From contig NZ_VRYY01000111.1 of NCBI RefSeq assembly GCF_015731765.1, positions 1 to 64,000 of the forward strand: DNA of 64,000 bases. Direction: 5' to 3'. The notes beneath the pieces were generated by a model. It made no database searches, had not been told where the DNA came from, and saw only the letters and a program-made list of their open reading frames with translations. Source of the DNA: Nitratidesulfovibrio oxamicus. Lineage in GTDB: Bacteria; Desulfobacterota; Desulfovibrionia; Desulfovibrionales; Desulfovibrionaceae. Below are positions 1 to 64,000 of this stretch, one piece after another. A program made the position numbers and the translations under genes. Within the stretch, counting starts at the first letter, position 1; every line of letters begins with the position of its first letter.

Positions 1-102
1 CAAGCGGCGAGAGCCAGAGCCCGAGGATACCGAAATGTGGAGAACTTCATCACCATGGTCTACCTGATCGCGGCCCCGATTCAGGTCGTGGTGGCTTCAT
101 GA
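1..102 (+). pseudogene. ISL3-like transposase, C-terminal end only
   Basis: The window opens inside a reading frame of 33 residues that stops at 100-102. The residues ARGYRNVENFITMVYL resemble the conserved C-terminus of ISL3-type transposases. The body of the gene lies outside the window, so it cannot be told whether it is intact. The family call rests on this short motif alone. Confidence 0.45.
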
Positions 103-260
103 ATTCCACATCAAACGTCGAAGAACCCTATTTTTCAAGGTGGCTAGCAAAATCATATGCGTCGCGAGTCTTGATTCAAGTTGTACATGGTAATGCTTTG
201 TTGTTGTCCGGCAGGGTGTTGTGGGTGGACCAGTCCCCACGAGTTGTACCACTCATTGTG

Positions 261-1051
261 TTAGTCTGTGCTGCCCACTTGAGTCCAGCGCCCCCCCCAG
301 GGGGAGCACCCTGCCCCACGGGGTAGGGTGGCGACCGGCGCTGGCGGACTTTGCCCCAGCGAGCTATGCGGCCTGAACGTGTTATATCTTGCCGCCACAT
401 TTCCAGAACCACCTGTGCCTCCCGGAGCGTATAGAACAGCTCCCCGCTTAGCTTCTCATCCCGGATTTTGCCGTTGAAGCTCTCGCAGTAGCCGTTCTCC
501 CAGGGAGAACCAGGCTCAATGAACAACGTCTTCACGCCGACCTTGCCGAGCCAGTTTCAACGAACAACCGTGCCAAGCAGTGCAACACATCGTCGGAGCG
601 GAGCTGCCTGAAAACCTCAAGCGCCAGGCACTCCCGAGTGAACTCGTCGATGACCACGAGGATGTGAAACGCCCGGCCTTCGTGCGTTCGGTCCATTACG
701 AAGTCATACGACCAGACATGGTTGGGCCAGCAAGGCCGTAGCCGGACGCATGAACCATCGTTGAGCCAGAGCCTACTGCGCTTCGGCTGCTTTTGCGGAA
801 CCTTCAGCCCTTCCTGACGCCAGATGCGCTCAATGCGTTTGTGGTTTACCAGCCCCCCCCCGCTCAAGCAAAGCCTGGATGCGGCGATACCCGTACCGGC
901 CATACTCGCTGGCGAAATGGATGATGGCCGCCTTCAGCGGTTCTTCATCACTGGCTATGCTGGGGCGGTATCGCTGGGTCGCCCGAGGTTGCTCCAGCAA
1001 GCGGGACACTCGCCGCTCCGGCACATGAAGAACCGCACGCACATGAGCCAC
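261..1051 (-). pseudogene. IS3-type transposase orfB (DDE), frameshifted and internally deleted
   Basis: Pieces in different frames rebuild an IS407-type OrfB. An N-terminal part (from about 1051) contains YGYRRIQALLER. A middle part contains WSYDFVMDRTHEGRAF (first catalytic Asp region). A C-terminal part contains SPWENGYCESFNGKIRDE (catalytic Glu region) and YNTFRPHSSLG. The first frame break is at a nine-base C run at 853-861. Near 540-560 about 20 residues are missing, including the segment that should carry the second catalytic Asp. Another shift falls near 393. This is clearly dead. Confidence 0.85.
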
Positions 1052-1074
1052 ACATTTCCGGCGCCGGGAAGGGC

Positions 1075-1358
1075 TCAGAAGTTTCCCATTGCCGCCTCCT
1101 GCAAGATGAGCTTGTCCAAGGTTAACTCTGCCACGGCCTTCTTCAGCCAGGCGTTTTCACCCTCCAGCGCCTTCAGCTTCTTGGCTTGGTCAACCTTCAG
1201 CCCGCAGCACTCGTTTCGTCAACGGTAGAACGCCTGCTCACAGCCCCCAAGCGATAGGAGCGTCTCGCCCCCCCCCCCGCCTCGCCCTTGAACAAAGAAG
1301 CCCCGGCCTCACGCAGCTTGGCGATTTTCTGCTCAGGCGCTTGTCCCCTTCTGCCCAT
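1075..1358 (-). pseudogene. IS3-type orfA, frameshifted with nonsense change
   Basis: The frame begins MGRRGQAPEQKIAKLREA and loses phase in an eleven-base C run at 1268-1278. In the restored frame ETLLSLGGCEQAFYR is followed by TGA where a Trp is normal, then KVDQAKKLKALEGENAWLKK, the leucine-zipper part of OrfA. A run-length change plus a point nonsense mutation means this is genuine decay, not only a sequencing slip. Confidence 0.75.
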
Positions 1359-1414
1359 TGCCTGCCTCCATGGCCCAAAGACAAACAAAATCCCTAGGGC
1401 TAGGGGGCAGGTCA

Positions 1415-1867
1415 GGATCGTAACGTTCTTCGCGCAATGCAACTGATCATGACTGCACACGCTATGTGCGTTCAAAAAAATAGCCCAAAATTCGCATCCA
1501 AAGCCCCACCGAATGTGCAGTAAGCAACCTTGATCAATTCCGAAAAAACGTGGTAAAGGGACTCCGGCGAGAGCCCCAAGGCAAGCTTCGTGATGAGTGT
1601 CCTTCGACGGCGTGGGGTCACCTGGCGGGGAATAGGGGGGTGACTGAAGACTGGCGCCAACGCTTCAACGCGGCGGCCCTATTCAAGCTCAAGCAATATG
1701 CCTCGGAAGCTCTGAGGCAAAAGAACCGCCTCTACATCATCGGGGCGGTCACCTTCAAGAATTGAGCGCCAAAAAAAATCCGATAAGACTGGCATGTACA
1801 TTTGGCTGATACCAGCGGGCTGACAGTCCAGGGTAGCGGAAGCACACATTTACCTGAGGAGAGAGAT
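1415..1867. other. Intergenic region without a convincing gene
   Basis: Short frames exist on both strands (for example 1550-1765 plus) but none has a ribosome binding site or a recognisable family. It may hold decayed sequence between the insertion element and the next gene. Confidence 0.4.
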
Positions 1868-2794
1868 ATGCACCCATGTATCTTGCTTAAAATTATGATC
1901 GGTGCTTTTGCCATGATATTATTGAGTTCTGGGGGGACCCTATCGAATACGTTACAACAAAACATCCCTTCCGACAACAACGTTTCCAATTTAATTCAAG
2001 ACCGTGCTCATGCCGATACACATGACAACAAACCCATTCTATATGCAGGAGCAACCTCTAACACATCAAAGAGTGCGCAGCCATCTGCAAATCCGCAAGC
2101 GCACAAGAAATTCGACATCATGGGGGTTGTAATACCCTCTCAAAGAGATAACGCCAGCTTAACACTAATTAAAAACGCTCAAATCAATACATTTAAAATA
2201 TCTGGGACAGTACGCGGAGGGGGGTATGAGACTTCTTCGTTAAATTTCGGCATTCGAGGCGACAACGAAACATCTGAATACAAAGAACGCATTTATGGCG
2301 TATGCAGTGTTGCCGACACTGATGAGCTTATTGCGATAAGTCGTTTTGTTTCGTTCAACAAAGGACACCGACCAACAAAAGACGTTCTTCTAAATCAATT
2401 CATTGAAAAGTATGGCGAACCAATACATGGACCCAAAATAGACTCGGTAAACAGCCACTACTATTGGACTATTAACACCGATGACAAGTATTTGGGGCGA
2501 TCTGTTAACAACCTCCAAGACGCCATTGAGCGCGTGATGGAGATGGCTGAAGGTCAATATAATGCAAGCATAAGCACTCTGTCAGGCGCAGGCACCGTGC
2601 TGCATGTTCGCATCAGCACGGAGCTCATGGGACCCGGCAAGGATACAATCGCTGATCGCTTGTATTATGCTATCGTTGATTTCCCGCGCGCTGTTAAGTC
2701 ATACAATCACTTACGGTCGACACTTGAGTCTGGGGCAAATCAAACTAGACAACAAGAGAAGGCCAAGGCTGAGGCAGTCAAACCAGCGATATAA
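1868..2794 (+). CDS. Exported protein of unknown function
   Basis: A 308-residue protein. The start at 1868 is chosen because GAGGAGAG lies just upstream and the protein then opens with a signal peptide (MHPCILLKIMIGAFAMILLS); a longer frame upstream has no such support. After a low-complexity Ser/Asn/Gln region there is a globular part with FGIRGDNETSEYKERIYG and a KYGEP motif around the middle, then a basic, Gln/Lys-rich tail. No family was recognised. The gene is clearly more AT-rich than its neighbours, which suggests foreign origin. It is probably periplasmic or surface-exposed. Confidence 0.75.
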   Translation: MHPCILLKIMIGAFAMILLSSGGTLSNTLQQNIPSDNNVSNLIQDRAHADTHDNKPILYAGATSNTSKSAQPSANPQAHKKFDIMGVVIPSQRDNASLTLIKNAQINTFKISGTVRGGGYETSSLNFGIRGDNETSEYKERIYGVCSVADTDELIAISRFVSFNKGHRPTKDVLLNQFIEKYGEPIHGPKIDSVNSHYYWTINTDDKYLGRSVNNLQDAIERVMEMAEGQYNASISTLSGAGTVLHVRISTELMGPGKDTIADRLYYAIVDFPRAVKSYNHLRSTLESGANQTRQQEKAKAEAVKPAI

Positions 2795-2982
2795 GTTGGT
2801 ACTTCGCGGATAAAGAGCGCAGATGCGGTATTGAGCAGTCGCTGCTGACTTCTGTGAAGAGCTAGCATTCTTCCGACGCAGCCGCCCGATGGGGGCTAAT
2901 CAGACTGCCCGCAACCCTGCGCCCCCTCTTCCGGCTGCCCCCACAGAAAGTCCATCACGGAATGCCTGCTCGGGGGCAGCCC

Positions 2983-3423
2983 TTAAACATTTTTGCTTTG
3001 GTGCGCCAACTCATGCCTGAAATGCCCGCCGAACAATATCATGGCTGCCGTTCCAGAATCCGCTCCTTGTGAGCGCCTGGCACAGGGAGCCCTGCGCTCG
3101 ATGCCTTCCAACTGCAGGAACAGTTCATAGGGATCACTATCGGCACGTCCGCAGAATCCCCGGCCATTGTCCGAACGCACCGTGACGCCCGACACTCGTA
3201 CTCTTTGAGAAAAGTACAGCCCGAACTCGCTAAGCATGTGTATCGCACCGTAACCGGCAATTGCTGGCATATCGCCTACTGAAGGCGTAGCCACGTGGCA
3301 ACTGATGACCCATTGCTTGTCATCTTCGAGATACAGCGCCTGAATCTCGACATAGGCATGGTCGAGATACGGCTTGAAGCCCAGATCATCAAAAACTGAA
3401 TACGACGTTTGGGTATCGCTCAT
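2983..3423 (-). CDS. Hypothetical protein, doubtful
   Basis: A 146-residue frame. The first 110 residues (for example VEIQALYLEDDKQWVISC) look protein-like. The last third is Arg/Ala-rich and may be read-through of degraded DNA. The start has only a weak ribosome binding site. A 13-base C run (3482-3494) lies 59 bases upstream. It could be a remnant of a longer gene; no function can be given. Confidence 0.35.
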   Translation of the reverse strand: MSDTQTSYSVFDDLGFKPYLDHAYVEIQALYLEDDKQWVISCHVATPSVGDMPAIAGYGAIHMLSEFGLYFSQRVRVSGVTVRSDNGRGFCGRADSDPYELFLQLEGIERRAPCARRSQGADSGTAAMILFGGHFRHELAHQSKNV

Positions 3424-3481
3424 GACATCCGCGAGGGTTTGTACTTACAACGGGTGAGAACCAGCCCTTGTGCCCGACCAG

Positions 3482-3494
3482 CCCCCCCCCCCCC
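3482..3494. repeat. 13-base poly(C) tract
   Basis: Thirteen consecutive C residues in an intergenic region between the doubtful minus-strand frame and the HIT gene. It is the longest homopolymer noticed in the window. Tracts of this length are prone to slippage and also to sequencing error. Confidence 0.9.
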
Positions 3495-3700
3495 AAGGCA
3501 ACCTTACCGCCCGTTGTTATGCCAGAGCCACGCCCTATGTAAACACCACAGGCACATGAGAATAATCAGGCAGTTGCTCATACCGATCATCACTTGCCAA
3601 GGAGAACGCCGCCGGGCAGAAGGGGCAGGAATTCGCACGCGGCCGTGCAGGCTGGTATGTTTGCGCCGAGAACCCCGCCATATCCCGCCGGAGAGGATCC

Positions 3701-4129
3701 ATGACGACTGACGCCACAGATTACCCCAACACGGCCTACGCGGCAGACCGGCAGGCAGGCTGCCCCTTCTGCGACGAAGGCGTGGCCGCCCGGGCGCAGC
3801 ACGTGCACGGCACCTGCCTTGCGCTGCCGGACAAGTACGCCGTCACGCCCGGGCACATGCTGATCATCCCCCGGCGGCACGTGACAGACTGGTTCGGCCT
3901 GACGGATCAGGAACGGCGCGACGCGGACGAGATGATCCGCCAGTTGCGGGCGCACATCACGGCGACCGACAGCAGCGTGGCCTGGTTCAACATCGGCGCC
4001 AACTGCGGCGAGGAAGCCGGACAGACCATTTTCCATGCCCACATCCACCTCATACCGCGCCGCAAGGGCGACTGCCCGGACCCGCGCGGCGGCGTGCGCG
4101 GGGTGATACCCGGGCGCATGGGGTATTGA
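3701..4129 (+). CDS. HIT-family nucleotide-binding hydrolase
   Basis: A 142-residue histidine-triad protein. The signature HAHIHLIPR is at residues 112-120, with His112, His114 and His116 in the HxHxH arrangement used to attack the alpha-phosphate of nucleotide substrates. A CPFC pair at residues 21-24 matches the zinc-binding N-terminus of many HIT proteins. GHMLIIPRRHV near residue 51 is the conserved core strand. GGAGAGG precedes the ATG. Length is normal. The substrate is probably an adenosine phosphoramidate or dinucleotide polyphosphate (family knowledge). It stands alone and is cytoplasmic. Confidence 0.93.
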   Translation: MTTDATDYPNTAYAADRQAGCPFCDEGVAARAQHVHGTCLALPDKYAVTPGHMLIIPRRHVTDWFGLTDQERRDADEMIRQLRAHITATDSSVAWFNIGANCGEEAGQTIFHAHIHLIPRRKGDCPDPRGGVRGVIPGRMGY

Positions 4130-4320
4130 GGGTGGGCGGCCTGCTACGCCCGCGACTTCTCGAGAAGTCAATTAGAAAAAAACAAATAGTTCTCAAGGAG
4201 TGGCAGGATATACATAACCCAAAGCTTCCCGATTCCAAAAAACCGCGTTCAAACTCAGCCCCCCCCACGCCGCACATGTCACACTTCCTACACTACCAGC
4301 TGACAAGGAGTTGCAGGCCC
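4130..4320. other. Leader region of exported-protein operon
   Basis: Non-coding stretch with an eight-base C run at 4259-4266. A reading frame continues through it but lacks a start with a ribosome site. AAGGAGT at about 4307-4313 serves the gene that starts at 4321. Confidence 0.4.
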
Positions 4321-5007
4321 ATGAAACACCGTATCGTCAAACTGGCTTTGGCATTGTCCGCGTCCGCAGCGATTGCGCTGGCCGCTTCCTATTCGCATGC
4401 TGCAGATGCGGCCACAGGCACGGCTGCTGATAGGGCTGGCGAGTTGAAGCAATGGAGAGAGAAATGCAATGATCCCGACCCGGACCTTCGCCTTGCACAC
4501 ATAGAACAGGCAATCGCGACAAACGATGCGCCGGTTCAAAGAATCTGCACCAGAAGCGCCCTTGAAAGCGACAATCTGGACATCAAGAACCTCGGCCTCA
4601 GGGCTGCTATTGCTTCATCAACCCAAATCACCTTCACCGTCGAACAGTCCCCCGGCCTCATAGAGGCCTTCAAAAAGGCCGGAAACGACGAAAGGGCGCT
4701 TAATCAAGTCAACGACTCCTACCTCAACAGACACTGGAATTACCTGAAAAACGGTCTCGTTTTTCTCGTTGACGGCGCCAAGGTCACCGGTTCCAGCTCC
4801 GTCTGGTTCTGCATGGTCGACTGCCAGCGCAGGGATGATACGTACAAAGGCAATGCTGTCGTAACCGGCAACAAAATCTCTTGGGTTGGCCGCACCAGCC
4901 TTGGCACTTGCACCCTTAACCTCACCCTGGAGAAAGGCGGAGAACTCAAGGGCATGTTCCAGGTCGACAAAGAACCGGCATTCCCTGTATCCGTCAAGCT
5001 TTTGTAA
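4321..5007 (+). CDS. Exported protein of unknown function (operon gene 1)
   Basis: A 228-residue protein with a clear signal peptide (MKHRIVKLALALSASAAIAL, cleavage probably after SHA at about residue 27). The start is set by AAGGAGT upstream. The mature part has an N-terminal helical region (KQWREKCNDPDPDLRLAHIE) and a C-terminal beta-rich region with a WFCMVDCQRR cysteine pair. No family was recognised. It leads a run of four same-strand genes that all encode exported or membrane proteins, with gaps of 37, 11 and 9 bases, so they are probably co-transcribed and act in or beyond the periplasm. Confidence 0.85.
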   Translation: MKHRIVKLALALSASAAIALAASYSHAADAATGTAADRAGELKQWREKCNDPDPDLRLAHIEQAIATNDAPVQRICTRSALESDNLDIKNLGLRAAIASSTQITFTVEQSPGLIEAFKKAGNDERALNQVNDSYLNRHWNYLKNGLVFLVDGAKVTGSSSVWFCMVDCQRRDDTYKGNAVVTGNKISWVGRTSLGTCTLNLTLEKGGELKGMFQVDKEPAFPVSVKLL

Positions 5008-5044
5008 TCAAGACTCAAGAATCCATAGCAGGGAGAAGTGCGGA

Positions 5045-5776
5045 ATGTCGTCTTGCAGCACAACACATGCAACAACCATACTCTTGTGCGCATACCTCTT
5101 GCTACTGCCAACTGGCATCGCCCATAGTGCTGCAGACCCCCTCCCCTTGAGGGCGGACCAGACATCGTTCCGGGAAGCGTACGATCAGGCCGTGCCGGTT
5201 TCGAGCAGTGCCATCGTGGGAGTCCGGATCGGCGATCCTAGCGGAAACGTCAACATCGGCGACATTCGCCTCCCTGCTATGACTGACAATGCAATATGCG
5301 TCCGAGCCGTAACACAGGATGGACGGTTCTCGGCAAACAACCTCTACAAGGCAGAATCCCCGTCTTCGCCAGGGCCTACCGCACGCCTTTTACCGGTCAC
5401 CTTGCGCTACGGAAGCATCCTCTCCGGATACCAAATGGATTCTTTCGCTCTCAAGGCCTTCACGTCTCACGCTGGCAGCTGCGATCCTGAAGACGCGATA
5501 CACTTGCCGCAACTCCTTCCCCCAAATGGGCAGACACGAAAGTTGTCGATCCTTGTCAACTCTAGTGGCCGCTACACTTCAATGCAAATTCACGGCATGA
5601 AAAAGATTCCCTGCTCCAACGTTTCCCATGGGGCAAGAATCGCCTATGACAAGCAATGCGTTGCCGATCTATCCGACATCCCCCCCGGTACGACAGACAT
5701 CCTGATCACCCTGGATGACGACTTCCGCGAGGAAACAACCAGACTCAAGGTCATGATTCCGCCTCCGGGTCTTTGA
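5045..5776 (+). CDS. Exported protein of unknown function (operon gene 2)
   Basis: A 243-residue protein starting at 5045 after GCAGGGAGAAG. It opens with a signal peptide (THATTILLCAYLLLLPTG, likely cut after AHS). The mature region contains several cysteines, at CVRAV, GSCDPED, IPCSNV and KQCVADLSD, which suggests disulfides. No domain was recognised. It lies 37 bases after gene 1. Its stop lies 11 bases before the start of the membrane protein gene, whose ribosome site overlaps the stop. Confidence 0.85.
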   Translation: MSSCSTTHATTILLCAYLLLLPTGIAHSAADPLPLRADQTSFREAYDQAVPVSSSAIVGVRIGDPSGNVNIGDIRLPAMTDNAICVRAVTQDGRFSANNLYKAESPSSPGPTARLLPVTLRYGSILSGYQMDSFALKAFTSHAGSCDPEDAIHLPQLLPPNGQTRKLSILVNSSGRYTSMQIHGMKKIPCSNVSHGARIAYDKQCVADLSDIPPGTTDILITLDDDFREETTRLKVMIPPPGL

Positions 5777-5787
5777 GGGAGCACGGC

Positions 5788-6762
5788 ATGGCTACTGACA
5801 CCGTAATGAAACCGGTGCGTTCCCTGCTTACGCGATTGAAACCCAGAAAAAGCGTATCCACGCTGATTGCAAGCACGCTCCTGATCACCCTTGTCATCAT
5901 TGGCTTCATGCGCTTCCTGCCAGAACGGAAGCCCTACGTGTCAATTTCGGCCAATTCGGAATTCGCCACCTACAGGGTAACAAGGGAAAAAGCAGCCGAG
6001 GTTCCACTGAACGAGGCGGCATACCGGGGCGACATCGCCAGTTGCCCGCGACTGGAAGAACTGACTGGCAAAAAAGCCCTTACTGGCCGTCTGGAGCCGT
6101 CCACGGGTTCCATCGTCACCTACCGTAACTATGATGGTGAAATTGCAATTGCAGTATCGGCGGGCCCTCATGGCCCCGGGACATTGAACTTCGCTGATGG
6201 CCCCCCGTGCTCCTTGGGAACCCGCTCGATCTTTGTTCTGAATGGCAAAACAGGATCCGTCCCTCCACTTCCGATTGCCGGACCGGCGGATATCGGACGT
6301 GAATACGGAGAACCACCGATCCCAGACGGCCAGCGGCATCATCCGACAGACCACATGTCGGCAGGTTCCATACAGATTTTCGGACGCTCGCGGCTCGCCC
6401 CATATCTGGGTGCATTGTACCCGGTTTCATCAGCTTCTTTCCCTCTACCCGCAGGAGGGCGTCTTTCATCGGGGGACAACCTTTCCCCCTCCGGGCAACA
6501 TGCACAGGCCGAACCCTGGTACGGCATTGCAGAAGTCCGCAATGACGGTTTCAGAATTTCCGCCACAACTGCAACCGCCAACCTCTATCTATACCGACCC
6601 GGCGCAACCGGAGAGACAGAGCGTTTCGCTCTTGATGCCTTCGTCGGCCCGCTCTCCGACCCCAGTGTAATCTTGCTGACCGTGTTTTTTGCCATCGTAA
6701 CGATGACCTTGAAGTCAGTGAGTGTCGTCATCACCCTTCTGCGTGACGACAAGGGGAAATAA
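5788..6762 (+). CDS. Membrane-anchored protein of unknown function (operon gene 3)
   Basis: A 324-residue protein. The start at 5788 has GAGGGA upstream. An N-terminal hydrophobic segment lies at about residues 22-41 (STLIASTLLITLVIIGFMRF) and a second one at about 292-315 near the C-terminus (ILLTVFFAIVTMTLKSVSVV). The large middle part is probably periplasmic. It contains CPRLEELTGKKALTGR and a long Pro/Gly-rich region. No family was recognised. It may tether the soluble products of the operon to the inner membrane; that role is an inference from topology. Confidence 0.82.
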   Translation: MATDTVMKPVRSLLTRLKPRKSVSTLIASTLLITLVIIGFMRFLPERKPYVSISANSEFATYRVTREKAAEVPLNEAAYRGDIASCPRLEELTGKKALTGRLEPSTGSIVTYRNYDGEIAIAVSAGPHGPGTLNFADGPPCSLGTRSIFVLNGKTGSVPPLPIAGPADIGREYGEPPIPDGQRHHPTDHMSAGSIQIFGRSRLAPYLGALYPVSSASFPLPAGGRLSSGDNLSPSGQHAQAEPWYGIAEVRNDGFRISATTATANLYLYRPGATGETERFALDAFVGPLSDPSVILLTVFFAIVTMTLKSVSVVITLLRDDKGK

Positions 6763-6771
6763 GGAACTGCT

Positions 6772-7884
6772 GTGCTCATTTCAAAAAATATTATCGCCTG
6801 CATCATTGTCCTTATTTCAATAAATGCTGCGTCGGCAGAGCCTGTTTTTGTCCGCTCAAGAAGTGGAGAGTACGGACAGGGGTGGCTATTTGGATCTCCT
6901 CAAACAGGTCGCTGCTGGATCGCCGTTCCCGCTCACGTCATACGGTCTCCGGAGACAGGCACACTAGATCCCTTTCACTACACTGACATGCAGGGAATTT
7001 CAGGGGAAACAGACAGACCCGTTTCCGCTGAAACAGGCTCTCACGCTTCTGCGGCGGACAATGAATCGCAAGACCTCGCTTTTGCCCAGGTAACAGCCGG
7101 CAGGCAGGCCGGAGACTGCCAATCAAGACTTGGCGTTCCAACATATCGATACGAATCCATTGTCCGGAGAGCGCAATCATTCAACGTAATGCACATGCTG
7201 GCCACCAGCTATCACACCTTTCCTGCCAATCTTGCTGCCGGAGCAGTCGATCAATACGGTGGTGCCATCATCGAATTCCGCATTACGGGCGAGACTGCTG
7301 CAGAAGCCCTGAAGAAAGGAATCAGCGGAGCAACCATAGCAACCAACGACGGAAAAGAGTCTGTCCCCGTCGCCATGACCCTCAGAATAAAAAGCAACAC
7401 AACGACATTACGGGCGATGCGATACGACTACATAAAGGAAAGATTCGCGTCAGCAGAAGTACAATCCAGTTCCGGCACACTGCCCGTACCATCCAGGCTC
7501 AGCATTCCATATACCATACTCGGAATAACAAACACCCCTATGGATGGGGATACAGGCGCTACGGGGCTGCAATCCGCGAGCGGCTGCTGGCGATCGAAAG
7601 CTACCCCCGGGGCGCGCACCGTGGACCTGACAATCAATGTCAATGCCACAACGCAGCGCATCAAAGCCGTCCGGGTTGTCACTGCCCCCTGCGGGAGCAT
7701 CCCTTTGAAATACTGGGTGGACCAGCGCATCAAGGAAGATGCCCCATGGGAATACGTGACGGCCTGCGAACAGCCCGCCGACAGCTCCGTCGATTGCAGA
7801 ATAGACCTTGCTACTCCCAGGCAGTTACGGTTCAGGTTTGATGCCCGGACACCGGTAGCAATCAACGCACTGCTGCTGCAGTAA
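6772..7884 (+). CDS. Secreted trypsin-like serine protease (operon gene 4)
   Basis: A 370-residue protein with a GTG start nine bases after the previous gene, preceded by AAGGAA. A signal peptide covers residues 1-22 (cut after ASA). A trypsin-like triad can be proposed: His55 in WIAVPAHVI, Asp101 in SQDLAFAQV and Ser185 in KGISGAT (GxSG). Spacing is acceptable for a small chymotrypsin-fold domain. A C-terminal region of about 180 residues with paired cysteines (SGCWRS, APCGS, TACEQ, VDCRI) follows and is unassigned. The protease call rests on these motifs; overall similarity cannot be tested here. It is probably periplasmic. Confidence 0.65.
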   Translation: MLISKNIIACIIVLISINAASAEPVFVRSRSGEYGQGWLFGSPQTGRCWIAVPAHVIRSPETGTLDPFHYTDMQGISGETDRPVSAETGSHASAADNESQDLAFAQVTAGRQAGDCQSRLGVPTYRYESIVRRAQSFNVMHMLATSYHTFPANLAAGAVDQYGGAIIEFRITGETAAEALKKGISGATIATNDGKESVPVAMTLRIKSNTTTLRAMRYDYIKERFASAEVQSSSGTLPVPSRLSIPYTILGITNTPMDGDTGATGLQSASGCWRSKATPGARTVDLTINVNATTQRIKAVRVVTAPCGSIPLKYWVDQRIKEDAPWEYVTACEQPADSSVDCRIDLATPRQLRFRFDARTPVAINALLLQ

Positions 7885-8023
7885 TCCGCAGCGGCATCAG
7901 ACCATATTTTTTCAAAGCGCTGCAATTAGTTCCGTTAATAACGGAACGCTGACTGCGAAGCCCTTCCATGGGCACTCGCCAACTCTTTCAGGCTCACCAA
8001 AAAGCCGATCAAGACACACACCA

Positions 8024-8050
8024 GAAAGGGGGCCTGCAGCCCCCTTTTTT
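8024..8050 (+). terminator. Intrinsic terminator of exported-protein operon
   Basis: The stem AAAGGGGG pairs with CCCCCTTT around a short loop and is followed by six T on the plus strand. It lies between the operon end (7884) and the convergent MucR-like gene, and may work in both directions. Confidence 0.8.
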
Positions 8051-8076
8051 CATCGCACGGGCCTTTACCCTGCGCG

Positions 8077-8454
8077 TCATGCCTTCTTCGGTCTGCCCTT
8101 TGCCTTGGGCTTGGCCGGGGCCGCCTTGGCAGCCTTGCCGGTGGCCGGTGCAGCTTCGGCAGCCTTGGGCTTCGCCCCGGCGGTCGCACGGCGGCGCTCC
8201 CACAACTGCATTTCCTTCATCTTCTTGCGGCGAGCCCGCACAAGGGCCTTGCAGGCAAGCGGAGCGCCCTTCTTCAGCCCCCACTTCTCGCGGTAGGCGT
8301 CGGCATCCAGGCCGTGCAGGGCCAGATGCTTAGCCGTGATGATCTTGCACACCTTGCCGCATTCAAGACAGATGACAGTCGTTTCCCTGATGGACTTCGC
8401 AGCGTCCGCCTTCGCAATGGCGGCAGGTGCTGCCCCTAAGGGTTCGGCGCCGAG
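8077..8454 (-). pseudogene. MucR/Ros-like zinc-finger regulator, probably 5'-truncated
   Basis: The frame is open from just inside a TAG at 8455-8457 but has no ATG, GTG or TTG with a ribosome site before the zinc finger. A protein beginning at the first ATG (8352) would lose the finger's cysteines. The finger reads CLECGKVC with a KHLALHG histidine pair, followed by DADAYREKWGL, the signature of the Ros/MucR family of DNA-binding regulators. The tail is Ala/Lys/Pro-rich. The usual N-terminal region is missing, and the 35-nt repeat at 8496 lies directly upstream, so an insertion or deletion probably removed the start. A rare start codon is possible. Confidence 0.7.
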
Positions 8455-8495
8455 CTACGACAGGGCCTGCAGGCAACCTGACCAGCACCCGCCGG

Positions 8496-8530
8496 GCACG
8501 GCAGTGTCAGGTGAATACTATCTCTGTACA
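8496..8530 (+). repeat. 35-nt repeat, copy 1 (possible insertion-element end)
   Basis: This stretch (GCACGGCAGTGTCAGGTGAA and the following 15 bases) recurs at 22988-23022 with one mismatch in the same orientation. Both sides of this copy hold genes that appear to have lost their 5' ends, as expected for a scar of an insertion element or a solo end. No transposase is next to it. Confidence 0.75.
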
Positions 8531-8699
8531 GAAAGGATTTACGCAATGAAGAGTACTGTCCCACGTCCGACAAGGTTTCTATCACCTGGGTCCTTTCCCA
8601 GGACAAAACGAACTTCCAACTGAACCAATACGCCAACGATTCATGGGCGAAGTTCAGGGTACGTTCCGGCGATGTTTTGATGATCATTTATCTCGACTA
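8531..8699 (+). pseudogene. C-terminal fragment of an unknown protein
   Basis: An open frame running out of the 35-nt repeat reads NEEYCPTSDKVSITWVLSQD and ends VLMIIYLD before a TAG at about 8698. It looks like a real protein end but lacks a start, so it is probably the tail of a gene cut at the repeat. No family was recognised. Confidence 0.4.
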
Positions 8700-8804
8700 G
8701 ACAGGCAGTCGGCATGGTGCCCCGCCATGCCGCAAAGCGCATCATCCATCATCTTTTCAGATATACATTACATTCATGATACTGGGGAGATATTCCCAAA
8801 AGCC

Positions 8805-8833
8805 GCCCTGATACCCTGTGTGCCAGGGCTTTT
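8805..8833 (+). promoter_or_regulatory. Leader hairpin before ERF gene, module A
   Basis: GCCCTG pairs with CAGGGC around the loop and is followed by TTTT, directly before the AAGGAG of the ERF gene. The same structure is found before the module B copy (55623-55652), with the same spacing. It may be an attenuator or the terminator of an upstream transcript. Confidence 0.55.
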
Positions 8834-8852
8834 CATTTTCCAAGGAGACGCC

Positions 8853-9566
8853 ATGGACAGCCTTCAGTACACCTCTCCTGAGGTCACCGACCTCGCCAAG
8901 GCCCTCATTGCCGTTCAGCACACCCTGCAACCGGCCATCAAGGACCGTGAGAACCCGTTCGCCAAATCCCGCTATGCAACTCTCAACTCCGTCATGGACT
9001 CCTGCCGGGATGCGCTGCTGGCCAACGGCATCTGGGTGGCCCAATACCCGGTTCCGGCCGAAACCGGACACCTCGGCCTCGTCACCAAACTCACGCACGC
9101 GGAATCCGGCCAGTGGCAGTCGTCGCTGCTGGTCATGCCCCTGCCCAAAACCGATCCGCAGGGGTACGGCAGCGCCATGACCTACGCCCGCCGGTACTCC
9201 CTTTCGGCCATGCTCGGCCTGGTGACGGAAGACGATGACGACGGGGAGGCCGCATCCCGCGACAGGCCCGCACGGCAGAGAACGCCTCGCCAGCCACGGC
9301 CTCAGCAGCCTGCTGCCGCACCTGCGCAGCAACCGCCCCAACCTCCGACGACTCAACAGCCCAAGCCCGCAGAAACAGCACATCCAGCCCTGGCGTCACT
9401 GCCACGGCTGGATGGAGTCAGCTACACGACGGCCACCGCCCAGGATGGCCGTCTTTGCATTCTGGCGTCGGGCAGCACGTCTGCCCGCAAGCAACTGCTC
9501 TCGGCTGCCGGGTTCAAATGGAACGCCGAGCGCAAGGTCTGGTGGCGGTACGCCGAGACCGCCTGA
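8853..9566 (+). CDS. ERF-family single-strand annealing protein (module A)
   Basis: A 237-residue recombinase of the ERF family, which anneals complementary single strands in phages and integrative elements. The start at 8853 has CAAGGAGACG upstream. Residues 1-135 hold the ERF core: DRENPFAKSRYATLNSVMD near residue 30 and GSAMTYARRYSLSAMLGL near residue 105, followed by an acidic EDDDDGE stretch. A Pro/Gln/Ala linker follows. A small C-terminal domain contains GFKWNAERKVWWRYA. It is the first gene of a module repeated at 55671-61540. It probably works with the Cas4-like nuclease encoded next. Confidence 0.9.
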   Translation: MDSLQYTSPEVTDLAKALIAVQHTLQPAIKDRENPFAKSRYATLNSVMDSCRDALLANGIWVAQYPVPAETGHLGLVTKLTHAESGQWQSSLLVMPLPKTDPQGYGSAMTYARRYSLSAMLGLVTEDDDDGEAASRDRPARQRTPRQPRPQQPAAAPAQQPPQPPTTQQPKPAETAHPALASLPRLDGVSYTTATAQDGRLCILASGSTSARKQLLSAAGFKWNAERKVWWRYAETA

Positions 9567-9635
9567 TCCACACACCACGCCAAGGGCGGGGATTCCCCCG
9601 CCATGGGGGAGCCTCGCCCATTCGATGGAGCCCCC

Positions 9636-10892
9636 ATGACAGACACCTCGCAATCCCCCATGCCTCCGGCACTGGCGGCCCCTCTCTCCCTCCTCGCCGA
9701 ATCCCTGCTCGCACACGGAGTCCACACCACGCAGTCCCAACTGGGCGACCGCAACACCTACGTCGGCATGTCCGACATCGGCGCCGCAACGGAATGCCTG
9801 CGCTCGGCGGTTGCCCGCAAGTTGGCGTCGCCGGGCACGCAGCCCCACATCATCCCGCCTCAGCATGTCGATTCCATCCTGAAGCGGCATCTCCCCTTGC
9901 ACCGAGGCCACTGGCAGGAGGCTGGGATCACCGACGCCCTCACAAAAAGCGGCCACCGACTCATCCCGCAACTGGAAATCAGCGCTTCCTTCCACGGCGT
10001 GCCCATCAAGGCCCACCTCGACATCACCCTCATCCACGAAGCCTCGACACCCGTCATCCGGGTGCTGGAACTCAAGAGCAACGGGCACCTGCCCGAAACC
10101 CTCTACACCTCCAACGAGGTGCAACTCTACGGGCAGATTGGCCTGCTGGAGAGGACCTGGCATCGCCCCTGCTGCTCGCTGCGTGACGAAGACGGCCAAC
10201 CGGTCTTCACCCGCAAGACCTTCCCGGAGGCGGCCCGTCTGCTCTTCGGCATCGACCTGCCAGGCACACCGGAAGGCGTGACCATTGAAGGCTGGGTGCT
10301 TTCCGTGTCCATGGCCGACGCCAAGGCCTTCGGGCCGTACACGCCCAACCGGGCCATGCTCGGCATCTGCTGCAACACGGCCGCCGACCTCTGGCAGGCC
10401 GTCAGCGCCGTCAAGGCAGGACAGTTGACGCTTGACGACCTCCCGTACTGCCAGGGGTTCCATCCCCTGTGCGACTGGTGCGATGCCAACGCCACCTGTC
10501 CCAAGTTCCGACCCATGCGGGTTGACGGCATACCCGTGGACCTCGGACCCGCCCACGCGGCGGACCTCGACCATCTCGCCAGCCTGAAGGAGCGCAAACT
10601 CGCCATCGAGGGCGATATCGCAGCGATTGAAGGACGCATCCGCACCGCATTCCAGCGCATCGCGGCGGTAAGCGACAGCATGGCCCGGGACTGGATAACC
10701 GCAGGCAGGCACCGCTTTCGGGTGGCATCCATGCCCGGCAGACAGACCATCGACCAGGCGGCCTTGCAGGAAGAACTGCAAGCCCTGACCGGCGATCCCC
10801 AAACGGTGACAGACATTCTGGAGCGGGCCCGCAAGACCGGCCAGCCTCATGAACGGCTGTTCATCAGCCCCATCAACGAAAAAGGAGAATGA
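9636..10892 (+). CDS. Cas4/RecB-like PD-(D/E)XK nuclease (module A)
   Basis: A 418-residue protein. The start at 9636 follows GATGGAG. A RecB-type nuclease core is visible: His92, Asp129 in AHLDITL, Glu145-x-Lys147 in VLELKSNG and a QLYGQIGL helix near 163. Cysteines at 54, 279, 282 and 288 (CDWCDANATCP) could ligate an iron-sulfur cluster as in Cas4. A helical C-terminal extension covers about 300-418 (LKERKLAIEGDIAAIEGRIR). Paired with an annealing protein, it probably resects DNA ends for recombination. The stop lies two bases before the next start. Confidence 0.88.
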   Translation: MTDTSQSPMPPALAAPLSLLAESLLAHGVHTTQSQLGDRNTYVGMSDIGAATECLRSAVARKLASPGTQPHIIPPQHVDSILKRHLPLHRGHWQEAGITDALTKSGHRLIPQLEISASFHGVPIKAHLDITLIHEASTPVIRVLELKSNGHLPETLYTSNEVQLYGQIGLLERTWHRPCCSLRDEDGQPVFTRKTFPEAARLLFGIDLPGTPEGVTIEGWVLSVSMADAKAFGPYTPNRAMLGICCNTAADLWQAVSAVKAGQLTLDDLPYCQGFHPLCDWCDANATCPKFRPMRVDGIPVDLGPAHAADLDHLASLKERKLAIEGDIAAIEGRIRTAFQRIAAVSDSMARDWITAGRHRFRVASMPGRQTIDQAALQEELQALTGDPQTVTDILERARKTGQPHERLFISPINEKGE

Positions 10893-10894
10893 CC

Positions 10895-11254
10895 ATGGGA
10901 TACTACAGCGAAGTCGCCCTGTGCCTGTCCGACAACGGGCGGGCACGGCTTGATGCGGCGATGCACGAGGCGAGGCAGCATGCCACGAATCCCGGCGACA
11001 TTGAATTGTTCCTGCAAAACGGACTCAGGCAGGACGCGCCGGACTCCGAGGGCGTGCTGTACTACTGGGAAGGCGTCAAATGGTACGCGGACTTCGAGGA
11101 GGTACGGCTCATCACCGACGTCATGGATGAACTTGACGTTGACGACTACCTCTTCCTGCGCATCGGCGAGGACGTTGACGATGCCGAGATTCTCGGCGGC
11201 TGGTGGGACAATCCCTTCGACGCACGCCTGTTCCGAACCATCGACTTCGGCTAG
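10895..11254 (+). CDS. Small acidic protein of unknown function (module A)
   Basis: A 119-residue protein. The ATG at 10895 is preferred over one at 10889 because AAAGGAG is then seven bases away. It is rich in Asp and Glu, with YYWEGVKWYADFEEVR and DELDVDDYLFLRIGED near the C-terminal half. The module B copy (57711) differs at only a few residues. No family was recognised. It is the last gene before a slot that holds a toxin-antitoxin pair here. Confidence 0.85.
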   Translation: MGYYSEVALCLSDNGRARLDAAMHEARQHATNPGDIELFLQNGLRQDAPDSEGVLYYWEGVKWYADFEEVRLITDVMDELDVDDYLFLRIGEDVDDAEILGGWWDNPFDARLFRTIDFG

Positions 11255-11556
11255 GGGGCGTCAGAGTTATCCGGTCCCGGCCAATCCTTGCGCTCATGGA
11301 GCACCCTGACCACGACCACTCGCGCCTCTTCGACCAAGTAGACAAGGAGGTAAGGGCTCCGCCTCACCACGAGTTCGCGGGTACCCGCTACTCGCCCCAC
11401 GCGGCCAGCAAGGGGGTACGGCGAGAGCAATTCAGCGGACGCGAAGATGCGTCGGACCATGCCTTCGGCCAGCCCGGCATCCTCCTGGCGCAACCACATG
11501 GCAATCTCCGCAAGATCGTCCAGCGCCGGGAGCGACCATTCGATGACACTGCTCAT
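11251..11556 (-). CDS. ParE/RelE-type toxin
   Basis: A 101-residue protein of the ParE/RelE fold: IEWSLPALDDLAEIAMWLR at the N-terminus, TRELVVRRSPYLLVYLVEE in the centre and VVVVRVLHERKDWP at the C-terminus, all typical. Family members poison gyrase (ParE) or cut mRNA on ribosomes (RelE); which applies is not decidable here. Its start overlaps the stop of the RHH antitoxin gene by four bases. It sits antisense between two module genes, overlapping the 119-residue gene's end by four bases. Confidence 0.92.
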   Translation of the reverse strand: MSSVIEWSLPALDDLAEIAMWLRQEDAGLAEGMVRRIFASAELLSPYPLAGRVGRVAGTRELVVRRSPYLLVYLVEEARVVVVRVLHERKDWPGPDNSDAP

Positions 11557-11795
11557 TCCAGTGTAATGCCCAGGGCGCGCATGCGGTCTTTGGCTTCGTC
11601 ATGGCTCACCACGCGCCCTTCGCGAACGGCATCCAATCCCTGCCTCACCTTGAGACGAAACCAAGCATCATAGGCAAGGAACTGCTCGACGGCTTCCTTG
11701 ATGACTGCGGCGCGCGTGCTGTCCGTGGCCGCAGCGATCTCGTCCAGCCGGACGACGGTATCCTGATCGAAACGAATGGTGGTGGGATGCTGCAT
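11553..11795 (-). CDS. RHH (CopG/ParD-like) antitoxin
   Basis: An 80-residue ribbon-helix-helix protein (HPTTIRFDQDTVVRLDEIAA), partner of the ParE-type toxin that follows. The start at 11795 is set by GGAGGG seven bases upstream; a longer frame to 11816 lacks a ribosome site. The C-terminal tail (SHDEAKDRMRALGITLE) would wrap the toxin. Such antitoxins usually repress their own operon. A close relative without its toxin lies in module B (58127-58369). Confidence 0.9.
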   Translation of the reverse strand: MQHPTTIRFDQDTVVRLDEIAAATDSTRAAVIKEAVEQFLAYDAWFRLKVRQGLDAVREGRVVSHDEAKDRMRALGITLE

Positions 11796-11888
11796 GGGAT
11801 GACCCTCCGTAGTCATTTATGACTACATCCGTTAGCAGCAAACGTCAACCGCCACCACCTCTTCTCGCCATTATCAAAGGAGCACCCC

Positions 11889-12866
11889 ATGCCCTATACC
11901 GATTCGGGCCTGCACGCGTTGCAGCCCGTCGATCTCGACGCTGGCGCCGTGTTCAGCGGCACCCCGTCGGGTCGCATGATCAAGGGCTACCGCCAGCCCT
12001 CGGCGTATACCCCCAAGGCCGACCCCGACTACATCTTCCACGAAACCACACGGGACATCGTGGTCTGGCTGATGACCGCCTCCGATCCGCTCTACGTGTT
12101 CGGCCCCACCGGCAGCGGGAAGTCCAGCGCCATCCGGCAACTGGCCGCCCGGCTCAACTACCCGGTCTTCGAGGTCACCGGGCACGCCAGGCTGGAGTTC
12201 CCGGACCTGGTGGGACACCTTTCCGTGCATCAGGGTTCCATGGAGTTCCAGTACGGACCGCTGGCGCTGGCCATGAAGCACGGGGGAATCCTGCTCCTCA
12301 ACGAGTTGGATTTACTGGAACCAGCCACGGCCACGGGCCTCAACGGCATCCTCGATGGCCAGCCCCTGTGCATCCCGGAGAACGGCGGTGAACTGGTCAC
12401 GCCGCACCCCATGTTCCGGTTCGCGGCCACGGCCAACACCAACGGCGGTTCCGACGAAACGGGCCTCTACCAGGGCACCCTGCGCCAGAACCTTGCCTTC
12501 CTAGACCGATTCTGGCTGTGCGAGATGGGCTACCCCGAACCCGCAGCGGAAGAACGGCTGCTGGAGCGTATCGCACCGCAACTCCCTGCACCCCTGCGGC
12601 GCACCATGATCGACTACGCCAACGAGATCCGGCGTCTGTTCATGGGCGAATCGGGCACGGCACATGGCGCCTCCATCGAGGTGACCTTCTCCACCCGCAC
12701 CCTGATCCGCTGGGCCGACCTGACCCAGCGGTTCCAGCCACTGGCCCGACAGGGCATCCAGCCCGTGGCCTACGCCCTCGACCGGACACTCGGCTTCAAG
12801 GCTACGCGGGAAACCCGAACGCTACTCCACGAAATCGCCCAGCGCATGTTCCCCACGGGGGAGTGA
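11889..12866 (+). CDS. CobS/MoxR-like AAA+ ATPase (module A)
   Basis: A 325-residue AAA+ protein. Walker A GPTGSGKSS is at residues 72-80, Walker B ILLLNELD at 134-141, and a sensor-like FAATANTN follows at about 178-185. The layout matches CobS/MoxR-type ATPases found beside VWA proteins and in SXT/R391-like mobile elements. It probably acts as a chaperone-like motor on a partner bound by the VWA protein encoded downstream. AAAGGAG precedes the ATG. Its stop overlaps the GTG of the WGR gene by four bases, so the two are translationally coupled. Confidence 0.9.
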   Translation: MPYTDSGLHALQPVDLDAGAVFSGTPSGRMIKGYRQPSAYTPKADPDYIFHETTRDIVVWLMTASDPLYVFGPTGSGKSSAIRQLAARLNYPVFEVTGHARLEFPDLVGHLSVHQGSMEFQYGPLALAMKHGGILLLNELDLLEPATATGLNGILDGQPLCIPENGGELVTPHPMFRFAATANTNGGSDETGLYQGTLRQNLAFLDRFWLCEMGYPEPAAEERLLERIAPQLPAPLRRTMIDYANEIRRLFMGESGTAHGASIEVTFSTRTLIRWADLTQRFQPLARQGIQPVAYALDRTLGFKATRETRTLLHEIAQRMFPTGE

Positions 12867-13267
12867 ACGGGGACGCCGCTACCGCGCCGAACTCGTCCGC
12901 TGCGGACACCCCCGGCAAGGATGCCGCGTCTCCCCGAATCCCGGGCAATACCGGCCTGGTGCTCCAGTTCATGGATTCCCTGCTCACCCGTCAGTCTCTT
13001 GATCCCGCCTTCTTCGCCTCCCTCCCTGCGCCTCCCTGGCTGCGCCTCGAAAAGGACACGCCTTCGGGCGGCAAGTTCTGGTCCTGCACCATCCAGGAGC
13101 ACGGCATCGACCTCCACTGGGGCAAGCTCAATACGCAAGGGCAACGGCTCGCACTAGCCATCACCCGGTGCAACCGAGGCAACCCCATCCGCGAGGCGCG
13201 GTCACGCACCCTTGGCAAACTCAAGGAAGGCTACCGGCTCGCCTCGTCATACGGCCCCCTCCCGTAA
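12863..13267 (+). CDS. WGR-domain protein (module A)
   Basis: A 134-residue protein beginning with GTG in a GTGA overlap with the ATPase stop. The C-terminal 75 residues form a WGR-like domain: GGKFWSCTIQEHGIDLHWGK, then a basic stretch and TLGKLKEGYRL. WGR domains bind nucleic acid ends or mediate protein contacts in PARP-like and mobile-element proteins. The N-terminal 55 residues are probably a flexible linker and a helix. The module B copy (59701) is nearly identical. The function in this module is not known. Confidence 0.8.
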   Translation: MNGDAATAPNSSAADTPGKDAASPRIPGNTGLVLQFMDSLLTRQSLDPAFFASLPAPPWLRLEKDTPSGGKFWSCTIQEHGIDLHWGKLNTQGQRLALAITRCNRGNPIREARSRTLGKLKEGYRLASSYGPLP

Positions 13268-13343
13268 CCGCGATTTCCCTCCCGACGATTCCGCATTCTG
13301 GAACGACCTCGACCTACACAGCACCCACGAGGAGCACACACTC

Positions 13344-13631
13344 ATGAAAGCGACATCCGCCATGCGCATCTTTCCCTTCTCCCGCAGCATCCACCTCGTT
13401 CGGGATATCCACACCAACGGCGTCCGCCACCACTGGAAGGCGGAAGCGGAACTCTACCTCCTCAAGGTCAGCACCTGGACCGGGGATGACGAAGAACCCC
13501 ATCCCTCGCGGGTCACGGTCCATACCATCGGGTGGGGCCGGTGCCTCGACGAGGACCCGGTACAGGAGATGTGGCGACAGGCCGCGGAGAAGATCGAAAA
13601 GGACCACTACCACTTCCACAACGGAATATAG
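13344..13631 (+). CDS. Small protein of unknown function (module A)
   Basis: A 95-residue protein starting at 13344, with GAGGAG about nine bases upstream. It contains FSRSIHLVRDIHTNGVRHHW, a central strand-rich part and a C-terminal helix ending EKIEKDHYHFHNGI. The paralogue in module B (60182) differs at very few positions. No family was recognised. A terminator-like hairpin follows directly. Confidence 0.8.
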   Translation: MKATSAMRIFPFSRSIHLVRDIHTNGVRHHWKAEAELYLLKVSTWTGDDEEPHPSRVTVHTIGWGRCLDEDPVQEMWRQAAEKIEKDHYHFHNGI

Positions 13632-13632
13632 G

Positions 13633-13663
13633 ACGCCCCTCCCCCGAGGGGCGTTCCGCTTTT
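13633..13663 (+). terminator. Terminator-like hairpin inside module A
   Basis: The stem ACGCCCCT pairs with AGGGGCGT, followed by TCCGCTTTT. It sits between the 95-residue gene and the DUF3150 gene. An equivalent with a longer stem is in module B at 60468-60501. It could limit read-through into the DUF3150 gene. Confidence 0.7.
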
Positions 13664-13676
13664 ATGGAGCACGCAC

Positions 13677-14702
13677 ATGAACGACACCATCCTGAACTGC
13701 CTCATGGCCATCAACCTCGACGTGAACATCTGGACCGCCCGCCGCAAGCTGACCCCGGCGGACTTCGGCGGCGCGGACCTGCCGCCGGAGGAGCTTGCCT
13801 CGCTCGGCAGCAAGCGCATCTGCGATCCCGAGGAACTGAAGATATTCGGCACGCTGAAGGCGCGCGCGGTGAACCTGCTCGACCGCCACGGCGTCCGCTT
13901 TCTGGGCGGTTGGGGCATTCCGGAGGAAAAAGCCCCCGTCCTTGTGGAAGAACTCGACCGCATTCGTGACGAATTCCTGGCCGCCAGGGATACCTTCCTC
14001 ACCCGGTACGATGACGCCGTTCGGGACTGGATTGCCCGGCACGGCGAGTGGGAACGCATCATCGCCGACTCCACCGTCAGCGCGGACTACGTGCGCAGCC
14101 GCATGGGCTTTCGTTGGCAGGTATACCGCATCGTGCCGCCCGCGCCGGGCGATGTGGAGCCGGTGGGCCAGGGGCTTGCGGAAGAGGTGCGCGGGCTTGG
14201 CCAGACCCTGTTCGACGAGGTGGCCAAAGCCGCCACCGAGGCCTGGCACAAGTGCTATGCGGGCCGCAGCGAAGTGACCCACAAGGTGCTGTCCCCCTTG
14301 CGGACCATCCACCAGAAGCTGGCCGGACTCACCTTCGTGGAACCGAGAGTGGCCCCGGTGGCCGACCTCATCGGCACGGCCTTCGCCAACCTGCCCAAGC
14401 GGGGCAGGATACAAGGGGCGCACCTGCTCATGCTGCAAGGGCTGGTGGCCTTGCTGCGCGATCCGTCCGCGCTCATGGAGCACGGTCAGCGGATCATCGA
14501 GGGGCACCGCCCGTCCGATCTGCTGGATGCTCTACTGCGGCAGGATGGGAGCATGGAGAATGGACGGATAGCGTCCGCAGACGAACCCGAAGAAGGAGAG
14601 GACGACATGCCCGACCTTGGGGACGATCTTGCGCTGGACGCCATTCCCCACGAGGTCATGTCCGATCTGCAACCCGTGCTGCCAAATTGTGGGCTGTGGT
14701 AG
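13677..14702 (+). CDS. DUF3150-family protein (module A)
   Basis: A 341-residue protein opening NCLMAINLDVNIWTARRKLT, the signature of DUF3150, a family encoded next to CobS-like ATPases and VWA proteins on mobile elements. It is mostly helical, with an acidic Asp/Glu-rich C-terminal tail (EEGEDDMPDLGDD). It is cytoplasmic and has no known enzymatic motif. TGGAGC precedes the ATG. The paralogue in module B is almost identical up to the final codon, after which the two modules diverge at once. Confidence 0.88.
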   Translation: MNDTILNCLMAINLDVNIWTARRKLTPADFGGADLPPEELASLGSKRICDPEELKIFGTLKARAVNLLDRHGVRFLGGWGIPEEKAPVLVEELDRIRDEFLAARDTFLTRYDDAVRDWIARHGEWERIIADSTVSADYVRSRMGFRWQVYRIVPPAPGDVEPVGQGLAEEVRGLGQTLFDEVAKAATEAWHKCYAGRSEVTHKVLSPLRTIHQKLAGLTFVEPRVAPVADLIGTAFANLPKRGRIQGAHLLMLQGLVALLRDPSALMEHGQRIIEGHRPSDLLDALLRQDGSMENGRIASADEPEEGEDDMPDLGDDLALDAIPHEVMSDLQPVLPNCGLW

Positions 14703-14778
14703 GGCTTACCTTCCCCCATCCATTGGCGCTACTACCGGGCGGACCGGCCACTACGGGCTGCCCCTGCTGGAGGACAAC

Positions 14779-16371
14779 ATGCTGGACACACGCGCCGTGA
14801 TGCGCTCGCTGCCGCTGGTGGCGAGCGTGCTCGGCAGGAAATACGGCGTCACCGTGACCATCGGGGGCACAGAGGCGTACACGGACGGTAGCGCGATCCA
14901 TCTCCCCGCCCTGCCAGTGGGCGTGCCCGACACCTTCCTCGCACTGGCCCGAGGCTACATCGACCATGAGGCCGCCCACCTGCGGGATACTGACTTCGCA
15001 GCCTTGAAGGCCGCGAAGCTTACCCCGCTTGAGCACCATGTGTGGAACATCATCGAGGACTGGAGGGTTGAAAACCGGCTGGTTGCCTCGTTCCCCGGCT
15101 GCCGGGGCAACTTCGACTGGCTCATCGAACACTTCTTCGGCGGCAAGGTTACAGCGACAACGGACGATCCCGCAGTGCTGTTCCTGAACTGGCTGTTGCT
15201 CACCGTCAGAGCATGGGACGTCCCGGCCATCGGAAAACGGCGCGACATCATCGCGGCCCGTCTCAACAAAGTATGTCCGGGCCTGCTTACTCGCATGGCC
15301 TGTGTTGTCGAAGCAGTACGCACCTCGTGCGCATCCACTACCGAGGCCATTGCCCATGCGCGGGCCATCGTCGCTGAACTGGGCAAGGCCACGGAAACGC
15401 CGCAGCCCGCGTCAGGTACGAATCAGGACGCCAGCCAGGCTGGGGGCGACCCGGATGGTACCGGTAACGGCAACCAGCCCACGGCATCACCGTGGGAACG
15501 GATACGAAACCTGCTGCATGCCCAGGAGGACGAGCTTCCGCAGGAATTCGGTGCAATCCTTGGTGAGGCCCTGAAGCGTGAGGCACCCGCCAGCGACGGA
15601 TTGCCCGTGAACGTGGCCACCGTCACCCACAAGGTAAGCTGGGACTTGCACCCCGACGACATCGCCGAGGCCAAACGGGCATCGACGGCCCTGCGGACGC
15701 GGCTCCATGGCCTATTACAGGCTGCGACCATCAGCCGGACCCACGGGGCACGAAGCGGGAAGCTCGACCCGCGCAGACTCCACCGCATCGCCACGGATGA
15801 CGCCCGCGTCTTCATGCGCAAGGGAACGCGCGTCGGCATCAACACAGCCGTACATCTGCTCCTCGACTGCTCCGGGTCCATGACCCCGAACATCCGGCTG
15901 GCCAGCACGGCCTGTCACGCCGTGGCTTCGGCCCTTGAGACCGTGGGCATCAACGTGGCCATCACCGCCTTTCCGGCCAGCCATGACCCGGCGTCGACGG
16001 AACAGAAAACCGTGGGCCGCCTGGTGCGGCACGGACAGCGGGTACATCCGGGACTGAAGGTGGCAGCCGTGGGGACCACCCCACTGGCCGAGTCCCTGTG
16101 GTGGGTGATGCAGGAAATGCTGCCCCTGCGTGAGGCCCGCAAGCTCATCCTGCTGCTGACCGATGGCGATCCTGATACGCCGACATGCGCCCTGGAAGCC
16201 ATCCGGCACGCCGAACGGCTGGGGTTCGAGGTCTACGCCATCGGCATCGGCGCGGTGAACATCCTGCAGCACCTGCCGGGACGGCACCGGACGATCAACA
16301 CCATGGCCGAACTTGCCCCGGCGATGTTCGGCCTGCTGCAGGGCGCGCTGGTCGGAAGGCGCGCGACATGA
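14779..16371 (+). CDS. VWA-domain protein with metallopeptidase-like N-terminus (CobT-like)
   Basis: A 530-residue protein. The start at 14779 has TGGAGGA upstream. Residues 63-67 are HEAAH, an HExxH zinc motif, with NIIEDWRVE at 90-98 as in VWA-associated metallopeptidases. The middle is low-complexity. A VWA domain follows with a full metal-ion adhesion site: DCSGS at about 363, TTPL at about 433 and TDGD at about 460. It is the expected partner of the CobS-like ATPase, resembling the CobS/CobT cobaltochelatase and MoxR-VWA pairs, but no cobalamin genes are near. It has no counterpart in module B. Confidence 0.87.
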   Translation: MLDTRAVMRSLPLVASVLGRKYGVTVTIGGTEAYTDGSAIHLPALPVGVPDTFLALARGYIDHEAAHLRDTDFAALKAAKLTPLEHHVWNIIEDWRVENRLVASFPGCRGNFDWLIEHFFGGKVTATTDDPAVLFLNWLLLTVRAWDVPAIGKRRDIIAARLNKVCPGLLTRMACVVEAVRTSCASTTEAIAHARAIVAELGKATETPQPASGTNQDASQAGGDPDGTGNGNQPTASPWERIRNLLHAQEDELPQEFGAILGEALKREAPASDGLPVNVATVTHKVSWDLHPDDIAEAKRASTALRTRLHGLLQAATISRTHGARSGKLDPRRLHRIATDDARVFMRKGTRVGINTAVHLLLDCSGSMTPNIRLASTACHAVASALETVGINVAITAFPASHDPASTEQKTVGRLVRHGQRVHPGLKVAAVGTTPLAESLWWVMQEMLPLREARKLILLLTDGDPDTPTCALEAIRHAERLGFEVYAIGIGAVNILQHLPGRHRTINTMAELAPAMFGLLQGALVGRRAT

Positions 16372-16456
16372 TGCAACTACGAAAAACACCGGCAACGAAC
16401 AACGGGGAGGCACCACGCCTCCCCTTTCTCTTTCAACACCCCGACAAGGAGGTCGT

Positions 16457-16576
16457 ATGCGTTGGATGTACCTGTGCCGGTTCTGGCCGTGGAAGAGGTG
16501 CCTTCTGCCGCCTACGGAATGCGTCCTCTTTGCGGACTGTCCGAAGGTCCGCATCCCAAGGAGGATAAAGATATGA
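16457..16576 (+). CDS. Small Cys-rich protein
   Basis: A 39-residue frame with a strong AAGGAGG six bases before the ATG. It contains YLCRFWPWKRCLLPPTECV and a fourth Cys in FADCPKV, so a small metal-binding or disulfide fold is possible. Its stop overlaps the next ATG by three bases. No relative was recognised. Confidence 0.55.
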   Translation: MRWMYLCRFWPWKRCLLPPTECVLFADCPKVRIPRRIKI

Positions 16577-16644
16577 ACTGGGGATCAATCCTCGCCATCG
16601 CCATCGCGGTACTTAACATCGTCAAGGAGAGCATCGATGACTGA
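16573..16644 (+). CDS. Very short hydrophobic peptide
   Basis: A 23-residue frame (NWGSILAIAIAVLNIVKESI) in an ATGA overlap with the previous gene and with AAGGAGG upstream. It would form one membrane helix. Its coupling to both neighbours argues that it is translated. Confidence 0.45.
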   Translation: MNWGSILAIAIAVLNIVKESIDD

Positions 16645-16819
16645 CCACGAACCCGAGGACGAGGGAATGAACAGGGCCTGGGTGTTTCTTGGCGGCTGCC
16701 TAGCCGGTGTCGCTGGCGTGTTCGCTGCTGCCATATTGTCGGAGACAGGCACCACGAAAACGAACGATTGCGAGGAAGAACCGTTGGCGCTGCCTGAGGG
16801 CCGTCCCCAAGAGGAGTAG
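16637..16819 (+). CDS. Small membrane protein
   Basis: A 60-residue protein overlapping the previous frame by eight bases, with AAGGAGAG upstream. An acidic N-terminus is followed by one transmembrane segment (FLGGCLAGVAGVFAAAIL) and a Glu-rich tail. No family was recognised. It is part of a chain of coupled small ORFs at the end of module A. Confidence 0.55.
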   Translation: MTDHEPEDEGMNRAWVFLGGCLAGVAGVFAAAILSETGTTKTNDCEEEPLALPEGRPQEE

Positions 16820-16822
16820 TCC

Positions 16823-16903
16823 ATGAAGGGGGGAGACTATCATCCCCCCCACAACGGAGTAGGGGGAACGCCACAGGCGCACACCCCCACCCGGACGCAC
16901 TAG
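16823..16903 (+). CDS. Possible 26-residue ORF
   Basis: A frame with GAGGAG seven bases upstream of ATG that encodes a His/Pro/Gly-rich peptide. The same bases can form a G6/C6 hairpin (16828-16849). It may be non-coding, with the hairpin being the real feature. Confidence 0.25.
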   Translation: MKGGDYHPPHNGVGGTPQAHTPTRTH

Positions 16904-17059
16904 CCCACCATGCTGACATTACTATTTTTTTCTTTTTAGCCCTCAATTTTTCACCGATTTGCGGTGTATAACCACCGAATCACCGGTGCATTTCGCGGCA
17001 CAACCCCGGCACATCACGATAAAAGCACCGCGCATGGCCGGGCATTCCCGAAAAAGGAA

Positions 17060-17084
17060 GGGTGCCCCGTATGCTGAGGCACCC
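17060..17084 (-). terminator. Terminator of minus-strand replication gene
   Basis: GGGTGCC pairs with GGCACCC. Read on the minus strand the stem is followed by TTCCTTTTT. It lies 30 bases past the stop of the 819-residue gene. Confidence 0.8.
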
Positions 17085-17113
17085 GTTCAAGACGGAATCG
17101 CTTGCAAGCAGCA

Positions 17114-19573
17114 CTACACACAACGGTAGTAGGTGGCCTTGCCTTTGCCTTCCTTTACGATAAGCCCTCGGTCCTTGAGCTTTCGGAGTATGCCACCAAG
17201 CTTGTCCTCTTTGAGGCCGGTCCGTGTTTCCAGTTCGACACGGCGACTCTTCTGCTTTTTCAATACATTGAACACCTTGTCCTCGTCTGGCGACAGGGAG
17301 TCCATGTCGACATCCCGGGTGGGGATAACGGGAGGCTCCATTGCCCTCGGCTCGCTGCTCAATCCTTCAGACATAGGCGATTGCCCGACGTCTGCGAGAG
17401 AGCCCTCGATATGGCGCCACCCACTACCTACCGGAAGGTGGTAGGTACAGGATTTCCTTTCAAGTTGGGGCGCAGCCTTGCACTTGGTAACGGTCATTCG
17501 CACGACTGGACCGTCGGCTTGGCAAACCTCCTCCAACTCAGGGCTCCGGTTCTCCTGGCTTGCCAACTGCTCGCGCCCATCCAGGCGGATGACGTTCTGG
17601 GACAAACTGGCGAGATCGGCTGATCCTTTGAAGTTTGTTCCATCCTTGCCGGAGTGATGCACGATGATGACCGCGATCCCTGCTTGTTCAACTTGTCGGA
17701 CGAAGTTGAACAGCCCATCGGCGTTGCTTTTGGCCGCGCTTGGAGCCAACGACAACAGGTTGTCGATGACAAGCACATCAGCCTTTTCGTGGCGGAATTG
17801 TTCGATGACTTGTTGCGAGCATGCCGCATCCAGAATGTTCAAGCCGGATTGGGGCAGGATGCTCAAATTTTGATCCACGAGGGCCTGGGCATTCGGGTTT
17901 CCGTGAAGGAGTTGCTGACAACGCGCCTTGAAGTCTTCTCCGCCAACCTCACCATCAAGGTAGCAGACGCGGCGAGGGACCATCGCAGCTAGTCCGAATG
18001 CTTTGAATCCACCAGCCATAGCCAAGGCCAGTTGGATAGCGACCCAGCTTTTGCCCGCATTGGAGCATCCCCAAATCAGCGTCGTGTATTGGGGCGTGAT
18101 CAGGATATCCAGAGTCAGAAGAACTCGGGCACCCGGCTCTTTTCCCTGAATGTCGCCAAGACGAAAAAACGGGATGGTTCCCTTGCTTTCCCGAACCTCC
18201 TCCGTGGGCACGGACACAAGGCCCACGGACGCCATCCACCGCCTATAGTCCGCAGCCGGAATAGACAGACGGCACACGTCCTGAGCAAGCTTTGAGGGCA
18301 ATTCAATGCGGTCAAGGTACACCGCCCTCCCCCACAGCTCCTTTTCCCACGATTCAGGGGGACAAGAGGCATCAATGACCGGCACACCGGTGGCAATGAT
18401 GGGCCACGGGTAGACGCTCACGCTCGCGGCGCCTTCCCTTGCGCAACGTTTCGCCCAGTCTTCAGCCCCCTTCACCCCCTCACGAGTGGAGTCGGGGATA
18501 ATCACGACAGGATGCCCGGCTAGGTCTTTGAAGTGCAGGGCGTCAAATGCAGTCGCCCCCCCAAAGCAGCCAGAAGCAATGATGCCTGCCCGTTCAAGCA
18601 ACCGACCCTCCCGTGCCTTCTCCCGAAAGTGCATGGCCACCCGCGTACCGAGGCAGAGCAACACGGGAGCCTTCCGATATCTTGCCATCCTCGTGCGCGA
18701 ATACAGCCAGGCAGAGGCCGGAGCCACACCGATACGTAGTGCAGGTTCGCCATCTTTCTCGACTCGGCTCGCGAGCACAAAAAAATCGCCATTGCCGTTG
18801 GTATAGCGGCAGACCGCCTGCTCCTTGAACCCACTGAAGTCATGCAGATAGTCCACATCTTCAAGTTGGTAGGAGCGCCCTCGAACGATAAGTTGCTTCG
18901 GGATATACTCCTCAATGATGCTGGTGCTCGGCGGCAGGGAGGGCGGGGTATTGCTCCCAGCCGGAAACGTATGGAAGCAGTATTCCGGCTTCAAGCCGAG
19001 CAGCCCTCCCACGACCTGAGCCGCTTCGAGTGGGCCTCTATTCAGGCTTGAAGACGCCAGGGAAATGATGCTCTCATCCCCCTTGTTACTCTTGGGATTC
19101 CCGCCTCGGCGAAGCCACAAATGCCTGTCAACGTCAATGCCAAGCGCCATAAGCAGGCGCTCGCGACGGTCAGCGGCGAGCTTTGCAAATTCCCACTCGA
19201 CCAGCGCGCTGAATACTTCCGCATTTGAATCCGCCGTGAGGACAGACGGAAGGTTCGAGCCGTCAACCCCGGCCAGCATCCGCTTTACCTTGGGTGATAT
19301 TGCAGGAAAATATTGAGTCGTATCTGCCGGGTAGCTCGCCTGGTTATACGGCAGATGCGGGGCCAGTGATGTTCGGGGCCGCGCCCATGGGGCCTCCCGT
19401 TGCCACCGATGAGGCGAACTGGGCTGCGGTAACGAAGAGGCCTCTGTGGGTGTGACGTCAATGACAGGAGACTCACCATGTAAAGCTGGCTCCCCAAGCA
19501 TGCAGGAACGGGCTACCGGTTGTCCCGTTATCCATGCAGTTTCTATCATTTGTTCAATGCTCAAATCTTTCAT
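17114..19573 (-). CDS. Replication protein with Toprim-like and RecA-like (AAA_25) domains
   Basis: An 819-residue protein of the primase/helicase type found in plasmids and integrative elements. A Toprim-like stretch (VVIIPDSTREGVKGAEDW) is near residue 359. A RepA/DnaB-like ATPase follows, with Walker A GCSNAGKSW near 504, Walker B DVLVIDNLLS near 601 and IAVIIVHHSGKDG just after. A winged-helix segment ends the protein (VELETRTGLKEDKLGGILRK). The N-terminal 250 residues are unassigned. CAAAGGAG precedes the ATG. With the small gene and the AlpA-like gene upstream it forms a minus-strand replication unit. Confidence 0.85.
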   Translation of the reverse strand: MKDLSIEQMIETAWITGQPVARSCMLGEPALHGESPVIDVTPTEASSLPQPSSPHRWQREAPWARPRTSLAPHLPYNQASYPADTTQYFPAISPKVKRMLAGVDGSNLPSVLTADSNAEVFSALVEWEFAKLAADRRERLLMALGIDVDRHLWLRRGGNPKSNKGDESIISLASSSLNRGPLEAAQVVGGLLGLKPEYCFHTFPAGSNTPPSLPPSTSIIEEYIPKQLIVRGRSYQLEDVDYLHDFSGFKEQAVCRYTNGNGDFFVLASRVEKDGEPALRIGVAPASAWLYSRTRMARYRKAPVLLCLGTRVAMHFREKAREGRLLERAGIIASGCFGGATAFDALHFKDLAGHPVVIIPDSTREGVKGAEDWAKRCAREGAASVSVYPWPIIATGVPVIDASCPPESWEKELWGRAVYLDRIELPSKLAQDVCRLSIPAADYRRWMASVGLVSVPTEEVRESKGTIPFFRLGDIQGKEPGARVLLTLDILITPQYTTLIWGCSNAGKSWVAIQLALAMAGGFKAFGLAAMVPRRVCYLDGEVGGEDFKARCQQLLHGNPNAQALVDQNLSILPQSGLNILDAACSQQVIEQFRHEKADVLVIDNLLSLAPSAAKSNADGLFNFVRQVEQAGIAVIIVHHSGKDGTNFKGSADLASLSQNVIRLDGREQLASQENRSPELEEVCQADGPVVRMTVTKCKAAPQLERKSCTYHLPVGSGWRHIEGSLADVGQSPMSEGLSSEPRAMEPPVIPTRDVDMDSLSPDEDKVFNVLKKQKSRRVELETRTGLKEDKLGGILRKLKDRGLIVKEGKGKATYYRCV

Positions 19574-19621
19574 ACAAACTCCTTTGCATGGGCTGGGAGG
19601 TATCCCCCCCAGCCATGCGAT

Positions 19622-19792
19622 CTATCGCTTTGGGATGATTGTGACGTCCAAACGCGTCAGCGAAACCTGGATCTCTTCGACCTTCGCAAGTGACTCGGGC
19701 GATGCCTCCAGGACTTCCTTGACACGCGCGGCAAGGACATTGAGATCGATTTGGGGACTCTTAGGAACTTGTTGTTCTTCTTTCGGATGCAT
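19622..19792 (-). CDS. Small protein between replication gene and AlpA-like gene
   Basis: A 56-residue frame with GAGAGG six bases upstream of the ATG. It has a helical centre (DLNVLAARVKEVLEASPESL) and ends LDVTIIPKR. Its position between two real genes of the same strand supports translation. No family was recognised. Confidence 0.6.
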   Translation of the reverse strand: MHPKEEQQVPKSPQIDLNVLAARVKEVLEASPESLAKVEEIQVSLTRLDVTIIPKR

Positions 19793-19862
19793 ATGAACCT
19801 CTCATGAGTTGGAGATTGAGTAGCTCCAGCCACCGCGTTGGATATCAGCGCGGGGCACTGAA

Positions 19863-20078
19863 CTACGAAAAGTCGATTCTGTGCGCCTGCATGAAGCTGG
19901 CAATGTCTATTGTCGAGTAGCGAACCGCTCGACCGACCTTCGTGTAGGGGAGTCCCTTTCTTCGCAGGCGATGCCCACGCAGCGTGTGGACGCTCAAGCC
20001 TGTCAATTGTGCTGCGGTTTTTTCCGATACCCACTGGGTGTCCGGGGCCTCTGTGCGCTCAACGCCACCAATGCTCAT
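19863..20078 (-). CDS. AlpA/excisionase-type helix-turn-helix regulator
   Basis: A 71-residue MerR-like DNA-binding protein: WVSEKTAAQLTGLSVHTLRG is the helix-turn-helix, followed by RRKGLPYTKVGRAVRYS and a short C-terminal helix. This is the AlpA/Xis pattern of integrative elements, where it controls excision or replication genes. TTCAGGAGG precedes the ATG. A perfect 26-bp palindrome lies 95 bases upstream and could be its operator or that of another regulator. Confidence 0.87.
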   Translation of the reverse strand: MSIGGVERTEAPDTQWVSEKTAAQLTGLSVHTLRGHRLRRKGLPYTKVGRAVRYSTIDIASFMQAHRIDFS

Positions 20079-20172
20079 GGCAATCCTCCTGAACCAAAGC
20101 TCTTTTTCTTAAATGGGCTGCTTTGCGCACCCAACAGATCAGTAGAAACCAAATTCCTCGAAAAATGTCATG

Positions 20173-20198
20173 GGTACCAAACGTCGACGTTTGGTACC
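20173..20198. promoter_or_regulatory. 26-bp perfect palindrome (operator candidate)
   Basis: GGTACCAAACGTC followed by its exact reverse complement, centred on GTCGAC. It lies between the AlpA-like gene and the tRNA remnant, upstream of divergently oriented genes. A dyad this long without a loop suits a dimeric repressor site more than a terminator. Confidence 0.7.
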
Positions 20199-20355
20199 TG
20201 GAGATGTTGCCCATCACGACGCACGGGAGAGAGGATAAAAAGCAGGAGGCCCCCCAGTTCGGGAGGCCTCCTAACAGATGCGTATGGTGACGGGGGGGCC
20301 CATGGTTTTGCTACTACGAGATTCCGATTAGCCATCCCAAGGTTGGAAATAGGGT

Positions 20356-20400
20356 TGGAAAAACAAAAAGGCCCTTACGGAGAGCATCCGTAAGGGCCTT
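20356..20400 (-). terminator. Intrinsic terminator following the tRNA remnant
   Basis: AAGGCCCTTACGG pairs with CCGTAAGGGCCTT (13 bp). On the minus strand it is followed by TTTTTGTTTTT. It lies just past the CCA end of the tRNA fragment and is probably the original terminator of that tRNA gene. Confidence 0.9.
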
Positions 20401-20407
20401 GATTTAC

Positions 20408-20452
20408 TGGTTGCGGGGGCCGGATTTGAACCGACGACCTTCGGGTTATGAG
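20408..20452 (-). repeat. Displaced 3' half of initiator tRNA-Met (attachment site)
   Basis: Read on the minus strand, the stretch starts in a CAT anticodon loop (CTCATAACCCGAAGG) and continues through the T arm (GGTTCAAATCC) to CCCCCGCAACCA, the 3' end of an initiator tRNA. The 5' half, including the first strand of the anticodon stem, is absent. This is the scar left when an element integrates into a tRNA gene. The orientation implies that the element extends rightward and that the complete tRNA gene lies beyond its right end. Confidence 0.85.
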
Positions 20453-20658
20453 TTTATTAGTCCACGATATTCCTCACCTTTCCCGACCCACCCCAAGAAA
20501 TCACATTTAAACTATAAAAACAGAATATTGAAGAGAAATATTTAGCTCGAAAGCTCCCTAAACCTTCCCGAGATTTCGCGTTGTCACCCCGCAAGAGGTG
20601 GGGCTATAATGGGGCTGGCTCCCTTTTCGTGAAACATGCCCATCCCCGCGAGATACCC

Positions 20659-21846
20659 ATGACCACGACGACCTCCACCAGCTACCGCGGCGTTCGTTAC
20701 CGCGAAAGTCAGACCCGCAAACACGGCTCGAAGCCCGATCGCTATTTCTTCATCCGGTACAAATCCGATGGTAAACCGAAGGAAGAAGGTGCCGGGTGGG
20801 CATCCGAAGGCATGACCAGCCAGAAGGCATCTCAGCTGCGAGCCAGGATCACTGAGAATATCAGGCTGGGGCGACGCCCGCAGTCTCTCGCCGAAATGCG
20901 CGAGATGATGCGCGAGGCCCGCGAACAGGCCGCTGTTGAAGAGCGCCGTGCAGCCCATGCGGCCACAACCTTGGACGAATTCTGGGAGAGGCACTACCTG
21001 CCCTCCTCTACCCTGCACAAGACGCCACAGACAATGAGGACGGAATCCGGGTACTACGCCAAATGGATCAAGCCGGTACTCGGCAATTCCCCACTCAGCG
21101 CCCTTACCCCACCACTCATTGAGCAGGTAGCCAGCAACGCCATGACCGCTGGGCGAAGTGCGGCCACCATCCGCCACCTGCTGGCCATTATCTCCCAAGT
21201 CTGGGGCATGGCCCGGAATCATGAAATCGTGAGCGGAGAGTGCCCCTGCACGCGCATCAAGAAACCTCGCAAGGACAACAGACGGATGCGCTTCCTGACG
21301 GAATCCGAAGCAAGCATCCTACTCGCGGAGCTCAAGAAAAGATCGCAGGACACCCACGACAGCGCCCTGCTCTCCCTCTTCTGCGGCCTCAGGGCAGGCG
21401 AAATCCATGCGCTCACCTGGACGGACCTTAACTTCACGGCAGGGACCATCTACATCCGCGACCCCAAGAACAAGCACAGCAGGCATGCGTACATGACCGG
21501 CGAGGTCCGGGCGATGCTCACGGAACGCTCCCAGGGCCCGAACGGCACAGAGTACGTCTTCCCGGCCCAGAACGGCGCCAAGCGCAACTGGGTATCCGAC
21601 ACCTTCGAGCGCGTCGTCGAGCAACTCGGCCTCAACGAAGGGATCAGCGACACCAGACAGCGCGTGGTCTTCCATACCCTGCGCCATACGTTCGCCAGTT
21701 GGCTCGTGCAAGGCGGCACACCGCTGTATACCGTCGCCGAGCTCATGGGGCATACCACGCTTGAGATGACCAAGCGCTACTCGCACCTCAGCCCCGACAC
21801 GGTCAGGGCCGCAGCGATGAGCCTGCAGGGCAGACTCAGCAAATAG
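20659..21846 (+). CDS. Tyrosine-type site-specific integrase
   Basis: A 395-residue phage-type integrase. An N-terminal arm-binding part (SYRGVRYRESQTRK) leads to a SAM-like core-binding domain (about 105-205) and the catalytic domain. Catalytic residues are Arg245 in GLRAGE, His339 and Arg342 in HTLRHTFAS, His365 in LMGHTT and nucleophile Tyr374 in KRYSHLS. An upstream frame could extend it to 20581, but the ATG at 20659 matches the usual domain start. It lies 207 bases from the tRNA scar and points away from it, as expected for an element integrated at initiator tRNA-Met. Confidence 0.95.
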   Translation: MTTTTSTSYRGVRYRESQTRKHGSKPDRYFFIRYKSDGKPKEEGAGWASEGMTSQKASQLRARITENIRLGRRPQSLAEMREMMREAREQAAVEERRAAHAATTLDEFWERHYLPSSTLHKTPQTMRTESGYYAKWIKPVLGNSPLSALTPPLIEQVASNAMTAGRSAATIRHLLAIISQVWGMARNHEIVSGECPCTRIKKPRKDNRRMRFLTESEASILLAELKKRSQDTHDSALLSLFCGLRAGEIHALTWTDLNFTAGTIYIRDPKNKHSRHAYMTGEVRAMLTERSQGPNGTEYVFPAQNGAKRNWVSDTFERVVEQLGLNEGISDTRQRVVFHTLRHTFASWLVQGGTPLYTVAELMGHTTLEMTKRYSHLSPDTVRAAAMSLQGRLSK

Positions 21847-21886
21847 CCCCCCTCCTCGACTTGGCCGCACATTTACCCGCCAATTA

Positions 21887-21918
21887 CTAGAGCCTTCCCC
21901 TAAAGGGGAAGGCTCTAG
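21887..21918. terminator. Strong hairpin after integrase
   Basis: Fourteen base pairs (CTAGAGCCTTCCCC with its complement) enclose a TAAA loop. No T run follows directly, but position and strength suggest a terminator for the integrase gene. Confidence 0.75.
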
Positions 21919-22234
21919 CTAGACACACTCAAAAAATCTCAACACTTTGTTTTTATTAAAAAATTTAAGCAACACTCAACCCCATAGCGCCAAGCCCTGC
22001 CAAGACGCCTAACACACTAAAATCACTTACATGACTAACAACACCCAAGTTGCGTCAAGCCTGCCTGCCAAGCCTTGGAACCGCCACTCGTTGGCCAAAC
22101 TTGGCAACACGACACGACTCGCTCCCTGTACTCGCGATGCCCCTTTGCCCACCCAATCGGCTGTCCGGCTCCTTGCCGAGCACGATAGGGGCAAGTGAGT
22201 CCCCCGCTCGTAAGCGAGAGCCCCCTTCACAGCT
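21919..22234. other. AT-rich intergenic region
   Basis: The first 100 bases are AT-rich with T and A runs. A 55-residue frame at 22031-22198 lacks a ribosome binding site and family resemblance. No gene is supported. Confidence 0.4.
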
Positions 22235-22612
22235 TCAAATATGGAGCACCAGCGGCGTATAACTGGAGAGTACCGAGTCGCCGGTAATCAGCCGCATGGG
22301 TTCGGCCATGGCCTGGGAGACCAGCATATGGTCAAAGGGGTCGTTGTGGTGCCTCGGAAGGGTCGCCAACATCTCCGCATGCACACCAAGAAGGGGAAGT
22401 TCAAGGAAGCCGCTTTCCTGCGCTGCAACACGAAGCACTGACAACTCGGCATCAAGCTTGCCGATGCGTGTTTTGATGGCGATCTCCCACCAAGATACGG
22501 AGCTGACAAAGACCTCGTTTTCATCAGCAAGCAGCAACTCCCGCACAGGCTCAATGCGCGGGGAATCGGTCAGCGCCCAGAGAAGCGCGTTGGTGTCCAG
22601 CAGCAGCCTCAT
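22235..22612 (-). CDS. VapC-type PIN-domain toxin
   Basis: A 125-residue PIN ribonuclease. LLLDTNALLWAL at the N-terminus gives the first catalytic Asp. SSVSWWEIAIKTRIGKL gives the conserved Glu. HHNDPFDHMLVSQA and LITGD supply the remaining acids. VapC toxins cut tRNA or rRNA. The gene overlaps its antitoxin by four bases. The family resembles the WEI(A/V)IK subgroup common next to Phd-type antitoxins. Confidence 0.95.
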   Translation of the reverse strand: MRLLLDTNALLWALTDSPRIEPVRELLLADENEVFVSSVSWWEIAIKTRIGKLDAELSVLRVAAQESGFLELPLLGVHAEMLATLPRHHNDPFDHMLVSQAMAEPMRLITGDSVLSSYTPLVLHI

Positions 22613-22851
22613 TCCTCATTCCCTTCAAAAGCGGCGAGAAACTCCGGCGGCAAAGGAGCGTCGAAATCATCTGGGACTATCAGTTTGCCCTTCAGAAGCC
22701 CAAGGCGCTTTTTCGGCTTGGCACTTGCGGCCGACTTAAGGACGGCCTCTGCTCGGCCATAGCTGCCGATAAAAATGGTTTCACCGCCTGCCGCACGTTT
22801 TACCAACTGTGACAGAGAGCTCTTGGCCTGATGCATGGGGACGATATTCAT
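22609..22851 (-). CDS. Phd/YefM-type antitoxin
   Basis: An 80-residue antitoxin (IVPMHQAKSSLSQLVKRAAG) upstream of the VapC gene. The start at 22851 has GGAGG five bases away and matches the family N-terminus. An ATG at 22863 with AAGGAG is an alternative and would add four residues. The C-terminal Pro/Phe-rich tail (DDFDAPLPPEFLAAFEG) is the toxin-binding part. It is probably autoregulatory. Confidence 0.9.
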   Translation of the reverse strand: MNIVPMHQAKSSLSQLVKRAAGGETIFIGSYGRAEAVLKSAASAKPKKRLGLLKGKLIVPDDFDAPLPPEFLAAFEGNEE

Positions 22852-22987
22852 TGTCACCTCCATACGATACTCCTTGTTCATTTCAGACTTAGCTAGAGCT
22901 TAGCCCGAAGTCAAGGATAGCACGCCAACACCAGCGAGAGAGCAAGCCCCAAATAGTTATCGGCTGACCGGTGGGGGGCTACGCTAA

Positions 22988-23022
22988 GCACGGCAGTGTC
23001 AGGCGAATACTATCTCTGTACA
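22988..23022 (+). repeat. 35-nt repeat, copy 2
   Basis: Identical to 8496-8530 except for one base and in the same orientation. It ends 35 bases before the stop of the glycosyltransferase-like gene. The flanking sequences of the two copies are unrelated, so only the 35 bases are shared. Confidence 0.75.
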
Positions 23023-23057
23023 CGCAAAGCGTATATCATATTTGCACACCAACAAAA

Positions 23058-23702
23058 TCATGCTTTAGCACTTGGCCACAGAGGGATACCAGCACACTCT
23101 GAAACATCTACAGAGGTAGTATACAGACAAAAATTCCTCACAAGAACACTCAATAAGAGCACATCTGCCCCTACATGATGACGAGGCTGCATTGAAGCAC
23201 TGTAGGCATGCCCATAATTTTGAAAAGAAAATCCAGCCATACACACAGGAGATCCTTTCAACAACAAAGCCAACACCACAGCAAGCACACCAGTAGATGG
23301 CTTCGTATTTTCTGTTGAAACATCAACTCCGGTCACATTGAGAACAAGCTGCGCCCTCTGATCGTAACTAAGCACCGTGACATCATCCCAACCATAACCC
23401 AATGTGCGCAGACAACGTCGTGCCGCAGCAAATCCACACCCTACATCAACATACACCAAATGCTGTGTGCGAAGCCCACCAAGGACAGCACGAGCCTCGC
23501 GGTTTGCGACCGAATCACCAAACATGAAGCCCGACATCACAGTGAGCGTTGGACTTGGAAGATCAAGCGTCCGAGCTATTGCGCCGGAGGCATTAACGCA
23601 AACCACTTTCGCACCCTGGGCCCATTCTGGCACAAGTGGCTTCGGCGCCGACCCCAATACTAAGACTGGCGCACGAAAAGGACGCACATCCAATCGAACC
23701 AT
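23058..23702 (-). CDS. Putative glycosyltransferase, sialyltransferase (GT29)-like
   Basis: A 214-residue protein. VLVLGSAPKPLV near the N-terminus and KVVCVNASGAIAR resemble the sugar-nucleotide-binding strand pattern of GT29-like enzymes. KPSTGVLAVVLALLLKGSPV and MAGFSF followed by HAYS and a late HVGADV match the second conserved block. It is short for the family and AT-rich in its 3' part, so it may be truncated. The assignment is tentative; the donor and acceptor are unknown. Confidence 0.5.
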   Translation of the reverse strand: MVRLDVRPFRAPVLVLGSAPKPLVPEWAQGAKVVCVNASGAIARTLDLPSPTLTVMSGFMFGDSVANREARAVLGGLRTQHLVYVDVGCGFAAARRCLRTLGYGWDDVTVLSYDQRAQLVLNVTGVDVSTENTKPSTGVLAVVLALLLKGSPVCMAGFSFQNYGHAYSASMQPRHHVGADVLLLSVLVRNFCLYTTSVDVSECAGIPLWPSAKA

Positions 23703-23837
23703 ACCTTACACCCCCAGCGAAACCTATAAACAAGCCAAACGAACGCAACATAAATAAAAACAACAAAACATACAAATACGACAGATTATCACCCCCATCT
23801 ACACCACACGAAAAGCCGAACTAAAAACACGCGCACC

Positions 23838-24539
23838 TCAAGGCCGACACACACCGCACGGTCTAAAGCCGTTCTTGACCGCATCCTCACGCGTCTCAAA
23901 AATAACGACACAATTGGGGCAGTCATAATCCTTGCAGCCTGAACGGTGAAAAACGTGGCTACGTTGATTGCCGTGATATCCTATCCCGGAAAGCTGGCCT
24001 TCAACGCCACTCTTATGCTGGACACCCTGCGTGGACGCCCCCCTCCTACTCTTCCGCCATTCCCACGGCGGCATGGGGCGCGGATCGCCCCACAATCCCA
24101 GAGACGAACCACGTGCTGCACCCTCTAACCGTCGCCAATCAACACATACCACATCACGACAGTAAGAATCATACACCCACGCCATCCCCCGCCTGACCTG
24201 CTCCGCATTGATATCAACCTGGCCGACATGCAACCGAGCGACGACCCTGCCGTATCTATCAACATCGACCTCATCAACCTCTACTGTCTTACCAAACAGC
24301 AAACCCGACAGGCTCTGCTTGGATTTCGTGCCAAAAGGCTGCTCGCTCTCAGGAGCATCAATTCCATACAGACGAACACGAATTTGCTCATGGCTGCTGC
24401 TGAGCACAGTAACCGTATCGCCATCTGAGACACCAACAACCTTCCCGCCCCACGCGAAAGACAACGTAGTGGGGAATGCCAAGAACAGGAAAAACACTGC
24501 CGCCACATACAGGCACTTGAAATTTTTACAAGTCACCAC
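23838..24539 (-). CDS. Secreted thermonuclease (SNase) with C-terminal Cys-rich domain
   Basis: A 233-residue protein with a GTG start and a signal peptide ending near LSFA. The SNase domain covers about 30-155: VVGVSDGDTVTVL, RVRLYGIDAPESEQPFG and VDRYGRVVARL contain the calcium-binding acids and catalytic arginines. A C-terminal domain at about 190-233 has HVFHRSGCKDYDCPNCV and FRPCGVCRP, resembling the Ada-type metal-binding fold. Such fusions occur in accessory regions. It is probably exported and degrades DNA or RNA outside the cytoplasm. Confidence 0.9.
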   Translation of the reverse strand: MVTCKNFKCLYVAAVFFLFLAFPTTLSFAWGGKVVGVSDGDTVTVLSSSHEQIRVRLYGIDAPESEQPFGTKSKQSLSGLLFGKTVEVDEVDVDRYGRVVARLHVGQVDINAEQVRRGMAWVYDSYCRDVVCVDWRRLEGAARGSSLGLWGDPRPMPPWEWRKSRRGASTQGVQHKSGVEGQLSGIGYHGNQRSHVFHRSGCKDYDCPNCVVIFETREDAVKNGFRPCGVCRP

Positions 24540-24896
24540 TCGCTCCCTACATAGTATGTAAAAAATAAGTCTGACAAAAAATTAGCACATCAAACTTCAC
24601 CAGCAATCAATTTCAAACCCATAAATATCCAGCATATCGATTTCATATTCCAAAATTACACATGCTAAAATGGTATTATCTCTCTTATGTATCTATTATA
24701 TGTTTATTATTCATAAATAAACATTAAACACATAAACATATTGGTATAAACATACATACACGACAAATACCACACCAACACATCACCAGCTAGCCAAAGC
24801 TAGCCATAGCAAGAGCCGACATCACGAGTGTCGGCTTCTTTTTGTGTAAACAATAACACTCTCCATTAATTCAATAGCCAAAAAAAGGAGCACACC
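24540..24896. other. AT-rich intergenic region with divergent promoters likely
   Basis: One of the most AT-rich stretches in the window, between a minus-strand and a plus-strand gene. It has many TATA-like stretches at 24660-24770, so promoters for both flanking genes are likely here. A short direct repeat of TAGCCAAAGC/TAGCCATAGC is at 24791-24810, followed by a terminator-like hairpin. Confidence 0.5.
24814..24844 (+). terminator. Intrinsic terminator upstream of Rep gene
   Basis: AGCCGACA pairs with TGTCGGCT, followed by TCTTTTTG. It ends about 50 bases before the Rep start, so it may stop transcription entering from upstream or act as a leader attenuator. Confidence 0.75.
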
Positions 24897-25493
24897 ATGT
24901 TCATAACAGAAAAAACCCACAGAGACTATCCAGTTCAAGCGTATGACGACAAGCCCTGTCGTATCGACATACTCGATGCCATCATTGACCGCATTGAATA
25001 CATGACGAGTAGATTCAGCAGAGTGCTCTTCATCCGCTTTGACTTACGATATCCGAGAGACTTCTATTCATCCCGTGGAAACGACGACATTCAACGCTTT
25101 TTCAACAGCTTTACGCGCTATTTATCCCGCAAGGGGATAGCCTTCCAGTACGTCTGGGCACGTGAACAATCCAGAGAAAAACACCAGCATTACCACGTAA
25201 TGCTGCTGCTAAATGGAAATCTCACATGCCACAGTTGGAACCACATGGAGAAGGCAGACCAACTCTGGCAAAGTGCCCTTGGGATCGACTACCCAGGACT
25301 CCTCCATAGGTGTGACCGAAGCAGAGACGGCAACAGGCACCCTGACTTCATCCACTTAGATCGTCATGATGCCTGCTATGAACGAGATATTAATCGATGC
25401 GTGGAGTGGGCCAGCTACCTGGCTAAGACGAGGACCAAGGGCTACGCACCCCTGAATGTGAGAGAATGGGGAGCGAGCTTCCTTGGCAACTGA
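24897..25493 (+). CDS. HUH-type replication protein (inovirus Gp2 / YagK-YfjJ-like)
   Basis: A 198-residue protein. The HUH metal-binding pair His98-x-His100 lies in KHQHYHVMLLLN, and a likely catalytic Tyr174 with Lys177 lies in WASYLAKT. This is the arrangement of rolling-circle initiators and of the inovirus Gp2-like family found in satellites and integrative elements. AAAGGAG precedes the ATG. It is alone here, without coat or morphogenesis genes, and is probably a solitary replication remnant or part of a small satellite. Confidence 0.8.
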   Translation: MFITEKTHRDYPVQAYDDKPCRIDILDAIIDRIEYMTSRFSRVLFIRFDLRYPRDFYSSRGNDDIQRFFNSFTRYLSRKGIAFQYVWAREQSREKHQHYHVMLLLNGNLTCHSWNHMEKADQLWQSALGIDYPGLLHRCDRSRDGNRHPDFIHLDRHDACYERDINRCVEWASYLAKTRTKGYAPLNVREWGASFLGN

Positions 25494-25545
25494 TCAGGAG
25501 TTATATGCCCTGGTACAGTCGACACTGGAGCAGATACAAGCCATT

Positions 25546-25821
25546 TCAGCGACTCTCCCTAGTATGCCACAGTCGCAGCACATAGACTGTCGAATCCTGA
25601 ATCTCGTAACGCATCTCATAATGCCCGACAAGTAATCGCCGAACCTCGCGAGGGGCGAACGCAAAGAGTTGCTCACCGATGCGCGGATTGGTCAGCAGGA
25701 CGGTCGGGGCCTTGGCCAATGCCTGCACCGCCCGTGAGGCAGCAGATTGGTCAACAGGGGCCAAGAATTCATACAGGCGTGTCAGGTCGGAAAGTGCCTT
25801 GCTAGTCCATTTCAAGTTCAT
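25546..25821 (-). CDS. ParE-type toxin, second pair
   Basis: A 91-residue ParE/RelE-fold protein (WTSKALSDLTRLYEFLAPVD; REVRRLLVGHYEMRYEI; VYVLRLWHTRE). It shares one base with the antitoxin gene upstream. It is not closely similar to the toxin at 11251, so the two pairs are independent acquisitions. Confidence 0.93.
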   Translation of the reverse strand: MNLKWTSKALSDLTRLYEFLAPVDQSAASRAVQALAKAPTVLLTNPRIGEQLFAFAPREVRRLLVGHYEMRYEIQDSTVYVLRLWHTRESR

Positions 25822-26090
25822 TAGCGAGGCACCGGCAGCGGTTCATCGGTACTCAGACTATCCGCCCATGCCTGCACAGCCTGATGATCGATGACGCGAC
25901 CCGCATCCACGTCGGCGAGTGCCTCATACGTCAACCGGTCGCGCTCTTCCTCTTGGGCGATCCAGGATGAGAGCGCTTGCTTCATGATCCAGCCGCGAGA
26001 GCGTTCCAAACGGTTAGCCACCTCATCTACCTTTTCTGCCAGTGGCACAGGCACATGAGCAGTCAACACGCGAGTTTCAGCCTTGGGCAT
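25821..26090 (-). CDS. RHH antitoxin, second pair
   Basis: An 89-residue antitoxin with a ribbon-helix-helix start (LTAHVPVPLAEKVDEVANRL) and an acidic C-terminus. It is upstream of and overlapping the ParE-type toxin. GGAGAACG lies before the ATG. Confidence 0.92.
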   Translation of the reverse strand: MPKAETRVLTAHVPVPLAEKVDEVANRLERSRGWIMKQALSSWIAQEEERDRLTYEALADVDAGRVIDHQAVQAWADSLSTDEPLPVPR

Positions 26091-26541
26091 GACGTTCTCC
26101 TCAGTCTTGCTTCTAATTTTTCATCAGGATGGCTCTTCCCTCGTTGGCCAAAACATTCGCCCCGAACTAATCTTAATGATTAAAAACGAATCAAACAAGC
26201 CAAGATACCATTTACCCTTCGGAAAACATCCTCTCTTCATGATAACTCAACTTACCGGCGTTCGAGGACTACAACGAGAGGCATCATCACAAGGCCTTAC
26301 GGATGAAACCCCAAGGGAATTCCATCCGCGCATCAGCCACCGCAGGGTGTCCTGCCCAGCGGGGCAACTCCACCAAGTACATCTCCAATTGCCTTGGCTG
26401 GAGACGAATGTACGAACGCCTTGGGAATACGCTGGCGTCAGCTAGAATGCGCACAATGGCGCTGGGATTAAATCAACATGGAACGCAAACACAGCCCAGC
26501 CTGTTGAACACTCGATATCTTAAAATGGTTTCGCGGCAGCC
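26091..26541. other. Intergenic region with possible transposase remnant
   Basis: At 26303-26520 a plus-strand frame contains KYISNCLGWRRMYERLG, which resembles the C-terminus of DDE transposases. It has no start and no other transposase motif. The rest of the region shows nothing recognisable. Confidence 0.3.
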
Positions 26542-29500
26542 TCATGAACCTGGGACCGTAAGATTCCTCAATTTGGCGAATATCTCTGTTGGATAGGCCG
26601 CACCCTCTACATACGTCTGCATTTCGGCGAGTTGCCTTCCTTGACTTGCAGGATCAACTGTAAAATCGAAGTGGCAGGCTGACCTATAGTTAGGGCTGGA
26701 GGTCGCACGCCAATAGGAGACCCCCTGGTCGAACCTGAGGCTTAGGCGTGTCCCGGTATTGAAATCGACGTCCAAAAGTCGACCGTGTTTCGTCGCCGAC
26801 TTATCGACTATCAGCACGCTTGCCTCAATCCCCTTGCAATGGAACGCGTGCGCTATAGCTTGATCGCGGGTTTCAAGGTCGAGCCAATCGCCCCATACGG
26901 TTTGCCGGGCCAAGTTCTCACCGAAGCTCCTCTGGCGGGTCGTGATGATTTCAAATTGGGGATTTGTCCACCTGTTCCGGCCAATCATCAGCCAGAGGCC
27001 TTCTATCAGCGCGGCCAGTAAGGCGACTGATAACGGGGTGAAGAGGTAACGGTCTTGGTAACGAACGCGAGCTATAGCTGCCTGAGGATCAGCCAGAAGC
27101 CTCCCAGACTCTACGTGCTCGGATGCAAGGAGCGACCAGAACTGGTGGCCAAACTCCTGTAGCTGCCCGTCGATCTCGTGGTGGACGACGAGCTCTCTGT
27201 CCCCCGTTTCTAGGCGAGGTGGCCGCATGGAACTTGACTCGAGCGTTCGGCCATTCAAGGCAAGGGAGGAGGAGACCTCCGCCTTGACCAGAGGGAGCGA
27301 TGCAATGCCCCAGGTCGGCCCGAATACCATCGCCGCATTGTCGCCAAACGCCCAGCGAATACTACGGTGGTTACTGTTAACCTCCGCAATCACGTGACCT
27401 CCGTTGGCGACTGGAATCGCAGAGACAACGAACACCTTAACTGCGGGATGATCCGCAAGGCTGGCAAGAGACAGAAGGTCCGCTTCGTCAGCCGATGCGA
27501 CGGCCGTCTCTGGAAGCACGAGTATGACCTCCCAGTCATTACCGGCAAGGCGATAGACCAGCTGGCGCAGCGGAGAAGTGCCGACGTCCCACTCCGCAGG
27601 GGTGCCGTCTGCAAACAGGCGGATGCTCACCCCATCCGCGTGCATTGCCTCACGCATGATCGCCTCAGGCAGAGGACTGTACTCAGCGCGGGAAGTGACT
27701 CCGAAATATGCCAGCTCCGCCGGCAGGGACAAGGTGTGTAACCATTTTTCCGAAAGCACCCGCAGAGCTGCATGCCGGTCGAGGTGGTCAGCCATGAACC
27801 GCTGATCGAAATCTAAAACACAGTGGGGGCAGGCGCTATCGCAGTTGGCCTTGCACAAGAGGTGCGACTTCGCGATGAAGAAGATGTCATCGATGAAGCG
27901 TTCGGCACTGGATGCATACCCCGCCGAGTGATGATCATAGATCAGGATCGACAGGCATCTTGCTTCAGGCTCTGGAGAGGATTCCTTAACGTCACAGCCA
28001 AATTCGGAGGCCTGGACCCCGAGCCATTCTGCGACGGCATCGCGAAGCGCCGTAGCGAGAGTCAGCGCCGCAACCCTATCCTGCAACCAGACGCCATCCT
28101 CCGTCTTAAGTTGTAGTTCCAAGACATCGGTAATCGCTTCGCAACCGAGGGTCAGACGGGTTTTTATCTTCCATGGATTATCGCTGCCCGGGCAAATCGG
28201 GTCTTCGGCTCTTCCGCCGCGAAGCTTGCGGTGGGGCTTTTGGAAGGTCGAGGGAAGGGCTCCATTCGTACCCATGGGCGCCGCGCGCCCACAAGCTAAG
28301 CAGAGGGCATACCCTGCCCCATAAATCCCACGGGATTGATGGAAGACATGTCCGCGGGAGGATGCGCGAAAGCGGCCGAGGCTGGGGTTGGGTAGGAGGC
28401 GCCAGTCGCCCCAAGCGCTGATCCATGGTGCCTCGACCGGCACAAAATGCTGCCGGGTAACATCGTTATGCGGGCTCTCGTACAAATCCACGGCAAATCC
28501 AGCAGGCTCTAAGAACTCCCGAATATTCATGGGTCGAATTGCATTACCACAGGCCTGACAGTGTTGACTGACGTCCAGGCTATGGCTCGAACCGCTGGCC
28601 CCACAGCGGTGGCAGCGCCAAGCCAAGCGGATATCCTGAATCTCCCGCACCTCCTGCAGAGACGCAGGCGAATGCCAATTCAGAGTGATGCCGGCAGAGC
28701 GGTAGACCAGCCCATCCATCACCACTTCAGAACCGGGTGCATACTCTCGGAGCGCCGTTACTCTATCGCGGCTGGCCAGTTCACGTCGGCGATAGCGATT
28801 ATCCTCCCGTCTCGCGTCCCACTTAAATTTTTTGAGCTGATCGACTGTAAGGTTGTCGAAGCTGGAGATATGCGACGGGAAACCATAGCCAGGGAGGAAC
28901 CCCTTCGTGGCCAGTTCTCGAAGCAGGTACTCGCCAGCCAGGCGGGACTTGTGGATGGACACTGCCTTGAAGGCAGGGCCATCATCACCTCCAGTCCTCC
29001 CGATTGCGTCCTCCTGGGTTTCGAGGGCCTTCCACTCGGCCACCCAAGCCTGCCCTACCAACTCCATGGCGTCCGCAGACTGTCGCGCAAGGCGTGCCGG
29101 ATGATACCCCTCGAAAACACTGTGTTTGACCATCCATTCAAGCCCCTTACCTACAGGGGCAGATGTGATCGGATCAAAGGCCCGGCACCAGGCGATGAAA
29201 TTTGTTGCCGGTTGCGAGGAGTCATTAAAAAACCATCCGCACGCCAGCTTTGTCTTCTCTTGGTGGGCGGCATCGAGGCGTTGTGCCAGAAAATGCGTGA
29301 GCAAGAAGGCGTTAACGTGGCGTTGTACGATAAGCTTGCTGTCCAGGGAAACCTGCGGCGCCGGAAGTGGAGTATCAAACGCCCAACGGCTATTGCTGAA
29401 AACCGCTTGGTCATGGGGGTTGGCTTTGCACAGGGTCATGGAGACTGAGCGGGTTTCCCGGCGCCGACCAGCCCGACCGGCTCGCTGCAGGTAGTTCGCC

Positions 29501-32500
29501 GGATGGGGTGGCACGTTATTCATGGTCACCATCGCCATGCCGCCGATGTCTATGCCCATCTCCATTGTCGTGGAACAAGAGAGCAAATTTAGGTCTCCGG
29601 CCTTGAAGGCTCGTTCGTACGAGCTCAAAGTGGACGAGTCTTGTTGCGCCGAGTGCTCCGCCGCCGTGAAGAAAGGGGCAAGCTCGATCACCCGATCATT
29701 AAGATCCGACCAGACACCTTCTTGCCGAAGCGGGTCGATTGAATCCTGTTTTGCCAGCCATTCTCGTCCTCGACGCATGCGGTCGAGGTCATCATACGCA
29801 CCACTGAAAGGCTCGTCATAAAGAGGCAGCTCAACCTCGACGCAGATGGTGGGATTGCCAAGGATCTCACGCGGCAAATAGGGCGACAGTCCTTTGAGCG
29901 TCGTATCCAAAAAACGCCGCGTGAACGGACAGATCCAGGCTTTAGTCTGGGGGGAGAAGGCCAGCCGATCCAACGGAGTTACCCGTCCATCCGCGGTCAT
30001 CTCAAACATGCCCGCAACCAGGAGAGCCTCCCATGCATACTGCAGAACTGTATCTACTCGGTCTTCGCCCTCGGCAGTCTGAATATCTGCCCGCAGAGCA
30101 TGAACGAGAAGCTTGATCAGTGAATTCTGTAAACCGCTCCGCCTGGCCCGCGGCCACCGTCGCTGGGACAATCCAACATGAGGTTCGTCGCGTCCGATAA
30201 TCCAGCTCTGAGGGAACGGAACCCCCAGCCAGCGCCGCCAAGTTTCCGGGATTCGTAGCGAGCCTCCCGAACGTACGAAAAAATCTATGCACAGCTTGAG
30301 AAAGTCGCGCCAATCTCCTGCCGTGAATCCTGAGGCTCGTACGACCTCCGTCGGAACACCTTGGATACTTTCCAGGGCCGGGTAGCACACTGTGACCAGC
30401 CCCATCGTTTCAAGGTTGTTCTGACGTTTCGGACGACGCCCGAATTCCCGCACCAAAAACAGTCTCGCCAACTCTGCGGAACCGGATACACTGCCAAAAA
30501 CATCCGGAGCGAACTTCTTGTAGTGCCTGAGCATACGATCAAAGTCGCTTCCTTGGTCGGCAAGCCGCTGGGCAAGTTCAAAAAAAGGAATCGGTTTGGG
30601 CTTGGCAAGGGCGGTGAGTTTGGCCTCCTTGTCTGCGATCATCGTAGCCAAGGCCTCGTTTTGCATCTGGCTCTGAACAACCTTGAGCTGATCAATCTCG
30701 CCTCGAAGCTGTACCGCAGCCCTGTTCGCCTGCTGCCGACCCTGCTGAATGGCGATATGGTATATGAGGCTTCGCACCCGCCCGCGTTCCGCGTCTTGCT
30801 GCAGCTTGGCAGCCATACGGGCTGCACCCTGGCGACTGTCGTTGAAGGTCAAGAGGCGCCGTCCGCGATACGGGTGGTCGGCGGGTTTATCCCCGTCGGG
30901 TGCATACTCCAGCATGGTTGGCAGGATGTTGCCTAGGAGAAATGGAGCTCCGATTCGCCCTGGTTGCAGCAGAGCTTTGCGGTCCGTCTCCCGACCTCCG
31001 CAGAAGGGGCACCCGATTCCCGAGGCCTCGGCCTCGCGAGCTATCACGCGCAGAGTCCCATCGGTTGCTTCGGTAATCCGCCTGCTTTTAGGCTCAATGT
31101 CGATTTCGCCAACGAGGCTGTTTGGCCGGGAGGAAGACCTGTTGGTGATGAGTACCTTGCGTTGCCTGGCAGAGGAGGCGGCCTCCTCGGAAGGTTCATC
31201 TTCTTCCTCTCCTCCAACTGTCGTCTCGACTTCGAGCTCGAACTCATCAACAGCTGACGTGGACTGAAGATGCGTAAGAAATCCTCCGGCCTCGCCTGCA
31301 AGCAGGTAGACTTCGCCGCACTCGTCGCAGGCGACGACTTCGTAGGCAGGGCTGCCGCATCGGCAATGCTTGCGCGGGTCAAAATAAACCTGTCCGAAAG
31401 GCCAATCTGGATCATCCAAAGTGGTTCCCGCCTTGGCAGGGCAAGCGCCATTGGCACAAGCCCATAGCCCGGCGAGCGTCTGGTGGAAAACATGGGTGCG
31501 CAGCGGCAAAAAGCATGCGCCATTGGAGTCGCTGGTCACCGAGAGCAGGTCCAGCCAGCGGAGGGCCTCCATCTGCGCCTCTGGGCTGGGCGGGGTATCA
31601 CCGTGAACAACCCGACAGACGTCCGACAACCGGGCGACCGGTGGACTGTTCTTGTTACCTACAAAGAGGTCGCGCAGCGTACGGGCGACATGGTGTTCCG
31701 CCAGGACCCGGTAGCGCACCTTTGAGCATTCCGCTTTTCTATCGACTCGCAAGAGCGCCTCGAGGGAATCTCGCCGCTTCGGTGTCCCCTCGGGCAAGCT
31801 CGGAACATGGCGTTCCCCGGAGATGAGGTGGACCCGGTCCAGGCTCACTCCAGCCGCCTCGGCAAGAAATCGCCTGAGTCGCTCCCCACCTTTGCCCTCG
31901 GGGTCACCGATCGTAGCCGACGTGGCTACGAAGCGGACCTTTTCAGGGCTCACCCCAAATGCGAAGAGCACGCGACGGATGAGCAGCGCAAGTTCCGCCG
32001 CTTGGGAGCCGATATAGGTGTGCGCCTCGTCGAGCACGACCCACTCGAGCCTGCCCTGCGACTCGTCAAGAATCGGCTTGTCGTTCGTCCGCACCAGCAT
32101 GTATTCCAACATGGTGGCGTTGGTGACCAGAACGGGTGGTGGCGACGAACGAAGCGTCTCTCGGTCCAGTACCTCGTTCGGGTGGTCCTGACGTTGCCGC
32201 TGCGGGACCTGCTCCGGAGTGTTTCCGTTGTATAAGCAGAAGCGGATGTCGCCCCCAAATGCGTGTGTCCAGGCCCGAAGACGGTCCCGCTGACTATTAA
32301 TCAGCGAGTTCAACGGATAGAGGAATAGAGCCCGCACTCCCGTCAGCCGGCCGTGTTTTTCCTCCCGTAGCCTTGCGAGCCGGTCGAGGATGGGAACCAT
32401 GAAACACTCAGTCTTGCCAGAGCCGGTACCGCTCGCCACCACCACCGACTGCGGCTGAGGTTGGGACAGGACTTGCCAAGCCTCTAGCTGATGCAGGTAT

Positions 32501-32811
32501 GGGTGCAGTTGCTTAGCGAATCGGTAGTCTTTCACAAGCTCCTTGGGAGGGGCGTCCATAGCTTCGACGAGGCCAGACGTCAGCAGGCCTCCCGCGAGAT
32601 CCTGCATAGTGGGCTTAGCCTGGCGCCAGCCAAAGACGGCCTCGAACGCGGGATCAGCCAGGAAACTGCCGCTCTCGCCAAAGGGGCTGGAAAAGGCTGT
32701 GGAAAGGAACCTCCTGAGAGGGACGTTCGAAAATCCTAGCCTATGGATAGTTGCCAGCGTGGACCTGCGGGCCAGTTGAGGCAACAGCTCGGAGAAATAG
32801 TTGTCGGTCAT
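26542..32811 (-). CDS. druE: DruE-like giant helicase (Druantia)
   Basis: A 2089-residue superfamily 2 helicase. The N-terminus IHRLGFSNVPLRRFL and SGSFLADPAFEAVFGW resembles DruE proteins. Walker A GTGSGKT is at 128-134, DEAH at 261-264, SAT at 298-300 and the arginine-finger motif QRAGRAGRR near 1110. A C-terminal DUF1998/MZB cysteine cluster (CDSACPHCVLDF) is near 1660, followed by about 400 residues ending the protein. The size and layout match DruE, the helicase common to all Druantia anti-phage systems. Its ATG overlaps the stop of the DruH-like gene (ATGA). The mechanism in this family is not settled. Confidence 0.85.
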   Translation of the reverse strand: MTDNYFSELLPQLARRSTLATIHRLGFSNVPLRRFLSTAFSSPFGESGSFLADPAFEAVFGWRQAKPTMQDLAGGLLTSGLVEAMDAPPKELVKDYRFAKQLHPYLHQLEAWQVLSQPQPQSVVVASGTGSGKTECFMVPILDRLARLREEKHGRLTGVRALFLYPLNSLINSQRDRLRAWTHAFGGDIRFCLYNGNTPEQVPQRQRQDHPNEVLDRETLRSSPPPVLVTNATMLEYMLVRTNDKPILDESQGRLEWVVLDEAHTYIGSQAAELALLIRRVLFAFGVSPEKVRFVATSATIGDPEGKGGERLRRFLAEAAGVSLDRVHLISGERHVPSLPEGTPKRRDSLEALLRVDRKAECSKVRYRVLAEHHVARTLRDLFVGNKNSPPVARLSDVCRVVHGDTPPSPEAQMEALRWLDLLSVTSDSNGACFLPLRTHVFHQTLAGLWACANGACPAKAGTTLDDPDWPFGQVYFDPRKHCRCGSPAYEVVACDECGEVYLLAGEAGGFLTHLQSTSAVDEFELEVETTVGGEEEDEPSEEAASSARQRKVLITNRSSSRPNSLVGEIDIEPKSRRITEATDGTLRVIAREAEASGIGCPFCGGRETDRKALLQPGRIGAPFLLGNILPTMLEYAPDGDKPADHPYRGRRLLTFNDSRQGAARMAAKLQQDAERGRVRSLIYHIAIQQGRQQANRAAVQLRGEIDQLKVVQSQMQNEALATMIADKEAKLTALAKPKPIPFFELAQRLADQGSDFDRMLRHYKKFAPDVFGSVSGSAELARLFLVREFGRRPKRQNNLETMGLVTVCYPALESIQGVPTEVVRASGFTAGDWRDFLKLCIDFFVRSGGSLRIPETWRRWLGVPFPQSWIIGRDEPHVGLSQRRWPRARRSGLQNSLIKLLVHALRADIQTAEGEDRVDTVLQYAWEALLVAGMFEMTADGRVTPLDRLAFSPQTKAWICPFTRRFLDTTLKGLSPYLPREILGNPTICVEVELPLYDEPFSGAYDDLDRMRRGREWLAKQDSIDPLRQEGVWSDLNDRVIELAPFFTAAEHSAQQDSSTLSSYERAFKAGDLNLLSCSTTMEMGIDIGGMAMVTMNNVPPHPANYLQRAGRAGRRRETRSVSMTLCKANPHDQAVFSNSRWAFDTPLPAPQVSLDSKLIVQRHVNAFLLTHFLAQRLDAAHQEKTKLACGWFFNDSSQPATNFIAWCRAFDPITSAPVGKGLEWMVKHSVFEGYHPARLARQSADAMELVGQAWVAEWKALETQEDAIGRTGGDDGPAFKAVSIHKSRLAGEYLLRELATKGFLPGYGFPSHISSFDNLTVDQLKKFKWDARREDNRYRRRELASRDRVTALREYAPGSEVVMDGLVYRSAGITLNWHSPASLQEVREIQDIRLAWRCHRCGASGSSHSLDVSQHCQACGNAIRPMNIREFLEPAGFAVDLYESPHNDVTRQHFVPVEAPWISAWGDWRLLPNPSLGRFRASSRGHVFHQSRGIYGAGYALCLACGRAAPMGTNGALPSTFQKPHRKLRGGRAEDPICPGSDNPWKIKTRLTLGCEAITDVLELQLKTEDGVWLQDRVAALTLATALRDAVAEWLGVQASEFGCDVKESSPEPEARCLSILIYDHHSAGYASSAERFIDDIFFIAKSHLLCKANCDSACPHCVLDFDQRFMADHLDRHAALRVLSEKWLHTLSLPAELAYFGVTSRAEYSPLPEAIMREAMHADGVSIRLFADGTPAEWDVGTSPLRQLVYRLAGNDWEVILVLPETAVASADEADLLSLASLADHPAVKVFVVSAIPVANGGHVIAEVNSNHRSIRWAFGDNAAMVFGPTWGIASLPLVKAEVSSSLALNGRTLESSSMRPPRLETGDRELVVHHEIDGQLQEFGHQFWSLLASEHVESGRLLADPQAAIARVRYQDRYLFTPLSVALLAALIEGLWLMIGRNRWTNPQFEIITTRQRSFGENLARQTVWGDWLDLETRDQAIAHAFHCKGIEASVLIVDKSATKHGRLLDVDFNTGTRLSLRFDQGVSYWRATSSPNYRSACHFDFTVDPASQGRQLAEMQTYVEGAAYPTEIFAKLRNLTVPGS

Positions 32812-35800
32812 TGGGCAAACTCGTTCTTTAGGAACCCGGCTGAAACGCTACGGGCAGTGCTCCAGTTGTAGGCCTCTTCGAACCAGTCGTGGTCGAAATC
32901 GATGTGCTTACGAAGGGCGTGGATCAAGGCGGGATTGTTGAGCCACTCGCGAGTGGCACCAATCGCCGCCTGGGTCGCCAAGAGAAGCGGCAGGTTGGTG
33001 ATGCCGTCGCGATAGCCTTGACTGTTCGGACTCAAGAAGCAAGCGTAGTTCCCATCCTGCCTCGCCTGAGCAATGTGAACCTTGAAATATTCCGGCCATT
33101 GGTCTTCAGCATGGCTTCTCAACAGGCGCTGCCAGGGGCTTGCGTCGCCATTAAACAGGATCCGGCCTATCTCATCGCTGCTGATCTTCTGGAAAAATTG
33201 CAGCTCCTGGGGCTGTTCCCCCAGGGCAGCAGCGCGCGCCAAGGCCACAGACCAACGAAGAGCCGGCCTACGCGACGTGATTTCGCCGAGTCTGCTTTTT
33301 AAATGGTCCTGAAACACGATTTCTGCCACTGCTTTGAAGTTTGACTCGCATTGGAGTCGAAGATTGCAGATAGCTTCCTTCCAAGCGACAAACGAGATGG
33401 TTTCCCACGCGAAAGGTAGCTCTGCGGCGAAACGGTCGATGAGGGAAAAGGGAATGGAGGAGAAGCGCATAGCCAAGGCTGCCATTGCCTTGTCGGACCG
33501 GGCAAAATGCCGCCACAGGTCGAGTGTGACCAGCGGCAGATGGCCGATTTGAGCGGCAAGTCGTTCAACGTAGCCCCAGTCTGGATTGAGGAGGTCGCGG
33601 CCAAGAATGCCGATCACCTCCTCGAGTGCTTCCTCCCGCTGCCCAGGGTCAGAAATGCCGATCGCCATGGTCAACATGCTCGTATCCGTCTTTTCGTCAC
33701 CGACCGTCCAAAGGGTTGGTCGGAAGACGAGATGTGAGCCTGCCGCAGGATATACCAGCCAGGACCCTGGCTCGCGATCCTCCGGGCAGAAATCCCAGGC
33801 GATTTTGGTGGGGTCCTTATATGGGGAGCAGGGCAGGCTCTGAGGTTCGTCCCCAGGTGAGTCAAGGCGCAAAGCCATAACGGGGAGTCCGCTCAGCGCT
33901 TCCGGCATGACGTTACCGTTAGCGTCCGCCCCTATGAGGATATGTCGTTCGGAGCGCTCAAGGCGGCATGCATAGCGAGCTATTCGTAGACAGGCGTAAG
34001 GCTCGCCACCGATCTGTGCGAACACTTCGACGTTTGCGTCCGGCCGATCATCGGTCGCCAGAAGATGGGCAATCTCTGTAGCGTAGTCCTGTAGCCGTAT
34101 TTCGGCATGCATCGAGCCGGTCGGCGGTGTGATCTGGCGGTTGATAATGTCCGGTTTACCTGCCAGTCGCAACTGCAGGCACATGCGGGGCAGGGCACTT
34201 GGGTTTCCACCGAGGAAGAGTATGCGAACACCGAGAAGCTGGTTTATCGCCAGAAGTGTGCCAGGTGACAGATTCTGTCCATTGGCAAAAATCCGCGCTC
34301 CTTGTACGGGAAAGGGAAGGCGCACTCTGGCGGGCTGCGTCGCATGCGGCCAGTGGATGTCAACTTCGATCCACTCTGGAGCCGGCTCATGGCCGCCCAT
34401 CTTAAGATCCGCGACCAAGTCGTTCCCATCGCGCCGAAGGACCGTTGTGATGTTCGCATGATCGATCCGAAGGCTGGCGGCTCCCCAGCGCACGAGGCGA
34501 ATGCTTCCTGATGCCGCATCACCTGACTCCAAGCGTACTTGAGCCGCACAGGGGAGAACGAGCATACGGACTCGTCCCCTAATCTCGCCTTCGATGGAAT
34601 GCCACATTTCGGTCAGTCCGAGTGGCTCCCTTAGGGATGTCGAACTTGCTCCCAAAGGACGCCAGCTGCCCTGTCCGGAGACAATGTGCCCCCCCCCGCC
34701 TTCATCCATACGATACATTCGCGGCTTGCCCAGGAATACCATCGCCGGACGAACAGCCATCTGCCACAGGCGTTGCCCTCGCCACTCGTAACTCTCCTCG
34801 CAAGCGTCGGCCCTGCCGGTACGGATGCGGCAAGATTGCTCGCCGTTTGCAAAGCGGACGTCACCGCGCACTCTATATATCTGCCTGCCGAAGTGGGGCA
34901 TGATCCCTTCTGAGGGCATTCCCTCGACATCGGCTTCCACGACATGCCACCCCTGTGGTAGCGCGACAAGAGCCTCGTTTGTGGCAATAGCGCCACCACC
35001 TTGCCGGAGCAATTTTGGGGCGTCATCCCTGGCGTCAAACACCCAGGGTAGCGCATCGTCTAGCGCTTCACCTCGTGGCGCCAAGGTGGCCCACTCTCGA
35101 CCGTCTGTGGTCGCAAGATGCACGACATGCTCGGTGGCAGCCCGTTCGGCAAAAAAGGTCCATGGGCACCTTTCTACCCGGTATTTATCCTGACCTGCCA
35201 GCTTGCGTAGCGAAGCTGCCAGTTCTGCGTCAGCCGCCTGCAACGTCAGGTGGAGAAACCTTGGCAGCTCGTTCGCGTCCGCACAAAAGGCACGCGCCAG
35301 TGCTTCGGAGTCGATTCCATCTGCCAGGGGAAGGACTGATCGCAGTTGCCAAGAGCCGGATTCGTCGCGCTCTATGGATCGTTCTACCCAGAACAACCTC
35401 GGTGGATGTTGTGTCTTTTCAGAAGCCGCATCCTTTATGATTTGGTCGATAAGGCCCTGAGCTTCTGTATCCTCAACCGATAGGGGAAAGCGATCACGCC
35501 ATCCTGGAACACGGCGATCGAGTTCCTCGATGACTCCCGCGCTTTGTGTCAGCCCTGCTTGCGTCTTGAGACTTAAGACAGTCGTGATGACGTCGGCGAG
35601 CAGCACAAAAATTTCGGACTGTCGGTAGGTGCGGGGAAGGTAATGATCCAGGCTCCGGACCCAGGCTTGGATTTCTATCGGGGTAACCTGCGCTTTCACT
35701 GCCTCCTTGAGAACGCATCGTAGGAGCATGCCCAAAGCCCCTTTTGCATCGGATAAAATCCGCATAGGGAGGCCGCCCTGCAGGGCAATATTCCCTATGT

Positions 35801-36215
35801 AGCGAAGTCCCACCGAGTCCCTCAAGGGCAGTCCCCACTCCTGCAGTCCAAGGGTCACACAGACGCTGCGCTTCGAATGAGTCCATCCGCTGGTATCCGA
35901 GCCGAGGTCGTGCAGGATGGGCTCCCATGCAAAGCCGCTCCCGTCATAGCGCCGTCGCCACCACTCAGCGGCATAAAGCACAAAAAGTGCTGGAAAAGAT
36001 GAGATATGTTGCCCTGCTAATTCTATCGCCGACAGGCTGTATCTCAGCTTCCCCAGCCGTTGGCCAAACTGCTCGAGTGTTCCCTTGAGAAGCGCCTCTA
36101 ACGAAAGAAACTCTTCGCCCGTGATCCGGTAGGCGTACAGCGGGCGCTCGTCAGGACCGTCAAGGGCCCGATCAGCCAGCATGTGCAACTTCCACTCATG
36201 AAATTGATTAGACAT
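32808..36215 (-). CDS. druH: DruH-like protein (Druantia type III partner)
   Basis: A 1135-residue protein without a recognised catalytic motif. The start at 36215 is chosen for GGAGAGG directly before the ATG; the frame is open to 36332. Druantia type III consists of a large protein of unknown function (DruH) and DruE, and the size, order and ATGA overlap fit that pair. The middle has beta-rich stretches (ARIFANGQNLSPGTLLAINQ) and the C-terminal third is helical. A nine-base G run (34689-34697) encodes four glycines and could slip. The identification is by context, not by motif. Confidence 0.72.
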   Translation of the reverse strand: MSNQFHEWKLHMLADRALDGPDERPLYAYRITGEEFLSLEALLKGTLEQFGQRLGKLRYSLSAIELAGQHISSFPALFVLYAAEWWRRRYDGSGFAWEPILHDLGSDTSGWTHSKRSVCVTLGLQEWGLPLRDSVGLRYIGNIALQGGLPMRILSDAKGALGMLLRCVLKEAVKAQVTPIEIQAWVRSLDHYLPRTYRQSEIFVLLADVITTVLSLKTQAGLTQSAGVIEELDRRVPGWRDRFPLSVEDTEAQGLIDQIIKDAASEKTQHPPRLFWVERSIERDESGSWQLRSVLPLADGIDSEALARAFCADANELPRFLHLTLQAADAELAASLRKLAGQDKYRVERCPWTFFAERAATEHVVHLATTDGREWATLAPRGEALDDALPWVFDARDDAPKLLRQGGGAIATNEALVALPQGWHVVEADVEGMPSEGIMPHFGRQIYRVRGDVRFANGEQSCRIRTGRADACEESYEWRGQRLWQMAVRPAMVFLGKPRMYRMDEGGGGHIVSGQGSWRPLGASSTSLREPLGLTEMWHSIEGEIRGRVRMLVLPCAAQVRLESGDAASGSIRLVRWGAASLRIDHANITTVLRRDGNDLVADLKMGGHEPAPEWIEVDIHWPHATQPARVRLPFPVQGARIFANGQNLSPGTLLAINQLLGVRILFLGGNPSALPRMCLQLRLAGKPDIINRQITPPTGSMHAEIRLQDYATEIAHLLATDDRPDANVEVFAQIGGEPYACLRIARYACRLERSERHILIGADANGNVMPEALSGLPVMALRLDSPGDEPQSLPCSPYKDPTKIAWDFCPEDREPGSWLVYPAAGSHLVFRPTLWTVGDEKTDTSMLTMAIGISDPGQREEALEEVIGILGRDLLNPDWGYVERLAAQIGHLPLVTLDLWRHFARSDKAMAALAMRFSSIPFSLIDRFAAELPFAWETISFVAWKEAICNLRLQCESNFKAVAEIVFQDHLKSRLGEITSRRPALRWSVALARAAALGEQPQELQFFQKISSDEIGRILFNGDASPWQRLLRSHAEDQWPEYFKVHIAQARQDGNYACFLSPNSQGYRDGITNLPLLLATQAAIGATREWLNNPALIHALRKHIDFDHDWFEEAYNWSTARSVSAGFLKNEFAQ

Positions 36216-36417
36216 ATCCTCTCCGTAGAAGGATTTATCAACTTCGTCGTTGGTCATGCTGTTAACGCTCAGTAGTACTGCCGGATATATCCGAACGCCT
36301 TGTCGAATAGATTCTGGTCCTTGACTTGGCACTTCACGTAAATCACATTACGTAGAGCCTTCTGGACCTCGCGCCCCCTAGGCGCGCCCACAGGGCACAA
36401 CACTTCTCACAATGAAG

Positions 36418-37233
36418 CTAGCCCCCTACCTCCGACGGTCCGTTTTGGGGCGTTTGAGAAAAAGCGGAGCGCCAGCGCACCAACAACGCCACCAAATCAC
36501 CCTGTAATTGTTCGAGGTTATCAACAATCGCCGAATGAATAGCAGCATTAGTTCTACGCGCCTGCTCTTCATGCGCGAGATGCCCCCAATCGTCTTCAGG
36601 GACACCTGCAACTTCAGCATCTTCTGATGTCCAAAAATCAGTGGGCTCCAATACAGGCTCAAGATGCTGACGGTGGAATTCAAAGTATTCCCTCCAACCA
36701 TTCAGAACAGAGTACAACTGGGCTTCTTCATTATCCAACGCGCCCCACTCAACATCCGATATATCTCGATACGGCTCCGCTTGCGTAAGGAGAATTCCTC
36801 CAAACACTATGCGTCGCAAGATATCAAACATTTCGTACAAAAGATCATCGTACATGCCATCGCGCCGACAATAGGCCCAAGGATTGGCACTAGGCATGAG
36901 GCGGCTAAGCACCTTGATGGCATCCCGGAAACCACCCAAAGGATCAATAGGCTCCGGCAACGCCCGGCGATGAACCCACAGTTTCAGGATAAGGGTGACC
37001 GCACGTTCTTCAGCTACAATTCGCGCCCCGCCGGTGGCTGCGCCTGCCGCAGCGATTGTTTCCGCCAGGTGATGAGCCAGCCACCGCTCCAAAACGAACC
37101 CACGTTCATCCATCTTAAGCTGCCGAACTATCTCCTGACCAAGTGCCAACACATCCTTCGACGACTTCAAGGGTGCCTCTTCCTTGGAACCGGTAGAGGC
37201 GGTCAAACCGCCCTTCCGCGTCCTGCTGTTCAT
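36418..37233 (-). CDS. Helper protein downstream of the STAND ATPase
   Basis: A 271-residue, mostly helical protein. The start at 37233 is set by GCGAGGAAAATG, which makes the gene overlap the end of the STAND gene by 119 bases in another frame. A start at 37113, two bases after that gene's stop, would remove the overlap but has a distant ribosome site. DVLALGQEIVRQLKMDERGF and LERWLAHHLAETIAAA look like a helical motif seen in small proteins next to defence ATPases. No enzymatic motif is visible. It is probably an accessory subunit of the STAND system. Confidence 0.72.
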   Translation of the reverse strand: MNSRTRKGGLTASTGSKEEAPLKSSKDVLALGQEIVRQLKMDERGFVLERWLAHHLAETIAAAGAATGGARIVAEERAVTLILKLWVHRRALPEPIDPLGGFRDAIKVLSRLMPSANPWAYCRRDGMYDDLLYEMFDILRRIVFGGILLTQAEPYRDISDVEWGALDNEEAQLYSVLNGWREYFEFHRQHLEPVLEPTDFWTSEDAEVAGVPEDDWGHLAHEEQARRTNAAIHSAIVDNLEQLQGDLVALLVRWRSAFSQTPQNGPSEVGG

Positions 37234-40200
37234 TTTCCTCGCCAGTGTATTCTCTATATTTACGCCCACTACGCAACACCTCTACCTCTGCAATTATGTC
37301 CAGTCCCTCTTGCCTGAGATACTTTTGGACTTGCTGTTTGTGCGCTAACAGTCGCCATCCTGCTGCGGCGAATTCTAGCGAAACACGCTCGTCGTCCTTC
37401 TCACGATCTCCCCATACCTGATAAATAAACATAGGAGACTGATCAGAACTCCCCAGCCACTGCGCTTGCCATGTAGGGTCACGACGCAACCCCATAGCCT
37501 TGACAACACGTCTGCCTGGAGATGCGTTGATAAGCGACGCATAACCACGGAAGGGATCCTTCTCGTCGCAAGCGGCATCTCGATAAGATTTGAGTAACCA
37601 GCCCAAAAGTCGGTACGGAGCCTCATCAATCTCGTGATCCTCGTCCTCGTCCGGGAGCTTATAACTCCATGGATCATCCATCGTCTGAAGCGCACGCAAA
37701 AGCGAGCCTCCTCCCTCTGGGGTCACCAGTGCACTCGCAATGCGGATGATCTCTATTCGATCACGAGCCCGGCGCTCGAGCTCTCCACCCACGATCATGT
37801 AGTCTGGCATATCCTCAGGCAACAGTTCAGCCCGATGGTCAGCTTCCGTGACCCCTTCGACCCATTCGAACAAGCCATCTGAATTGGCTGCCCAGTTGGC
37901 CAAGACCCGCGGCACGGGGCTCAAGATATCTGCAGACCAAAGTGGAGGCTCAGTAACCATCGCCCGCTCTATACGTGCATGAAGACTGTCCCAATCGTCG
38001 CGATCACACTCACTGAGAGGCTCCGTCTTCAAAAGTTCACCAGCGGCACACCACATTCCATGCCATTCGAGGTGATTGTTAAAGCGTTCAAGCGTTGGAA
38101 TGTTTCCGTGCCGATTACTGCTAAGTCCCCAGTCATGCTCTCCGAACCGGCCTCGCCTCCGCTCTTTGCGAATTCCAGAAGCATCTCTGCCGTAGCCCCA
38201 GACATCGACAATCCAGCGCTCTGCCTCGTTGAGAAACCGCTCACCAGCCAGATTTGCAAATGCCCTTAGCATCGGTTGATACCAGTATGGAAGAGTATCC
38301 ATCTCATCGAATCTAAAACGATGTTCTTTGTCTGACCTAGAAAAATAACGATGACCATGCGGATTTTTTACCTGCCGAGGTAGCGAAGACTTGTTAACGC
38401 GGGATAAACGCTCTTTGACCTCACCTGTGAGATGAAGTGCACCGGCGGCATGAAGCTTCAGACAAGCGTCTCTAGCAAATGCCCTTACAAGGAGGTGTGG
38501 AAAATTTTCATCCAACGCGGTACTGAGAAGCAACGAGCTTGCACAGCCACAAATTTTTGGTGTTTCTAGGGCCAAACGATCCCACGCGATGGCGAACCAT
38601 AGTCGCGCTGATAACCAGTAAAACGCGACATCCTTCCCACGAAACACGAATTCCTCACGCCTGGTATATTGATGCACCAAGGCGCCGAGTGATGACACAT
38701 CATCCAAACGTGCCAACCGCCTGATGGCATGTGCAGCACGCCAACGCATCCGCACGTCGAAGTCCCCCAAATAGGCGAAGATAAAACGCGCGAACGCCTC
38801 CTCGATGTTCACGGGCAATTGCTCGATCGGCGCTGTTTGGTCTCGGTCATCGCGGGCAACACGGCCTGCTAACCGTGTAGCATACCACGTAGCAAGTTCG
38901 GCCGCTTGTTCAGGGACGAGTGCTACACCAGCCATTCCGACTAGGGCGAAGATGGCGTTCGGCGAGAGACTATCCACATGCGCCTCAATTCCCCGAAGGA
39001 TAATCTGGGAAATCTCCAAACCTTGCAATTGAGTACAGCCGAGGGCCTTTGACAACGCCTCGTCGCGATAATGTATATAGCGTGCAAACTCAGGCAGGCG
39101 AGCAACGATTATTTCGGGCAAGCTAACCTTACACCATGCCTTGACAGCAGGGCTATCCCACCACAACTCAATGGCACTGAGGAGAGCGTCGACAGCCTCA
39201 TTCGTAACCGTAAGCGCATTAAGGGCACCAAGAACAGCGAGGTGGTTCACCCTGTCGCGCGGCAGCACGGCTTCACGCGCAGAGCGGAGTATGTCGCTTA
39301 ATGGCGTATACGCCTTAGTTTCGCCCGCCACTTCAAGGGCGCAACCGACGGCTTCCCGGAATCTCTCGACGTCAATGAGAAGTTCCGCCGTCCAAGAATG
39401 ATTAATCTGTGCGGATGGAGCTCGCGCACTCGCCCTAGGGTAATCCTGCGGAAGCTTCTTCGGCAACGCCGACAAGAACCTGTCTTGTTCATCAAGCGCG
39501 TTTGTCCAGCGTCCACGGATACCCCGCTCTCGAACAAGACGAATCAACGTACCGTCCGTAATCTGCCGATGGCGTACAAGGGCGTCGTATGCGGCCTCTT
39601 CAGCCAACGATCCAAGCAACGGGGCTTGGCTGGATACGGCGGTAGCGAGGGCCTCCTGCATCACGCTGTCATCATGCAGGAACAGGTTAAGCGCAGCCGC
39701 CTGCGCTGGAGAAATCAAGCTCGTACGCAGCCCCGTCTTCAGGAGCGATGGTAGCGTCTCGGACAAAGCCACCAAGGCCTCATCGTCCCATCGGGCGATA
39801 TTACCAAGCGCCAGCGCGACATCTAGGCGAGTCAGTGCTGAAATTGCTTCTTGCCACGGAAAGTCCTCGTGTCCGTCCAACCTGATGGCTGCATCTGTAA
39901 TCACCTCTGAAACTTGGCGGGCTGTTCCGCGTGCATCATCGAAATAGCCATTACCCCGAGTTACCAACATATCGAGCAGGCGGAGTTGAGCCATCGCCTC
40001 ATAATCCAGTTCGCTAGCTGCTCTCACAGCGCTCGTGAAAACTGCCTCCGCATCATCAGGGCTAATCGGAAGGAGGAGACGAGCGTACCCGATCAGGGCT
40101 TTGGACTTTTCATCCGCACCTATGCGCATCCCGCAGGTCTGCTCTGCCCCTTTACCAAGCTCTGACACCAAATCAGAATGAAGTGCTTTCTGGAGGCTGA

Positions 40201-43200
40201 GTCGTGTAACGAGCTGCGCATCGGGCACTTCATTCCCGCGGCACCATCTGCCATAGACCTCGGTTGCAACCTCTTTTAACAGCTGCGCATTGTATCCCAC
40301 TCCGAAAAGCACAAGCAACGCTCTTGCCGCACATGCACGTCCTCCCCATGAGCCATATCGTTGTGAAATTCTCCACTCGTTACGCGCTACCAGGTCAGCC
40401 GCTTGGCGAATCTGTGTTTCGAGTTCACTCGGTGATGTGTGGTCAACTAATGCGCAGGCAACAGTCCGGTACACATCGAAATTAGTTCGTACAAGTTCCA
40501 TCAAATTTTGATCGCGGTGCTCTTCATAAGATTTTAAGCGACGCTGCGGTTCTTCACCGTCAGAAGATGGACGCGGTGCAAATAGTTTTGCAGAATCAGG
40601 ATTCCGTCCACTACGGGCCTCCCGAAGGGTATACGCCCTAAGCAACAAATCCAGCCTGTCAGACTCATGCTCATGGCGACGATCAATTCGGCGTAATTCG
40701 GGAGCTAAAAAATCGTCCAATATTGTATCTACAAGCTCATCCGCCGCACCTTGGCTTGTTAAAAGCTCACATGTCATCAGAGCGGCATCTAGGACTTGCC
40801 CGTGAGGTGAAGGCTGTCCTCCGTACCCTTTAAAGAAATGGGCGACCCTTAGCTTGCGTCGGCTAAGCGCACGGAGGCCCGTTTCAAGTACGGCGATGTC
40901 GATCGGCTGACCAGCCAGAATCAAAGGCAGTGTTATTAACAACTTACCAATGGGGCCCAACTTCTCTTCATCCAACAGCGCTCGGAGAAACTTGGCGTTT
41001 CCTTGGATGGCCAAGCGTATGGGCAGCGACAAGGCGACATCAAACATGATTTTTCTTGGTCGCCATGATGACAGATCCTCCATGGCCGAGGCGGCCCCGC
41101 TCAACCGAAGAGTCGATTCGACCTGGCTAGCAATATCAGAGGTGCTGATCTCCCACGCGTGACGAAGAACATTGCCCGCGTCACTACGGTAGTGGTCACT
41201 CCGCGCCTGCATCCAGGCGCGGAGGAGCCGCCTCCCTTCACGTACGGAAATGGCGTCATCGCGTTCCGCATCCACTGAGAGTCGTTGGAAGAGTAGGGAG
41301 CCGTGCGCCTCAATACGCTCAGGGTTCGAAAGAATTAGCCGCCTAGTTGTCTCGTAGGCAAAACGGACCGTCAGATCTGGATTGCCTGCCAGTATGTCCT
41401 TCAAGGCTGTCTCTGTCCTGAGCCCCTCTGCCCCGATCAAAATGAAACGGATCGCTCGCACAACGTCACCGGCTTCACGGCAGACTTTGATTGCCAGTCG
41501 CAAACGTTGAAGCTCTGCTTCGCGGCGCAGCACAGGCTCCTTGATAGCTGCCGGGGAGGGGTCACGTTCCACTAGATCAAGAAGATCAGCACCCCGCCCT
41601 GCCAAAAATAAGGCCATGGCGACATTATGAGCCGCGTAGTTGTCTTCGGAGCTGTAAGAAAGAAACCAATCGGCCGCCGTTGCACGCACCTCATGAAGAT
41701 ACTCACCCCCTTTGTTCCGAACAAAATGTTCGAAATCTTCATCCGCAAAGCTCACCGTGCCAGTATGTAGTTGGATACCCGGAGCGAGATCCACACACAC
41801 GTCAGCCAACCGTTCTTCCGGAATTTGCAGCACGGCGGCAAGGGCCGATAGGGGGACAGGACGCGGCAGAGCGACAAGCCCGGCGCATAGCCTTTCCACT
41901 TCGGCCTGACTCCCGCTTTTCGCCAAGGCTTCGCGGAACTGTTCGTGGAAGACATCGTCCAGAGATTTTCCCGTTGGTCGAAGTCGGTCGAGAGCGCCCG
42001 AAGGCTGAGCATCGCCAACCTGAAACGCATACTTCTGCACGCGCGGCACTCCTCTCGAAAGATGGTGAAAATCTTCCACCCAGTCTTCGGGGGCGTCCCA
42101 CACGCAAGCCACGCTCTCTCCCGTTTCGGACCGCGTGAACGGTTCAATCTGAACAGTTTGGTACCAAGGGGGGATAGCCAACTGACGAAGCTTACCGGTT
42201 CGAGCAGTAATAACGAGACGGACGTTTTGCGGTGCCCTCTCCAGCAAGCGTACAAAGTCGTGAACAAACGAAGCCTCGACAGGGACACGGGCTTCCGCTG
42301 CGGCCACCGAATTGTCCGCAGCATCAACTGCAATTACGATTAGCGCCCCCGGATCCTGGACGCTCATCGCTGCAGCGGCATGACATAGTCGTGTTGCGAA
42401 CTGTCTGGAATAATCCAAGCCTGAGCGGCGACTGAGGAGGAGCGGCAACCGTAATTGAGTAGCAAGTTCGTTTGTCAACTGAAGAAATGCGTCGACTGAT
42501 CGATGACGGAGAGCGCTAGGATCCATGTAGCGCCCACCACCATAGCAGTCGTATGTGATCATAACGGAGCCGGGGGGAAGTAGCGATCTGATCTCCTGTA
42601 GAGCGGTTGTTTTGCCTACGCCTCCTTGGCCGTGAAGACAGACATGCTGTGCTCCTTGTAAAAGACGATCTGCGGCATCACACACAGAAGCTCTGCTGAC
42701 AGGGTTATCGACCAGCACAATCTCAGATGGGCATGGGTAGATTGCCGTCATTTCCGATGCCCCAAGATGAAGCATCACGGACTCTCGCGTTATGCGCTCT
42801 CCTGCGAACTCTGGCCGCATGCGATCACGGACGAATTGCCGTAGCCCAACAACGGAATGTTGAATGTCGTGGGCGGTCCATTCTCCGATTGCGCGAAGAA
42901 TTTGTTCCTCTATGGCAAAACGAGACCCCGCCTTCCCTTCGAACCGAAGAGACGCAGCAAAATCCTGAAACTCCGCTGTTGTCAGTCCTGAGGCATAGGC
43001 AAGGCGCAGTTCCGGTGCGCTAGTAGTTCCAGGCTTTTCCTTGGGTACGTCAATTCCCTCCGCAACCCGGATTAAAGCTGTAAAGAGATCGTCGTTTATT
43101 GGTTGATTGGTGACAAGAGCAACTTCTGGTATAGGAAGAGATTGCCGCAAAGCTGCCATGCTTTTCCAAGCAAGCGCAAGCCTAAAAAGAACAGATTTAT

Positions 43201-43513
43201 TACGATGTTGGCCAGACACGAGGCGCGCGATAGTCCAAGGAGCACTTGGAGACGCTGCTGAATATTTTAGCTGGGCAATTACGACACGTTCAGCTGTCGC
43301 TGCGCATATTCCACCGTAGTACAGCGCACAATCTACGCCTGCCCATACATTGCCAGCAGCAGTTATCTCATCTTCCCAAGGCAAACCTTCAACGGTTACC
43401 GCCTCCAACTTCTCTTCATTGCCAAGGAGGCGAATGGCCTGTCGCGTTGCCCATAGCTCGTGGAAGTCGTCCCCTGTATTAGAACCACGCGCACCTTGAA
43501 ATTCACTCAACAC
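37115..43513 (-). CDS. STAND/NACHT ATPase with N-terminal PD-(D/E)XK nuclease (Avs-like)
   Basis: A 2132-residue protein with a GTG start and GGGGGAG just upstream. Residues 1-130 look like a Cap4/DUF4297-type nuclease: GSNTGDDFHELWATRQA, Asp61 in AGVDCALYYG and the Q81-x-K83 motif in VVIAQLKYS. An NTPase core follows, with Walker A GQGGVGKTT at 295-303 and Walker B LIVIAVDAADN at 391-401. More than 1500 residues of helical repeats make up the rest, as in the sensor regions of Avs proteins that recognise phage terminase or portal. It is probably an abortive or DNA-degrading defence protein. The exact subfamily is uncertain. Confidence 0.8.
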   Translation of the reverse strand: MLSEFQGARGSNTGDDFHELWATRQAIRLLGNEEKLEAVTVEGLPWEDEITAAGNVWAGVDCALYYGGICAATAERVVIAQLKYSAASPSAPWTIARLVSGQHRNKSVLFRLALAWKSMAALRQSLPIPEVALVTNQPINDDLFTALIRVAEGIDVPKEKPGTTSAPELRLAYASGLTTAEFQDFAASLRFEGKAGSRFAIEEQILRAIGEWTAHDIQHSVVGLRQFVRDRMRPEFAGERITRESVMLHLGASEMTAIYPCPSEIVLVDNPVSRASVCDAADRLLQGAQHVCLHGQGGVGKTTALQEIRSLLPPGSVMITYDCYGGGRYMDPSALRHRSVDAFLQLTNELATQLRLPLLLSRRSGLDYSRQFATRLCHAAAAMSVQDPGALIVIAVDAADNSVAAAEARVPVEASFVHDFVRLLERAPQNVRLVITARTGKLRQLAIPPWYQTVQIEPFTRSETGESVACVWDAPEDWVEDFHHLSRGVPRVQKYAFQVGDAQPSGALDRLRPTGKSLDDVFHEQFREALAKSGSQAEVERLCAGLVALPRPVPLSALAAVLQIPEERLADVCVDLAPGIQLHTGTVSFADEDFEHFVRNKGGEYLHEVRATAADWFLSYSSEDNYAAHNVAMALFLAGRGADLLDLVERDPSPAAIKEPVLRREAELQRLRLAIKVCREAGDVVRAIRFILIGAEGLRTETALKDILAGNPDLTVRFAYETTRRLILSNPERIEAHGSLLFQRLSVDAERDDAISVREGRRLLRAWMQARSDHYRSDAGNVLRHAWEISTSDIASQVESTLRLSGAASAMEDLSSWRPRKIMFDVALSLPIRLAIQGNAKFLRALLDEEKLGPIGKLLITLPLILAGQPIDIAVLETGLRALSRRKLRVAHFFKGYGGQPSPHGQVLDAALMTCELLTSQGAADELVDTILDDFLAPELRRIDRRHEHESDRLDLLLRAYTLREARSGRNPDSAKLFAPRPSSDGEEPQRRLKSYEEHRDQNLMELVRTNFDVYRTVACALVDHTSPSELETQIRQAADLVARNEWRISQRYGSWGGRACAARALLVLFGVGYNAQLLKEVATEVYGRWCRGNEVPDAQLVTRLSLQKALHSDLVSELGKGAEQTCGMRIGADEKSKALIGYARLLLPISPDDAEAVFTSAVRAASELDYEAMAQLRLLDMLVTRGNGYFDDARGTARQVSEVITDAAIRLDGHEDFPWQEAISALTRLDVALALGNIARWDDEALVALSETLPSLLKTGLRTSLISPAQAAALNLFLHDDSVMQEALATAVSSQAPLLGSLAEEAAYDALVRHRQITDGTLIRLVRERGIRGRWTNALDEQDRFLSALPKKLPQDYPRASARAPSAQINHSWTAELLIDVERFREAVGCALEVAGETKAYTPLSDILRSAREAVLPRDRVNHLAVLGALNALTVTNEAVDALLSAIELWWDSPAVKAWCKVSLPEIIVARLPEFARYIHYRDEALSKALGCTQLQGLEISQIILRGIEAHVDSLSPNAIFALVGMAGVALVPEQAAELATWYATRLAGRVARDDRDQTAPIEQLPVNIEEAFARFIFAYLGDFDVRMRWRAAHAIRRLARLDDVSSLGALVHQYTRREEFVFRGKDVAFYWLSARLWFAIAWDRLALETPKICGCASSLLLSTALDENFPHLLVRAFARDACLKLHAAGALHLTGEVKERLSRVNKSSLPRQVKNPHGHRYFSRSDKEHRFRFDEMDTLPYWYQPMLRAFANLAGERFLNEAERWIVDVWGYGRDASGIRKERRRGRFGEHDWGLSSNRHGNIPTLERFNNHLEWHGMWCAAGELLKTEPLSECDRDDWDSLHARIERAMVTEPPLWSADILSPVPRVLANWAANSDGLFEWVEGVTEADHRAELLPEDMPDYMIVGGELERRARDRIEIIRIASALVTPEGGGSLLRALQTMDDPWSYKLPDEDEDHEIDEAPYRLLGWLLKSYRDAACDEKDPFRGYASLINASPGRRVVKAMGLRRDPTWQAQWLGSSDQSPMFIYQVWGDREKDDERVSLEFAAAGWRLLAHKQQVQKYLRQEGLDIIAEVEVLRSGRKYREYTGEENEQQDAEGRFDRLYRFQGRGTLEVVEGCVGTWSGDSSAA

Positions 43514-43868
43514 ACTCCCCCTACGTTCAGAAACCTACCCGATCCAGCCACTCACACTCAATGACATATGTTCGAAAAACGAATCGCAACACCTTACAAC
43601 ATATTTTCAAGTAGACGTTAATATTTTCCCGAGCCGAGAACAACAGCCCCTTCGCCAGTGCAAGGCTGATTCCTAAGGAAACGGGAGCGTCATGACCTAT
43701 ACCCGCCGGTATATGCTTTAGGTCATGCTCGGCGTGGTGACTGACGGCCATGAGACGAAGAGAGACCCACGAGGCAACGCGCGTCTCGCCAACCAATCCC
43801 CCGTATCACTGACATCTTCCGTACAACCGGCAATGCCAACACCGCCTCGGCTCGAGTGCACAAAAACA

Positions 43869-43911
43869 CCCCACCCAGCCTTGGAAGCGCCACGGCCAAG
43901 GCTGGGTGGGG
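43869..43911. terminator. 16-bp hairpin
   Basis: CCCCACCCAGCCTTGG pairs perfectly with its complement around an 11-base loop. No T run follows. It may be a terminator remnant or an RNA structure. Confidence 0.55.
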
Positions 43912-43919
43912 TACCGACA

Positions 43920-43946
43920 AGACGGCCACCCGCAGGATGGCCGTCT
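43920..43946. terminator. Second hairpin
   Basis: AGACGGCCA pairs with TGGCCGTCT directly after the 16-bp hairpin. The tandem arrangement suggests an old terminator region. Confidence 0.5.
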
Positions 43947-44388
43947 CGCGTTTTGTGGTGAGAAGCAGAATTCGCTAGCCAACGCGTTACGAGTACCCTC
44001 CACAAACGCAATCCTCACCCTGCATCATAAACGCTCTGTAGGCGTTTTTATTTGACGCGAAAAGCGTATTCCGACAATATCCCCCCAGCCGTTGGCGTGA
44101 GAGACCTTTTCCCTCGGATAGGCATCGTATGAGTGTCCCACATTCGTCGGTGTCGCCCCTAACCGCACGCCCGGCACCCAGGCCATCTGTGGCAGCCATG
44201 CAGGCAGCGCCAGCATGCTTTGGCAGGGCCGCCTACTCGCAGCGGCCTGTAACCAGCCACAGCCGCCATCTTCCGGCTTGATGCCGGGAAAGGCGCAGTG
44301 GCACCGCCCAGTTTCCGGCAAGTGCGCGAGTCCCATATCCACAAGCCACCATCCGTGCGGATGCGGAATGATGCAGCCATTACGTACG

Positions 44389-45333
44389 ATGCGTAAACTC
44401 AGTTCGCTCAGCCTCGTCATCCCCGTGTACAACGAACGGGAAACCCTCGCATATCTGCGCGCGGAACTGGAACGCTGGCTTCCCTCGCTGGAGGACATGA
44501 CGACGGAAATCCTCCTTGTCGATGACGGCTCGACCGATGGTTCGCTGCCGATCCTGTCTCGGTGGGCCGCCGAGGACAGCCGCATCAAGGTGATTTCCTT
44601 CAGCCGCAATTTCGGCCACCAGGCCGCCGTAAGCGCGGGCCTGCAACATGCCGTCGGCGATGCGGTGGTGATCATTGACGCCGACCTGCAGGACCCGCTC
44701 GATGTCATCCCCGACATGATCGCGCTCTATGAGGACGGATACGATGTCGCCTACGGACAGCGCATGGCGCGCCACGGCGAAACCCGGTTCAAGCTGGTCA
44801 CCGCTTGGCTGTTCTACCGGATCATGCGGCTGTGGGTGCACAAGGGCCTGCCGGTGGATACCGGCGACTTCCGCCTGATTTCACGGCAGTGTGTCGATTG
44901 CATCAACTCCATGCCCGAAGCGCACAGATTCCTGCGCGGCATGGTGGCCTGGGCTGGCTTTCCACAGGTCGCCGTCCCCTATGCACGCGCGGAACGCAGG
45001 TTCGGGGAGACAAAATACCCCCTGTACAAGATGCTGCGCTTCGCATGGGTCGCCATCACCTCGTTTTCGACCGTCCCTCTCAAGATCGTGACCGCCGCCG
45101 GAGGGATTTTCTCCCTCCTGGGTCTCGGCGCAGGCATCTATGCGCTTGCAAGCCACGTCACCGGTCACACCGTACCCGGGTGGACATCGTTGATGGGGTT
45201 CAACGCGCTGATGGGGGGGCTGGTGCTCATGGGGCTTGGCCTCATCGGGGAATATGTCGGCAAGATATATGAAGAAGTGAAGGGACGCCCGCTTTACGTC
45301 GTCCAGCGCACCATAAACATCTCCCGCGAATGA
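44389..45333 (+). CDS. gtrB: GtrB-like bactoprenol glycosyltransferase
   Basis: A 314-residue GT2 enzyme with two C-terminal membrane helices. SLVIPVYNERETL opens the fold, VDDGSTDGS and DADLQDP are the donor and metal-binding motifs, and GDFRLISRQ follows. Helices lie at about 230-250 and 265-290. It is expected to load a sugar onto bactoprenol phosphate on the cytoplasmic face. An ATG at 44368 is an alternative start; neither has a good ribosome site. The stop overlaps the next ATG (ATGA), so GtrB and GtrA are coupled. Confidence 0.9.
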   Translation: MRKLSSLSLVIPVYNERETLAYLRAELERWLPSLEDMTTEILLVDDGSTDGSLPILSRWAAEDSRIKVISFSRNFGHQAAVSAGLQHAVGDAVVIIDADLQDPLDVIPDMIALYEDGYDVAYGQRMARHGETRFKLVTAWLFYRIMRLWVHKGLPVDTGDFRLISRQCVDCINSMPEAHRFLRGMVAWAGFPQVAVPYARAERRFGETKYPLYKMLRFAWVAITSFSTVPLKIVTAAGGIFSLLGLGAGIYALASHVTGHTVPGWTSLMGFNALMGGLVLMGLGLIGEYVGKIYEEVKGRPLYVVQRTINISRE

Positions 45334-45749
45334 GCATCGGAGCGGTGACCCACCACCGGACCATGGCTGACCGTTTCCGGGAAGTCGTGCGGTTTCTTGG
45401 TGTCGGGCTGGGCGCGACGGCCTTGGACATGCTGCTGTTCTGGGGGCTGGTGGGCATTCTGGAATGCAATGAGACAGCAGGCTATCTCATCGGCTTCTAT
45501 ACCTCGGTCATCTGCCGATTCTTCTTCGACCAACGCTACACGTTCCGCAACGACAGGGCGAACACGGCGATCCAACTTCGTGCATACGCCGCAGCCTGCA
45601 CGTTGACGGCACTCATCGGAATCGCCGCATTCCATGCTGCACTATGGGCGGGATTTCCCCCGTTGGCGGCAAAGATAGCCAGTATCCCCTTGGTGACGGC
45701 TTCGGGCTACATGCTGTTCCGCCGCGTCGTGTTCACCCGACCCCGATAG
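45330..45749 (+). CDS. gtrA: GtrA-like flippase
   Basis: A 139-residue protein with four predicted helices of the GtrA/DPMS family (RFLGVGLGATALDMLLFWGL; FFFDQRYTFRN is the typical loop). It should flip the bactoprenol-linked sugar to the periplasmic side for the GT-C enzyme encoded next. It overlaps gtrB by four bases. Confidence 0.9.
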   Translation: MSIGAVTHHRTMADRFREVVRFLGVGLGATALDMLLFWGLVGILECNETAGYLIGFYTSVICRFFFDQRYTFRNDRANTAIQLRAYAAACTLTALIGIAAFHAALWAGFPPLAAKIASIPLVTASGYMLFRRVVFTRPR

Positions 45750-45787
45750 CTCCCCACTTCAGTTCCAGACACACAGGACGCCGCCAC

Positions 45788-47161
45788 ATGCGCTTCATTC
45801 CCGCACCCGCTCCCTGCCTTGTGGCCGGGGTGCTTCTCCTCGTTCTCACGAATGTTTTCGCCTTGTTGTCCGCCCCACGTATCTACGACTGGGATGAAGC
45901 CCGTCACGGAGTCACCGCCTACGAAATGATCGAACGCGGGGACTTCCTGACCAACACCTACATGGGGGAGCCGGACTACTGGAATGCGAAGCCGCCGCTG
46001 AGCTTCTACCCGATCATCGCCGGGTACAAGTTGTTCGGCTTCAACAGCCTGGGGCTCCGCTTCTTCTCCGGGGTGTTCGCGACAGCACTGCTCTGCCTGG
46101 TGCTCGTCCACACGGCCCGCGTACAAGGGACCGCCAGCGGGATGCTTGCGGTCCTCATGCTTGCCACGGGAAAAAACTTCATCTTCCGGCACAACGCGCG
46201 TACCGGCGATCCTGATGCGCTCTTTCTCCTGCTGTACGTGGTGAGCGTACTCCTGGTCCTCCAGAAAACGCGCAGCCCTTACCGGTTCTATATCGCAAGC
46301 GTACTCGCCTCGTTCGCGTTCCTGACGAAGAGTTTCCATGCTGCTCCTCTCGTCGTGACCCTCGCCATTTTCTTCTTTCTTGACGTAGGCGTTTCGGCCC
46401 GATCCCTGAAGCACGCCATCGGGTGCCTGCTTGCCGGGCTGTTGCCTACGTCCCTCTGGGGCTGGTTGCGCTATCGAGTTGACGGGACGGCTTTTTTCAA
46501 AAAGATGGTCGGCTATGACCTGCTCAAGCGTTCTTCCCAAGCCATCGAAGGCCACCAGGCCGACCTGTTCTTCTACTTCCAGAACGTGCTCATCGAGTTT
46601 CGGTTCTGGATGATACTTGCGGGCGTTCTGCTGGCGGCCTCCGCGTATTTCGCGAGAAGGGCAGGAGCACGTAATGGCTCTTACCTCCCGGAGGGGATTG
46701 CCCGGCCCTTTTTCCTCAGGCTCGCCATCGCCGCGGCAGTCCCCATGTTCCTGTTTACCGCTGCGGCATCAAAACTGACCTGGTACACGTACCCCTCGTA
46801 CCCGTTCCTGTGCATGATGCTTGGAACCCTGACGGCACAGTGCATCGTGGCGCTTTGGCATACAGGCGGTGTTCATGCGGCGCGCATCGCGGCGTTCGGC
46901 ATCGTGGCCGTTCTCGCCGTGGCGGAAGCAAACATGCTGCGTCAGACCGCAAAGGCGGCTCGGGATCAGGACGAGGTACAGCAACAGATCATCCGTCTCG
47001 GAGAGGTCCCCGACAACAGGGGAGCCTGCCTCTCGCTCCGTGGCACGGGATGGACCCAGGGACGCGTTCTGGCCGCGAAACTATACGGGGACTTCACTCC
47101 ACTCACCGGCAAAGCGGCAACGACCTGTGAAAGAACCCTGTACCTGGACATGTCGGAGTAG
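45788..47161 (+). CDS. GT-C (ArnT/PMT-like) membrane glycosyltransferase
   Basis: A 457-residue multi-span protein. The first periplasmic loop has IYDWDEARHGVTAYEM, whose acidic residues are the catalytic site in ArnT/GT39-type enzymes, and a KPPLSFY motif follows. About ten hydrophobic segments are visible. In gtr clusters the third gene transfers the lipid-linked sugar onto the surface polysaccharide; this one fills that position. The start at 45788 has only a weak ribosome site, 38 bases after gtrA. Confidence 0.85.
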   Translation: MRFIPAPAPCLVAGVLLLVLTNVFALLSAPRIYDWDEARHGVTAYEMIERGDFLTNTYMGEPDYWNAKPPLSFYPIIAGYKLFGFNSLGLRFFSGVFATALLCLVLVHTARVQGTASGMLAVLMLATGKNFIFRHNARTGDPDALFLLLYVVSVLLVLQKTRSPYRFYIASVLASFAFLTKSFHAAPLVVTLAIFFFLDVGVSARSLKHAIGCLLAGLLPTSLWGWLRYRVDGTAFFKKMVGYDLLKRSSQAIEGHQADLFFYFQNVLIEFRFWMILAGVLLAASAYFARRAGARNGSYLPEGIARPFFLRLAIAAAVPMFLFTAAASKLTWYTYPSYPFLCMMLGTLTAQCIVALWHTGGVHAARIAAFGIVAVLAVAEANMLRQTAKAARDQDEVQQQIIRLGEVPDNRGACLSLRGTGWTQGRVLAAKLYGDFTPLTGKAATTCERTLYLDMSE

Positions 47162-47304
47162 GCGGGGGGTGGACAAAGGAAAGGGGGGCTGCCCTTTCTG
47201 TCGGCAAGATCGCCAAAGCCTCCCCCCAGAGAGTGGACGGCGTCATGAAGGAACAGGCAAGAGCCTGCGGGAACGCTGATCGTGCGGCATGGATGAAAGT
47301 GAGC

Positions 47305-47685
47305 CTACGAGTCCGGGGTTAACCGTTCGTCCCGTTTCAGGCTTTCTTCCTTGAGTAGACCGGCCAAGCCCGCGGCATGGCGGAACACCAGTTCCCGCCG
47401 TCTCGCGTCCAGCCCGTGGAGCATGTCGATGATGCGCTCCACGAGAGCCGACGTATCAGGATCGTTCTCCCGAAAAAGGTCCGCCACCGGGCACCCCAAG
47501 GTGTCGGCGATGATCTGAAGCCGCTCGAACTTCGGCGCGATGCGGCCCTTCTCCATGCGGGAGAGGGATTGCTGGCCGATACCTATTCGTTCCGCCAGTT
47601 CTTCCTGGGTCAGGCCCAATCTCTTCCGCTTGCTGTAAATATTCCTGCCCACCAGTCGGGTGAGCGAGTTGGCATCGTCTGTCAC
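47305..47685 (-). CDS. XRE-family transcriptional regulator
   Basis: A 126-residue protein with an N-terminal Cro/CI-type helix-turn-helix (RKRLGLTQEELAERIGIGQQ; SLSRMEKGRIAPKFERL). A short C-terminal helical part (RIIDMLHGLDARRRELVFR) probably dimerises. GGAGGCCTCCGAGTG precedes the ATG. It is a likely local regulator; the target is unknown. Confidence 0.93.
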   Translation of the reverse strand: MTDDANSLTRLVGRNIYSKRKRLGLTQEELAERIGIGQQSLSRMEKGRIAPKFERLQIIADTLGCPVADLFRENDPDTSALVERIIDMLHGLDARRRELVFRHAAGLAGLLKEESLKRDERLTPDS

Positions 47686-47859
47686 TCGGAGGCCTCCTGT
47701 TACGCGTTTCGCGCATATTTTCAGGAGACACCGCAGAGCAAACAGGTGCTAGAAGACGTTTTTTATTGACTTAAAAAGCGTTAAAAATTATCGCTGATTC
47801 AACGGTCGAGGCTTCACTCGAACTCTGCCCAGAACACCTCACATGGACTCGGAGAGAGT

Positions 47860-48034
47860 ATGCTTATTGGACTGCTCTTGGTTGCTGTTCTCATCTTGTT
47901 TGTCCTTAACCCGGTCCAAGCACTCAAGTACAGTATGCGCCGGAATTGCTGGCGTCGTACTTGTTCCGTTCTTTAAGATGATTGGAGTTGTCTTGTGCGG
48001 CATAATCTTCTTGGGTGCATACATCAAACTATAA
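47860..48034 (+). pseudogene. Small two-helix membrane protein, probably frameshifted
   Basis: From an ATG at 47860 with GGAGAGAG upstream, one frame gives LIGLLLVAVLILFVLNPVQA and stops at 47974-47976. An overlapping frame gives CAGIAGVVLVPFFKMIG and a second hydrophobic segment, to a stop at 48032. Joined near 47936 by a one-base shift they would form a protein of about 57 residues with two membrane helices. Either a frameshift or a sequencing error separates them. Confidence 0.45.
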
Positions 48035-48320
48035 GATTCATGTTCATTTTGGGCATTGCTGTTGCCGGGAATGGTCGCGTCGGCACATCTGCCTGATGGT
48101 TAATGCAAAAGTGTCCATCCTCTTCCCCCGCGTCTCTTCAACTTTTCGTGCTCCGCCGTCTTCCCGCGCACCATGTGCCCAGGCCCCAACCCGATGCGCC
48201 CGACGCAGGGCAACGTCACCTTTGCCCTACCGACACGGCCCGAACCAAACGGAGGCTCAGGCCTTTGGCTCCCATCCCTGACCAACGGAAGCGCACCCCG
48301 CTCCGCAAGGCACGCAGGCC
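48035..48320. other. Intergenic region before the second glycan cluster
   Basis: No supported gene. The base composition rises sharply in GC toward 48300, marking the entry into the high-GC cluster. Confidence 0.4.
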
Positions 48321-49283
48321 ATGACCTCTCAGATCGTCTCCGTGTGCATGGTGTTCGAAAACGACGCGGCCATCGCCGCCGACGTCGTACATGAACTGCA
48401 TGCCACGCTTTCCGCACGGTTCGAGAATTTCGAGATACTGGCGGTGGACAACGGCTCCACCGACGATACCGTCAGCCGATTGATGACCGCAACTGCCCCC
48501 CTCGACAACATCCGCATTCTCATCCTCGCCAAGCAGTATGACATCGAGATCGCCAGTTTCGCGGCGCTGGAAAACGCCATCGGCGACTATGTCGTGCTGT
48601 TCGAACCGCGCACCGACCCCTGCCATGTGGCACCGCTACTCGTGGCCAAGTGCATGGAGGGCCACGACCTGGTTTCCGGCAAGGCCGAGGACCGGTGCGA
48701 CGACACCGGCTGGCGGCCCCTGTTTTCAGCCCTGTTCCGCAACCTCGGGCGGCTTTCGGGCGTGCACAACCTGCAAGACGTCTGGTCGTCCTGCTTCTGC
48801 TTCAACCGCACCACGCTGAACGCCATCATCCAGATAAAGGACAAGGTGCGTTCGCTACGCTTCATCAGCGCGGAGATCGGACACACCCGCGCCATGGTTC
48901 CGTACCGCCGGGCACCGCGTTCCGACGCGCGCAGCCGCTTCTGGACCAAGCTGTCCTCTGGGGTGGGAGTCATCTTTGCCAGTTCCGACAGGCCGCTGCG
49001 GATCATGAACATCGCAACGCTGCTGCTCTCGCTGGGCAACTTCCTGTACATCTTCTATGTGGGCATCTTCTATCTCTTCAAAACTGATACCCCACAGGGG
49101 TGGACATCCACGTCCATGGTGCTCGCCAGCACCTTCGCCATTCTTTCCCTCGCCCTCTGTGTGCTCGGGGAATACCAGTTGCTGATATACAAGGAAGCCC
49201 GCAAGGGGCCCCTGTATCACATCGCGCGCGAGGTCGATCGGTCCCACATGTTCGAGAAGATCAGCGCGCGCAACGTGGTCTAG
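48321..49283 (+). CDS. GtrB/DPM1-like membrane glycosyltransferase
   Basis: A 320-residue GT2 protein with two C-terminal membrane helices (MNIATLLLSLGNFLYIFYVG; SMVLASTFAILSLALCVLGE) and the GtrB-like end YKEARKGPLYHIAREV. The N-terminal fold shows EILAVDNGSTDDT. The usual DxDLQDP motif is replaced by VVLFEPRTDPCH, so donor binding may differ or activity may be reduced. It starts the second sugar cluster. Confidence 0.85.
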   Translation: MTSQIVSVCMVFENDAAIAADVVHELHATLSARFENFEILAVDNGSTDDTVSRLMTATAPLDNIRILILAKQYDIEIASFAALENAIGDYVVLFEPRTDPCHVAPLLVAKCMEGHDLVSGKAEDRCDDTGWRPLFSALFRNLGRLSGVHNLQDVWSSCFCFNRTTLNAIIQIKDKVRSLRFISAEIGHTRAMVPYRRAPRSDARSRFWTKLSSGVGVIFASSDRPLRIMNIATLLLSLGNFLYIFYVGIFYLFKTDTPQGWTSTSMVLASTFAILSLALCVLGEYQLLIYKEARKGPLYHIAREVDRSHMFEKISARNVV

Positions 49284-49311
49284 CAGACATTCCACAGGAA
49301 GAGGAGACGAC

Positions 49312-50109
49312 GTGCGCCGCGCACTTATTGGATACACAGGGCTCGTGGGTTCGAACCTGGCCGCGCAAGGGCGGTTCGACGCCCTGTACAATTCCCGCAA
49401 CATCGAGACAATCCGGGGAGAGGCGTTCGACGAGATCGTCTGCGCGGGCATCAGCGCCGTCAAATGGTGGGCCAACACCCACCCGGAAGAAGACATGCAG
49501 GGCGTACAGCGCCTGCTGGACAGCCTTGGCCACTGCACGGCGGAAAGATTCACGCTGATTTCCACCGTGGACGTCTACGCCCGCCCCGACGGCGTGGACG
49601 AAAACACCCCCGTGGGAATGGACGGGCTGCACGCCTACGGGCGGCACCGCCGACTGGCCGAACTGTTCTGCCGGAAACGGTTCGCGCGGTGCATGATCCT
49701 GCGGCTGCCCGGGCTATTCGGCGCGGGGCTGAAGAAGAACGCCATCTACGACCTGCTCCACGACAACCAGGTGGACAATATCCACCCCGACGCCGTGTAC
49801 CAGTTCTACGACCTTGGCCGCATCCACGCCGACATGGAAACCGCCCGCGTCGCCGGGCTCGACCTCGTGAACCTTGCCACCGAGCCCGTTTCCATGCGGC
49901 AGGTGGCGCGCCACGCCTTCGGCCGGGAATTCGGAGCCTCGCCCGGCATACCTGTTCCGCGGTACGACATGCGTACCATCCACGCTGCGGTGTTCGGCAG
50001 TTCTCCGCCCTACCTGCAAACGGCCAGGCAGGTGCTGGACGGCATCGCCGCCTTCGTGGCCGTCGAAACAGGTACCCGGACAGCGGAACGGACGGCGGAA
50101 GACGCATGA
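49312..50109 (+). CDS. NAD(P)-dependent epimerase/reductase-like protein
   Basis: A 265-residue short-chain dehydrogenase-type protein with a GTG start after GAAGAGGAG. The Rossmann motif is ALIGYTGLVGSNL near residue 5. STVDVYARP supplies the catalytic Ser/Thr region. The expected YxxxK reads YGRHR, with Arg in place of Lys, which is unusual. It is probably an enzyme of nucleotide-sugar or small sugar metabolism in this cluster. Its stop overlaps the next ATG by four bases. Confidence 0.8.
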   Translation: MRRALIGYTGLVGSNLAAQGRFDALYNSRNIETIRGEAFDEIVCAGISAVKWWANTHPEEDMQGVQRLLDSLGHCTAERFTLISTVDVYARPDGVDENTPVGMDGLHAYGRHRRLAELFCRKRFARCMILRLPGLFGAGLKKNAIYDLLHDNQVDNIHPDAVYQFYDLGRIHADMETARVAGLDLVNLATEPVSMRQVARHAFGREFGASPGIPVPRYDMRTIHAAVFGSSPPYLQTARQVLDGIAAFVAVETGTRTAERTAEDA

Positions 50110-50930
50110 AGCTGGCTGTTTCCAACATCGCGTGGAAGCCGGGCGACGACGATGCCGCCCTCGACGTGCTGGCGCGGCGCGGCGTGCATGCGCTGGAGGC
50201 CGCGCCCGGCCCCCTGCTGCGACTGGAACGCCTCGACCACATCCCGACTGATGCTGTGGCCGCGGCCCGCGCCCGGTGCGCGGCCAGGGGACTGACCGTC
50301 ATCGCCATGCAGGCCCTGCTGTTCGGCCGTCCCGACCTTGCCCTCTTTGGCGCCCCCGAAACGCGCGAGGCCATGGCCCGCCACCTCGAACGCCTCATCG
50401 ACGTGGCGGGCGCGGTGGGCGAGGGCGTCCGACTGGTGTTCGGTTCGCCCCGGAACCGGCTGCGCGGCGCGCTTTCCGAACGGCAGGCGCTGGACATCGC
50501 CGTGCCCTTCTTCCATCGCCTCGGTCAGCGGGCGGAGGACGCAGGGGCGGTGTTCTGCATCGAACCCAACGCCACCGGCTACGGGGCCGATTTCGTCACC
50601 ACCACGGCGGAGGCGCTGCACCTCGTGCGGCTGGTGGACCATCCCGGTTTCGGGCTGCACGTGGACGCGGGCGTGATGACCATGAACGGCGAGAACTACG
50701 CCGCCGAACTGGAAGCCGCCCGGCCGTGGATACGCCATGTACACGTGTCGGAACCCCATCTCGGCAGGCTGACCGACGCCGTCACCGACCACCCGGCCAT
50801 GGCCGTGGCGCTGCGGCGCATCGGCTGGGACGGCCACGTGTCCATCGAGATGAAGAGTGGCCTTGGCGACGACAACCTCACGGTGCTCGACGCATGCATC
50901 GTCTACGCGCAGGAGACATACCTCGCATGA
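50106..50930 (+). CDS. TIM-barrel sugar isomerase/epimerase-like protein
   Basis: A 274-residue protein of the xylose isomerase-like TIM-barrel group: KLAVSNIAWKPGD at the N-terminus, FCIEPNATGYG with the metal-binding Glu, GLHVDAGVMTMNGEN, IRHVHVSEPHLG and VSIEMKSG. These supply the usual Glu/Asp/His/Glu metal ligands. The substrate is unknown but probably a sugar or keto-sugar. Both ends overlap the neighbours by four bases. Confidence 0.85.
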   Translation: MKLAVSNIAWKPGDDDAALDVLARRGVHALEAAPGPLLRLERLDHIPTDAVAAARARCAARGLTVIAMQALLFGRPDLALFGAPETREAMARHLERLIDVAGAVGEGVRLVFGSPRNRLRGALSERQALDIAVPFFHRLGQRAEDAGAVFCIEPNATGYGADFVTTTAEALHLVRLVDHPGFGLHVDAGVMTMNGENYAAELEAARPWIRHVHVSEPHLGRLTDAVTDHPAMAVALRRIGWDGHVSIEMKSGLGDDNLTVLDACIVYAQETYLA

Positions 50931-51760
50931 GCCTGACGCCCATGGAGCCCCCCCGTTGGCCCGCCGACTGGGAAGTGCCGCGCGGCGAGTACGCGCAGGG
51001 CTTCTCCCGACGGACCGGATATGGCCTCGTCATCCCGGTCATCAACGAGGGGGCGCGGTTCATGGACCAACTGCGGGGCATGCACGCGGCGGGCATCATG
51101 AACCTGACGGACGTGATCATCGCCGACGGCGGCTCCACTGACGGCACCACAGATCACGATGCGCTGGCCACGCTGGGCGTGCGTGCGCTCATCGTCAAGC
51201 GCGATTCGGGCAGGCTTTCCGCCCAGTTGCGCATGGGCTACGCCTACGCCATGCAGGAGGGGTACGAAGGCGTCCTCACCATCGACGGCAACGGCAAGGA
51301 TTCCGTGGAGTCCGTCGCGGACTTCGTCGCCGCGCTGGATCAGGGGTACGACTACGTGCAGGCCTCGCGCTTCATCGCCGGGGGCCGGGCCGAAAACACC
51401 CCGCCAGTGCGCCTGCTGGCCATCCGGCTGGTGCACGCGCCGCTGATCAGCCTGGCCGCGCGCCACTGGTTCACCGACACCACCCAGGGCTACCGGGCCT
51501 ACAGCCGCCGCTACCTGCTCGACCCGCGCGTGCGGCCCTTCCGCCGCATCTTCGACAGCTACGAACTGCTGGCCTATCTTTCCGCCCGGTGCACGCGCAT
51601 CGGCCTGCGGGCCACGGAGATACCCACCACCCGCGCCTACCCCGCCAAGGGGCCGGTACCCACCAAGATCAGCCACGTGCGGGGCAACGCCACGCTCATC
51701 CGCATCCTGCTGCAGACCCTGCGCGGCGCGTACAACCCGCCCGCCACTCCCCGGTCATGA
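50927..51760 (+). CDS. Family 2 glycosyltransferase
   Basis: A 277-residue soluble GT2 enzyme: TGYGLVIPVINEGARFM, VIIADGGSTDGTT and GVLTIDGNGKDS represent the donor-binding strands. TDTTQGYRAYSRRYLLD follows. It lacks clear membrane helices. ATGA overlaps on both sides place it in a tightly coupled five-gene run. Donor and acceptor are unknown. Confidence 0.88.
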   Translation: MSLTPMEPPRWPADWEVPRGEYAQGFSRRTGYGLVIPVINEGARFMDQLRGMHAAGIMNLTDVIIADGGSTDGTTDHDALATLGVRALIVKRDSGRLSAQLRMGYAYAMQEGYEGVLTIDGNGKDSVESVADFVAALDQGYDYVQASRFIAGGRAENTPPVRLLAIRLVHAPLISLAARHWFTDTTQGYRAYSRRYLLDPRVRPFRRIFDSYELLAYLSARCTRIGLRATEIPTTRAYPAKGPVPTKISHVRGNATLIRILLQTLRGAYNPPATPRS

Positions 51761-52941
51761 GCACCCGGCTGACGGCCGACGCCGTGGTCATCGGGGGCGG
51801 ATTCTACGGCGCGTGCCTCGCGCTGCTGCTGCGGCGGCTGTATCCGCGCGTGCTGCTGGCGGAAAAGGAAGACGACCTGCTGCAACGGGCCTCGTACATC
51901 AACCAGGCCCGCGTGCACGCAGGCTTCCACTATCCGCGCAACCTGGTCACCGCGTATCGCTCGCTGGTCAACTTCCCCCGCTTCGTCGCCGACTTCCGGC
52001 ATGCCATCATGCGCGACTTCACCAAGGTCTACGCCGTGGCCCGGCTGAATTCCAAGGTCAACGCGCACAGGTTCCACGAAATGTTCCGGCGCATGAAGGC
52101 TCCCATAAAGCCCGCGCCCGCGCACCTTGCCTCGCTGTTCAACCCCGAGTTGGTCGAGCGGGCCTTTCTGGTCAGGGAGTACGCCTTCGACGCTTCGGTG
52201 CTGAAGGGCATCCTGCGCAGGCGGCTGGAAGCGGAGGGGGTGGAACTCCTCATGCGAACGCGCATCCACGCGGTGCGGTCCGGCGCGGGTGACGGGCTGG
52301 TGCTGGATGGCGCCAGAGGGAACGAGCGGTACGAGATACACGCCAAACATGTTTTCAACTGTACGTATTCCCTCATAAATGTCCTGCTGCACGCCTCGGG
52401 CCTGCCCCTGCTGCCCCTGAAGCACGAGATCACCGAAATGGCGCTGGTGCGACCGCCGGAGCCGTTGCGCAACCTCGGCGTGACCGTGATGGACGGCCCG
52501 TTCTTCTCCACCATGCCCTTTCCGGCGCTGGGACTGCATTCGCTGAGCCACGTGCGCTACACCCCGCACAAGGGCTGGATCGACGAGGTTCCCCCCGTGG
52601 ACGGGCACGAACTGCTGCGCGCGGCCCCGCCCGCCAGCAAGGCGCTGCACATGATCAACGACGCGGCCCGGTATCTGCCCGTCCTCGGCGGAGTGCGTCA
52701 GGAAGGTTCGCTGTTCGAGGTCAAGACCGTGCTGCTGGCCAGCGAGGACAGCGATTCGCGCCCCATCCTGTTCCGCAGGGATTACGGAGGGCTGAAGGGC
52801 TTCCACGTGGCCATGGGCGGGAAGATCGACAACATCTACGACCTGCTGGAAACCATCGCCGACCTCAACGACGATTTCGGCGACAGGAAGCGGCTGCATG
52901 ACATCGTCGCGGGGCTGCTCGGCGGGGGGAGCGGGGCATGA
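51757..52941 (+). CDS. FAD-dependent oxidoreductase (DAO-like)
   Basis: A 394-residue flavoprotein. The Rossmann motif is ADAVVIGGGFYGACLALLL, and the dinucleotide-binding acid lies in LLAEKEDDL. ASYINQARVHAGFHYPRN matches the glycine/D-amino acid oxidase superfamily. It may oxidise a sugar or cyclitol intermediate made by the two preceding enzymes; this is inferred from coupling only. Confidence 0.88.
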   Translation: MSTRLTADAVVIGGGFYGACLALLLRRLYPRVLLAEKEDDLLQRASYINQARVHAGFHYPRNLVTAYRSLVNFPRFVADFRHAIMRDFTKVYAVARLNSKVNAHRFHEMFRRMKAPIKPAPAHLASLFNPELVERAFLVREYAFDASVLKGILRRRLEAEGVELLMRTRIHAVRSGAGDGLVLDGARGNERYEIHAKHVFNCTYSLINVLLHASGLPLLPLKHEITEMALVRPPEPLRNLGVTVMDGPFFSTMPFPALGLHSLSHVRYTPHKGWIDEVPPVDGHELLRAAPPASKALHMINDAARYLPVLGGVRQEGSLFEVKTVLLASEDSDSRPILFRRDYGGLKGFHVAMGGKIDNIYDLLETIADLNDDFGDRKRLHDIVAGLLGGGSGA

Positions 52942-53351
52942 TGCGGCCGGGCGACGGGTTCTCCGGGACGGCCGCCCGGTTCTTCCTGGTCAGCCTGCTC
53001 GGGGTGGGGCTGGACCTCGGGCTTGCCGCAGCCCTGATGGCCGGCATGGCGCTGTCACCACGAACGGCGGCCACGGCGGGCTTCTGCGCCGCAGTGCTCC
53101 TGAACTACGTACTGCACGAAAAGGTCACCTTCGTTCGGCACGACAACGCCCTGTCGGCCCGGCGGCTGGGGGGCTTCGCGCTCGGTTCGCTCGCCGTGCT
53201 CGGCGTGCGCCTTGGCGCCCTGGAACTGTTGCTGCGGGTTCCCCTGTTGAAGGCCATGGCGGGCGGCTTCACGGCGGTGCTGCTTGCCGCGGGGGTGTCG
53301 TTCGCGTTCGGCTTCACGGTTTCCCGTCTGCTCATCTTCCGGCGGCGCTGA
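52938..53351 (+). CDS. GtrA-like small membrane protein
   Basis: A 137-residue protein with four hydrophobic segments and the loop NYVLHEKVTFVRHDN, as in GtrA-like flippases. It is coupled to the oxidoreductase gene by a four-base overlap. It probably flips the lipid-linked product of the GtrB-like protein of this cluster. Confidence 0.85.
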   Translation: MMRPGDGFSGTAARFFLVSLLGVGLDLGLAAALMAGMALSPRTAATAGFCAAVLLNYVLHEKVTFVRHDNALSARRLGGFALGSLAVLGVRLGALELLLRVPLLKAMAGGFTAVLLAAGVSFAFGFTVSRLLIFRRR

Positions 53352-53465
53352 CGGGAATATGTTGCGGGAATGAGCGCGCGAAAACATGCCATCGCGCATT
53401 CCACCACCGCCATCCGGGGCCTGTCGCGGCTCCCGTGCGCGGTGCATCATGACTTGGAGGAAATC

Positions 53466-55079
53466 ATGGGATTGTTCGCATCGTGTGTGGGGGATGCCGG
53501 GGACACGGCGGCCTGCGTGAAAGGACGCGGGGTGCGTTTCTTCCGTGCCGCGCTGGTGTCGCTGGCCGCAATCCTGCTGAGCGTCCCCCTGTTGGGACGG
53601 TCGGTCAGGTCCGACGAAGCCATGCTGCTGGCAAACTTCCCCTTGGGAGGCATGGCCGACACGCTGCACCCCCTGCCGTACTACGACCAGGCATCGCCCG
53701 CACTGTACAGTCTGTTCCTGAACCTGCTTTCGAGTCTGGACTTTGCCGCGATGCGGGGACTGGAGCAGTTCCTGCTGGTGCTCGGCATGATCCTGCTGCT
53801 GGCGGGCAGGGACGGGCGGTGGCGCGCGTTCGCCCTGGCGGCACTGTGCCTGTTCATGTCGCCCCGTCCTGTCCTCATGCTCTCGGAATTCAAGCATTAC
53901 GCCTTCGAGGCGCTGGGGGCCGTGGCTGCGGTGACGTGGTTCGCCCGCAAGGGCCGGGACGAGACGTTCACCTTCCGCGACGTGCTGTACCACGTGGGGG
54001 TGACGTCGCTGGGCGTGTCCACCCTGGTCATTTCCTGTGTCTCGATCGGAGTGTTCATGGCCGGGCGGCGTCTCCGCGCGGCACGGATCGGAAGGCGGGA
54101 GATGGTCGCGGCCGCCTCGTTCGCGCTGTTCGCCGCGCTGTACTACCTGCACGTGAAACACATAACGACCATCCAGATCGGTAACAACGCCCTCGTCTAT
54201 GCTGATGGCGGTGCTTTCAAGAACGCAGTGTCCCTGCTCCGGGCGTGGAGAAGCGCCATCGGCGCACCGGGGCTGGTCCTGACCGGAATCTCCGTGGCCG
54301 TGCTGTGGATGGCCCGACGCATCGTCCCGGCGGGGAGGGTTGCCGCCCTTTGCGGGGCTACGGCCGTGGCGTTTTTTGGCGCATCCATGGCGGGGATGTA
54401 TCCGGCGGATGCGTCCCGGCACGTGACGTGGGTCGCCGGGTTGGCCTGGAGCCTCGTCTTTTTCGCCATCTGCATTGCGGAACGGGAGGATGCGCGCATG
54501 CGGACCGTGGCGCGGCTGACCATGGCGGGGCTGGTGTGCGTATCACTCGCGAACGTGGTGACATTCCACCTGGGCAGCAAGCAACTCGAGATCACGGAAA
54601 ACAACCGGGCCATCGCCTGGCTGGAAAACCTGCCGCCGTCGGACGTGGGACTGTGGAGCGGTGGGCAGCCGGTGCTGGAATGCTATTTGCGCAAGCGCCC
54701 CGGTCTTGCCCGGCATACCTATTTCGGACGGATCAACAGCCGGTCGGCCGATGTCCGCGCTGCCATAGAGACAGCGGGCAACTCCGCGAGCCCGGTGGAC
54801 TTCGCGGCACTGAAGGACCACTCCGGCGCGTGGGGAATGATGACCGCGTTCAAGAACGCGGAGGACTACCAGCAACCTGCGGAAGTCCTCGTGGCGGAGG
54901 CTCCCCGGAACAGGCCGTTCCACATCTTCGCCAGCCATTACGACCTCGGGGCCACGCGCGGATTCACGCGGGCGCGGGTGAACGGTCTGCACGACGCGCT
55001 GGCCGCGCACGGGTGCGATTATGAGGCGGTGGCGCAATTCGACAGCGTGGTGCTGTACACGGCCCAATGCCCGCAATGA
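53466..55079 (+). CDS. Large multi-span membrane protein, GT-C-like
   Basis: A 537-residue protein. The start at 53466 has TTGGAGGAAATC before it; a longer frame is unsupported. After the first helix the periplasmic loop reads SVRSDEAMLLANFPLGGM, with an acidic pair like that of GT-C enzymes. About ten further helices and a soluble C-terminal domain of about 150 residues follow. It is probably the transferase that places the cluster's sugar on its surface acceptor. The assignment is by topology and context. Confidence 0.75.
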   Translation: MGLFASCVGDAGDTAACVKGRGVRFFRAALVSLAAILLSVPLLGRSVRSDEAMLLANFPLGGMADTLHPLPYYDQASPALYSLFLNLLSSLDFAAMRGLEQFLLVLGMILLLAGRDGRWRAFALAALCLFMSPRPVLMLSEFKHYAFEALGAVAAVTWFARKGRDETFTFRDVLYHVGVTSLGVSTLVISCVSIGVFMAGRRLRAARIGRREMVAAASFALFAALYYLHVKHITTIQIGNNALVYADGGAFKNAVSLLRAWRSAIGAPGLVLTGISVAVLWMARRIVPAGRVAALCGATAVAFFGASMAGMYPADASRHVTWVAGLAWSLVFFAICIAEREDARMRTVARLTMAGLVCVSLANVVTFHLGSKQLEITENNRAIAWLENLPPSDVGLWSGGQPVLECYLRKRPGLARHTYFGRINSRSADVRAAIETAGNSASPVDFAALKDHSGAWGMMTAFKNAEDYQQPAEVLVAEAPRNRPFHIFASHYDLGATRGFTRARVNGLHDALAAHGCDYEAVAQFDSVVLYTAQCPQ

Positions 55080-55195
55080 CCGGGCGGAGGGTGGTGGTGG
55101 AGCGGCGGGTCATCCCGCCGCTGTCGTCTCTTCCGTCGGGAGGGACGCGGGAAAGAGCAGCACGGAAATGAGAATGTTCGTATCTGCCCTCACCC

Positions 55196-55456
55196 TCATG
55201 ATTGCCGTTCCGCCCCGTAGCGCACCTCATCGACCAAGCCCTGCACATCTTCATCATTTGCGACGCCGAAATCCCTGTCCGCTCCCGCAAAGGCGTCCTG
55301 TGCCCGAACTATGGCCGTGGCCGAGGCGTTGTTGATGATGATTTCCCCGTCACGCTCGATGAACAGCAGTTTGTCACCCTCCTTGAGTCGCAATTTCCTC
55401 CGAATATCGACCGGAACCGTCACCTGCCCATTGGCTGATACTTTTGCCAAGTTCAT
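55196..55456 (-). CDS. AbrB/SpoVT-type antitoxin-like regulator, no toxin partner
   Basis: An 86-residue swapped-hairpin DNA-binding protein: AKVSANGQVTVPVDIRRKLR and GDKLLFIERDGEIIINN. It is typical of antitoxins preceding a PIN toxin, but the 116 bases downstream to the membrane gene contain no toxin. GGAGGCC lies before the ATG. It is either an orphan left by rearrangement or a stand-alone regulator. Confidence 0.88.
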   Translation of the reverse strand: MNLAKVSANGQVTVPVDIRRKLRLKEGDKLLFIERDGEIIINNASATAIVRAQDAFAGADRDFGVANDEDVQGLVDEVRYGAERQS

Positions 55457-55622
55457 ATGGCCTCCTCAAAAATTCTTGAGATTCTTTATTTCCTTGATAA
55501 GCAGGCGATGCCTGTTCGTCAACAGCGGCAGGTTTTTGAAACCAGCCCAAGGACAAATGTAATTCATCATTTCCTCAAATATATATTACATCCTTGAATA
55601 GGCAGACATTTTGCCCCAACTG

Positions 55623-55652
55623 CCCTGATACCCCCGTGTGTCAGGGTTTTTT
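55623..55652 (+). promoter_or_regulatory. Leader hairpin before ERF gene, module B
   Basis: CCCTGA pairs with TCAGGG, followed directly by six T, 18 bases before the ERF start. It has the form of an intrinsic terminator and matches the equivalent structure of module A. A TATATATTACAT stretch at about 55578-55589, also similar in both modules, may belong to the promoter. Confidence 0.6.
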
Positions 55653-55670
55653 CTCATTCAAGGAGCCCCT

Positions 55671-56381
55671 ATGCACCCCACCGAGTACACCTCCCCCGAG
55701 GTCACCGACCTCGCCAAGGCCCTCATTGCCGTTCAACACACCCTGCAACCGGCCATCAAGGACCGTGAGAACCCGTTCGCCAAGTCCCGTTACGCCACCC
55801 TCAACTCCGTCATGGATTCCTGCCGGGATGCGCTGCTGGCCAGCGGCATCTGGGTGACCCAGTACCCGGTCCCGGCAGAGGTCGGGCACCTCGGCCTTGT
55901 CACCAAACTCACGCACGCGGAGTCCGGCCAGTGGCAGTCATCGCTGTTGGTGATGCCCCTACCCAAGGCCGACCCGCAGGGATACGGCAGCGCCATGACC
56001 TATGCCCGCCGGTACGCGCTTTCGGCCATGCTCGGCATGGTGACGGAAGACGATGACGACGGCGAGGCAGCATCCCGCGACAGGCCCGCACGGCAGAAAA
56101 CGCCTCGCCAGCCTCGGCCCCAACAGCCGTCAGCCGCATCAGCCCAACAAGCACCCGCAGCCCATCCGCCTCAGCCCAAGCCCGCAGAAACAGCACATCC
56201 AGCCCTGGCGTCACTGCCACGGCTGGATGGAGTCAGCTACACGACGGCCACCGCCCAGGATGGCCGTCTTTGCATTCTGGCGTCGGGCAACACGTCTGCC
56301 CGCAAACAACTGCTCTCGGCTGCCGGGTTCAAGTGGAACGCCGAGCGCAAAGTCTGGTGGCGGTACGCCGAGACCGCCTGA
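55671..56381 (+). CDS. ERF-family single-strand annealing protein (module B)
   Basis: A 236-residue paralogue of the module A ERF protein (8853). The core is nearly identical (GSAMTYARRYALSAMLGM), while the Pro/Gln linker differs in length and sequence. AAGGAG precedes the ATG. Many base changes against copy A are silent, which suggests that both proteins are under selection. Confidence 0.9.
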   Translation: MHPTEYTSPEVTDLAKALIAVQHTLQPAIKDRENPFAKSRYATLNSVMDSCRDALLASGIWVTQYPVPAEVGHLGLVTKLTHAESGQWQSSLLVMPLPKADPQGYGSAMTYARRYALSAMLGMVTEDDDDGEAASRDRPARQKTPRQPRPQQPSAASAQQAPAAHPPQPKPAETAHPALASLPRLDGVSYTTATAQDGRLCILASGNTSARKQLLSAAGFKWNAERKVWWRYAETA

Positions 56382-56451
56382 TCCACACACCACGCCGAGG
56401 GCGGGGATTCCCCCGCCATGGGGGAGCCTCGTCCACTTGATGGAGCCTCCC

Positions 56452-57708
56452 ATGACAAAGCCCCCGCAATCCCCCATGTCTCCGGCACTGCCGCCCCCTC
56501 TCTCCCTCCTCGCCGAATCCATGCTCGCGCAAGAAATTCACACCACGCAGACGCAACTGGGCGACCGCAGCACCTACGTCGGCATGTCCGATATCGGCGC
56601 CGCAACGGAATGCCTGCGCTCGGCGGCTGCCCGCAAACTGGCGTCGCCGAACACGCAGCCCCACATCATCCCGCCTCAGCATGTCGGTTCCATCCTGAAG
56701 CGCCACCTCCCCCTGCATCGAGGCCACTGGCAGGAGGCCGGGATCACCGACGCCCTCACCAGAAGCGGCCACCGGCTCATTCCGCAGTTGGAAATCAGCG
56801 CCACCTTTCACGGTGTGCCTATCAAGGCGCACCTCGACATCACTCTCATCCACGAAGCCCCGACACCCGTCATCCGGGTGCTGGAGCTGAAAAGCAACGG
56901 GCACCTGCCCGAAACCCTCTACACCTCCAACGAGGTGCAACTCTACGGGCAGATCGGCCTGCTTGAGAGCACTTGGCATCGCCCGCGCTGCTCGCTGCGT
57001 GACGAAGACGGCCAACCGGTCTTCACCCGCAAGACCTTCCCTGAAGCGGCCCGGCTGCTCTTCGGCATCGACCTGCCAAGCACACCGGAAGGTGTGGCCA
57101 TCGAAGGCTGGGTGCTCTCCATCTCCATGGCCGACGCCAAGGCCTTCGGGCCGTACACGCCCAACCGGGCCATGCTCGGCATCTGCTGCAACACGGCCGC
57201 CGACCTGTGGCAAGCCGGCAACGCCATCAAGGCCGGGCTGTTGACGCTTGACGACCTCCCGTACTGCCAGGGGTTCCATCCCCTGTGCGACTGGTGCGAC
57301 GCCAACGCCACCTGTCCCAAGTTCCGTCCCATGCGGGTTGACGGAATGCCCGTGGACCTCGGCCCCGCCCATGCGGCGGACCTCGACCAACTCGCGGGCC
57401 TGAAGGAACGCAAACTCGCCATTGAGGGCGATATCGCAGCGATTGAAGGGCGCATCCGCACCGCATTCCAGCGCATCGCGGCGGTAAGCGACAGCATGGC
57501 CCGGGATTGGATAACCGCGGGCAGGCACCGCTTCCGGGTGGCATCCATACCCGGCAGACAGACCATCGACCAGGCGTCCCTGCAGGAGGAACTGCAGGCC
57601 CTGACCGGCGATCCCCAAACGGCGACAGACATCCTGGAGCGGGCCCGCAAGACCGGTCAGCCCCATGAACGGCTGTTCATCAGCCCCATCAACGGAAAAG
57701 GAGAATGA
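56452..57708 (+). CDS. Cas4/RecB-like PD-(D/E)XK nuclease (module B)
   Basis: A 418-residue paralogue of the module A nuclease with all proposed catalytic residues kept (AHLDITL, VLELKSNG) and the CDWCDANATCP cysteines. The start at 56452 follows GATGGAG. The N-terminal 30 residues differ most. It is coupled to the 119-residue gene with a two-base gap. Confidence 0.88.
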   Translation: MTKPPQSPMSPALPPPLSLLAESMLAQEIHTTQTQLGDRSTYVGMSDIGAATECLRSAAARKLASPNTQPHIIPPQHVGSILKRHLPLHRGHWQEAGITDALTRSGHRLIPQLEISATFHGVPIKAHLDITLIHEAPTPVIRVLELKSNGHLPETLYTSNEVQLYGQIGLLESTWHRPRCSLRDEDGQPVFTRKTFPEAARLLFGIDLPSTPEGVAIEGWVLSISMADAKAFGPYTPNRAMLGICCNTAADLWQAGNAIKAGLLTLDDLPYCQGFHPLCDWCDANATCPKFRPMRVDGMPVDLGPAHAADLDQLAGLKERKLAIEGDIAAIEGRIRTAFQRIAAVSDSMARDWITAGRHRFRVASIPGRQTIDQASLQEELQALTGDPQTATDILERARKTGQPHERLFISPINGKGE

Positions 57709-57710
57709 CC

Positions 57711-58070
57711 ATGGGATACTACAGCGAAGTCGCCCTGTGCCTGTCCGGCAACGGGCGGGCACGGCTTGATGCGGCGATGCACGAGGCACGGCAGCATGCC
57801 ACCAACCCCGGCGACATCGAACTGTTCCTGCAAAACGGCCTGAGGCAGGACGCGCCAGACTCGGAAGGCGTGCTGTACTATTGGGAAGGCGTCAAATGGT
57901 ACGCGGATTTCGAGGAAGTACGGTTCATCACCGACGTCATGGATGAACTTGACGTTGACGACTACCTCTTCCTGCGCATCGGCGAGGACGTTGACGATGC
58001 CGAGATTCTCGGCGGCTGGTGGGACAATCCCTTCGACGCGCGCCTGTTCCGGACCATCGATTTCGGCTAG
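57711..58070 (+). CDS. Small acidic protein of unknown function (module B)
   Basis: A 119-residue copy of the protein at 10895, differing at a couple of residues. AAAAGGAG is seven bases upstream. No family was recognised. It is followed by the variable toxin-antitoxin slot. Confidence 0.85.
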   Translation: MGYYSEVALCLSGNGRARLDAAMHEARQHATNPGDIELFLQNGLRQDAPDSEGVLYYWEGVKWYADFEEVRFITDVMDELDVDDYLFLRIGEDVDDAEILGGWWDNPFDARLFRTIDFG

Positions 58071-58126
58071 GGGGTGTCGGCGCAGCCCCCTCGGTCAGCG
58101 CCAGCCCCAGGCGCACCGCTTCCGGA

Positions 58127-58369
58127 TCATTTCAGGGTGATGCCAAGGGCGCGCATCCGGGCCTTGGCATCAGCATGGCTCACCACGCGACCTTCGCGCA
58201 CGGCGTCCAGCCCTTGCTGCACCATGCGGCAAAACCGCGCATCGCGGTCAAGGAACTGCGCCACGGCATCCCTGATGACTGCGGCGCGCGTACTACCAGT
58301 GGCTGCGGCGATCTCGTCCAGCCGGTCTACGGTGGCCTTGTCAAAACGAATGCTCGTCGGATGCGGCAT
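58127..58369 (-). CDS. RHH antitoxin without toxin (module B)
   Basis: An 80-residue homologue of the antitoxin at 11553 (HPTSIRFDKATVDRLDEIAA). GGAGTG precedes the start at 58369. The toxin gene that follows it in module A is missing: only 56 bases separate it from the preceding module gene. It may protect against the module A toxin or be a relic. Confidence 0.88.
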   Translation of the reverse strand: MPHPTSIRFDKATVDRLDEIAAATGSTRAAVIRDAVAQFLDRDARFCRMVQQGLDAVREGRVVSHADAKARMRALGITLK

Positions 58370-58406
58370 GATCACTCCGTAGCCATTCACGCCTGATCTG
58401 GCCGTA

Positions 58407-58661
58407 TCACGGGTTCTTCCGAAACTTCGTGTCCACGCCCCACTGCGCGAAGCACTCCCGGACCTCATCATCCGATGCGAAGAGTCCGGCATCCGCCTGA
58501 CGGACGCCTTCCGTGATGGCGGCCACAGCACATTCCTCGTCCCGGACATACCGCCGAACGGCTTCGGCCACGAGTTCAGGCACGGGCCTGCCCATGGCTC
58601 TCGCCAGAGCCTTCAGTCGTCCCTTCGTTTCCGGGTCGAGATGCGTATCCCAATTGGCCAT
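58407..58661 (-). CDS. Second RHH antitoxin-like protein without toxin (module B)
   Basis: An 84-residue protein: WDTHLDPETKGRLKALARAM and RPVPELVAEAVRRYVRDEE suggest a ribbon-helix-helix or related DNA-binding N-terminus with a toxin-binding tail. GGAGGTACGC precedes the ATG. No RelE/ParE gene is adjacent. It ends 37 bases before the next antitoxin's start, so two antitoxin genes occupy the slot. Confidence 0.8.
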   Translation of the reverse strand: MANWDTHLDPETKGRLKALARAMGRPVPELVAEAVRRYVRDEECAVAAITEGVRQADAGLFASDDEVRECFAQWGVDTKFRKNP

Positions 58662-58726
58662 GCGTACCTCCCCATTCCGACGGCATACTCAACATCCCCA
58701 ACCGACACAACATCAAGGAGCACCCC

Positions 58727-59704
58727 ATGCCCCATACCGATTCGGGCCTGCACGCGTTGCAGCCCGTCGATCTCGACGCTGGCGCCGTGTTCAGCGGCAC
58801 CCCATCGGGCCGCATGATCAAGGGCTACCGCCAGCCCTCGACGTATACCCCCAAGGCTGACCCGGACTACATCTTCCACGAGACCACGCGGGACATCGTG
58901 GTTTGGCTGATGACCGCATCCGATCCGCTCTACGTGTTCGGTCCCACCGGCAGCGGGAAGTCCAGCGCCATCCGGCAACTGGCCGCCCGGCTCAACTACC
59001 CGGTCTTCGAGGTCACCGGGCACGGCAGGCTGGAGTTCCCCGACCTCGTGGGCCACCTGTCCGTGCATCAGGGTTCCATGGCGTTCCGGTACGGACCGCT
59101 GGCGCTGGCCATGAAGCATGGCGGACTCTTCCTGCTCAACGAACTGGACCTGCTGGAACCCGCCACGGCCACGGGGCTCAACGGCATCCTTGACGGCCAG
59201 CCCCTGTGCATCCCGGAGAACGGCGGTGAACTGGTCACGCCGCACCCCATGTTCCGGTTCGCGGCCACGGCCAACACCAACGGCGGTTCCGACGAAACGG
59301 GCCTCTACCAGGGCACCCTGCGCCAGAACCTCGCCTTCCTCGACCGGTTCTGGCTGTGCGAGATGGGCTACCCCGAACCCGCAGCGGAAGAACGATTGCT
59401 GGAACGCATCGCACCGCAACTCCCTGCACCCCTGCGGCGCACCATGATCGACTACGCCAACGAGGTCCGGCGTCTGTTCATGGGCGAATCGGGCACAGCG
59501 CATGGCGCTTCTATTGAGGTGACCTTCTCCACTCGCACCCTGATCCGCTGGGCCGACTTGACCCAGCGGTTCCAGCCGCTCGCCCGGCAGGGCATCCAGC
59601 CCGTGGCCTACGCCCTCGACCGGACGCTCGGCTTCAAGGCCACACGGGAAACCCGAACGCTCCTCCACGAGATCGCCCAGCGCATGTTCCCCACGGGGGA
59701 GTGA
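58727..59704 (+). CDS. CobS/MoxR-like AAA+ ATPase (module B)
   Basis: A 325-residue paralogue of the module A ATPase with identical Walker A (GPTGSGKSS) and an equivalent Walker B (LFLLNELD). Differences are few and mostly conservative. AAGGAG precedes the ATG. The VWA partner gene is absent from this module, so it would have to use the module A protein or act alone. Confidence 0.9.
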   Translation: MPHTDSGLHALQPVDLDAGAVFSGTPSGRMIKGYRQPSTYTPKADPDYIFHETTRDIVVWLMTASDPLYVFGPTGSGKSSAIRQLAARLNYPVFEVTGHGRLEFPDLVGHLSVHQGSMAFRYGPLALAMKHGGLFLLNELDLLEPATATGLNGILDGQPLCIPENGGELVTPHPMFRFAATANTNGGSDETGLYQGTLRQNLAFLDRFWLCEMGYPEPAAEERLLERIAPQLPAPLRRTMIDYANEVRRLFMGESGTAHGASIEVTFSTRTLIRWADLTQRFQPLARQGIQPVAYALDRTLGFKATRETRTLLHEIAQRMFPTGE

Positions 59705-60105
59705 ACGGGGACGCCGCTACCGCGCCGAACACGTCCGATCCGGACACCCCCGGCAAGGATGCCGCGTCTCCCCGAATTCCCGGCAATACCGGCCTGGTGC
59801 TCCAGTTCATGGATTCCCTGCTCACCCGTCAGTCTCTTGATCCCGCCTTCTTCGCCTCCCTCCCTTCGCCTCCCTGGCTGCGCCTCGAAAAGGACACGCC
59901 TTCGGGCGGCAAGTTCTGGTCCTGCACCATCCAGGAGCACGGCATCGACCTCAGTTGGGGCAAACGTAACACGCAAGGGCAACGGCTCGCGTTGGCCATC
60001 ACCCGGTGCAGCCGGGGCAACCCGATCCGCGAGGCGCGGTCACGCACCCTTGGCAAACTCAAGGAAGGCTACCGGCTCGTCTCGTCATACGGCCCCCTCC
60101 CATGA
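59701..60105 (+). CDS. WGR-domain protein (module B)
   Basis: A 134-residue paralogue of the protein at 12863, also starting with GTG in a GTGA overlap with the ATPase. The WGR-like region (GIDLSWGKRNTQGQRLAL) is kept. Identical coupling in both modules shows that ATPase and WGR protein are made in fixed proportion. Confidence 0.8.
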   Translation: MNGDAATAPNTSDPDTPGKDAASPRIPGNTGLVLQFMDSLLTRQSLDPAFFASLPSPPWLRLEKDTPSGGKFWSCTIQEHGIDLSWGKRNTQGQRLALAITRCSRGNPIREARSRTLGKLKEGYRLVSSYGPLP

Positions 60106-60181
60106 CCGCGATTTCCCTCCCGACGATTCCGCATTCTGGAACGACTCCGACCTACACCGCACCCACGAGGAGCACACACTC

Positions 60182-60469
60182 ATGAACGCGACATCCGCCA
60201 TGCGCATCTTCCCCTTCTCCCGCAGCATCCACCTCGTTCGGGATATCCACACCAACGGCGTCCGCCACCACTGGAAGGCCGAGGCGGAACTCTACCTCCT
60301 CAAGGTCCGCACCTGGACCGGGGATGACGAAGAACCCCATCCCTCGCGGGTCACGGTCCACACCATCGGGTGGGGCCGGTGCCTCGACGAAGACCCGGTA
60401 CAGGAAATGTGGCGACAGGCCGCGGAGAAGATCGAAAAGGACCACTACCACTTCCACAACGGAATCTAG
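60182..60469 (+). CDS. Small protein of unknown function (module B)
   Basis: A 95-residue copy of the protein at 13344 with three or four substitutions. GAGGAG is upstream. It is followed by the terminator-like hairpin at 60468. Confidence 0.8.
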   Translation: MNATSAMRIFPFSRSIHLVRDIHTNGVRHHWKAEAELYLLKVRTWTGDDEEPHPSRVTVHTIGWGRCLDEDPVQEMWRQAAEKIEKDHYHFHNGI

Positions 60470-60501
60470 GACGCCCCTCCCCCGAGGGGCGTCCTGCTTT
60501 T
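60468..60501 (+). terminator. Terminator-like hairpin inside module B
   Basis: AGGACGCCCCT pairs with AGGGGCGTCCT (11 bp), followed by GCTTTT. The stem is longer than in module A through a compensating change (TCC to CCT side), so the structure appears to be maintained. Confidence 0.75.
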
Positions 60502-60514
60502 ATGGAGCACGCAC

Positions 60515-61540
60515 ATGAACGACACCATCCTGAACTGCCTCATGGCCATCAACCTCGACGTGAACATCTGGACCGCCCGGCGCAAGCTGACCCCGGCGGA
60601 CTTCGGCGGCGCGGACCTGCCGCCGGAGGAACTTGCCTCGCTCGGCAGCAAGCGCATCTGCGATCCCGAGGAACTGAAGATATTCGGCACGCTGAAGGCG
60701 CGTGCTGTGAACCTGCTCGACCGTCACGGCGTGCGCTTTCTGGGCGGTTGGGGCATTCCGGAAGAAAAAGCCCCCGTCCTTGTGGAAGAACTCGACCGCA
60801 TTCGGGCCGAATTTCTGGCGGCTAGGGATACCTTCCTCACCCGGTACGATGACGCCGTTCGGGACTGGATTGCCCGGCACGGCGAGTGGGAACGCATCAT
60901 CGCCGACTCCACGGTCAGTGCGGACTATGTGCGCAGCCGCATGGGCTTCCGCTGGCAGGTGTACCGCATCGTGCCGCCCGCTCAAAACGATGTGGAGCTG
61001 GTGGCCCAGGGGCTTGCGGAAGAGGTGCGCGGGCTTGGCCGGACCCTGTTCGACGAGGTGGCCAAGGCCGCCACCGAGGCCTGGCACAAGTGCTACGCGG
61101 GCCGCAGCGAAGTGACCCACAAGGCGCTCTCTCCCCTGCGAACCATCCACCAGAAACTGGCCGGGCTCACCTTCGTGGAACCGAGGGTATCCCCGGTGGC
61201 GGACCTCATCGGCACTGCCTTCGCCAACCTGCCCAAGCGGGGCAGGATACAGGGGGCGCACCTGCTCATGCTGCAAGGACTGGTGGCCCTGTTGCGCGAT
61301 CCGTCCGCGCTCATGGAGCATGGGCAGCGGATCATCGAGGGGCACCGCCCGTCCGATCTGCTGGATGCCTTGCTGCGGCAGAATGGGGACACGGAGAATG
61401 AACGGGTAACGTCCGCAGACGACACTGAAGGTGAGGAAGACGACATGCCCGACCTTGGGGACGGTATTGCGCTGGACGCCATCCCCCGCGAGGTCATGCC
61501 CGACCTGCAACCCGTACTGCCCAATTGCGGGCTGTGGTAG
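60515..61540 (+). CDS. DUF3150-family protein (module B)
   Basis: A 341-residue paralogue of the protein at 13677, with changes concentrated in the acidic tail. It ends with the same NCGLW. Homology between the modules stops exactly at the stop codon; the VWA gene that follows in module A is replaced here by a Fic gene. Confidence 0.88.
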   Translation: MNDTILNCLMAINLDVNIWTARRKLTPADFGGADLPPEELASLGSKRICDPEELKIFGTLKARAVNLLDRHGVRFLGGWGIPEEKAPVLVEELDRIRAEFLAARDTFLTRYDDAVRDWIARHGEWERIIADSTVSADYVRSRMGFRWQVYRIVPPAQNDVELVAQGLAEEVRGLGRTLFDEVAKAATEAWHKCYAGRSEVTHKALSPLRTIHQKLAGLTFVEPRVSPVADLIGTAFANLPKRGRIQGAHLLMLQGLVALLRDPSALMEHGQRIIEGHRPSDLLDALLRQNGDTENERVTSADDTEGEEDDMPDLGDGIALDAIPREVMPDLQPVLPNCGLW

Positions 61541-61616
61541 GTGGCTGGACAGGTCACGCCAACCCGTTTACCTATCGAGACGGTTGACTTGATTTCAAGC
61601 CACTTGCGAGCACGCC

Positions 61617-62384
61617 ATGACAACGCCATCGCCCACACCGCCCATCGACATCGCCCAACTCGACGCCCTCAAGGCGCGGCTCGACCGGCATCGTCCGCTG
61701 CCGCCCGACATGGTGGCCGACCTGCGGGCGGACATGGTGCTGCGGTACACCTTCCATTCCAATGCCATCGAGGGGAACACGCTGACCCTCATGGAGACCA
61801 AGGTGGTGCTGGAAGACGGGGTGACCATCGGCGGCAAGTCCATGCGTGAGCACCTTGAAGCCATCAACCACAGGGAAGCCATCGGCTTTCTGGAAGAGGT
61901 GGTGCGAGACGGACGCGGGCTGGACGAACGCACCCTGAAGGACCTGCACCAACTCGTACTCCGGGGCATTTCCGCTGACGCGGGCCGCTACCGGACCCGC
62001 AATGTCATCATCTCCGGCGCGGGGCACACCCCGCCCGATGCCCTGCACGTGCAGGAACGCATGGACGCCTTCTTTCGCTGGTACGCGGATGCGGCGGCAC
62101 GCCTGCACCCTGTGGAACTGGCCGCGCGCGTCCATGCCGACTTCGTGGCGATCCACCCGTTCACGGACGGCAACGGGCGCACCGCCCGACTGCTGATGAA
62201 CCTTGAACTGATGCGGGCCGGGTTCCCTACGGTGATCATACCGGTGGAACAGCGGGCCGCATACTACGAAACCCTCGACACCATCGGGGTGCGCGGCGAC
62301 TACGCCCCCTTTCTGGGGCAGATCGGCGCGCTGGTGGCAGCCAGCTTCGAACCGTACTGGCGGCTGCTCGGCACCGCCGCCTGA
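61617..62384 (+). CDS. Fic-domain protein (AMP-transferase-like), self-inhibited class
   Basis: A 255-residue Fic protein. The catalytic motif HPFTDGNGRTAR starts at His180. An N-terminal inhibitory motif SNAIEGN at 48-54 (Ser48, Glu52) marks the class whose N-terminal helix blocks ATP. GRYRTRNVIISG is the conserved flap. Such proteins transfer AMP to target proteins and are used as regulators or toxins. The ribosome site is weak. It fills the place of the VWA gene after module B. Confidence 0.95.
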   Translation: MTTPSPTPPIDIAQLDALKARLDRHRPLPPDMVADLRADMVLRYTFHSNAIEGNTLTLMETKVVLEDGVTIGGKSMREHLEAINHREAIGFLEEVVRDGRGLDERTLKDLHQLVLRGISADAGRYRTRNVIISGAGHTPPDALHVQERMDAFFRWYADAAARLHPVELAARVHADFVAIHPFTDGNGRTARLLMNLELMRAGFPTVIIPVEQRAAYYETLDTIGVRGDYAPFLGQIGALVAASFEPYWRLLGTAA

Positions 62385-62405
62385 CCCCACATAGCCCAAG
62401 CCACG

Positions 62406-62438
62406 AAAGGCCCCGGAGCACCACGCTTCGGGGCCTTT
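62406..62438. terminator. Bidirectional terminator between Fic and RND genes
   Basis: AAAGGCCCCG pairs with CGGGGCCTTT, with T runs on both strands. It serves the plus-strand Fic gene; the minus-strand RND gene ends 47 bases further right. Confidence 0.85.
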
Positions 62439-62484
62439 TCACCTATCCACCATGTCTGTAGAGAGCGGAGAACATGCGCGACAA

Positions 62485-64000
62485 CTATCTCTGTGCGTTA
62501 CGAATTCTTCGCCGCGCATCGAGGTCGTACAGGATTGGCACGACGAAGATCGTCAACGAGGTGGACGCGACCGTCCCGAAGATGAGCGAGACGGCGAGCC
62601 CGCCGAAAACCGGATCTTTCACCATGATCGCCGACCCAAAAACGATGGCCAGGGTCGTCAAGAGGATCGGCCGCAAGCGCACGGCACCGGCCTGTCGCAC
62701 GGCGACATCGAGTGGCATGCCTTGCTTCCGGTTGTCCTGGATGAAGTCGATGATCAGGAGCGAATTGCGGATCACGACGCCAGCCAGCGCAATGATGCCA
62801 ACCATTGACGTTGCCGAGAAATCAGCTCCGACGATCCAGTGGCCCGGGAAAATGCCGATGATGCCAAGCGGCACCGCCGACATGACCATCATGGGTACGA
62901 GGAAGGAGCGATAATAGGCGACGAGCAGGAAATACACCGTCAGCAGTGAGCCACTGAGCGCGATCGCCATGTCGCGGTAGACGTCGAGGGTCATGCGCAT
63001 CTCGCCGCCCCACAGGAGTTGATAGCCGTCGATGGTGTCGGGCACGTCCTCGTTGGCATCAAGATTGCCGGTCCTGAGCGGCCGTCCGTCCGGCGCGGTG
63101 ATGCCGTCGAGGCGCCGCTGGAGATCGAGCACTGCATAGAGCGGCACGGAGCCCGCCAGTTCCGCGCCGACGAAGGTGACCTTCTCATTGTCGCGATGCA
63201 GGATCGGCCGGTCCATCGAGACAGGCACGACGGTGACCAGTTCGGACAGCGGCACAGGCTTGCCGTCGGTGTTGTCGACGAACAACCGATCGAGACGGGT
63301 CGGGTCGACAGCAAAACGGCGCGGCACGAAGGCCCGGACGGCGACCGGGTTCTTCTCGTCCGCGAGGTGCGCGCGGCTCAGGCTCGTGCCACCGTAGACG
63401 AGGGAGAGCGCCTCGGCGATCTGTGCAGTCGAAACCTTGGACAGCGCCGCCTTTTCCTTGTCGGGCACGATACGATGCTCGACTACGTCGACTGGCTCGG
63501 TATCGGAGAGGTCGACGATATCGTATGTCTCCTCGAACGCCTTGCGCACCTCGGCCGACAAGGCGCGCAACCCCTCGGAATCCGGGCCGTAGAGCTCGGC
63601 GACGACGGTCGAGCGCAGCGGCGGGCCTGGAGGGTCTTCGACAAGCGCGGCCTCCGCGCCGGGATACGCCAGGCGAATCGCAGCGACCTTCGGCCGCAGT
63701 TCGCGCACGATATCGATTGAGTTTTCCTTTCGGTGACGCTTGTCGGTGAGGTTCACGCGGATTTCCGCGACGTAATTGCCGCTGCGTCCGGCTGTGCCCT
63801 TGAACAGGCCGTTGAAGTCCGCGATGCCGGCCTGGCCGATCCAGGTCTGGTAGTTGATGACGTGTTGTTCCTTCGAGAGCAGCGTCGTGATCTCGCGCGT
63901 GAACCGGTCGGTTTCCTCCACCGGTGTGGTTTCCGGCATGGAGACCACCACATTGAAGGTGTTCTTGTTGTCCTTGGGCAGGAAGCCGATGGGAACCCCA
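62485..64000 (-). CDS. RND-type efflux transporter permease, 3' part
   Basis: The frame runs off the right edge of the window; about 505 residues are seen, roughly the C-terminal half of an AcrB-like permease. It starts inside the second periplasmic part (VVSMPETTPVEETDRFT) and continues through the docking region to five or six membrane helices (SGSLLTVYFLLVAYYRSFLV; GVVIRNSLLIIDFIQ), ending LYDLDARRRIRNAQR. It belongs to the proton-driven RND superfamily and exports drugs, metals or solvents; substrate unknown. Whether it is complete cannot be told. Confidence 0.92.
   Translation of the reverse strand, partial: GVPIGFLPKDNKNTFNVVVSMPETTPVEETDRFTREITTLLSKEQHVINYQTWIGQAGIADFNGLFKGTAGRSGNYVAEIRVNLTDKRHRKENSIDIVRELRPKVAAIRLAYPGAEAALVEDPPGPPLRSTVVAELYGPDSEGLRALSAEVRKAFEETYDIVDLSDTEPVDVVEHRIVPDKEKAALSKVSTAQIAEALSLVYGGTSLSRAHLADEKNPVAVRAFVPRRFAVDPTRLDRLFVDNTDGKPVPLSELVTVVPVSMDRPILHRDNEKVTFVGAELAGSVPLYAVLDLQRRLDGITAPDGRPLRTGNLDANEDVPDTIDGYQLLWGGEMRMTLDVYRDMAIALSGSLLTVYFLLVAYYRSFLVPMMVMSAVPLGIIGIFPGHWIVGADFSATSMVGIIALAGVVIRNSLLIIDFIQDNRKQGMPLDVAVRQAGAVRLRPILLTTLAIVFGSAIMVKDPVFGGLAVSLIFGTVASTSLTIFVVPILYDLDARRRIRNAQR

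What the first reader, a model, noticed from the sequence alone, without database searches (positions are those of the whole stretch)
26542..36215. Druantia type III-like defence pair
A 2089-residue DEAH helicase with a DUF1998/MZB cysteine cluster overlaps by ATGA with a large motif-less partner of 1135 residues. Druantia type III is defined as DruH plus DruE, and size, order and coupling fit. The partner is identified by context only, so it could also be a new variant.
Basis: partly seen in the sequence, partly recalled or inferred. Interest (0 to 1): 0.7.

Follow-up and report, generated by a model that had tools for sequence, protein, structure and literature searches.

The report
Druantia type III anti-phage gene pair
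The two large adjoining genes are a complete, recognisable copy of a known bacterial anti-virus system (Druantia type III), carried on a mobile element in what is probably a sulfite-reducing bacterium; the identification is sound but ordinary.

Summary
The observation and its reading both hold. The 2089-aa protein (26542-32811, -) matches the PADLOC DruE3 profile over its full length (2334 bits; DruE1 536, DpdJ 91, BrxHI 84, DrmA 41). Solved E. coli DruE (9tu7) and DruH (9tud) are the nearest structures. In all 13 other replicons examined that bear this DruH family, a DruE-type helicase follows it on the same strand. The residues shown essential in E. coli for ATP hydrolysis and ssDNA binding are identical here, and most of the mutationally defined DruH N-terminal surface is kept. 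The C-terminal assembly and nucleotide pockets seen in E. coli DruE are not conserved, here or in most relatives. The pair lies beside a divergent AVAST type 3 (Avs3) locus, on an element bounded by a 46-nt exact repeat of the 3' end of tRNA-Met next to a tyrosine integrase; the far end lies outside the window. All seven congeners held lack DruH. The mechanism was already published in 2026. Verdict: new member of a known kind, low interest.

The parts
32808..36215 (-). druH, 1135 aa, YjiT/STY4851 family; upstream gene of the pair
   Evidence: PADLOC DruH3 PDLC00048 418 bits over 10-1032/1036; NF038336 647 bits, cut-off 150; PDB 9tud DruH E=1.6e-27
26542..32811 (-). druE, 2089 aa, YprA-family SF2 helicase with C-terminal PLD-type region
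   Evidence: PADLOC DruE3 PDLC00037 2334 bits over 2-2053/2055; PDB 9tu7 1175 bits over residues 5-2042
32808..32811 (-). ATGA overlap of druH stop and druE start
   Evidence: sequence; same 4-base overlap in L047
31906..32502 (-). DruE RecA1 (DEAD/DEAH, residues 104-302)
   Evidence: PF00270 5.4e-22; K133, R177, D261, E262 identical in 9/9 DruE aligned
27817..28059 (-). DruE MrfA Zn-binding domain (MZB / DUF1998, residues 1585-1665)
   Evidence: PF09369 1.7e-07 over 1-80/80; Cys pairs
26722..27054 (-). DruE C-terminal PLD-like region; invariant D1920, Y1922, H2009-x-R2011, D2028
   Evidence: invariant in 9/9 DruE aligned; assignment to the active PLD module inferred from PMC13192584
37115..43513 (-). 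neighbour, not part of the pair: divergent Avs3a (AVAST type 3) STAND NTPase/nuclease
   Evidence: PADLOC PDLC02167 666 bits full length; NF041816 726 bits, below its equivalog cut-off 2800
36418..37269 (-). neighbour: Avs3b-like small gene (frame from GTG; true start uncertain)
   Evidence: PADLOC PDLC02168 7.5e-18 over residues 35-133
20407..20452 (-). left end of the carrier element: 46-nt 3' fragment of tRNA-Met, exact copy of the 3' end of the whole tRNA-Met at contig position 76820-76896 (outside the window)
20581..21846 (+). tyrosine integrase of the carrier element
   Evidence: PF00589 2e-32; phrog_1 integrase 1.2e-65
24897..25493 (+). replication-type protein (YagK/YfjJ C-terminal, REP ORF2/G2P-like) of the carrier element
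   Evidence: PF11726 1.3e-15, PF23343 1.7e-08

Best explanation
A complete Druantia type III anti-phage system, druH-druE, carried as cargo on a tRNA-Met-integrated mobile element. Most likely DruH senses an infection cue, probably a phage structural protein, through its N-terminal surface and central Ig-like region. DruE, a dimeric YprA-family helicase, loads on 3'-tailed single-stranded DNA made during phage replication and cuts phage DNA with its C-terminal PLD-type domain. Shown here: family identity, gene order and coupling, and conservation of the ATPase and ssDNA-channel residues and of most of the DruH N-terminal surface. Inferred from work on the E. coli and Mycolicibacterium systems: sensing, unwinding, cleavage and protection. 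Nothing has been tested for this copy.
For: Full-length DruE3 and DruH3 profile matches far above every other helicase system. Nearest solved structures are E. coli DruE 9tu7 and DruH 9tud. The DruH-then-DruE order on one strand holds in 4/4 family genomes with DruH, this one included, 8/8 plasmid-collection records opened and 2/2 viral contigs with a DruH match. DruE and DruH divergence go together across 9 pairs (r=0.98; r=0.82, permutation p=2e-4 without the close pairs). E. coli DruE residues needed for defence, K121, R165, D251, R1135 and R1372, are all identical (mutants). Of the DruH loss-of-function surface, F69, E75, R78/R79, W88, W115 and G136/G137 are identical (mutants). Published mechanism: PMC13192584 and PMC13316683.
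Against: No activity was tested. DruH is only about 22% identical to the copy of the characterised E. coli cluster. E. coli residues R1258 (PLD pocket, needed for defence), H1572/H1574, R2075, N1987, Q1990 and Y1995, and DruH R1064/K1067, are not kept at the aligned positions, though most relatives lack them too. The two 2026 papers disagree on whether DruH and DruE bind each other stably and on which protein carries the nuclease.
Confidence: 0.92

Rival explanations
1. The locus is Druantia III by descent, but in this branch the DruE nuclease is switched on by another route than the C-terminal assembly and nucleotide pocket seen in E. coli.
For: The E. coli C-terminal assembly residues (H1415, K1546, H1572, H1574, E1913, E1961, R2075) and pocket residues (R1258, N1987, Q1990, Y1995) are replaced here; an H-x-R ... 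D set (H2009, R2011, D2028) is invariant instead.
Against: Low-identity C-terminal alignment; Q1244 sits next to R1243, so a one-residue slip could restore an arginine; single-sequence fold of this region was too poor to check (pLDDT 40).
Confidence: 0.2
2. The helicase belongs to another YprA-family defence system (DISARM, Dpd, ARMADA, Druantia I, II or IV) and the neighbour is an unrelated gene.
For: All share the YprA-type helicase core and most the MZB/DUF1998 module.
Against: DruE3 outscores DruE1, DruE2, DruE4, DpdJ and DrmA by about 1800 bits or more; no Vsr-type domain at E<=0.1, which ARMADA I/II and Druantia I/II carry; the DruH match is independent and strong.
Confidence: 0.01
3. 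Druantia III and the adjacent Avs3 locus form one co-operating module.
For: Same strand, about 200 nt between the avs3b-like stop and the druH start; synergy of Druantia III with other neighbours is published.
Against: The nearest relative of the pair (L047, 81% and 77% identity) shows no gene of Avs3a size in the 19 kb examined; the one large AAA ATPase beside another DruH (Methylocystis) matches no defence model.
Confidence: 0.1

Closest known systems
E. coli Druantia type III (cluster 11; DruE 9tu7, DruH 9tud; PMC13192584)
   Same: Two genes in the same order; full-length homology of both; identical ATPase and ssDNA-channel residues; most of the DruH N-terminal functional surface
   Different: DruE about 36% and DruH about 22% identical to the Klebsiella copy that shares its numbering; C-terminal assembly and nucleotide pockets not kept; neighbour is Avs3, not Zorya II or ARMADA II
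   Same: DruE 81%, DruH 77% identical, lengths equal within 4 aa, same 4-base overlap
   Different: No Avs3a-sized gene in the 19 kb around it; different neighbours
Mycolicibacterium smegmatis DruH-DruE (PMC13316683)
   Same: Two-component type III system
   Different: Its DruE is stated to be 1667 aa without a canonical nuclease domain; here 2089 aa with the C-terminal region

Membership tests
Druantia type III | DruE of the type III clade | tested here: met
   PDLC00037 DruE3 2334 bits over 2-2053/2055; DruE1 next type at 536 bits
Druantia type III | DruH (YjiT/STY4851 family) partner | tested here: met
   PDLC00048 418 bits full length; NF038336 647 vs cut-off 150
Druantia type III | druH and druE adjacent, same strand | tested here: met
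   ATGA overlap; same order in all 13 other replicons examined with DruH
Druantia type III | SF2 helicase motifs and MrfA Zn-binding module in DruE | tested here: met
   K133, D261/E262, R1113 identical to mutationally tested residues; PF09369
Druantia type III | Two C-terminal PLD domains in DruE, the last active | tested here: inconclusive
   Region present and aligned to 9tu7 up to residue 2042; H-x-R and D invariant in 9 DruE; no Pfam PLD match and the fold attempt was too poor
Druantia type III | Protection against phages | not testable with these tools
   needs a plaque assay
DISARM / Dpd / BREX | DrmA, DpdJ or BrxH as best profile match | tested here: not met
   41, 91 and 84 bits against 2334 for DruE3
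ARMADA I/II, Druantia I/II | C-terminal Vsr-type nuclease domain on the helicase | tested here: not met
   no Vsr match at E<=0.1; feature from PMC12458937
AVAST type 3 (neighbour 37115-43513) | Avs3a equivalog score | tested here: not met
   NF041816 726 bits, cut-off 2800, though full length; PADLOC Avs3a 666 bits: a divergent relative

The most novel reading that the evidence does not exclude
Outside the E. coli cluster, Druantia III DruE does not use the C-terminal assembly interface and PLD-pocket nucleotide site described in E. coli; the conserved catalytic set is H-x-R ... D (H2009, R2011, D2028), so nuclease control differs between branches of the family.
Probability: 0.2. Interest if true: 0.4.

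Novelty: new member of a known kind. Interest (0 to 1): 0.15.

Why it matters
It adds a well-supported Druantia III pair from a lineage far from the E. coli and Mycolicibacterium systems studied so far. That helps to tell which parts of the published mechanism are general (ATPase, ssDNA channel, DruH N-terminal surface) and which may be specific to the E. coli cluster (C-terminal assembly).

Tried and rejected
Direct-repeat search for attachment sites inside the window found none; the second copy lies beyond the window end. ARAGORN and Rfam find no RNA gene in the window because only the 3' part of the tRNA is there. The single genome-contig scan with DruE returned only one relative. A viral-contig scan with the DruH alignment was impossible, no conserved stretch. 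Single-sequence fold of DruE residues 1709-2089 gave pLDDT 40 and was not used. RecD in the host genome gave only a sub-threshold match (271 bits, cut-off 310), so the published RecBCD link could not be carried over. No paper in the library joins Avs3, Druantia and 'defense island', or Bilophila and Druantia.

Full report
What is there. The window holds two coupled genes on the minus strand: 32808-36215 (1135 aa) followed by 26542-32811 (2089 aa), overlapping by ATGA.

What it is. PADLOC models name the helicase DruE3 (2334 bits, full length) and the partner DruH3 (418 bits, full length); NCBIfam names the partner YjiT/STY4851 family, 647 bits against a cut-off of 150. DISARM, Dpd and BREX helicases score 41-91 bits, and the other Druantia DruE types 349-536. 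The nearest solved structures are the E. coli DruE (9tu7 and five more entries, 1175 bits) and DruH (9tud, E=1.6e-27).

Is the pairing real? In the host's family, DruH occurs in 4 of 288 genomes, and each has a DruE directly downstream (in one, G010, DruH is split into two frames and DruE runs off the contig). All eight records of the plasmid collection that were opened show the same order (in Marinobacter the helicase is interrupted by an insertion sequence). Of seven viral contigs with DruE-like helicases that were checked, the two that best match this DruE (54% over its first 343 residues; full length at 35%) carry DruH and the other five do not, though contigs may be fragments. Across nine pairs the divergence of the two proteins is strongly correlated (r=0.98; 0.82 with p=2e-4 after dropping the close pairs); relatedness of the hosts was not controlled for. 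This agrees with the congruent DruE and DruH trees in PMC13192584.

Does the machinery look intact? Using the Klebsiella copy (L055), whose numbering equals that of the E. coli paper, residues of the helicase pocket (G118, S119, K121, R165, D251, E252, R1135) and of the ssDNA path (N156, R207, N221, Y227, R231, R647, R652, R1372) are identical in the window and in all nine DruE. In DruH, F69, E75, R78, R79, W88, W115, Y128, G136 and G137 are kept; H85, K87, Y114, L129, T131 and L132 are changed. Eight CxxC-like Cys pairs are present in DruE. Not kept are the E. coli C-terminal assembly residues, the nucleotide pocket of the PLD domain including R1258, and the DruH dimer-interface nucleotide residues; most other relatives lack them too, and the alignment there is weak. 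Instead H2009-x-R2011 and D2028 are invariant in nine DruE; I read them as the PLD-type catalytic set, an inference.

How it works. From the 2026 studies: DruH senses infection, probably a phage tail or baseplate protein; DruE loads on 3'-tailed ssDNA, unwinds, assembles and cuts; in mycobacteria the pair blocks phage DNA circularisation and replication. The papers differ on DruH-DruE binding and on the source of the nuclease. For this copy only the anatomy is shown.

Surroundings. Upstream on the same strand lies a divergent Avs3a (37115-43513) with an Avs3b-like gene. The island is part of an integrated element: a 46-nt exact copy of the 3' end of tRNA-Met at 20407-20452, next to a tyrosine integrase (20581-21846), with the whole tRNA-Met at contig 76820-76896, about 56 kb away and outside the window. 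A replication-type gene and an SNase-domain gene lie between the integrase and druE. This resembles the integrase-plus-replication-gene elements with tRNA repeats described as carriers of Druantia III, but those repeats are 16-20 nt and a HUH nuclease was not shown here. The region left of the repeat matches sequence that a congener carries beside a tRNA-Met, so two related elements probably sit in tandem. None of seven congeners has DruH, in keeping with horizontal gain.

Host. The genome has a dissimilatory sulfite reductase alpha gene (658 bits, cut-off 393), and its class yielded only 348 genomes in the collection; a Desulfovibrio-like bacterium is my inference, not a test.

Verdict. Correct finding, well-known system, new member of a known kind.

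Noticed in passing
36418-43513 (-): Divergent AVAST type 3 locus: Avs3a-like protein of 2132 aa matched at full length but far below the equivalog cut-off, with an overlapping Avs3b-like gene.
   Followed up: partly
20407-20452; contig 76819-76864: 46-nt exact direct repeat of the tRNA-Met 3' end bounds a 56-kb element whose right end lies outside the window.
   Followed up: yes
12000-16801 and 58838-61541 (plus contig 70435-72473): A module of AAA (MoxR/CbbQ-like), DUF3150 and CobT/VWA genes occurs twice at 92-94% identity, as in two related elements in tandem; DUF3150 relatives lie mostly on conjugative plasmids.
   Followed up: partly
43660-43955 and 55964-56269; 8496-8530 and 22988-23023: Short sequences repeated in this contig and in congeners (about 65-98% identity), often at the ends of conserved blocks.
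   Followed up: no
17114-19573 (-): 819-aa protein with an AAA_25 (RepA-like) domain and a weak winged-helix match at its end, near the left attachment repeat.
   Followed up: no
window 29080-29082 (DruE Q1244) in alignment A1: The E. coli DruE residue R1258, described as lying in the active PLD pocket and needed for defence (PMC13192584), is not conserved among nine DruE (Q, Q, K, Q, D, K, R, Q, A).
   Followed up: partly
L051 1587-7370 (Methylocystis parvus plasmid): A 1927-aa AAA-family ATPase upstream of another DruH-DruE pair matches no PADLOC model.
   Followed up: partly
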